The notes under the pieces: model-generated
The model's input: the letters and a program-made list of their open reading frames with translations, nothing else
Databases searched by the model: none
What the model was told of the DNA's origin: nothing
Assembly (NCBI GenBank): GCA_945871085.1
Contig: CAMBVX010000028.1
Location: forward strand, 1-33,068
Reading direction: 5' to 3'
DNA length: 33,068 nt
From: Opitutus sp. GAS368
GTDB lineage: Bacteria > Verrucomicrobiota > Verrucomicrobiia > Opitutales > Opitutaceae
Made by a program: the position numbers and the translations under genes
Shown here: in pieces, positions 1 to 33,068 of the stretch
Numbering within the stretch: the first letter of the stretch is position 1
Layout of the letters: each line of letters opens with the position of its first letter

Positions 1-218
1 ATCATAGAGCCTTTTGTAGGCGGCTTCACTCCCAAGATTAGCTTGGGCTTTGAACTCGGCCGAAGGCCTGAATAACCGGTGTTCCCGGGAAACTGAGGTA
101 ATCGTCTGGTCTGGCACGGTGTGTCGGATTTAGGGTTAAGAACGCGAAACTCGCGGCTCTTATCCCGCTGCGAGTTTCAAGCGTCAAGCGCGGGAGGTGC
201 CCTGTCTTCACTATTCGT
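1..218. other. Structured intergenic segment upstream of the first rho gene
   Basis: No convincing protein is encoded here. The segment contains several short inverted repeats. Arms CCCAAG and CTTGGG lie near positions 32-49. A GGCC-GAA-GGCC hairpin lies near 59-70. A perfect 9-base pair of arms (GAAACTCGC at 146-154 and GCGAGTTTC at 170-178) lies about 40 bases before the start codon at 219, and short ACGC/GCGT arms extend it. It could be a structured 5' leader or the tail of an RNA that begins outside the window. I could not match it to tmRNA, 6S RNA, RNase P RNA, a tRNA or a known riboswitch. Confidence 0.35.
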
Positions 219-1487
219 ATGGAAAAGAAAACCCTGCCCGCCCCTGCGGACACATCCGCCGTCGTAGCGCCCGTCGCCACGAGTCTGGCTCCCCTTGCCA
301 CCGAAACCGGCACCGTAGCTCCGGCTGCAGCCTCTACTCCCCCGCCCCCGCCCGCGCCCGCGCCGGTCGAACACACGATCCAAGTCGAAGGCGTGCTCGA
401 CATCGACCTTCAGCGAGGCGGCAACGGTCAACTCCTCGACCTCGCTCGCGGCGGCAAGCGCCGACCGACCGATACGTTTGTCCCCAAGGAGCTGATCCGT
501 CGCTTCAAGCTGCGCACCGGCTCCATGATCGGCGGCAGCGCCTATCCGGCCGACGGACGCTTCCTCAACCCGAAGATGCGTTTCATCGAAACCGTCGACG
601 GCGTGCCCCTCGAAGATCGTCGCCAACGCTGGGAATACACCGCGTTGACCACCGTCTCACCCAACCAATTTCTCAAAATGGAATTGAAGGACGGTCGCCT
701 CACGACTCGCGCCGTGGACCTCTTTTGCCCCATCGGCAAAGGCACCCGCGGCCTCGTCGTCGCGCCACCGCGCACCGGCAAGACCACTTTGCTCCGCGAT
801 ATGGCCCTCGGGGTTTTGCAAAATAATCCCGAGTGCCACGTCATGATTCTACTCGTGGACGAACGGCCCGAAGAGGTCACCGACTTCCGCCGCAGCGTCA
901 CCGCCGCAGAAGTCTGGGCCTCCTCCAACGATGAGGAGGTCGAGAATCATATCCGCATTGCGGACCTGTGCATCGAACGCGCGAAACGCCTCGTCGAAGT
1001 CGGTCGCGACGTGGTCCTCTTTGTCGATTCGATCACCCGCTTGTCCCGCGCGCACAATACTGCACGCAACTCCGGCCGCACGGGCACCGGCGGTCTCGAC
1101 GTCCGCGCCCTCGAAAAACCGCGCCAGATCTTCTCCGCCGCCCGCAAGACCGAAGAAGCCGGTTCGCTCACCATCATCGCCTCCGTGCTCGTCGAGACCG
1201 GCAGCGCCATGGATCAGGTGATTTTCCAAGAGTTCAAAGGCACCGGAAACATGGAGCTCGTCCTCGACCGCAAGTGCGCCGAGATGCGCCTCTGGCCAGC
1301 GATCAATGTCGCGGCCAGTGGCACGCGAAAAGAAGAGCTGCTCGTTGACGCGAAATCGCTCGAAAGCATCCACTTTTTCCGCCGCGCGCTCGTGCAGCAA
1401 AAAATTGAAGAAGCAACCGACACGATGATCGCGCGTCTTTCCAAAACGAAGACGAACGCCGAGTTCCTCAAACTCCTGACCCGCTAA
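219..1487 (+). CDS. rho: Transcription termination factor Rho, short paralogue
   Basis: This 422-residue protein is a RecA-fold hexameric helicase/ATPase of the Rho family, which releases RNA from stalled transcription complexes. The first 50 residues are rich in Ala, Pro and Thr. A primary RNA-binding region covers about residues 57-150. The ATPase core follows, with Walker A APPRTGKTT near 182-190, the DERPEEVTD motif, the VDSITRL Walker B region, EEFKGTGNMEL (R-loop) and the SGTRKEELL arginine-finger segment. Its length is close to the 419 residues of E. coli Rho. It departs from the classical sequence at several usually conserved places, for example EVWASSNDEE instead of EV(V/S)ASTFDE, and GTGGLDVRAL in the Q-loop. 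A second, more canonical rho lies on the other strand at 12852-14990. Family membership is clear. Whether it acts as a general terminator or a specialised paralogue is unknown. Confidence 0.93.
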   Translation: MEKKTLPAPADTSAVVAPVATSLAPLATETGTVAPAAASTPPPPPAPAPVEHTIQVEGVLDIDLQRGGNGQLLDLARGGKRRPTDTFVPKELIRRFKLRTGSMIGGSAYPADGRFLNPKMRFIETVDGVPLEDRRQRWEYTALTTVSPNQFLKMELKDGRLTTRAVDLFCPIGKGTRGLVVAPPRTGKTTLLRDMALGVLQNNPECHVMILLVDERPEEVTDFRRSVTAAEVWASSNDEEVENHIRIADLCIERAKRLVEVGRDVVLFVDSITRLSRAHNTARNSGRTGTGGLDVRALEKPRQIFSAARKTEEAGSLTIIASVLVETGSAMDQVIFQEFKGTGNMELVLDRKCAEMRLWPAINVAASGTRKEELLVDAKSLESIHFFRRALVQQKIEEATDTMIARLSKTKTNAEFLKLLTR

Positions 1488-1578
1488 TCTGCTAAATTCG
1501 CTCTTGCCGCCCGGTTCCTTCGCCGAGCAATCTCCCCCTTCACGCCCGCCGTCCTCCGTCCCTCCGCCAACCCACCGC

Positions 1579-3339
1579 ATGCATAGTTTCTCCGAGCAAT
1601 GTCTCGACATGGCCCGTTCAATGTTGAGCCACAACATCGACTCCATCCAACCTGACGGCACCATCCTCCCCGCTCCCGGCGAACAACCTCGCCCCGACGA
1701 GCCTGGCCACGTCGCCTACGCCCTCGGCGAATATTACCGCGCCACCGGTGAGTCCACGCTCAAGGAGCACGATCTCATCGACCTCGCCGCGCGCTGCATC
1801 ACGGCGCAAATGTTCACCGAGCCGCCGGCCGAAAATGGCCTGGCCTACGCCGCGCTCGGCCTCCTCTGCTTCGGTCCTTCGAAGGACCGCAATCCGGTGT
1901 GGGAACGCCTCGTCGAGGAAACCCAGCAGCGAATCGACAAGTCCCTCCTGCATCGCAGCGACTACGACAATCACTGGCAGGCCTTCAACATCGCCAAAGC
2001 CGTGGCCCGTTTCAGCTTCGGGCTCTCGAAAAAAGACGAGACCTCGCGGCTGATCGAGCGCATGTGCGAGCGCATCAACCAAACGAGCTCGGCCGGTTTC
2101 TTCGACGACGCCACCGAGGGTTTTGGCGGTAACTACAATCTCTACGGGGTGATGAGCTTCGTGTTCGTCCGCTCGGCGCTGCAGCTCCACGCCAATAGCG
2201 GCGTGCGCGACCGCAAGCTCCCGACCCTTCGCACCTACGGCGAAAAATACATCAAGATGATGCCCGACCTCGTCCGCTCGGACGGGCTCGGCTGGGCCTT
2301 TGGTCGAGCGGCTGGCGCTTACGGCCAGATGCACTGCATCAGCCTAATTCTGCAAGGCCTGCGCGATGGCTGGATCGCCGACGACCAGAAGGTAAAATAC
2401 TACGACATCCTCCGTCGTTTGTTCATGTTCTTCTACGAGACCTACCTCGACCAAGAGCACGGTTTCCTCGATCTCCGCGACGAGGAACGCACCGCCTACT
2501 CGCATCACACGACGCGCATGGCCAACTTCGACGCCGCGCGTTACCTGTGCCAATGGTCCCGCCTCGCCAAGACGGTCTCGATTCCACCCGGCAATCCGAA
2601 GGTTGAGCCGCCCCGCACCTCGGGCCGCTTCGTCATCTTCGACAAATCGAACCGCAAAGAACAGGGCCTCTTCCTCTATCGCGACGCCGACACCGGTCTG
2701 CACCTCCAAGTGCCGCTCATCAGTTCCGGCAAGACGCTCACGAGTGACTCGCTCACGTTCCCTCACTGCCCCGGCATCTTCGATTGGCCGAACAATGTTT
2801 ACGCGCCGATCATGCTCCCCGAGCTCACGTTCGGCGAACACGTCACGCTCCCCGCCTTTTATGGTAAGAACTGCGTCACGGGCTTGGGCCTGCGCAACAG
2901 TTTCTACTTCCGCTATGAGCAGCCCGAACTGATTTCCACGAAGGAAGAATTCATCAAGGGCCTCGGCAGCGTGAAGGTGCAATGGACGTTCTGCGGCAAC
3001 AAGATTGGCTGCGAATTCGCTTACACGGTGAAGCAACAGGTCACGTTGGATAAATTCCGCTACGCGCTCGCGATTGCTGCGCCGCATTCGAAATATCGCG
3101 TCACCGGCTCACTCGCCCTCGGCCCGCTCGGCCAGCGCTGCAGCGTCGCGAAGGATGATTTCCAAGCCGTCTGGCAGGAGACCGAGGTGGTGAGCGCCGA
3201 TCCGACCTACCGCACGAACTACGGCAAGATCCACTATCTGCAGTATCTCGTCCGCGATCATCCGCTCATCATGCGCCCCGGCCACGTCTATCGCCTCGCG
3301 GTGAATTTCGAACCCGACGTGACGCATACGGAAAGCTGA
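1579..3339 (+). CDS. Conserved hypothetical protein, probably helical toroid plus beta domain
   Basis: The function is not recognised. The reading frame is open from a TTG at 1504, but the first 25 residues from there are a Pro/Ser-rich run without structure. The ATG at 1579 is therefore the likelier start, giving 586 residues. The first 330 or so residues alternate helices in the way of alpha/alpha-toroid proteins, with aromatic-rich stretches such as DYDNHWQAFNIAK and DGLGWAFGRAAGAYGQ. The last 230 or so residues look beta-rich. This layout is shared by heparinase II/III-like lyases and by DUF2264-like proteins, but no catalytic set can be assigned. No signal peptide is apparent, so it is probably cytoplasmic. 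It sits 91 bases after the short rho gene and is followed by a long palindrome. Confidence 0.75.
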   Translation: MHSFSEQCLDMARSMLSHNIDSIQPDGTILPAPGEQPRPDEPGHVAYALGEYYRATGESTLKEHDLIDLAARCITAQMFTEPPAENGLAYAALGLLCFGPSKDRNPVWERLVEETQQRIDKSLLHRSDYDNHWQAFNIAKAVARFSFGLSKKDETSRLIERMCERINQTSSAGFFDDATEGFGGNYNLYGVMSFVFVRSALQLHANSGVRDRKLPTLRTYGEKYIKMMPDLVRSDGLGWAFGRAAGAYGQMHCISLILQGLRDGWIADDQKVKYYDILRRLFMFFYETYLDQEHGFLDLRDEERTAYSHHTTRMANFDAARYLCQWSRLAKTVSIPPGNPKVEPPRTSGRFVIFDKSNRKEQGLFLYRDADTGLHLQVPLISSGKTLTSDSLTFPHCPGIFDWPNNVYAPIMLPELTFGEHVTLPAFYGKNCVTGLGLRNSFYFRYEQPELISTKEEFIKGLGSVKVQWTFCGNKIGCEFAYTVKQQVTLDKFRYALAIAAPHSKYRVTGSLALGPLGQRCSVAKDDFQAVWQETEVVSADPTYRTNYGKIHYLQYLVRDHPLIMRPGHVYRLAVNFEPDVTHTES

Positions 3340-3343
3340 AGGA

Positions 3344-3430
3344 TTTTCGATTCTCGATTTTTGATTTTCGATTTACCCGGAAAGCGTCCGGGGTCAGTAA
3401 ATCGAAAATCGAGATTCAAAAAATCGAAAA
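3344..3430. repeat. Long imperfect palindrome between 1579-3339 and hisF
   Basis: The segment folds back on itself. AT-rich arms built from repeated 'CGATTTT/AAAATCG' units (3344-3375 and 3398-3430) surround a GC core, CCCGGA-AAGCG-TCCGGG (3376-3392). It begins 4 bases after the upstream stop codon and ends 5 bases before the hisF ATG, so it fills the whole intergenic gap. It could work as a bidirectional terminator, as a leader hairpin that limits hisF translation, or as a dispersed REP/MITE-like repeat. The sequence alone does not decide between these. Confidence 0.7.
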
Positions 3431-3435
3431 CCTCC

Positions 3436-4197
3436 ATGCTCAGTCGCCGCATCATTCCTTGTCTCGACGTCAACGCTGGCCGCGTTGTTAAGGGCATCAA
3501 ATTTCAGCAGCTCCGCGACGCAGGGGATCCCGTTCAAAGCGCGAAAGCCTACGATGCGCAGGGTGCCGACGAACTCGTTTTTCTCGACATCACCGCCTCG
3601 AGCGACGGTCGCGGGATCATGCACGAGGTCGTCGCGGCAACCGCCGAACAGTGCTTCATGCCTCTGACCGTTGGGGGCGGTCTGCGCACGCTGGCTGATA
3701 TCGAGGCGATGCTGAAAAGTGGTGCGGACAAGGTTTCGCTCAACACGGCCGCCGTCAAAAACCCTCAACTCATCGCCGACGCCTCGAACCGCTTCGGCGC
3801 GCAATGCATCGTCCTCGCCATCGACGCGAAACGCGAGGCCGACGGCCAGTCATGGCGCGTTTACACGCACGGCGGCCGCAATCCCACCGAGCTCAACGCC
3901 GTCGAGTGGGCGCGAAACGCCGTCACGCTTGGGGCCGGGGAGATTCTACTCACCAGCATGGACGCCGACGGCACCCAAGCGGGCTACGACTGCGCGCTTA
4001 CGCGAGCCGTGAGCGATGCGGTGAGCGTCCCTGTTATCGCCAGCGGCGGGGCAGGCACCCTCGCCCATTTCGCCGCAGCGCTTGACGCCGGCCGCGCGAG
4101 CGCGGTGCTGGCCGCCAGCCTCTTCCATTTTGGCACGCTCACGATTCCCCAAGTGAAAGACTACCTGTCCGACCACGGTGTCCCGGTGCGACGCTGA
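3436..4197 (+). CDS. hisF: Imidazole glycerol phosphate synthase, cyclase subunit
   Basis: HisF is the (beta/alpha)8-barrel subunit that condenses PRFAR with ammonia delivered by HisH. It yields imidazole glycerol phosphate for histidine synthesis and AICAR for the purine pathway. The start at ATG 3436 gives 253 residues, the usual family size, and begins with the family signature [12 protein letters not shown], where Asp11 is one catalytic acid. The second catalytic Asp lies in VLAIDAKR near residue 130. Phosphate-binding stretches GGGLRT and ASGGAGT are present. The frame is open further upstream to 3361, but those residues fall inside the palindrome. No other his gene is nearby, so the histidine genes are at least partly scattered. 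Its stop codon directly abuts the stop codon of the opposing gene. Confidence 0.97.
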
Positions 4198-4770
4198 TCA
4201 ACTCGGCGGCGGAGAAGATACGACCGCCACCGGATCCACCGCCGTCACTTGGACGATTGAGTCCACTTTGGGTTTCGGCGAACCGACCAACACACTGAGT
4301 TGCTCCTGCACCGCCACGAAAAATTCTGGCGTGAGTTCTCCCAACGGCACCTCATATAGTAGCTTCGTCTTGGTGTGCTCGTAAACATTTCGCTCGCGAT
4401 CAGCCGACTTCCCTTTGGGTCGCAGAATTCTTTTCCGCTCCAACATCAGCGCGAGAAATTGAAGCAACCGCGTGCTTTCAGGAGTCGGCTCGGTCAGCGG
4501 ATCCGCCAAGGTCACGAAGAGGTTTTCGGCCGTGAGCTTGAGCTCACGGTCGGCATTTTCGCCCGGCTTGCGGGGCTTGAAAACATGCACCCAGCGACAC
4601 GCCACGAAACCTTCGGGGGAGAAATTGACCGCTTGCGCCTCGAGTAAATCATAACGCACCACCTCCGTCGTCGTCGCCCGCACGAGAAAACTGGCGACAC
4701 GCGCGCCCTCGACAAACGGCTCGCCGGAGACGACACAGGCGGGAGCGAGCGGCTGCAGATGCAATTCCAT
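4198..4770 (-). CDS. Conserved hypothetical protein (190 aa)
   Basis: The function is not recognised. The protein has no signal peptide or membrane segment and mixes beta strands (MELHLQPLAPACVVSG...) with charged helices. The middle contains ENLFVTLADPLTEPTPESTRLLQF and a Lys/Arg-rich segment (ERKRILRPKGK), and the tail ends in a Ser/Pro run. It converges on hisF with no intergenic base: the two TGA stops share the hexamer TGATCA. It diverges from the phosphoesterase gene across a 52-base gap, where both promoters must lie. Its codon use is like that of its neighbours, and the absence of frame breaks supports a real gene. Confidence 0.75.
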   Translation of the reverse strand: MELHLQPLAPACVVSGEPFVEGARVASFLVRATTTEVVRYDLLEAQAVNFSPEGFVACRWVHVFKPRKPGENADRELKLTAENLFVTLADPLTEPTPESTRLLQFLALMLERKRILRPKGKSADRERNVYEHTKTKLLYEVPLGELTPEFFVAVQEQLSVLVGSPKPKVDSIVQVTAVDPVAVVSSPPPS

Positions 4771-4822
4771 AGGCTTTCTTGTTTACTCTCACCCGCTGCG
4801 GACGCTAGCACTTTTCCGTCGT

Positions 4823-5482
4823 ATGAACGGGAGACTTATCGCCATCGGCGACATCCATGGCTGCCACCTCGAATTCGCCGAGCTGCTGGCTCGCCTCGAA
4901 CTCACCAAGGACGACCGTCTCGTCCTGCTCGGCGATCTCGTCAATCGTGGCCCCGATAGCAACAAAGTCATCGACCTCGCCCGGGAGCACCGGGCCTTGG
5001 CCCTGCTGGGCAACCACGAATTGCGGCTCCTCAAACACCGGCGCACGGGAGACCCCAAATATTTAAAGGAAAGTGACCGGGAAACTTTTGAGAAACTGCG
5101 CGAGGACGATTGGAAATACCTTGAGGCCATGCCGCTCACCTTTGCAGAGCCGGAGCTCAACGTGGTCTTCGTTCACGGCGGATTTCTCCCGGGTGAGCCC
5201 TGGCAGAAACAGCCGGCCGAGATTGTCACCCGCATTCAAGTGATCGACCAAGACGGTCGGGCGGCGAAGCGCGGCGATGCGCCCGGCGCGCCGGCTTGGG
5301 CGGATTTTTGGAGCGGGCCGCCCTTCGTGGTCTACGGCCACACCTCGCGCCTCGAAATCTACAAACTCAAGTGGTCCCTGTGCATTGATACGTCGTGCGC
5401 GATGGGCGGTTCGCTGACGGCTTACATCTTGCCGGAAAAACGTTTTGTTCAGGTAAAAGCCCGGCAACGCTACTACCCGTGA
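4823..5482 (+). CDS. PPP-family metallophosphoesterase (protein phosphatase / ApaH-like)
   Basis: This 219-residue protein has the full PPP metal-binding set. The motifs are GDIHG (residues 9-13), GDLVNRGPD (37-45), GNHE (63-66), VFVHGG near residue 114 and VYGHT near residue 173. Such enzymes use two metal ions to hydrolyse phosphomonoesters. Relatives are bacterial Ser/Thr protein phosphatases (PrpA/PrpB) and diadenosine tetraphosphatase ApaH. The sequence does not distinguish between these substrates, and the protein is shorter than typical ApaH (about 280 residues). It starts a three-gene run. Its stop overlaps the start of the isochorismatase-like gene by four bases (GTGA), which suggests coupled translation. 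Confidence 0.9.
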   Translation: MNGRLIAIGDIHGCHLEFAELLARLELTKDDRLVLLGDLVNRGPDSNKVIDLAREHRALALLGNHELRLLKHRRTGDPKYLKESDRETFEKLREDDWKYLEAMPLTFAEPELNVVFVHGGFLPGEPWQKQPAEIVTRIQVIDQDGRAAKRGDAPGAPAWADFWSGPPFVVYGHTSRLEIYKLKWSLCIDTSCAMGGSLTAYILPEKRFVQVKARQRYYP

Positions 5483-6039
5483 TCGCCCCCCAGCCACCGA
5501 CCGGCACCTTGCTTCTCTGTATCGACCTGCAGCCGGTCTTCCTGCGCGCGGTCGTCGACGGAGGACGCGTGCAACGGCGCTGCGAATTTGCCGTGGCGGC
5601 CGCAGTCGCGCTCGGCCTGCCCGTGGCATTCACCGAACAGGTTCCGCAGAAACTCGGCGGTACCGCTCCCGAGTTGCTCGCGCTGGCTCCGAATGCGACG
5701 ACCTATGGCAAGACGAGTTTTTCCGCGCTCGCCGATCAAGGCATCCATGACGCCTTGATCCAGCAGCAACGGGTCGAGCACCTCTTGCTCTGCGGCATCG
5801 AGACGCCCATCTGTGTTTACCAAACGGCAATCGCCGCTCTCGCCCAAGGTTTGCAGGTCACGCTCCTCAGCGACTGTGTCGGCGCCCGGCGCCCCGAAGA
5901 TGCTGCCTCCTGCCTCACCGCCCTGCGAGCCGCCGGCGTCCATATTTTACCGAGCGAAACCATTTTTTACGCTCTGCTCCGCGACGTGCAGCACCCGTTC
6001 TTCAAGTCCTATACTCAACTCGTAAAATCCCATGCCTGA
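5479..6039 (+). CDS. Isochorismatase-fold cysteine hydrolase
   Basis: The protein belongs to the isochorismatase-like hydrolase superfamily, which includes nicotinamidases, isochorismatases and related amidases. The GTG at 5479 overlaps the preceding TGA as GTGA and puts the conserved first strand (LLLCIDLQ) at the N-terminus, giving 186 residues. An ATG at 5395 in the same frame would lie deep inside the upstream gene and is less likely. The catalytic triad of the family can be read as Asp16 (IDLQ), Lys78 (YGKTSF) and Cys112 (GIETPICV), with the GIE cis-peptide turn before the cysteine. The size suits a stand-alone hydrolase. The substrate is unknown. It overlaps the next gene by 8 bases. 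Confidence 0.88.
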   Translation: MIAPQPPTGTLLLCIDLQPVFLRAVVDGGRVQRRCEFAVAAAVALGLPVAFTEQVPQKLGGTAPELLALAPNATTYGKTSFSALADQGIHDALIQQQRVEHLLLCGIETPICVYQTAIAALAQGLQVTLLSDCVGARRPEDAASCLTALRAAGVHILPSETIFYALLRDVQHPFFKSYTQLVKSHA

Positions 6040-7024
6040 TTCGCCTATGCTTTCCACCGTCCGCGATTTGAAAGCGCCCGGCACCGAAGCCAACGGCCGT
6101 CCTTTCGCGAGCCTGCTCGTCGTGAAAAAACTCGCTCCAAAAACCGCCTCGAACGGCAATCCGTTTTACAGCGTGGACCTCGGCGACCGCACCGGCTCCT
6201 TCGGCTGCACGATTTTTTCCGACAACCCCGCGTTCGAAGTCCTCAAGACCGGCGGCGAAGGAGCGGTCGTGCGCATCGAGGGAAAAATCGACTATTACCA
6301 AGGGCGTCTGTCGCCCAAGATCGCCCGCGCCGACGTGCTTTCCGAAGACCAACTCGGCGCCCCGGGTCTGCTCGAAACCTTGGTCGAAGTTGCCCCAGAA
6401 AACTCCGAGGCGCTCTGGGCGGAGTTCGAGACTTTCATCGAGGGCATCGGCCATACCGATCTCCGCGCGACGGTGCGAGCGGTCTTTGATGATATCGGTG
6501 AGAACTTCAAATGGGCTCCTGCCGCCGTCGCGATGCACCACGCCTATCGCCACGGTTTGCTCGAGCACACGACGCACATGGCCCGCGCCTGCCAAGCGCT
6601 GCTCCCGCTCTATCCCGAGGTGCACGCGGATCTCGCGATAGCCGGCATCCTTTTGCATGACACCGGCAAAGTCATCGAATACGAGGGCACGCTCGCCACG
6701 AAACGCAGCCGCCGCGGAATTCTTCAGGGCCACGTCGTGCTCGGCTACCAACTTGCGCGCAAAGCCGGCATGAAGGTAAAACTCGCGCCCGACCTGCTGG
6801 AGCGCCTCGAGCACATCATTCTCTCGCACCAAGGCGAACCCGAGTGGGGCGCGGCGGTTTACGCCGCGACGCCCGAGGCCGTGTTTGTGTCGATGATCGA
6901 CAATCTCGACGCCAAGATGGGCATGGTCCAGCGCGCGCTGCGCCAAGCAGGCGAAACCGACGAATTCTCCGAGCGCCTGCCCGGTTTGAGTTCCCAACTG
7001 CTGACGAAAAAACCTCTCGCCTAA
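6032..7024 (+). CDS. OB-fold plus HD-domain protein, YhaM-like 3'-5' exoribonuclease
   Basis: This 330-residue protein joins an N-terminal OB nucleic-acid-binding fold (about residues 8-105) to an HD phosphohydrolase domain (about 160-300). The HD metal ligands are visible as HGLLEHTTHM (174-183), LLHDTGK (207-213), the LSHQGEPEWG segment (264-273) and a late Asp pair in MIDNLDAKMG. This order and these motifs match the YhaM/CBF1 family, which degrades RNA and single-stranded DNA from the 3' end in Firmicutes. A role in RNA turnover is therefore likely but inferred. ATG 6032 overlaps the upstream gene by 8 bases. An internal ATG at 6047 is also possible. Confidence 0.88.
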   Translation: MPDSPMLSTVRDLKAPGTEANGRPFASLLVVKKLAPKTASNGNPFYSVDLGDRTGSFGCTIFSDNPAFEVLKTGGEGAVVRIEGKIDYYQGRLSPKIARADVLSEDQLGAPGLLETLVEVAPENSEALWAEFETFIEGIGHTDLRATVRAVFDDIGENFKWAPAAVAMHHAYRHGLLEHTTHMARACQALLPLYPEVHADLAIAGILLHDTGKVIEYEGTLATKRSRRGILQGHVVLGYQLARKAGMKVKLAPDLLERLEHIILSHQGEPEWGAAVYAATPEAVFVSMIDNLDAKMGMVQRALRQAGETDEFSERLPGLSSQLLTKKPLA

Positions 7025-7056
7025 CCTGCGAGCCGGCTAGCCCAGCGGCCGCCGAT

Positions 7057-8235
7057 TCAGGACAAGTGCTCAATAATGCTCACGAGCGGCAAGAACAGCG
7101 CGATGACGATCGTGCCGACCATGACCGCCATAAACACGATCATGATGGGCTCGATAATCGCCGTCAGGCCTTCGACCGCCGTATCGACTTCCTCATCATA
7201 AGTGTCGGCGATCCGGCTCAGCATATCGGGCAACGCACCCGTCTCTTCTCCCACCTCGATCATGCCCGTGACCATGCCGGGAAAAATGTGCGTCGACTCC
7301 AGCGGCTTGGCGACATTGTCGCCTTCCTTCACGCGGTCATGGACAACGTTGATCGCGTCGGCGATGTGGACGTTGCCGCTCGTGTCACGAGTGATTGTCA
7401 GCGCTTGCAGAATCGGCACGCCACTCGATAGCAAGGTCCCGAACGTGCGCGTGAATCGGCCGATCGCCGCCTTCAAAAACAGATCGCCCACAATCGGCAT
7501 ATGGATGAGCGACCAGTCGATGATGCGCCTGCCCAGTCTCGTTTTGGCAAAAAACTTAAAACCATAGTAAGCCACCAACACGCCTCCGATCGCGATCGGA
7601 TAGTGGTTCTTGAGGAAATTACTCACGTCCAACAACGCTTGGGTGAGCGCAGGCAACGGCTGACCTTTGAGCAAACCGGTGAAAATTTCCTGGAATTTCG
7701 GCACCACAAAAATCATCAAAATTGAGACAATCAACGTCGCGACCGAAACAATCACCGCCGGATAGATCATCGCAGACTTCACCTTGCCCTGAATTTTCTG
7801 CGCCTTCTCCATGAACACCGACAGCCGCTCCAAGACCGTGTCGAGCACGCCGCCGGCCTCACCCGCCTTCACCATGTTGATGTAGAGCCGGTCGAAAACG
7901 CCGCCGTTTGCCGCGAGACCGTCCGAAAAATTTCCGCCCGAGCGAATCGTGTCGGCAATCGTCTCAAGCACGTCTTTGAACGCGGGACGTTTTTCCTGCC
8001 GGGCCAATACCTCAAGACTCCTCAAAATCGGCATGCCCGCTTTCACCAGCGTGGCGAGCTGCCGAGTAAAGACCGCGACGCCCTTCGCGTTGACGGCTTT
8101 GCCAAACGGGCGGCGTTTCTTTTTCGCGGCGGCCGCACCGCTATGAAATGCCGTCGGTGCCTTGGGCGGTGCCTTGGCTGCAAATGTCGCCGACACAGGG
8201 GCGGCGGGCGCAGAGCGCACGGAGAGTTTCGCCAT
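7057..8235 (-). CDS. pilC: Type IV pilus inner-membrane platform protein PilC (GspF family)
   Basis: PilC/GspF proteins form the inner-membrane platform on which the assembly and retraction ATPases act. The start chosen is ATG 8235 (MAKLSVRSAP), 4 bases after the upstream pilB-like stop; the frame is open further, but only inside that gene. The protein has 392 residues. An Ala/Lys-rich N-terminus is followed by two T2SSF repeats. The first covers about residues 45-170 (FTRQLATLVKAGMPIL...). The second covers about 245-370 (FTRTFGTLLSSGVPILQAL...). Membrane segments lie at the end of each repeat, and the last is VFMAVMVGTIVIALFLPLV. It is the last gene of the coaE-rho-pil operon. Confidence 0.93.
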   Translation of the reverse strand: MAKLSVRSAPAAPVSATFAAKAPPKAPTAFHSGAAAAKKKRRPFGKAVNAKGVAVFTRQLATLVKAGMPILRSLEVLARQEKRPAFKDVLETIADTIRSGGNFSDGLAANGGVFDRLYINMVKAGEAGGVLDTVLERLSVFMEKAQKIQGKVKSAMIYPAVIVSVATLIVSILMIFVVPKFQEIFTGLLKGQPLPALTQALLDVSNFLKNHYPIAIGGVLVAYYGFKFFAKTRLGRRIIDWSLIHMPIVGDLFLKAAIGRFTRTFGTLLSSGVPILQALTITRDTSGNVHIADAINVVHDRVKEGDNVAKPLESTHIFPGMVTGMIEVGEETGALPDMLSRIADTYDEEVDTAVEGLTAIIEPIMIVFMAVMVGTIVIALFLPLVSIIEHLS

Positions 8236-8239
8236 GGGG

Positions 8240-9931
8240 TTAGGTGTATTTGATGACTTCCTCGATTGAGGTGTGCCCGTCAAAAATCGCGCGCAGGCCG
8301 TCATCTCGCAACGTGCGCATGCCCTGTTCGATCGCCTTCTGCCGGATCACCAGAGTGGACGCTCGCTGACCGATGAGGTCGCGGAGGGCCTCGCTCATAC
8401 GCAACCACTCGTAGATGCCGAGGCGCCCGCGATAGCCCGACTGGGAGCACACCGGACAGCCCTTGCCGTAGAAAAACTGCCGGTCGCCCACACTATCGGG
8501 CGCGATCGCGAGTTGCTTCAATAAATTTGCCGGTGGCGAGTAGGGCGTGCGGCACTGCACACACACGCGCCGCACGAGTCGCTGCGCGAGCACCGCTTCG
8601 AGTGACGACGCGATGAGAAACGGTTCCACGCCCATGTCCACCAGCCGCGTGACGGCGCCGGCGGAATCGTTCGTGTGCAGCGTCGAAAGCACCAGGTGAC
8701 CGGTCAGCGACGCCTGAATGGCGATCTGCGCAGTCTCCAGATCGCGGATTTCTCCGACCATGATAACATCCGGATCTTGCCGTAGAAACGAGCGCAACGC
8801 CGCGGCAAACGTGAGGCCCACGAGCGGATTTACCGGCACCTGCATAATACCCTCGATCTCGTATTCCACCGGATCCTCGGCCGTGAGAAGCTTGAGGTCA
8901 GCGGTATTAATTATGCGCAGACCGCTGTAGAGCGTCGTGGTTTTTCCGGAGCCGGTCGGACCCGTGACGATGAAAATACCGTTGGGACGACGAACGATTT
9001 CCTGAATGCCGTTAAAGACGTCCGGCGGCATGCCGAGTTGCGAGATGTCGAGTTGCACCGCCGACTGGTCCAGCACGCGCAGCACCACGCTTTCACCGAA
9101 TTGCGTGGGCAACGTCGAGACGCGCAGATCGACCTGGCGACCGCCAATCGTGATCTTGATGCGTCCGTCCTGCGGGATGCGACGCTCGGCGATGTTGAGC
9201 GACGCCAAAACCTTGATACGCGAAAGAATAGGCAGAGACAGCGCCTTGGGCGGAGGTGCCATTTCGTAAAGCGAACCGTCGATCCGATAGCGGATCTTGA
9301 ACTCGTGTTCAAAGGGCTCGAAGTGGATGTCGCTCGCCTTGTCGCGGATCGCTTGGCCGATGACGAGATTAACAAAACGAATGATCGGCGTCTGCTCGGC
9401 CATCGACTCGATATCGCGCTCGGACAAAGCGCGACCATCTGTGGGCAGACTGCCCGAATTAATTTCCTGCAGGAGATCGTCGATGCTGGCCTCGTCCTCG
9501 CCGTAGTGCTGCTTGATCTGCACATCGATCTTGTCGGGGTCCGCAAAAAAGAGCCGGACATTGCGGCCCAGGGCAAACGTGAGGTCGTCGATGGCCTGCG
9601 TGTTGAAGGGATCGCTGACGAGCAGATCGATATTCTGTTCGTCGGCACTCAGCGGCATCACCCCGTAATCACGCGCCAGTTTCCCGGTGAGGGCGGCAAT
9701 GGCTTCGCCGGGGAACTGCACGGGAAGCTCCGAGAGATAATCGTAGCCGAGGTGTTCGGCGATCCGGTGAAGCAGCGAAGACTTCTCGATGATGCCGAGA
9801 TCGACGACCACGTCGGCCAACGGCTTGCCCGTGGCCTTGTGTTCCTCGTTGAGTTCGTCGAGTTGCGCCTGCTCGACGAGCCGGTGCTCTTTCAGGAACT
9901 CGTAGATCGCAGGACTATGACTCGGAAACAT
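8240..9931 (-). CDS. pilB: PilB/GspE-family assembly ATPase (second copy in the operon)
   Basis: This 563-residue ATPase drives extension of type IV pili or type II secretion pseudopili from the cytoplasmic face. It has an N-terminal MshEN-like domain (about residues 1-150). The NTPase core contains Walker [13 protein letters not shown] near 322, the Asp box with AEDPVEYE, Walker B in [13 protein letters not shown], and the His box STLHTND. A four-cysteine zinc site (CVQC...CPVC) near 450-480, followed by [10 protein letters not shown], is typical of GspE/PilB and absent from PilT. Start ATG 9931 lies 28 bases after pilT. The other family member at 11067 is clearly divergent. Which one is the true PilB and which serves a type II or other system cannot be told here. 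Confidence 0.92.
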
Positions 9932-9959
9932 CAGGCGTGGTGTAGGAGACGGGAAGGAC

Positions 9960-11042
9960 TCAAACCTCGCGGAGCTTTAAGCCCATCTTGAGGAAGTTTT
10001 CGCGCATGAGATTCGGGTCCTGCGCTTTTTCGAGTGCCTCGTCCGGCGTCACCAATTCACGGTTCACCAAGCTCATCAGATGGGTGTCCATCGTGATCAT
10101 ACCGAGTTGGGCACCGGTCTGGATGTCGGAGGTAATCCGGAACGTCTTATTCTCACGAATCAGTGCGCCAATGGAGGTCGTATTGACCATGATTTCGTAA
10201 GCCGCGATGCGGCCACCGCCAATTTTCTTGCAGAGCACCTGGGAAATGACACCCACAAGCGATGAGGCCAGCTGCGTGCGAATCATGTCCTTCATGTTCG
10301 CCGGAAAGGCGTCCACGATACGGTCCACCGTCTTCGCCGCGCTGTTCGTGTGCAGCGTGCCAAAGACCAAGTGACCCGTTTCGGCCGCACTGATGGCTGC
10401 CTCGATCGTCTCGAGGTCCCGCATTTCGCCGACAAGAATCACATCGGGGTCCTGCCGGAGCGCCCGGCGGATGGCTTCGGAGAAACTGGGGACATCCACG
10501 TGCACCTCGCGCTGCATGACGATGCACCGCTTGTGGCCGTGATAATACTCGATCGGGTCCTCGATGGTGATGATGTGACCGTCACGCGTTTCGTTGATGT
10601 AATTCACCATCGAAGCGAGCGTCGTGGACTTGCCCGAGCCCGTCGGTCCGGTGACGAGAATCAGACCGCGGGGACGGTAGAGCAGTTCGCGAAACTTATC
10701 CGGCAGGCCAATGTCGCGCAGGCCGAACATCTTGTAAGGAATCTGCCGCAGCACCATGCCGTAGTTGGTTTTCGACTTCATCACCGACACCCGGAAACGC
10801 GCCTTCTCACCAAAGGCGAAGCCAAAATCGGCGCCACCGTTCAGCTTCACATTACTGATATGCGAATCAGGCGTGATGGACTGCATCAATTTTTCCGTAT
10901 CGCTCGGCGTGAGCGGCGGACCGTCGATCGGTGTCATGCTGCCGCTCAGGCGGAGAGTCGGCGGTTGGCCGACTTGGAGGTGGAGATCCGACGCGCCTTG
11001 ATCCACCATCAGATCAAGCAGGTCATTCATTTCATAGCTCAT
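9960..11042 (-). CDS. pilT: Twitching motility / pilus retraction ATPase PilT
   Basis: PilT powers depolymerisation of type IV pili, giving twitching motility and DNA uptake. The 360 residues match the family size of 340-380. The N-terminus reads [25 protein letters not shown], of which the ASDLHLQVG stretch is a family hallmark. The core contains [11 protein letters not shown] near residue 130, [21 protein letters not shown] and [15 protein letters not shown], then the C-terminal AYEIMVNT segment. There is no zinc-binding tetracysteine, which separates it from the PilB-type ATPases on each side. It lies between the two PilB-like genes, with gaps of 24 and 28 bases. A start four codons in (MNDLLDL) is an alternative. 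Confidence 0.95.
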
Positions 11043-11066
11043 GGGTGCTCCTAGGTTTCAGGGGGA

Positions 11067-12836
11067 TTAACTCGCGTCGCCGACCGTGATCGAGACGACC
11101 TCTTCGATGGTGGTCAAACCGGCGGTCACCTTGCGAGTGCCATCCTCGCGCATGGTCCGCATGCCGGCCGAGCGGGCCTTGTCGCGGAGCTTCGCGCCGC
11201 CCGCGCCTTCGTAGATCATTTTTTGAATTTCCTCGGTGATCACAAAAATCTCGAAAATCCCCATGCGGCCACGGTAGCCGGTGGCATTGCACCCGGCGCA
11301 GCCTTCCCCGTGAGCGAACGTGGCGGTGGCAGCCTGCGCGGGATTGATGTTCAGGGAACGCAACTCCTGCGCAGTGGGCGTCATCGGCTTCTTGCACTTC
11401 GCGCAAATCTTGCGGACCAGCCGCTGGGCCATCGCGCAGCGCAGCGAGGTCGACACCAAAAATGGTTTCACCCCGATGTCGATGAGCCGCGTGATCGCGC
11501 CCGGCGCATCGTTGGTGTGCAGCGTTGAAAAAACCATGTGGCCGGTCAGCGAGGCGTTGATCGCAATCTCAGCGGTCTCAAGATCGCGAATTTCGCCGAC
11601 CATGACGATGTTCGGCGCCTGCCGCAGCATCGCGCGAAGCGCCGACGCAAACGTCATGCCGACGTCGTGGCGCACCGGCACCTGGTTGATACCGTTGAGC
11701 TGATACTCCACCGGATCCTCAACCGTGATGATCTTGCGGTCAGGCTTGTTGATAAAATGGAGGCAGCCGTAGAGAGTGGTCGTTTTGCCAGAGCCGGTTG
11801 GTCCGGTGACCAGCAGAATGCCGTCGGGCAACGCGATCAAACGCTCGAACGTCGCCGCGTCGTCCCGGAAAAATCCCAGCTCCGGCAAACCGAGCGTGAG
11901 TCCTTCTTTGTCCAGGATGCGCATCACGATACTCTCGCCATGGGCGGTCGGCAGGGAGGAGACGCGCAGATCGAGCTGCTTGCCGCCGACGGAAATCTGA
12001 ATGCGCCCGTCTTGCGGAATCCGTTTCTCGGCAATCGAAATATTCGCCATGATCTTCAGGCGAGAGATGATCGAGAGCTGGAGACGCTTGGGGGGGTTTT
12101 CGACTTCGAGCAAGACGCCATCTATTCGGTAGCGGACGCGGAATCGCTTCTCGAGCGGCTCCAAATGAATATCCGACGCACGGCGTTGGATCGCCTCAAA
12201 CATGATTTGGTGAACCAGCTTGATGATCGGGCCGTCGGTCTCGGTGTTGCTCGCGTTGCCCGCCGTACTGGCCTCCGTCGTCACGGCCGAAGCATCACCC
12301 CCGCCGCCGGTGACGGAAAGATCGTTGAGCAGGTCGTCGATGGAGTTGGCGTCCTTGCCGTAGAAGCGGTTGATCGCATCGGTGATTTCATCGGCGGTCG
12401 CCACCACCGGCTCGATCGTCAGTTTCACGATGTGACTGAGCGCATCGATGCCATCGGTATCGAGCGGATCGGCAATCGCGACGCGAAGCCGATTGCCTTC
12501 CCTCTGGAGCGGCAGCAAGCGGTAACGGGCCGCGATGGCGCGCGGCACGAGCTCGAGGGTATCGCCGGTTACGCGAATGTTCGTCATGTCCGGCGCCATC
12601 TGCATCTCAAACTCCTCCGCGAGCAATTCAGCGACGCGACGAGCATTGAGCGCTCCCTGCCCCACCAGCACCTCGAACAACCGCGGAGTCGCGGTCGCGA
12701 GGTCGGTGTGACCGGAGACCACGGCACGCGCCGCCCCAACCTGGCTCGGACTCAGCAATCCGCGGTCGAGGGCCAGTTGAATGACAAAATCGTCGGCCGC
12801 GGTGGCGGTGGTTGGGGCCGGGGTGCTCGGAGTCAT
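11067..12836 (-). CDS. pilB: PilB/GspE-family assembly ATPase (first copy in the operon)
   Basis: This 589-residue protein has the same architecture as the ATPase at 8240-9931. It has an N-terminal MshEN-like region (about residues 10-180), in which a Ser/Thr/Gly-rich linker ([17 protein letters not shown]) precedes the core. The NTPase then shows Walker [14 protein letters not shown] near 343, [11 protein letters not shown], Walker [15 protein letters not shown] and STLHTND. A zinc tetracysteine (CAKC...[17 protein letters not shown]) completes it. It is only moderately similar to the downstream copy, so it is an old paralogue and not a recent duplicate. It begins 15 bases after the rho stop, which puts pilus genes in the rho transcription unit. 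Confidence 0.92.
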
Positions 12837-12851
12837 TGCGCGGGCGCAGGA

Positions 12852-14990
12852 TTATTGACGGGCGAGGCTGAGGAGGAACTCGGCATTGGATTTCGTCTTC
12901 TTCAGCCGGGTGATCAACATCTCCATCGACTCGATCGGACCGAGGCCCTGCATCGCGCGCCGCAATCCGTAGATGCGCTGCAATTCGTCGGGGTGGTAGA
13001 TCAGTTCCTCTTTGCGCGTGCCCGAGCGGTCGATGTTGATCGCCGGAAAAATCCGACGCTCCACCAGTCCACGATCGAGGTGGAGTTCGCTGTTACCCGT
13101 GCCCTTGAACTCCTCGAAGATGATTTCATCCATGCGTGAGCCCGTGTCGATCAGCGCACTGGCGATGATGGTGAGACTCCCGCCGCCCTCAATGTTACGC
13201 GCCGAACCAAAGAACCGCTTCGGTTTCTGGAGCGCGTTGGATTCGAGTCCGCCGGACATCGTTTTCCCGCCACTACCACTGAGCGCGTTGTAGGCCCGCG
13301 CGAGGCGCGTGATGGAATCGAGGAGGATCACGACGTGCTCACCTTGTTCGACCCGGCGCCGGCAAATCTCGATGACCATCTCGGCGCAATGAATGTGACT
13401 CTCGGGCGTCTCGTCGAAGGTGGAGGAGACAACCTCACCCTTCGTATGACGCTTGAAATCAGTGACCTCCTCCGGGCGCTCGTCGATCAGCAAGAGGATG
13501 AGTTTGACCTCCGGGCTATTAGCCGAAATCGAATTCGCGATATTTTGCAGCAAGACCGTTTTTCCCGTGCGGGGCGGCGCGACGATTAAGCCGCGCTGAC
13601 CAAAACCAATCGGGGTGAGGATATCCACCGCGCGCATCGAGACGTCTTTCGGATGGATGTCCTCCGACTCGAGCAAAATTCGTTTGAGGGGGTAGTAGGG
13701 GACGAGTTCCTCGAACGGCACGACATTCGCGATCAGATCCGGCGCCAGCCCCATGACCGAACTAATGCCAACCACCGACGGGCAACGTTCCCCCGGCTGT
13801 GGGGCTTGCAAGATGACTTCGATCTTGTGACCGCGCTTGAGACCGTAGCGCTTAACCAAACTTTCGGGCAAATAAGGGTCGTCCGGGTAGAGCCGATAAT
13901 TGACGTGCTCGTGCACGATGAACGCGCCGCGATCCGTCACGTCGATATAGCCACGGTCGCGGATAACCCGATTGTTGGCACCGGCGTTCGTGAAGATCTG
14001 CGTCAGAAGTTGGCGACGAGTCGGCGCGCCGTCGAACACGACCCCAAATCGGCGCGCAAACGCCGTGAGCTCGCCGAGCGGCAAGGCGTAGAGTTCGTTG
14101 ACCCACAGCGTGTCGCCAATGCCCGTGGAAAGCTGCTGTGCGAGAGTGTCGAGGGCCGCGAGATCGTTAAAGCGCGTCGGATTGGGCAAGTCGCCGAAGA
14201 CCGGCGTCGTGCTCGGCGGCGGCGGCTGCGGCGGATGAGGTTGGTAGGCTTCGCGGGCTTGACCGCCCGCGCCAGCACCCCCACCGCCTCCTCCACCGCC
14301 TCCTCCTTGCCAGCCGCCGGCACCACCACCACCACCACCGTGGCGACCGCGTTTACGTTTACCTTGCTTCCAGAAATCTCGACCGCCACCCCCACGATCC
14401 TGCCACTCGCCGCGCCCACCGCCGCCTCCCGGTTGCTGGGGCTGACCGCCACCGTTGCCCGCACCGGCGCTCGGAGCAGCAGTCGCCGGCGTCGAAGGCG
14501 TGGGCTGACTGGGAATGGACGGCTGCGCGGAAGGAACAAATGCCTCCCGACTGCCAGCGCCCGAACGGTTTTCACCTTCGGAACGCTGATCACCGGCACC
14601 TTCACGGTCTTGCGATTGAGACGGGGGCGCTGGCGTTGGGGCGGACTCAGCACGCGGAGCTACCGGCGTGGGTGCTTGGACGGGCGCAGGCGCCGAAGCC
14701 GGAGCCTCGAAGCGGAACTCGGGCGTCACGGCTTGGGTCGGCGAGGCGTTCTTTTCTTGGCGCTCCGCCCGCTCGGCGCGATCCGGTTTCTCCACTCGCG
14801 CCGATTTTTCGGCTCTCGGAGTCCGCTCAGCACGTTCGGCCTTCGGAGTTTTCTCGACGCTCGCCAACTTCGGGCTCTTTTCGGCTTTCGGTTTGCGCAC
14901 GCGAGGAGCGCTCGGGCGGCGCACTTTCTTGGTTTCGCCGCCTTGGGCGGTAGACGACGAACCGTCGTCGGATTTGGGAGGGAGAGCCAT
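12852..14990 (-). CDS. rho: Transcription termination factor Rho with long disordered N-terminal domain
   Basis: This Rho has 712 residues from ATG 14990 (MALPPKSDDG). An in-frame upstream ATG at 15038 would add 16 unlikely residues. The first 250 or so residues appear disordered. They comprise repeated Lys/Ala/Glu-Arg units (KAERAERTPRAEK...), an Ala/Pro/Ser stretch, and then Gly-rich RGG-like segments with the basic patch GKRKRGRHGG. The Rho N domain and cold-shock RNA-binding fold follow (about 265-420, including GYIDVTDRGAFIVHEHV). The ATPase core has APPRTGKTVLLQ near 470, DERPEEVTDFKRH, ILLDSITRLARAYN, EEFKGTGNSELHLDR and SGTRKEELI. The core is canonical, so this is the likely main Rho. 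Basic disordered insertions are known in Rho of Bacteroidetes and Actinobacteria, where they add RNA contacts. It is cotranscribed with coaE upstream and pil genes downstream. Confidence 0.95.
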   Translation of the reverse strand: MALPPKSDDGSSSTAQGGETKKVRRPSAPRVRKPKAEKSPKLASVEKTPKAERAERTPRAEKSARVEKPDRAERAERQEKNASPTQAVTPEFRFEAPASAPAPVQAPTPVAPRAESAPTPAPPSQSQDREGAGDQRSEGENRSGAGSREAFVPSAQPSIPSQPTPSTPATAAPSAGAGNGGGQPQQPGGGGGRGEWQDRGGGGRDFWKQGKRKRGRHGGGGGGAGGWQGGGGGGGGGGAGAGGQAREAYQPHPPQPPPPSTTPVFGDLPNPTRFNDLAALDTLAQQLSTGIGDTLWVNELYALPLGELTAFARRFGVVFDGAPTRRQLLTQIFTNAGANNRVIRDRGYIDVTDRGAFIVHEHVNYRLYPDDPYLPESLVKRYGLKRGHKIEVILQAPQPGERCPSVVGISSVMGLAPDLIANVVPFEELVPYYPLKRILLESEDIHPKDVSMRAVDILTPIGFGQRGLIVAPPRTGKTVLLQNIANSISANSPEVKLILLLIDERPEEVTDFKRHTKGEVVSSTFDETPESHIHCAEMVIEICRRRVEQGEHVVILLDSITRLARAYNALSGSGGKTMSGGLESNALQKPKRFFGSARNIEGGGSLTIIASALIDTGSRMDEIIFEEFKGTGNSELHLDRGLVERRIFPAINIDRSGTRKEELIYHPDELQRIYGLRRAMQGLGPIESMEMLITRLKKTKSNAEFLLSLARQ

Positions 14991-15054
14991 GTAGGATTCT
15001 GTGGGAGAGACGGGGGGAAGCCCGTGCGTCAGACGCACGGGGCAAAAGGAGGTT

Positions 15055-15639
15055 TCAAGACTGACACACTAGGGCTTCGATCAAACGGTCAACTTCGGCC
15101 TCCAGAAACTCGGGCGATCCCTCATTCCATAAGACGAAGTCAGACAGCTCGATCTTTTGCACCAGCGGCAGCTGCTTGGAGATTCGCTGCCCGGCGAGCC
15201 CGCGCGGCAGACCGCGTTGCTCTAGTCGGGTGAGTTGCTGGTCGGGAGCACAGGCGACGCATACGGTGAAATCAAACCAATTCTCCAAAGCTTTCTCGAA
15301 CAACAAAGGAACCTCCACGACCCATTGGCCACCCGGTCGCGCCGCGAACTCTTCGCGCCAAATCGCAAACACCAGCGGATGCGTTAGGTCCTCCAACCAC
15401 CGCCGTTCCTCATCATTGGAAAAAACGTATTCACCTAATTTAGCCCGGTCTATCCTGCCATCTGCTATCAGCACTCCCCGCCCATACCGGTTACCGACCG
15501 CCGCGACGACACTGGCGGACGGCAGAACGCGTTCGCGCACCACCGCATCCGAGTCGATGCGCCAAAATCCCCGTTGCTCAAACAACCGCCCAACGGTCGA
15601 CTTACCACAGCCGATACCTCCCGTAATTCCAACGATCAT
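15055..15639 (-). CDS. coaE: Dephospho-CoA kinase
   Basis: CoaE phosphorylates the 3'-hydroxyl of dephospho-CoA, the last step of coenzyme A synthesis. The 194 residues are the usual size. The N-terminus is MIVGITGGIGCGKST, with the P-loop at residues 7-14. A DSDAVVRE-type segment that binds the acceptor follows (here RIDSDAVVRERV), then the HPLV motif (LTHPLVF) and WVVEVPLLFE, all typical of the family. The start ATG at 15639 begins directly at the first beta strand. It is the first gene of the - strand operon that continues with rho 64 bases later. The 101-base gap to the divergent HD-domain gene should hold the promoters. Confidence 0.96.
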   Translation of the reverse strand: MIVGITGGIGCGKSTVGRLFEQRGFWRIDSDAVVRERVLPSASVVAAVGNRYGRGVLIADGRIDRAKLGEYVFSNDEERRWLEDLTHPLVFAIWREEFAARPGGQWVVEVPLLFEKALENWFDFTVCVACAPDQQLTRLEQRGLPRGLAGQRISKQLPLVQKIELSDFVLWNEGSPEFLEAEVDRLIEALVCQS

Positions 15640-15740
15640 AGTAGATTTAGTAGAGTAAATCCCCTAGCTTTGAGCTTGCTCAGCCAATCGGCAAATCCTT
15701 AATCGCGCCCAGACTCGCAACCTGACTTCCCCTCTTTTTT

Positions 15741-16649
15741 ATGGGACGACTCAAAAAAAAATCTCCCGCGTCGGATACTTTCCCTTACGTTGACACGAAG
15801 AGCGCACCGGCCGTCGCCGTGTTTGTCGAAAAGAAGTTTTCGGAGATGTATCCCGATGCCAGCTTGGCGTGGCTGGAGACAATTTTTCAGGACATGGATA
15901 CGTTATTTTCCGGGCGCCACCCCGACTATGCCGCCGTCGACCTGCGCTACCACGACCTTGAACATACGCTCCAAGCGACCGTGTGTATGGTGCTCCTCTT
16001 GGAAGGCCGACACGCCGCCGGAGTTCAACCCCGCCTCAATGCTCGCCAATTCGAACTCGGCATCTCGGCGGTGCTCCTCCACGACTCAGGTTACCTGAAA
16101 CTTCGCTCGGACACGGTCGGCACGGGAGCGAAATACACTTTCTGCCACGTGCTGCGCAGCTGTGCATTTGTCGCGTCCTACTTACCCACTTTGGGTGCCA
16201 ACGACTATGAAGTCGAAGCCGTCCTTGGTGCGATCAACTGCACTGGACCGACGAAGGAAATCAGCCGGCTAAAATTCCGCGAGCCCTTCGAACGGATCAT
16301 TGGATGTGCCCTCGCCACCGCTGACTATCTCGGCCAGATGGCTGCCGCCGACTATCCCGAGGAATTGAGCATCCTATTTCACGAGTTCAAAGAATCGGAC
16401 GACTTCATCCACCTCCCGCCATCGCGCCGAGCGTTCAAATCCGAGACCGAGGTAGCCCAGCGCACGCCCATGTTTTGGAAGAAATTTGTGCAGCCGAAAC
16501 TAGAGAGCGATTATCAAGCCGTCTATCGCTTTTTGGCGCGGCCTTATCCTCACGGCCCCAATGCCTATCTCGACGCCGTCGAGAAAAATATTACCGAGAT
16601 TGAGCGACGCAACGCGGTCAAGTTTGCACCGAAATTGAAGAAGAAGTAA
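15741..16649 (+). CDS. HD-domain phosphohydrolase of unknown substrate
   Basis: This 302-residue protein looks soluble. The metal-binding pattern of the HD superfamily is visible as [10 protein letters not shown] (about residues 75-84) and VLLHDSGYL (about 111-119). A later His lies in the FCHVLRSC helix (about 135-140), and an acidic ATADYLGQM segment near 195 supplies a late Asp. The wide spacing and the 'YH-D-EH' start resemble cyclic-nucleotide phosphodiesterase-like HD proteins more than the GYP type. The N-terminus is Lys-rich ([11 protein letters not shown]) and the C-terminus ends in a Lys tail. The neighbours, coaE divergent and comM downstream by 37 bases, do not point to a substrate. 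The enzyme class is likely, the substrate unknown. Confidence 0.8.
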
Positions 16650-16686
16650 CTCGCGCCGCACCCGGTCTGCGGCAAAATCGCGCCTC

Positions 16687-18228
16687 ATGCTCGCGACGAT
16701 TACCTCCGCCGCCCTCCAAGGTATCGACGCCGAACTCGTTCACGTCGAAGTTAACGCGGGTGAGGCCGGCGAGCCCAAATGGTATCTCGTCGGTCTGGCC
16801 GACACGGCGGTGAAAGAATCGACCGACCGGGTTTTCACGGCACTCAACAACAGCGGGTTTCACCCACCCCGCACGCGCACGACGATCAATCTCGCCCCCG
16901 GCAACCTGCGCAAAGAAGGCCCGTTCTATGATCTGCCCATCGCGCTCGGAATTCTGGCCGCGACCGGCCAACTCAAATCACCCCACCTCGGCGATTGGCT
17001 CATCGCTGGCGAACTCAGCCTCTCGGGTGCCACCCGGCCCGTGCGCGGAGCCCTCGCCATGGCCCGCCTCGCGCGGTCGCTTGGCAAGCGCGGACTACTC
17101 CTTCCCTCCGTGTCCGCCGAGGAAGCGGCCCTCGTCGAAGGCGTCGAGGTTTACCAAATCGATTCGCTCGACCGCGCTGCACGTTTTCTCAGCGGGCAAC
17201 TTCCACTGGTGCCGCTCGACCCCAAAGCCGCGCGCCAACGCGCGAGCACTCCCGTCAGTGACGGCGCAGCCGATTTCTCCGAGATTAAAGGGCAGCACGC
17301 TCTCCGTCGCGCCGTCGAGGTTGCCGTCGCCGGTTCGCATAATATTCTGATGATCGGACCGCCCGGCTCAGGGAAGTCCATGGTCGCGAAGCGGATTCCC
17401 ACGGTGATGCCTGCCCCGACGCTCGACGAACACCTCGAAATTCTCAGCATCCACTCCGCTGCCGGGCGCACGATCAGCGGCGAGATGACATGGGGTGCGC
17501 GCCCTTTTCGTTCACCCCACCACACGGTCTCCGATGTCGCGCTGCTCGGCGGCGGCACAATTCCCGGCCCCGGCGAGATTTCCCTCGCCCACCACGGGGT
17601 GCTTTTTCTCGACGAACTACCCGAGTTTAAACGGTCTGCGCTCGAAGTCCTGCGCCAACCCCTCGAAGACGGCGATGTGACCATCTCGCGCAGTGCTGGC
17701 AAAGTAACGTTGCCGTGCGCGTTCATGCTCGTGGCCGCGATGAACCCCTGTAAGTGCGGGTATCTGGGAGATCCGCGCCACGAATGTCGCTGCTCACCGG
17801 GTGAAATTCAGCGCTATCGCGCGCGTATCAGCGGACCATTACTCGACCGCATTGACATTCACATCGAGGCCCCGGCTCTCTCCATTGCCGAGTTGCGCAA
17901 TGAAAAGCTCGGCGAACCCTCCGCTCCGCTTCGTGACCGCGTCCAAGCCGCGCGGTTACGGCAGCAGCAACGTTTTTCCGGCACGAAAGTCACCGCCAAC
18001 GCGCGCATGACCAACGCGCACATCCGGAAACATTGCGCGATCGACTCCACGCTCGGTGACCTGCTGCAACAGGCGATGGAGCAACTCAGCCTCTCCGCCC
18101 GCGCCTACGATCGCATCCTGAAAGTTGCCCGCACGATCGCCGATCTCGCGAGCGCCGAAAAAATCGAGGCCCCTCACCTCCTCGAAGCCATCCAATACCG
18201 CAGCCTCGACCGCACAGTGTTTTATTGA
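16687..18228 (+). CDS. comM: ComM/YifB-family Mg-chelatase-like AAA+ ATPase
   Basis: This 513-residue protein has the three parts of the ComM family. The N-terminal Lon-protease-like region (residues 1-165) starts [15 protein letters not shown]. The AAA+ core has Walker [11 protein letters not shown] near 222-231, Walker [11 protein letters not shown] near 310 and the conserved MNPCKCGY motif near 352. The C-terminal Mg_chelatase_C domain (about 400-510) ends SLDRTVFY. In naturally transformable bacteria ComM is a hexameric branch-migration helicase that helps integrate incoming DNA. The gene is intact. Its last 485 bases occur again at 32148-32632, so its 3' third may have been supplied by an inserted element. 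It stands 37 bases downstream of the HD-domain gene and converges on the sulfatase block. Confidence 0.94.
17744..18228 (+). repeat. 485-bp direct repeat, copy 1 (3' end of intact comM)
   Basis: This is the proximal copy of a directly oriented repeat whose distal copy is 32148-32632. Both are exactly 485 bases with no gap. My hand alignment counts about 53 mismatches (about 89% identity). The homology starts in the codons for NPCKCG and ends at the stop codon. Nothing outside these limits aligns. The longest identical runs are 41 bases (beginning at 17810) and 39 bases near the 3' end. Confidence 0.9.
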
Positions 18229-18247
18229 GCCCTAGCTTTTCAAAAAT

Positions 18248-18263
18248 CGACCCGCGAGGGTTG
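18248..18263 (-). terminator. Candidate terminator of the sulfatase block
   Basis: The stem CGACCC / GGGTTG with loop GCGA lies 8 bases beyond the stop of the last sulfatase gene. Read on the - strand, the hairpin is followed by ATTTTTG. The + strand flank is A-rich instead of T-rich, so termination should act mainly on the sulfatase transcript. One base pair of the stem is mismatched and one stem is short, so the assignment is moderate. Confidence 0.45.
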
Positions 18264-18270
18264 AGAAAAA

Positions 18271-19692
18271 TTAGGAGCGCTTTGGCGCTCGCCCGAGGAC
18301 CGCGCGCGGAAGCAGCTTGCCGGTCTCGCGGTCAAACGAATCGGCCGGGCGCGGCGACGGCACCGCATCCGCCGTCTCCTTCCGCCATTCGTCCAGCTGC
18401 GACCGCAGATTTTTCAACGTGTCCGCATATCTCGCGTCCCCCGCCAGATTCACCAGCTCCTGTGGGTCCTTCTCGACATCGTAGAGCTCCTCGGCCGGGC
18501 GCGGCTGCACAAAACAGTTCATCTGCGCCTCGTTCAATTTCCCTTCTGCGTGCAAACGTCGCATTTCTGCGAACGTCGGATTGTCGAACTCCGCCGGCGT
18601 GCCCGGCAGATCCGGCCAGAAGTTGCGGATGTATTTGAACCGCGTCGTTCGCACCGACCGCTCGCAGGCCGCGAAATCGTGCCAGTTGTGTTCCGCAAAC
18701 ACGCGGTCGCGGATTGTCGCGGACGGATCGCTCAGCAGCCGCCGGAAAGATTTCCCCTGAAACGTCGGCGACGGATCCAAACCCGCCAGCTCCAGAATCG
18801 TCGGCGCCAAATCGATCGAACTCACCAGACTCCCGCATTGGCTTCCGGGCTGGATTTTCCCCGGCCACCGCACCAGTAGCGGTGATTGAATTCCACTGTC
18901 ATACACGCTCGTTTTGCACCGCGGAAAGGGCCGGCCGTTGTCCGTGATGAAGAACACCGCGGTCTGATCCAAGACTCCCTGCCGCTCGAGTTCCGCCAGC
19001 ACCTTGCCCACGTAGATGTCCAGCCGGCCAATCTCGTCGTAATATTTCGCGAGGTCCGCGCGGGTCGGTGGTGCATCCAGCAGGAACGGCGGCACCTCGG
19101 TCTCTTCGGGCCGGTGGGGCACGTCCAGCGTGCCGTCGAAATACGGCCGGTGCGGATCGATCGAGGCCAGCCACATGAAGAAGGGCTTGTCCTTGGGCCG
19201 CTCCTGCAGCGTTGAAATCCAATCGACGCAACCGCTCCCGTCGTCGGTGGCGGTGGGCCGCGCCCCTGCCGCGGCATGCACCACATCGAAGCGATTTCGC
19301 GCCGCCGGCCCCAGATGCCATTTGCCCGCCTGCGCCGTCCAGTAGCCAGCCGCCTTGAGCTTCTCGACGAAGGTGACCTGGTCGTTGGGCAACGGCATGT
19401 GCAGCATTTCCGCCCCCGTATTATGGGGATACCGCCCGGTGATAATACTGCTTCGGCTCGGACTGCACGAACTGCAGGTGTTGAACGCCCGCGTGAACTT
19501 CATCCCCTCACGCGCCATCCGGTCGAGGTTCGGCGTCCGCACGCCCTTGCAGCCGTAGGGCCCACTATCTTCGGCGCCGAGGTCATCGGCGATGATGAGC
19601 ACGATATTGGGGCACGACGCGATGGGACCATGCTCGGCGTGCAACCAGGACGCGGCGCTCAAAACCGAAAGACTTAGTAGGAGTGGCTTCAT
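18271..19692 (-). CDS. Secreted Cys-type sulfatase, heparan N-sulfatase-like (sulfatase A)
   Basis: This sulfatase family S1 enzyme hydrolyses a sulfate ester or sulfamate on a glycan. The start ATG 19692 (MKPLLLSLS) begins a signal peptide cut after WLHA, giving 473 residues and an expected periplasmic location. The metal-binding IADDLGAEDSG and the formylglycine motif CSPSRSS followed by ITGRYPHNTG are intact, as is GKWHLG. The later ITDNGRPF and the DSGIQSPLLVRWPG / HNWHDF segments resemble sulfamidase-type (S1_8-like) members. The Cys must be oxidised to formylglycine by FGE or anSME, neither of which is in this window. It is the last gene of the - strand block. Substrate assignment is by resemblance only. 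Confidence 0.9.
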   Translation of the reverse strand: MKPLLLSLSVLSAASWLHAEHGPIASCPNIVLIIADDLGAEDSGPYGCKGVRTPNLDRMAREGMKFTRAFNTCSSCSPSRSSIITGRYPHNTGAEMLHMPLPNDQVTFVEKLKAAGYWTAQAGKWHLGPAARNRFDVVHAAAGARPTATDDGSGCVDWISTLQERPKDKPFFMWLASIDPHRPYFDGTLDVPHRPEETEVPPFLLDAPPTRADLAKYYDEIGRLDIYVGKVLAELERQGVLDQTAVFFITDNGRPFPRCKTSVYDSGIQSPLLVRWPGKIQPGSQCGSLVSSIDLAPTILELAGLDPSPTFQGKSFRRLLSDPSATIRDRVFAEHNWHDFAACERSVRTTRFKYIRNFWPDLPGTPAEFDNPTFAEMRRLHAEGKLNEAQMNCFVQPRPAEELYDVEKDPQELVNLAGDARYADTLKNLRSQLDEWRKETADAVPSPRPADSFDRETGKLLPRAVLGRAPKRS

Positions 19693-19799
19693 GGTAAACG
19701 GTGGCGGCACCGACGCGGGCTCGTCCGGAGCGCCGCGGCACCGGAATTCAACGCCTCAAAGGTAAGGAGCCTTTTCGCATCGGGGATTGCAGGGCCGAT

Positions 19800-20471
19800 C
19801 TATTGCTTCGGGGTGATTCTCAGATTTCCGATCATCCCAAACCCATTGCACCACAGGCCAACGCTGCCGCCGGAGCGTTCGGTGAGTCCGATCACGACGA
19901 GACTCGGCTGGGTCGCGCCATTGACGAAAACGCTGACCTTGGGCTTCGCGACCATAATTTTGACGTGAAACCAAGCGTCGCCATCCGGCGCCGGCGTGAG
20001 GGGCTTCTCATACTGTCCGGTCTTCTCTTGGCGCAGGCGCTGCCAGGGCCATTCCGGTTCGGAGACGTATTGCACAGCATGGGATTTCTTCTCCGCGTCG
20101 TCGGCACGGAAGTTGAACGACCGGAAATAGACCGCGTCGTAGGTCTTCGCGTCCCTCACGTGAAAGGCGACGCCGATGAAGCTGCTACCGGACGGCGCGC
20201 TTTTGCCCTTGGCGTCAAATTCGATGACGCCGTCGGTAAACTCGAAGCCATCGAGCCAGACGACACTCGCGCCGCGCTGGTTGAACTCAATGGCGGGCGC
20301 GCCGTCTTTTTCGACGAGCTTAGTCTGCGCCGTCGCCCCTTTCCAGCCCGTGCCCGGGGGGACCGCTTTTAAGTCGGGGGTCAAGGTCTCAGCGGCTCGC
20401 GCCTGACTGCTGAGGATCACGAAGGCGCAGAACGTGATGAATAACGTATGTTTCAATTTGGGGTGGCTCAT
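19800..20471 (-). CDS. Secreted concanavalin-like (DUF1080-type) protein
   Basis: This 223-residue protein has a signal peptide (KHTLFITFCAFVILSSQARA). A single beta-sandwich follows. Strands such as VVWLDGFEFTDGVIEFDAKG, SFIGVAFHVRDAKTYDAVYFR and WFHVKIMVAKPKVSVFVNG are the signature of LamG/DUF1080-like concanavalin domains, some of which are 3-keto-glycoside hydrolases and others carbohydrate-binding. No catalytic residues can be named. It stands between two sulfatase genes on the same strand (58 bases after one, 107 before the next). A role in binding or cutting the same glycan is plausible. It is the only candidate in the block for anything other than desulfation or uptake. Confidence 0.8.
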   Translation of the reverse strand: MSHPKLKHTLFITFCAFVILSSQARAAETLTPDLKAVPPGTGWKGATAQTKLVEKDGAPAIEFNQRGASVVWLDGFEFTDGVIEFDAKGKSAPSGSSFIGVAFHVRDAKTYDAVYFRSFNFRADDAEKKSHAVQYVSEPEWPWQRLRQEKTGQYEKPLTPAPDGDAWFHVKIMVAKPKVSVFVNGATQPSLVVIGLTERSGGSVGLWCNGFGMIGNLRITPKQ

Positions 20472-20529
20472 AGGATTTTTGTGATGGGAATGACCGGAAT
20501 CTGTTTTTCGGAATGGGTGGACAGGTGTT

Positions 20530-21993
20530 TCATGATTTCGGTCTTGGCATGTTGGCAGCGGTGTCCCTGCGCCAAGAGTTGAGCCGGTGCTGGAGTTCCT
20601 TCACGAGCAGCGGATTCTGGGCAGCGATATTTTGTTTTTCGCCGAGATCGGCGGCGAGGTTGAAGAGCTCGACGCTGCCGTCCTCCAACCATTCGAGGAG
20701 TTTCCAGTCGCCGACACGAACGCTGCTGCACGGACCGTTGCCGTGATTGCCGTAGTGCGGGTAGTGCCAGAACAACGCCTCGTGCAGGGGTTTGGTTTCG
20801 CCTTTGAGCAACGGGACAATACTGACGCCGTCCCGGTGCAAGTCGGGCCGGGCGGGAAGGCCGGCGGCTTCGAGCAACGTGGGGAAGAAGTCGGTGTTGA
20901 TGAAGGGCACGTCGCAGGTGCTGCCGGGTTTGGTCACACCGGGCCATCTGACGAAACACGGCTCGCGCACGCCGCCCTCGTAAAGCCAACCTTTGCAACC
21001 GCGCAGCGGTCGGTTGCTGGTGATGAAGTGGCCGCCATTATCGCTGGTGAAAAGGATGATAGTGTTGTCGGCGAGGCCGAGTTCGCGGAGCTTTGTGAGC
21101 AGGCGACCGACATTCGTGTCCATCGTCTCGATCATGGCGGCATAGGTCGCATTGACCTGCTGCTCCAGCAGCTTGGGCGGGCGGTCCGAGCCACGCGCGA
21201 CGCTGCCTTCGTCATACGTCGGAGCCGATTTCACGTTGGGCAGTCCGAGCTTGGCCGCTTTGGCTTGGTATTTCGTCACCAGTTCCGGCTTCGCCATGGC
21301 GGGAATGTGCACGTCGTAAAACGCGAGGTTGAGAAAGAACGGCTGATCCGGTTTGCGCTGTTCGATGAGTTTCATCGCTTCACTCGTGAGGCGGTCGCAG
21401 AGGTGTTCGCCCGGTTTGCCATCCTCAAGCCCGGGCACGCCGCGCGAGTGGTAGTTATTTGGGTCGGGCTTCTTGTCCATGCCGTAGGGCCAGAAGTAGC
21501 TCGGCGGCAAGCCGCCGGCGTGTCCGGCGATGTTCACGTCGAACCCCTGATTCTGCGGGTAAAAGCCTACGTCACCCAAATGCCACTTGCCGACGTGCCA
21601 CGTCGCATACCCGGCGCTTTTCAACACTTCGGCGATGGTCACTTCTTCAAGCGGCAACTCCATCTTCATTTCAGCGGGCAGGAATTTCCCCGATTTGCCG
21701 TTGCCGGGGATGTAATCGGTGAGCTTTAGACGCGCCGGATACCGCCCTGTCATGATGGCGGCGCGCGACGGTGAGCAATATGGACTGGAGGAATACGCCT
21801 GCGTGAACCGCATGCCTTCGGCGGCCAGTTTGTCGAGATTCGGCGACTCGTGAAAACGGCTGCCGTAACACGATAGATCCGCCCAACCGAGATCGTCGGA
21901 AAGGAGGATAATGATGTTGGGTTTGGCGGGCGGCGGCGCGGCAGACACGGCCGGCGCAGCCAGTAGCAGTATAACAAGGGAGGAGTATTTCAT
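20530..21993 (-). CDS. Secreted Cys-type sulfatase, S1_16-like (sulfatase B)
   Basis: This 487-residue enzyme has a signal peptide ([18 protein letters not shown]). The metal site [15 protein letters not shown], the formylglycine motif [14 protein letters not shown] and HVGKWHLG are all intact. The central [16 protein letters not shown] and [16 protein letters not shown] stretches are like those of S1_16-type polysaccharide sulfatases. The catalytic-core repeat FTSDNGGH and the [22 protein letters not shown] segment complete the family pattern. It is clearly different from the other three sulfatases in the block, so the set was not formed by recent tandem copying. A 178-base gap upstream could hold its own promoter. 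The substrate is unknown. Confidence 0.92.
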
Positions 21994-22171
21994 GCTTACG
22001 CGGGTTTGCTGGGTGCGGGGTGAAGGAGCGAGAAAATGACTGCTGAAAAGGCCAAAGCGCTGGCTAACTGAGAGGGGGTGGGCAAATAGGGCTGCAGGTG
22101 TGGCGCGTTGCCATTGCGGCGTAGACTTCAGCGTTCGCGTCCATGAAAGCCGTCAACCGTTTGTTCTCTTC

Positions 22172-23674
22172 CTAATCCAACTTGCGCGAGTTTCCCGCCG
22201 GGACGTCTTCGTCATCGTAAGGCGTTTTCCTTGGTTTTGCCGCATCCTTCCCGACAATCTCGCCGAGTTGCTCTTTCAGCTTCTTCGCAATGTCCGGATG
22301 CTGCTCAATGACGTTGTTCGTCTCCGCCGGATCCATTTGCACGTTGTATAATCCACTCAAGGCCTCCGGTGCGCCAAGGTTAGCCTTCTTGATCCGTGCT
22401 TCGACCAGCTTCCACGGTCCCTGCCGGACGGCGTATCCAAACACCCCCGCATGCACTTCGGCCAAATGCACCGGATGATATTCTTCCGGCTTACCAAGCA
22501 ACAAAGGTAAGATGCTCGAGCTGTCTTCGCCCGCATTGGCCGGAAGATTGGTCCCAACGAGCTCAGCGCAGGTAGCCATGAGGCTGTTGAGGGAAATCAC
22601 CTGATCGCAAACGGTCCCGCTTTTCACCTTACCTGGCCAGCGAACGATGAGCGGCTCCCGGTGGCCACCTTCCAGCAAACTGCCTTTGTAACCACGAAAC
22701 GGCCGGCTGGGATCGTGGCCCGCTCGCAACAGGGCCGGGACGCCGGTGCCGGGGCCATGGCCGTTATCCGAGGCGAAAATAACCATCGTATTCTTATCCA
22801 AGCCCAGTTTTTCGAGCGCATCCAGCACCGCACCGACGGCGGCGTCGGTCTGCAAAATCAAGTCACCGACCCGATTGATGCCACTCTTTCCCCTAAATTC
22901 CGCCGTCGGCATCAGCGGTTCGTGCGGTATAGTGAACGTGTAATAGAGGAAAAACGGCTTCTTGTCGCCCGCTCGGGCGCGCAGGTAATCCTCCACCTTT
23001 GCGGCCAGCGTCGGCATGATGTTTTCAAATTTCCACCCCGGAACCATCGGCCCATTCTTATGCACGAAAATTTCCGCATTCTTGCCGGGAAACTCCGCCG
23101 TCGGTTGTGCGGTTAGGCGGTCGTTTTTGATGAAGGCGAACGGCGGTTGGTTGGGAACATGCGTGCCAAAATACTCGTCGAAGCCGCGCGTGATCGGGCC
23201 GTTGGCGATGGGCTGCGTGAAATCAGGATCGGATTTCCTGCCTTTGTCCTTGAACGGCCAGTCCCAGCCCAAATGCCATTTGCCGATACAGGCGGTGTGG
23301 TAACCATGCCGTTTCAGCAGCGCCGGCACGGTCAACCGTCCTTCCTCGATCAGCGGTGGATCGTAGGAATCAAGCACGTTGACCGGCACGCGGGAACGGA
23401 ACGCGTATCGCCCCGTGAGAATACCGTAGCGCGACGGCGTGCAGGCGGACGCACTGTGGGCATCGGTGAACCGCATTCCCTCAGTCGCCAACCGGTCGAT
23501 TCGCGGAGTAGGCAGCTTCGACTGCGCGTTGTAACAAGTCACATCACCATAGCCGAGGTCGTCCGCCAGAATATAGACAATGTTCGGTGGCGGCGATACC
23601 ACTGGCACGGCCGCCGCGGGCGCACCTGCAGCAAGTGAGGCAACGGTCAGGAGTGGGAATAGCATCCTCTTCAT
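22172..23674 (-). CDS. Secreted Cys-type sulfatase, S1_15-like (sulfatase C)
   Basis: This 500-residue enzyme starts at ATG 23674 with a signal peptide (KRMLFPLLTVASLAAGAPAAA). It shows the metal site LADDLGYGDVTCYN, the formylglycine motif CTPSRYGILTGRYAFRSRVP and IGKWHLGWDWPF. FASDNGHGPGTG and FRGYKGSLLEGGHREP follow. The middle variable region (FDEYFGTHVPNQPPFAFI) sets it apart from the other three sulfatases and resembles S1_15 members. Like them it needs Cys-to-formylglycine maturation by a gene outside the window. It is separated from the next upstream sulfatase by 100 bases and from the next downstream one by 178 bases. Confidence 0.92.
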   Translation of the reverse strand: MKRMLFPLLTVASLAAGAPAAAVPVVSPPPNIVYILADDLGYGDVTCYNAQSKLPTPRIDRLATEGMRFTDAHSASACTPSRYGILTGRYAFRSRVPVNVLDSYDPPLIEEGRLTVPALLKRHGYHTACIGKWHLGWDWPFKDKGRKSDPDFTQPIANGPITRGFDEYFGTHVPNQPPFAFIKNDRLTAQPTAEFPGKNAEIFVHKNGPMVPGWKFENIMPTLAAKVEDYLRARAGDKKPFFLYYTFTIPHEPLMPTAEFRGKSGINRVGDLILQTDAAVGAVLDALEKLGLDKNTMVIFASDNGHGPGTGVPALLRAGHDPSRPFRGYKGSLLEGGHREPLIVRWPGKVKSGTVCDQVISLNSLMATCAELVGTNLPANAGEDSSSILPLLLGKPEEYHPVHLAEVHAGVFGYAVRQGPWKLVEARIKKANLGAPEALSGLYNVQMDPAETNNVIEQHPDIAKKLKEQLGEIVGKDAAKPRKTPYDDEDVPAGNSRKLD

Positions 23675-23774
23675 TTTTGTTCTTCGTTCAGGGGTTCATT
23701 CCGTCCTGCCGCGCGGCGTATCTTTCAGACCCGGCGTAAAGACTAGCGTCCACTCCGGAAGCGGCGACGATCGG

Positions 23775-25097
23775 TCATTCGTCCTTATGCTCATTGGCGG
23801 ATCTCAACTTCACTTTGCTGTTCTTTTCGTCCCATCCGTTCCACCAGGACTTTAAATCTTGCGCCAGTTGGCCGCGCTCGCCTGTGCGATCGACCGACTC
23901 ACCGATGTCGGCGCGTAAATCGAACAGCCCTTTTTCCGATTTGACCCGGACCAGTTTCCACTCGCCCTGCCGGACCGCATAGTCCCGGTCGTTCCACTTC
24001 CAAAACAGCCGTTCTCGCGGGAGGTGAGCGTTCTGATCCTTAAGCAGCGGGAGCAGATTAACGCCGTCCAAATTCCATCCCGGCTGCGCCTCAACACCCG
24101 CCAGCGCCAGCGCCGTCGGCAGGATATCCAGCGAGATGATCGGCTCGTCGACCACTCTGCCCGCCGGCACTTTTCCTTTCCATTGGATGAAGAACGGCAC
24201 CCGGATGCCTCCTTCCCACAGCTCGATCTTCGAGCCGCGCAATGGATCGTTTCTCGACTCGTTGATCGCACTGCCCGCAATCAAAGGCCCGCCATTATCA
24301 CTCAGGAAAAATATGACGGTTTCACTTTCTAACTTGGTCGCACGCAATTTTTCCAACACCTGTCCGACGGCATCGTCCAACGCCAGCACCATGGCCGCGT
24401 AGCTCGCACGCCGGCGGTCAGCGATGTGCGCCGTCTTCTTCAGGTATTCCTCGGGTGCCTGCAGCGGAATGTGAGGAGCGTTGAAACTCAGGTAGAGGAA
24501 GAAAGGGTTGTCTTTCTGTTCTTGAATGAAGCGGCAACCTTCCCGCGCGATCTCAAAGGTGAGATACTCTTTCAACTCCGCCGGCTCGCGACCCCGCATG
24601 ATTGCGCCCCACTTCGGATCATTTGCTTTAAAGTAATCGTGCATGCCGGAAAGAAACCCAAAAAACTCGTCGAAACCTCGCTGCATCGGGTGAAACTCCG
24701 GCTTTTCGCCCAGATGCCACTTCCCGAATGCGGCGGTCCGGTAGCCGCATGATTTGAGGCGGTCCGCGATGGTCGTCTCAGTCAACGGCAGCCCCCAACT
24801 TGTCCCGGGGGCGGGGTTGCCCTCAAATCCAAACCGATCTTGATAACGCCCCGTCAAGAATCCCGCCCGGGACGGAGCGCACACCGGGGCGCTGACATAG
24901 CCGCTGGTAAACCGCAGTCCGTTGTTGGCAATCGAGTCGATATTGGGCGTCGCAAATTCTCGGCATCCGTGCACACCAACGTCGGCGTAGCCTAGGTCAT
25001 CGACGACCATGAGGATAATGTTCGGCTTGCTGGCCCCGGCCAAGCTGGACGCGGCAACGCTCAATGCGAGAGCGGTGATTCGATGGAGGATGTTCAC
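23775..25097 (-). CDS. Secreted Cys-type sulfatase, arylsulfatase A-like (sulfatase D)
   Basis: This 440-residue enzyme begins with GTG at 25097, one base after the TonB-receptor stop codon, so its translation is probably coupled to the receptor. A signal peptide (NILHRITALALSVAASSLAGA) leads into NIILMVVDDLGYADVGVHG. The formylglycine motif CAPSRAGFLTGRYQDRFG is intact. FGKWHLG, FLSDNGGPLI and LRGSKIELWEGGIRVPFF follow. The substrate-pocket region (FDEFFGFLSGMHDYF) differs from those of sulfatases A-C. Direct coupling to the receptor suggests that it acts on the same glycan that the receptor imports. Confidence 0.92.
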   Translation of the reverse strand: MNILHRITALALSVAASSLAGASKPNIILMVVDDLGYADVGVHGCREFATPNIDSIANNGLRFTSGYVSAPVCAPSRAGFLTGRYQDRFGFEGNPAPGTSWGLPLTETTIADRLKSCGYRTAAFGKWHLGEKPEFHPMQRGFDEFFGFLSGMHDYFKANDPKWGAIMRGREPAELKEYLTFEIAREGCRFIQEQKDNPFFLYLSFNAPHIPLQAPEEYLKKTAHIADRRRASYAAMVLALDDAVGQVLEKLRATKLESETVIFFLSDNGGPLIAGSAINESRNDPLRGSKIELWEGGIRVPFFIQWKGKVPAGRVVDEPIISLDILPTALALAGVEAQPGWNLDGVNLLPLLKDQNAHLPRERLFWKWNDRDYAVRQGEWKLVRVKSEKGLFDLRADIGESVDRTGERGQLAQDLKSWWNGWDEKNSKVKLRSANEHKDE

Positions 25098-25098
25098 C

Positions 25099-28000
25099 TT
25101 AGAAGTCCACGGTCGCGCTTAGCTGGAATCCAATGGGATCCTGCATTTGCGCTGCGCTGACAATCGCCCGCGGGTTCGTCCAACCGTAATAGGTGAAGCG
25201 AGGGTCGCTGACGTTGATCAGACTGGCGGTCGACGCGGAAACGTTATTCGGAATCAGTTCGCGATTGTTCAACGCATTGCGGACGTTGAGCTGAACGCTG
25301 TAACCTAGGCGGTTGTTGAATTTACCCTTGTAGGAAACGAACGGATCGAAATACCACTCGCTCGGGCTGTAAAACCGCTGATTGAGGTCCGAAGTTCTCG
25401 TCGTGACCGGATACCCGGCGATAGTCATGTTCACCTCGCTCAACATGTAGCCGATCACCGCCTTCGCCCGCAGCCGGGTGGAGAATCCTGCCCGCCAGGC
25501 CTTCGAAAAATTGTAGACCAAGGTCGAGCTGAAGCGCCACTCGCGGATGCCCGGATTCGAAATGCCGTCGAATTGCCGCACGAGGAGCACCTCGGGCAGG
25601 AGCGAATTGCGGTATTGATCGAAGAGCGTGGTCGTTGATCCGGCATCGTTGATCGGAACCTTATCCCAGCCCTTGATGGGGGTCGCTCCCTTCGCGCCAA
25701 ACACCGGAGCACCGCTCGCGCTCGCGCTGACCACTGGTCGGATTTGCCCGGAGGCCGGATCGAGCGCATACCACTCGAGTTCCTGCATGCGCTTGAAGAC
25801 CGCCGGATCGGTGGCGTATTTCAGCCAGTCCGGCCCGATGCTCGACTTGATCGCGGCAGTCCGCCCGGCCGAGACCCGCACGTCCAGCTTGCGCCAGCGC
25901 CCCGTGAGTTCGATTTCGCTGCCGCGCGACACGGCGTTGGCGTAGAGTCGGTAGAAATCGATCGCGTTGTCGGCAGAATTATAGCCCGGCGCGGCAGACT
26001 TCAGATAATAGTCGTTGAAGTCAGGCAAACCCAGCGCCTGCGTCCGGCCCCGTTGGAGATTGATATAGCGAGCCTCCTGATCGAAAACGAACTGCCGGAG
26101 CCGGATGTTGCCGAAGTTGTTGCCGGCATCCTGATTCGTGATCTCGTTCTTGTATTGATTGACGCGCAAGGTCAGGCCGCCCAGCACGAAGCGAACCCCA
26201 TACTCCTTGTTTTGGCCGCTCGGGAACGGATAGAGAGAACCGTCGATATTGTGCGCAGCCGACGGCGTCGGATCGTTGTTCGTGGAAACATTATAGTGAA
26301 CGGAGAGCCAGTTCAGCGGGTGCAACACCGCCGATCGGCTCGTATTGAGCAGCGTCGGGCGGCCCTGATACCGGTCCCAGGGGATGGTCGTGTAGAACGG
26401 CGCCAGGCCCGTGAGCGGCGACAGCGAATTGGTGACCGGATCTAGCTGTTTATCTCTGCTCGTGTCATAGCGGCGACTGTAGGTCAGCACTAGGCGGTCT
26501 TTCAGGAAGTAGCCCTGATAGACCAAGGCCCTCGAAAAATCGGACGCCTTTCGGCCAGTCGCGACGTTGACTCCACCCTGCTCGAACATTCCCACCCGAT
26601 AGGCCTTCCCGTTCGCATCCGTGAATGTCCACGCGCCGAACGGGTCCTGCCCGCCCCAAGTTCCGTAAGCCGTGCCGTGACTCGCCGGATCGAGATAATC
26701 GCGAGTCAGGAACGCCCGATTCGTCGCCGTCATGTAGCGGGCCGTCGGGCCGAAATCCGCCTTCGCATTCGCGGCGGTGATCACACTGGGCGCGACGAGT
26801 CTTCCGGCGGCGTCCACGTCGTCCAGGATAGTGCGGCGAAACACCTGCGTGATGGTCATCACCTCATTTTCCGATGCCGTGGCCACGAAGCGCTGCCGCC
26901 CGGCATACGCTCCCATCCACTCACCCAGTCGCTTGGCCGTATCGAATTCATAGGCGAGTGCGATCCGAACCTCCTTGCTCTGTGTCTCCCCCTTGTTCGC
27001 GAGTTCCTGGCCCTCCAAGTAGAGTTTGCCAAAATTTGGATTGGCTTCGCGATTGGCCGCGTTCGCGGCGCGATTGGCCGTCCCTGCTGCGCCGGCCGCG
27101 ACGGGATCCAGCGGAGTGTAGCCGGCTTTGTAGCGATAGGTATTCGGATCGATGTTCAGATTAGCCTGCACCGGCGAGTAGAGATTGGTGTTTTTCAGCC
27201 TCGTGGCCTCGTAGTTTGCCCCAAACTCCATGAACAAGCGGTCGTTAATCTGCAGGTTGCCGAGCGCAGATACCGTTTTGGCGTTCACCAGATTCGGATG
27301 TGTTCCGCCGTAGATTCCATACTTGCTGAAGGGGTAAATTCGATCGTCGAGAAAAGTGGCACCATTGAGATAGTCCGGCGCCAGCTTCAGTGCAGCGTTG
27401 ATGTATTGGCCCTGCTGCCGGACCGCGGCCGAATAACGGTAGCTGTAGATTCCCGGAGCATCGGTAGCGCCGTGGGTGAAGATCGGCGACGTGGAGACAC
27501 CGGCGGCCCAATTGAACAGGTAGGCGTTTGAGCCAGGATTGAGCGCGAGACCTTGGGCATCCGGACTTTTGTCCGGCGTGTCGAAAGGAGTGCGATTGCC
27601 CATGCCGGGATTTGTCCACGGCGTTACGCTGTCCTTGGTCATGAAGTAAACGGGCAGTGACGCGCGGCGATCCATGTATTCACTATGCACATCGATTCGC
27701 AGCCGGCGGAACGGCGTCCATCCCAAGCTGCCCGTCACACGCTTATCCTTCGTATAGTATCCCTCCATGAAGTAGCGCTTGTCGCTGAGGAGCCCCTCGA
27801 CCCGGAGGCCAAGCCGGTCACGCACGAGCGGAGCGTTGTGATCGACGGTGACGCGACGCGACCCGTAGCTGTCGATCGTCAGTTGCGCCCGGGATTTCTG
27901 GCGCGCCAGTTGCGGCCGGTTGAATTGCGTGTCGTTGATCCCGGATGCGCTGCCCAGTCCGAAGAGCCCAGCGTTTGGGCCACTGGCCATGGTGAAACCG

Positions 28001-28494
28001 CCCTCCGACGAATTGTAGTTGTCGTAAGGCAGCACGGTCGTGAAGAAATTGCGAGTGCTGGTCGCCTCAGCGAGGCCGCGCGAGCGGCTTTGGGGGGAAT
28101 TGATCGTCGCGCCGCGGCCGAAAAATTGAGCGTCAATGCCCGCCAGTTCCATGCCCGTCTCGGTGTTGGCGCTGTAGTTGAAGGCGTCATCGGCGGAAAA
28201 TGCCCCGATGTCGGCGAGAAACTCCGGCGTCATGACGGAGACTTGCGAGGCGACATCGCGGTAGTCGGTTTTCAGGCGGCTGCCAGACAGGGTGCTGCTG
28301 GCAAGATAGCCGGTGTCCGAGCTGGCCTCGATCACGAAGGGCGACAGAGTCACCGCCTCTTCTTTCGCCACCGTGGCTGCCGTTGAGGCTGGGGGAGCTT
28401 GCTGCGCCCGAGCGGTGTGTAACGCTACGCTTATTACAGGGACAATGCTGAGGACCAGACAGACGCGGAGGAGAAAAAACTGCGAAGGGATCAT
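25099..28494 (-). CDS. TonB-dependent outer-membrane receptor
   Basis: The receptor imports a ligand through an outer-membrane beta-barrel powered by TonB-ExbBD. The ATG at 28494 starts a clear signal peptide (FFLLRVCLVLSIVPVISVALHTARAQQ) and gives 1131 residues; the frame is open to 28869, but that extension has no signal. After the signal come a TonB-box-like segment (EEAVTLSPFVIEAS), a plug (about residues 55-190, with SGPNAGLFGLGSASG) and a long barrel ending in the aromatic residue of LSATVDF. There is no N-terminal carboxypeptidase-like domain and no SusD gene beside it, so this is not a Bacteroidetes SusCD pair. It heads the sulfatase block and diverges from the sensor kinase gene, which suggests induction by the imported glycan. 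Confidence 0.92.
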   Translation of the reverse strand: MIPSQFFLLRVCLVLSIVPVISVALHTARAQQAPPASTAATVAKEEAVTLSPFVIEASSDTGYLASSTLSGSRLKTDYRDVASQVSVMTPEFLADIGAFSADDAFNYSANTETGMELAGIDAQFFGRGATINSPQSRSRGLAEATSTRNFFTTVLPYDNYNSSEGGFTMASGPNAGLFGLGSASGINDTQFNRPQLARQKSRAQLTIDSYGSRRVTVDHNAPLVRDRLGLRVEGLLSDKRYFMEGYYTKDKRVTGSLGWTPFRRLRIDVHSEYMDRRASLPVYFMTKDSVTPWTNPGMGNRTPFDTPDKSPDAQGLALNPGSNAYLFNWAAGVSTSPIFTHGATDAPGIYSYRYSAAVRQQGQYINAALKLAPDYLNGATFLDDRIYPFSKYGIYGGTHPNLVNAKTVSALGNLQINDRLFMEFGANYEATRLKNTNLYSPVQANLNIDPNTYRYKAGYTPLDPVAAGAAGTANRAANAANREANPNFGKLYLEGQELANKGETQSKEVRIALAYEFDTAKRLGEWMGAYAGRQRFVATASENEVMTITQVFRRTILDDVDAAGRLVAPSVITAANAKADFGPTARYMTATNRAFLTRDYLDPASHGTAYGTWGGQDPFGAWTFTDANGKAYRVGMFEQGGVNVATGRKASDFSRALVYQGYFLKDRLVLTYSRRYDTSRDKQLDPVTNSLSPLTGLAPFYTTIPWDRYQGRPTLLNTSRSAVLHPLNWLSVHYNVSTNNDPTPSAAHNIDGSLYPFPSGQNKEYGVRFVLGGLTLRVNQYKNEITNQDAGNNFGNIRLRQFVFDQEARYINLQRGRTQALGLPDFNDYYLKSAAPGYNSADNAIDFYRLYANAVSRGSEIELTGRWRKLDVRVSAGRTAAIKSSIGPDWLKYATDPAVFKRMQELEWYALDPASGQIRPVVSASASGAPVFGAKGATPIKGWDKVPINDAGSTTTLFDQYRNSLLPEVLLVRQFDGISNPGIREWRFSSTLVYNFSKAWRAGFSTRLRAKAVIGYMLSEVNMTIAGYPVTTRTSDLNQRFYSPSEWYFDPFVSYKGKFNNRLGYSVQLNVRNALNNRELIPNNVSASTASLINVSDPRFTYYGWTNPRAIVSAAQMQDPIGFQLSATVDF

Positions 28495-28573
28495 AGATGT
28501 AATCAGGGGGGTATCCAGGCGACGAACCGGGTCGAGCGGTTGCGTCAGCGTGGAAAAAGCGGGTCCAATAACA

Positions 28574-28609
28574 ACCGTGCGATCCTCCCCCATTCGGGGG
28601 AGTAACGGT
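28574..28609. promoter_or_regulatory. Perfect C/G palindrome in the divergent receptor-kinase promoter region
   Basis: CTCCCCC-ATTC-GGGGGAG (28585-28602) is a perfect 7-base inverted repeat with a 4-base spacer. Outer arms ACCGT (28574-28578) and ACGGT (28605-28609) flank it. It is the outstanding symmetric element in the 124 bases between the TonB receptor start (28494) and the sensor kinase start (28619). Its place fits an operator for the neighbouring NarL-type regulator. On the + strand its right arm (GGGGGAG) also resembles a ribosome binding site 16 bases before the kinase ATG, so a leader hairpin is a second possibility. Confidence 0.5.
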
Positions 28610-28618
28610 CGCGGTGCC

Positions 28619-30712
28619 ATGATTGCATGCGCGCGGATGGCGGGTTTTGCTGCCGGAGTGAAATCAGCCGCCGTCAACCTTCGGACAGCTACCCTCGCAG
28701 GCCTCGCGCTGTTTGGCCCGTTCAAGGAATGCGTCGCACAGGAGACGCCGCTCCACACCGCGGCAGAGGTGCAGCGACTGTCGCCGGAAGAGGCAAGGCA
28801 GCACCGCAAGGCAAGCCTACGGGGCGTGGTCACGTTCACCTGGAACACCACGCCGACAGAATTCACCATCGAAGACCAAACTGGCGCTGTATGGTTTCCA
28901 GCTGCTATCCTTCCTCCTGCGTGTCAGTTAGGAGCCGACGTGGAGGTTGAAGGCTTAACCGACTCGGGTGTCTTCGGACCATTTGTCCGCGCGGTCAGCG
29001 TGCGTCCGCTCGGCCCCGGCACGCTCCCTGCCGCGCGCCGGGTTTCTTTTGATGAACTTCCGACTGCCCGACTTCACGGCCGGCGAGTGGAGGTGACAGG
29101 GATTGTGCGCGGCCAGCGCGTGAATCCGGTCGCCGGTCTCGATTGGCTTGCCCTCGAAATCTCGAACGGTAGCGGACGTGTAACCGTCAACCTGACCCAT
29201 GAAACCACCGCCCATCCTGAACTGATTGATGCCGAGGTGAGAATCCTTGGCGTCAATCTGCACAGCACCGATTCCCAACAACTGGCGTTCCTGCCGATGA
29301 TCAACGCCCATTCTCTGGCTGATGTGGAAGTGATCGCTCCGGCTAATCCACGGCCGTTTGCCCAACCTCCGACGCGCCTCGACAATCTGATGCGAAGCGC
29401 TGGGACGGCTGGGACTGGTCATCGTGTGCACATGCGTGGCGTCGTCACCTTTGTCAGCCGGCAAGATTGGTTCTACTTTCAGGATGAATCGCGGGGTATT
29501 CGTGTGTCGCTGCGCGAACCGTCGCGCCCAGCCGTGGGCGAAATCGTGGATGTCGTTGGATTCCCCGAACCCGGAGCTTTTTCCCCGATTGTGCGCGACG
29601 CCGAGTGGCGGTCCACGTCCGAAAAGCGATCCCCTCCGGCGCCCATTGTCAGCTTGGAGGAAGGCATGAAACACGACGGGAGTCTGGTCGTGATTCAGGG
29701 CCGCTTGCTTGAAGTCACGCTGGCCGATCGGAAAGCCGTCCTGACCCTTGAGGACGGAACCCAGCGGTGCCGGGTCCACATCCTCGACGTTTTTTCGCGG
29801 CGCTGGACGGAAGGAAGCATATTGCGGGTGACGGGTGTGAGCACAGTCGCGAACAGCGATTGGGAAACGCTGGTTGCCCGCCGGCAGCCACCGGGTTTCT
29901 CCCTCCTCGTGCCGAATCCGCAAGGCGTGATCGAGATTCAGTCCGCACCTTGGTGGACACCGACGCGCGCGGCGTGGCTGATTGCTGCGGTGGCGGCGAT
30001 GCTGTGTTGCGCTCTGGGAACTGTCTGGTTGCAGACCCGCAAACGCCTGCGTGAAAACGCCGCCACTCGGAAAGCGGCCCACGCCCAATTCGTCGCCGTG
30101 CTGGGCGAGCGCAATCGTATTGCCCGTGAAATCCACGACACCCTCGCGCAAGGATTCACTGGAATCTCCGTTCAGCTCGAAGTGATTAACGATCGATTGC
30201 AGGATGCACCAGTCGGTCTCCGCCAGCATCTGGATCTCGCCCGGGAGTTGGTGCGCTCCAGCCTTGAGGAGGCACGCCGTTCGGTCTGGAACCTGCGGGC
30301 TCAGGCCCTGATTGAGTCGGGCTTGAGCGACGTGTTTGGCCGTCTGGGTCGGCAGCTCACCGACGGAGGCGGAGCCGTCTTCGAACTGACGGTCGACGGC
30401 AGCCCGCGACGACTTCCAATTGACGTCGAGAACAACCTGTTGCGAATTGGCCAGGAAGCGATCACCAACGCCGTGCGCCATTCCGGGGCAAAGCGCATCG
30501 CGCTTTGTCTGGAATATCATCCCAACCGTATTCGCATGGTCGTGAGCGACGACGGCAAGGGTTTTGATCCCTCGCATCGGCAACCGTCCCCCATCGGCGG
30601 CTTCGGCCTGCCTGGCCTGCGGGAGCGCGCCGCGGCCATGCACGCAACCCTGGAAATTACCCGGCGTGCGGCCGGCGGGACGAACATCGAACTAGCGGTG
30701 CCGCATGTCTGA
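28619..30712 (+). CDS. NarL-type sensor histidine kinase with OB-like periplasmic repeats
   Basis: ATG 28619 gives 697 residues; the open frame before it overlaps the receptor gene and is unlikely. The N-terminus acts as a signal/anchor (TATLAGLALFGPF...CVAQ). The periplasmic part (about 42-445) shows four beta-rich, OB-like units. Units 1 and 3 are similar to each other (GVVTF...F-IEDQTGAV...GVFGPFVRA against GVVTF...FYFQDESRGI...GAFSPIVRD). A membrane helix (AAWLIAAVAAMLCCALGTVW, about 449-470) leads to HisKA_3, with phospho-acceptor His506 in REIHDTLAQGFTG, and to a HATPase_c domain with N-box EAITNAVRHSG (Asn617) and DDGKGFDP. Its stop overlaps the regulator gene by 8 bases. It probably senses a periplasmic glycan and controls the divergent receptor/sulfatase block. 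The ligand is unknown. Confidence 0.88.
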   Translation: MIACARMAGFAAGVKSAAVNLRTATLAGLALFGPFKECVAQETPLHTAAEVQRLSPEEARQHRKASLRGVVTFTWNTTPTEFTIEDQTGAVWFPAAILPPACQLGADVEVEGLTDSGVFGPFVRAVSVRPLGPGTLPAARRVSFDELPTARLHGRRVEVTGIVRGQRVNPVAGLDWLALEISNGSGRVTVNLTHETTAHPELIDAEVRILGVNLHSTDSQQLAFLPMINAHSLADVEVIAPANPRPFAQPPTRLDNLMRSAGTAGTGHRVHMRGVVTFVSRQDWFYFQDESRGIRVSLREPSRPAVGEIVDVVGFPEPGAFSPIVRDAEWRSTSEKRSPPAPIVSLEEGMKHDGSLVVIQGRLLEVTLADRKAVLTLEDGTQRCRVHILDVFSRRWTEGSILRVTGVSTVANSDWETLVARRQPPGFSLLVPNPQGVIEIQSAPWWTPTRAAWLIAAVAAMLCCALGTVWLQTRKRLRENAATRKAAHAQFVAVLGERNRIAREIHDTLAQGFTGISVQLEVINDRLQDAPVGLRQHLDLARELVRSSLEEARRSVWNLRAQALIESGLSDVFGRLGRQLTDGGGAVFELTVDGSPRRLPIDVENNLLRIGQEAITNAVRHSGAKRIALCLEYHPNRIRMVVSDDGKGFDPSHRQPSPIGGFGLPGLRERAAAMHATLEITRRAAGGTNIELAVPHV

Positions 30713-31328
30713 CCCAATCCGAATCCTGATCGTCGACGACCACCTCGCCCTTCGCATTGGGCTGACCGCGATGCTCGCGCCCCATCCTCACCTGAAGGTG
30801 GTCGGCGAGGCGGGCGACAACGCCAGCGCACTTGCCGCCTGCGCCACGCTGGCCCCGGCGGTTGTCCTGATGGACTTGCGCATTCCCGGTGGCGGCGGAG
30901 TGGATGCGACGCTGGCGATTCGCCAGCGATGGCCGGCCACACGGGTTCTGATCGTCACCACCTATGACGGCGACGAGGACATTCACCGGGCCATTCAAGC
31001 CGGTGCAAGTGGCTATCTATTGAAAGGGTTGTCCAGTGCCGAACTGATCCGTGCAATCGAGGCAATCCACCGGGGCGAAACCGTGATGCCACCGAACGTC
31101 GCCGCGCGCTTCCGCCAGCGCGAACTACGGAAGGACCTCTCCCCACGTGAACTTGAAGTGCTGAGCCTCATGGTGGACGGCCGCAGCAACAAAGAAATCG
31201 CCGAGCAGCTCAGCATCGGCGAGGAGAGCGTGAAATCCCACTCGAAAGCGCTTTTTCAAAAGCTCGGCGTTGCCGACCGCACCCAAGCTGCGATCGAGGC
31301 GATTCGCCACGGTATCGTCCACCTTTAG
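30705..31328 (+). CDS. NarL/FixJ-type response regulator
   Basis: This 207-residue protein has a receiver domain (about 5-120) with acidic pair Asp11-Asp12, phospho-acceptor Asp57 in VVLMDLRIPG, the conserved Thr near 85 (IVTTYD) and Lys near 106 (YLLKG). A LuxR-type helix-turn-helix follows (about 142-200: LSPRELEVLSLMVDGRSNKEIAEQLSIGEESVKSH). It overlaps the kinase gene by 8 bases, which marks the two as a cognate pair. By position the pair should regulate the divergent TonB receptor/sulfatase genes. Phosphorylated dimers of this family bind inverted repeats, and the C/G palindrome in the divergent region is the obvious candidate site. Confidence 0.93.
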   Translation: MSDPIRILIVDDHLALRIGLTAMLAPHPHLKVVGEAGDNASALAACATLAPAVVLMDLRIPGGGGVDATLAIRQRWPATRVLIVTTYDGDEDIHRAIQAGASGYLLKGLSSAELIRAIEAIHRGETVMPPNVAARFRQRELRKDLSPRELEVLSLMVDGRSNKEIAEQLSIGEESVKSHSKALFQKLGVADRTQAAIEAIRHGIVHL

Positions 31329-31383
31329 GCCGGCAAACTGGTTGCGACCACGCGCCGATGTCGAGCCACTCCGGGAGATTGGC

Positions 31384-31545
31384 TGATCAACGTTTCCGTC
31401 CTGAAGCAAATCGACGCAGGGGGAATTTATACTGCAGTCGTGGCCAGCCTGAGCCTGGGCAATTAGGTGCAGGTTTCCCGCGTCCTCGGCGCGACTGGAT
31501 TAATCCTCGTCCAGATCTACGAACTACCCTGAGTTTGACTATAGA
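31384..31545 (+). pseudogene. Possible decayed HTH/recombinase remnant in a gene-poor stretch
   Basis: The 357 bases between the response regulator and the XRE gene hold no intact gene. In one + strand frame (from ATC 31387) the translation runs VLKQIDAGGIYTAVVASLSL, a stop, then VQVSRVLGATGLILVQIYEL and further stops. The spacing and the VSRVL core recall the helix-turn-helix that ends many resolvase-like or ParB-like proteins. The match is by eye and weak. The right part of the stretch (about 31640-31685) is unusually A-rich. It may be the scar of the recombinase that carried the island, or simply non-coding DNA. Confidence 0.25.
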
Positions 31546-31685
31546 GCGCTATTATTATGCGCCGAATTGGCACGTTCCAAAAGGCACCCTTTGAGACAGC
31601 GCTGTGGCCCACAGCGATACGAGGCAAGGTGTTCATCCCGAACAGGGGGGATTTAGAAAAAGAAAATTTCGATGATTTGAACGCC

Positions 31686-32147
31686 TTAACCCTGGGCGTC
31701 GGCCGTAACCCTTGAGGTTCGACCCAAAACTCGATTAACTCTTTCGACATAGGGCCCCCACGGAATCTTCACCCCCCTCTCCCACCGGCCGAGCGTTGTC
31801 GGATCAACTGCGAGTTCGACGGCAAGTCGCTTTTGCGACCAACCGAAGCCCAACCGGTAGGCGATGAGCTTTTGACCGATGCCCTGATTCTCCGGCTTCG
31901 GACGGGGATCATAGCCTAAAAAGGCGATGATGGCCGGTAGGTGCTTTATCTCAGGTTCCCGCCCGCCGGTCTCCCAATTCCACACGCTTGTCGTGTCAGC
32001 GCCTACCTCCTTTGCTACGTCCCGCTGGAACAGCCCGAGGTCCATCCGACGTCTCCGAATGTGCTCTCCAAGCGTTTCTGGAAACTCGGGATATCCGGAT
32101 GCCTTTGGCTTTAGGCAGGTTATAGCAATCTGACTGATTGGCAACAC
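31686..32147 (-). CDS. XRE-type regulator with two helix-turn-helix motifs
   Basis: This 153-residue DNA-binding protein contains two XRE-like HTH units. The first (about 27-80) reads [36 protein letters not shown]. The second (about 92-145) reads [36 protein letters not shown]. Relatives with the '[17 protein letters not shown]...VWNWE' start are widespread single-gene regulators, often near mobile DNA. The apparent start is GTG 32147, whose outer base directly abuts the comM repeat. The frame stays open into the repeat, so the original start could have been cut off or replaced by the junction. Its target is unknown. It could control the island or its excision. Confidence 0.82.
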
Positions 32148-32632
32148 ACCCCTGTAAGTGCGGATACCTGGGAGATCCCCGACACGAATGTCGCTGTTCG
32201 CCGGGTGAAATTCAACGCTATCGCGCGCGTATCAGCGGACCATTACTCGACCGCATCGATATTCACATCGAAGCCCCGGCGCTTTCGATTGCTGAGCTGC
32301 GCAATGAAAAACTCGGCGAGCCCTCAGCCCCGCTGCGTGACCGCGTCCAAGCGGCTCGGTTACGGCAACACGGTCGTTTTTCTGGCACGAAGGTCACCAC
32401 CAATGCCCGAATGACCAACGCGCACATCCGAAAACACTGCGCGATCGATTCCACCCTCGGCGATCTCCTGCAACAGGCGATGGAGCAACTCAGCCTATCC
32501 GCACGCGCCTACGATCGCATTCTCAAAGTCGCTCGCACGATCGCGGACCTCGCGAACGCCGAAAAAATCGAGGCCCCTCACCTCCTCGAAGCCATTCAAT
32601 ACCGCAGCCTCGACCGCACCGTGTTCTACTGA
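32148..32632 (+). pseudogene. comM: comM 3'-end fragment (485-bp direct repeat, copy 2)
   Basis: This fragment encodes only the last 160 residues of ComM, from [14 protein letters not shown] to SLDRTVFY, and lacks the Walker A and B motifs and the N-terminal region. No proper start exists; a TTG 10 bases upstream would give a 164-residue product of doubtful meaning. Against the intact gene I count four amino-acid differences (QQ to HG, A to T, S to N) but about 53 nucleotide differences, nearly all at third codon positions. The divergence therefore accumulated while both sequences were under selection as full genes. This points to two separate comM lineages and not to a recent copy of the neighbour. 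Its reading frame is still unbroken, so its truncation appears recent. Confidence 0.88.
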
Positions 32633-32642
32633 TCATCAAAAT

Positions 32643-32666
32643 AAGCGGCGAAACACCACGCCGCTT
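32643..32666 (-). terminator. Candidate terminator of the GNAT gene
   Basis: Perfect 8-base arms AAGCGGCG (32643-32650) and CGCCGCTT (32659-32666) surround an 8-base loop. On the - strand the hairpin is followed by ATTTTG. It lies 51 bases beyond the stop of the acetyltransferase gene and 10 bases after the comM fragment, so it may serve both directions. The T run is short. Confidence 0.5.
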
Positions 32667-32717
32667 CCGTTCGCTGCGATGCTCCTTTAGTGAAACCCGA
32701 GTGCGTTAGGAAACGGT

Positions 32718-33068
32718 CTACAAGAGCGACTTAGCCATGCGGAAATTCGTAAAGCTCGAGCCTTGATAATCAACCTCCTGCTGCTTCAAGACCTTGAATC
32801 CACGCTTCTGAAAGAAGGACCGGGCAGTCGTGCTCGCCTCGGTGAAAAGGCGCGCCACCCCGAGTCGCCGCGCGTCCTCTTCCATCTGCAACAGCAGCGC
32901 AGAGGCTATTCCTTTGCGCTGATGGTCGGCATGGACATAGATCGCCTCGACCTGCCCGTTGGCCGCAAACTCGGCGAAACCGCGCACCGTCCCTCCCACC
33001 TCAAACACCAACGTCGTGCGACCTGCCTGCCGCGCCCGCCACTTCGCCACGTCTGGCGCCGCGCCGGC
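32718..33068 (-). CDS. GNAT-family N-acetyltransferase (5' end beyond the window)
   Basis: The visible part covers about 116 residues and has no start codon of its own except a GTG at 33050. The frame is still open at the window edge, so the gene very probably begins outside. It has the GNAT acetyl-CoA-binding signature: strand VEAIYVHADHQRKGIASALLLQMEEDAR with the Q-R-K-G-I-A pyrophosphate loop, then LFTEASTTARSFFQKRGFKVL. Such enzymes transfer acetyl groups to amines of small molecules, proteins or antibiotics. The substrate is unknown. If the island interpretation is right, this gene was the original downstream neighbour of comM. Confidence 0.88.
   Translation of the reverse strand, partial: AGAAPDVAKWRARQAGRTTLVFEVGGTVRGFAEFAANGQVEAIYVHADHQRKGIASALLLQMEEDARRLGVARLFTEASTTARSFFQKRGFKVLKQQEVDYQGSSFTNFRMAKSLL

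Follow-up and report, generated by a model that had tools for sequence, protein, structure and literature searches.

How can one chromosome carry a complete comM gene and, 14 kb away on the same strand, a second copy of its tail that differs from the first almost only at silent sites? The question is raised by the window, which here means the whole stretch of 33,068 nucleotides from Opitutus sp. GAS368 that was analysed (contig CAMBVX010000028.1). The features on which the answer depends are as follows.

16687-18228, plus strand: intact comM, encoding a YifB family Mg chelatase-like AAA ATPase of 513 aa (TIGR00368; Pfam ChlI, Mg_chelatase and Mg_chelatase_C)
17743-18228, plus strand: tail of the intact comM, the comparison partner (tail alignment)
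17746-17754, plus strand: uninterrupted target stretch CCC TGT AAG, with TG at 17749-17750; no adjoining element arm was found
18229-31328, strand not given: segment between the tails (Pfam scan and ORF reading)
31686-32147, minus strand: two-domain HTH (XRE) gene, reading away from the fragment (Pfam HTH_3/HTH_31)
32105-32152, plus strand: element arm of the attR side, ending ..GATTGGCAACACACCCC (aligned with the arms of seven other junctions; the likeness is partial)
32148-32632, plus strand: comM tail fragment, an open reading frame (similarity to the intact comM tail)
32153-32154, plus strand: inferred TG crossover dinucleotide, the first two bases of the Cys355 codon (from the ends in G032, G149 and G057)
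32718-33068, minus strand: GNAT acetyltransferase-like gene, cut by the contig end (below NCBIfam cut-offs)

The full-length model TIGR00368 gives 566 bits to the intact comM against a cut-off of 362, and 160 bits, below the cut-off, to the fragment. Upstream of comM lie coaE-like and HD-domain-like genes, and the same is the case in G001, G003, G004, G006 and G008 (G numbers designate the genomes compared). The segment between the tails encodes four sulfatases, a 3-keto-disaccharide hydrolase-like protein, a histidine kinase and a response regulator, and in addition a 1256-aa ORF without a Pfam match that looks by eye like a TonB-dependent receptor.

Silent differences between the two tails

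If the tail of the intact gene (17746-18225) is paired with the fragment (32150-32629) at an offset of 14404, so that 17746 stands against 32150, the two differ over 160 codons by 53 nucleotides and four amino acids, and the recount thus agrees exactly with the numbers that the original prediction had obtained by hand. The differences fall on the three codon positions as 3, 2 and 48, and the replacements are Q427H, Q428G, A437T and S489N in the numbering of the intact protein; a fifth one, N353H, lies ahead of the compared codons, within the attachment arm. The similarity sets in abruptly between MNP and C and ends with the stop codon, the longest exact run common to both tails is 41 nt, and the fragment protein is 96-97% identical to the tail of the intact ComM.

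Is this pattern that of two genes under selection? By NG86, the 160 codons hold 47.5 synonymous and 5.5 non-synonymous differences, which give a dS of 0.58, a dN of 0.0153 and a dN/dS of 0.0265 (codon bootstrap 95% interval 0.003-0.067). Comparison with orthologous comM pairs of the same divergence had been proposed by the original prediction as the test. The 28 pairs formed by the intact tail and those of G003, G004, G001, G008, G006, G007 and G038 (leaving out G005, G002, G031, G050, G061, G053, the G004 fragment and the window fragment) include 17 of similar divergence, with pS between 0.30 and 0.50, whose dN/dS ranges from 0.018 to 0.066 with a median of 0.032. The value of the tail pair lies within this range, and at the orthologue median about 6.6 non-synonymous differences (0.0316 x 0.58 x 362 sites) are expected against the 5.5 counted. 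It had also been argued that a truncated copy made inside this genome should have collected changes at all codon positions. When the same substitutions were placed at random in 2000 trials, they caused 34.6 amino-acid changes on average and never fewer than 24, against the four observed. Since the dN/dS of the pair is that of orthologous tails, a copy truncated inside this genome is very unlikely and a recent joining of two lineages is favoured.

All that speaks for a duplicate made within the genome is the physical proximity of the two copies, while a dS of 0.58 combined with an orthologue-level dN/dS and the outcome of random placement speak against it, and we regard such an origin as almost certainly wrong, unless the fragment was itself a selected short gene. 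For the latter there is no clear support: the tail fragments of other genomes are partly open and complete (G032, G149 and G127:C13), partly truncated (G183 and G127:C64) or interrupted by stops (G057 and G039), and a conserved short gene was therefore rejected as a candidate.

The fragment need not have stayed under selection to the last, because it shows an excess of replacements. Against each of six relatives it exceeds the intact copy by 4.5-5.5 non-synonymous differences, with a dN/dS of 0.037-0.047 for the fragment and 0.018-0.034 for the intact copy; against a seventh relative, G038, it has three fewer. At residues 427, 428 and 437 the intact copy agrees with the six nearest relatives and the fragment deviates, and at residue 489 both copies deviate from the usual A. 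If the whole excess had accrued without selection, it would correspond to about 0.012 changes per site, which is small beside the dS of 0.58. To judge from these counts, the fragment may have passed through a brief period without selection before now.

The original prediction went one step further and stated that two full-length comM genes had diverged under selection and had been joined recently. The two lineages and the recent joining stand, but full length is not required: a tail carried by an element is also under selection whenever it completes a comM, and so the signature needs two selected tails and not two full-length genes.

HTH gene and attachment arm at the fragment

What lies at the point where the fragment begins? 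To its left lies the HTH gene, the open frame of which starts at the junction. The HTH protein is found at 19 places in 16 of the 200 family genomes, and at seven of these places it abuts a comM tail (this window, G032, G149, G127 twice, G183 and G162). In G024 the comM tail is 3.4 kb from the HTH gene and does not abut it, and the flanks examined at the other 11 places, 1-8 kb as a rule, gave no comM match. An eighth junction, in G057, has the arm and no HTH match.

In the window the attR arm stands next to the target half-site, so that positions 32105-32152, ending ..GATTGGCAACACACCCC, are followed directly by the TG core. The likeness of this arm to the others is partial, GTTGCC and TC-GTCA being common when read on the other strand. 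No attL or left arm was found at the intact comM: when up to 3 mismatches were allowed, the only match in the window was the one at 32145, and a more diverged arm would escape such a search. Two observations come together at this locus, the two-lineage signature of the tails and an arm of element type at the fragment. A contig of another genome (G024:C157) was considered as a recombinase remnant with HTH and was dropped, as Pfam gives HTH families and no recombinase.

Recombinase at the left end in relatives

If the fragment marks the right end of an insertion, what does the left end look like where it is visible? In four genomes (G149, G127, G057 and G032) the 5' part of comM is followed by a recombinase that reads towards comM, and the end sequence is nearly alike in all of them. 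The junction runs from comM to ATGAACCCCTG and then to GCGCT(A/T)CGTTGCCTTTCT, the point at which a large serine recombinase gene of the opposite strand ends. The recombinase of G057 contains Resolvase and Recombinase domains (L114: PF00239, PF07508). The left and right ends form an inverted repeat with 21 of 24 matching bases in G032, 19 of 24 in G149 and 18 of 24 in G057, and TG, the first two bases of the Cys355 codon, sits between the repeat ends. Inverted-repeat ends around a dinucleotide are the layout of a large-serine-recombinase attP that has been split by integration. We are inclined to regard the start of the fragment as the attR-side scar of an integrative element of the large serine recombinase type that inserted at the Cys355 codon of comM.

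The recombinase family is present in 7 of the 200 genomes. At E 1e-30 nothing in this genome matched it (of the 12 first-look candidates, 8 were scored), no recombinase was recognised in the window, and none is among the ten window proteins scanned by Pfam. The genomes examined showed neither a whole element nor a circular form or an empty site. The family also occurs at 12 loci in a collection of named genomes, four of which abut comM; three of these (L177, L179 and L186) are evidently the same contigs as those of G057, G149 and G032, and the fourth, L187, is independent. It belongs to a deltaproteobacterial MAG, in which a 42%-identical recombinase abuts a comM broken at residue 351.

As a minor observation, the junction recombinase ORF of G149 (L112, 9662-10972) matches the family only from about residue 165; the part before this differs in sequence, as though an internal deletion had occurred.

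How did the two tails come together?

On balance, we consider it probable that the two tails represent two comM lineages, about as far apart as species are, which have shared one chromosome only briefly, and that the fragment is the comM side of an attR junction. A segment with its own comM tail would have joined comM at the attachment point, either through a recombinase supplied in trans or through one crossover between the tails; comM would have stayed complete with the incoming tail, and the resident tail would have been displaced beyond the cargo. This order of events, the carriage of a tail by the incoming segment and the identity of the resident tail are inferred. An element that restores its target with its own 3' end should leave an intact target and, on the far side, a second end of another lineage, and both are found here. 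Against this explanation we count the failure to find a recombinase in the genome and the window, the missing left arm, the left ends elsewhere, which in the four genomes where they are visible carry a recombinase and not a comM tail, the neighbourhood of the GNAT gene, the lack of any whole element, circular form or empty site among the genomes examined, and the divergence patch within the genus, which extends beyond the comM stop codon; the slight excess of replacements in the fragment fits a phase of relaxed selection.

This neighbourhood deserves attention. The GNAT gene adjoins clpX (named by eye), not comM, in G001, G003 and G008; in five other genus mates a search at E 1e-15 found no GNAT. 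The clpX contig of this genome takes up at the end of the window: the two overlap by 19 bases, of which 18 agree, and the clpX contig continues the GNAT gene. Of the 26 genomes searched, 14 carry comM and clpX on a single contig, and in every one of them the distance between the two is about 29 kb to 3 Mb. A single clean insertion at the ancestral locus is therefore not enough to account for this neighbourhood; either this lineage already had comM and clpX together, or the event went along with a rearrangement. Downstream of comM, G001, G003, G004 and G008 have other genes than the window, and the comparison in G005, G007 and G002 spans 0.8-1.5 kb only. Two sulfatases with 26-36% identity to the window's own are encoded downstream of comM in G006, at a distance of about 3.5-7.6 kb and on the opposite strand; window positions 18229-31700 and the G006 DNA downstream of comM gave no match at the DNA level.

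Could the intact comM have been repaired instead? In this scenario an element had split comM, as in G149 and G032, and DNA from a relative, comprising an intact comM and the genes that follow it there, later took the place of the element's left part together with the recombinase, so that the fragment is the old resident tail. Homologous exchange of this kind would account for the missing recombinase and the missing left arm together and needs no tail-bearing element; the sulfatases of G006 resemble the arrangement behind the intact comM here, and recombination tracts over comM have been reported in Acinetobacter baumannii, where the portion of the source used here gives recent tracts in 35 of 386 genomes with complete comM, a number not above chance (PMC11472951). 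It requires, however, another crossover, in element DNA for which no homology is known; the downstream DNA of G006 does not match, the downstream genes of G001, G003, G004 and G008 differ, and the likeness to G006 may be accidental, as the genus is rich in sulfatases. We hold repair to be possible but doubtful. The fragment itself might also be the newcomer, if an HTH-arm with the comM tail of another species moved to the clpX-GNAT locus by rearrangement or scar transfer, and the intact comM was never interrupted. The fragment does adjoin GNAT, which belongs beside clpX, and G057 and G127 have several tail fragments on separate contigs; but comM at 14 kb on the same strand would then be a coincidence, and the fragment tail tracks the 5' part of comM at least as well as the intact tail does, which makes a newcomer fragment unlikely. 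As to an assembly chimera, the genome is a draft, probably metagenome-assembled, of 630 contigs with 4.3% contamination, and the contig ends inside the GNAT gene, which the clpX contig continues. Nevertheless, the tails share no exact match longer than 41 nt, which is little for a false join, and the junction of HTH gene and tail is found again in other genomes, so that an artefact of this kind is highly improbable.

Which tail is foreign?

The original prediction took the silent pattern as a direct argument for the foreign origin of one of the two ends. One copy is indeed foreign, but the pattern does not say which. When each tail was asked how well it tracks the genus distances of the 5' part of comM, as a mean over G003, G004, G001, G008, G007 and G038 (G006, G005 and G002 being left out), the fragment tail gave -0.021 (interval -0.112 to +0.068) and the intact gene's own tail -0.074 (interval -0.152 to +0.010). 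As a weak hint, the fragment tail thus seems to follow the 5' part slightly better than the tail now attached to it. The distances of relatives allow only a weak lean on which tail is native, because the tails of the genus look exchanged. Base composition was uninformative as a test of foreignness, the G+C of the segment between the tails being 0.60-0.62 against 0.60 for positions 1-16686; it is lower only in the HTH gene (0.57) and in the gap before it (0.54). As a marker of the resident tail we also tried the alcohol dehydrogenase-like genes (named by eye) that follow comM in four genus mates, and gave them up, since their homologue in this genome is only 53% identical.

Repeated tails in other genomes and seemingly patchy comM genes in the genus

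Is the displaced tail a peculiarity of this genome? Among the 115 genomes searched, 99 have a tail match, and in six of these (G000, G009, G024, G032, G057 and G016) at least two matches lie on one contig and strand. The extra pieces are mostly partial, and weak in G032 (E 8e-6) and G016 (E 3e-4); in G016 the extra piece lies upstream of comM, and in G024 a remnant of tail residues 121-161 lies 1.6 kb behind an intact comM. Insertion of a tail-less element leaves one tail only, and therefore tails must have been added.

The intact genes, too, appear patchy. Between G003 and G004 the pS is 0.05 and 0.09 in two 5' portions and 0.23 in the tail, and between G003 and G001 it is 0.17 and 0.19 in the 5' portions and 0.44 in the tail, while G001 and G008 (0.06, 0.14 and, in the tail, 0.07) show no step. 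By thresholds of our own, 12 of 45 pairs were flagged, eight with a more divergent and four with a closer tail, and 33 were not. The step between G003 and G004 lies at about nucleotide 1058, in codon 353; the flanks differ mostly by 2-4%, but values of up to 7% occur in windows ahead of the step and of 13% in one window about 1 kb downstream of comM, and the divergence continues past the stop codon into intergenic DNA. From these comparisons, comM tails look exchanged within the genus.

Tentatively, one may imagine that the last third of comM in this family is an exchangeable cassette: recombinase-linked elements would bring tails, comM would keep working, older tails would be pushed downstream serially, and intact genes would come to have mixed 5' and 3' histories. 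In that case mobile elements would reside in a competence gene and leave it functional. Contig C8 of G004 (L033, 2376-2861) holds yet another comM tail, next to an acyl carrier protein-like gene. This tail was rejected as proof that tails move between loci, since the acyl-carrier gene is only 78% identical to that of another G004 contig and C8 may therefore be contamination.

Relation to known elements

Elements that restore the gene into which they insert are well known from icd of Escherichia coli, where e14 and phage 21 provide a substitute 3' end with mostly silent differences and displace the resident end. That is a tyrosine integrase system, of which the integrase and the circular form are known; it is like the substitute-end model proposed here and unlike it in the type of integrase.

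In the part of their work on large serine recombinase elements on which we draw, Durrant et al. (2022, PMC10083194) give the magnesium chelatase/ATP-dependent protease gene as the site at which 12.4% of predicted site-specific integrases act, and they also report an enrichment of competence genes. Thus, comM as a target is not new as such. The target gene family of those elements is the same, and the ends of the related elements here are inverted-repeat arms around a dinucleotide; yet their insertions are described there as disrupting the target, whereas the window has a complete comM together with an additional, displaced tail, and no recombinase was found. AbaR/Tn6022 (Tn7-like) and Tsy elements also interrupt comM and, according to the sections cited, recognise the Walker B region via TnsF (PMC10293859, PMC11472951). 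The site studied here, MNPC, lies about 46 codons past an LDE motif taken as Walker B (residue 309), and the family is that of serine recombinases, unlike AbaR/Tn6022; no Tns genes are among the ten window proteins scanned, and the junction is at codon 355. In Dehalococcoides, islands with serine recombinases pile up at ssrA and leave serial copies of its 3' end, as far as the cited portion tells; there the target is an RNA gene with 20 bp repeats, and here it is a coding tail of 480 bp (PMC3146451).

Less expected than the targeting of comM are the intact comM with a displaced tail, the repeated tails on one contig in six genomes, and the seeming exchange of tails in the genus; a limited literature search found no description of comM tail exchange. 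Loss of comM lowers the recombination of foreign DNA, as stated in the part of PMC11472951 used here. If elements can enter comM and give it back a functional tail, counts of interrupted comM genes would underestimate how often comM is used as a target, and patches of silent differences inside intact comM genes would be a record of past visits. As a rule, an orthologue-level dN/dS between a gene and its fragment would mark a displaced allele and not a duplicate.

Other insertions into comM and minor observations

What else has entered comM? In G009 about 8 kb separate the 5' part from the tail, and a protein of this insert has a weak likeness to tyrosine recombinase, below the cut-off and without a Pfam match. 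In G103 (L046, 1462-9142) comM is split at the same codons by 7.7 kb with RND efflux genes (by eye), a stretch in which no recombinase was recognised by eye. G041 (L121, 10710-12410) has a different large serine recombinase near comM codon ~330, where comM is broken. Six loci on IMG/VR contigs carry comM tails (L189-L194). Here comM begins near residue 217 in L190-L192 and near residue 280 in L189, at a site other than that of the window, and serine recombinase-like ORFs adjoin it in L189, L190 and L192, not in L191; the break in L193 is close to the window's site, and in L194 comM is complete up to the contig end. Directly upstream of the comM start in L194 are two adjacent serine recombinase-like ORFs (1205-4954), one of which has an HTH match near its C-terminus.

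Finally, the window also encodes, 11 kb apart, two Rho-like proteins (transcription terminator, by eye) at 219-1487 and 12852-15038, the second of which contains a long low-complexity insertion.
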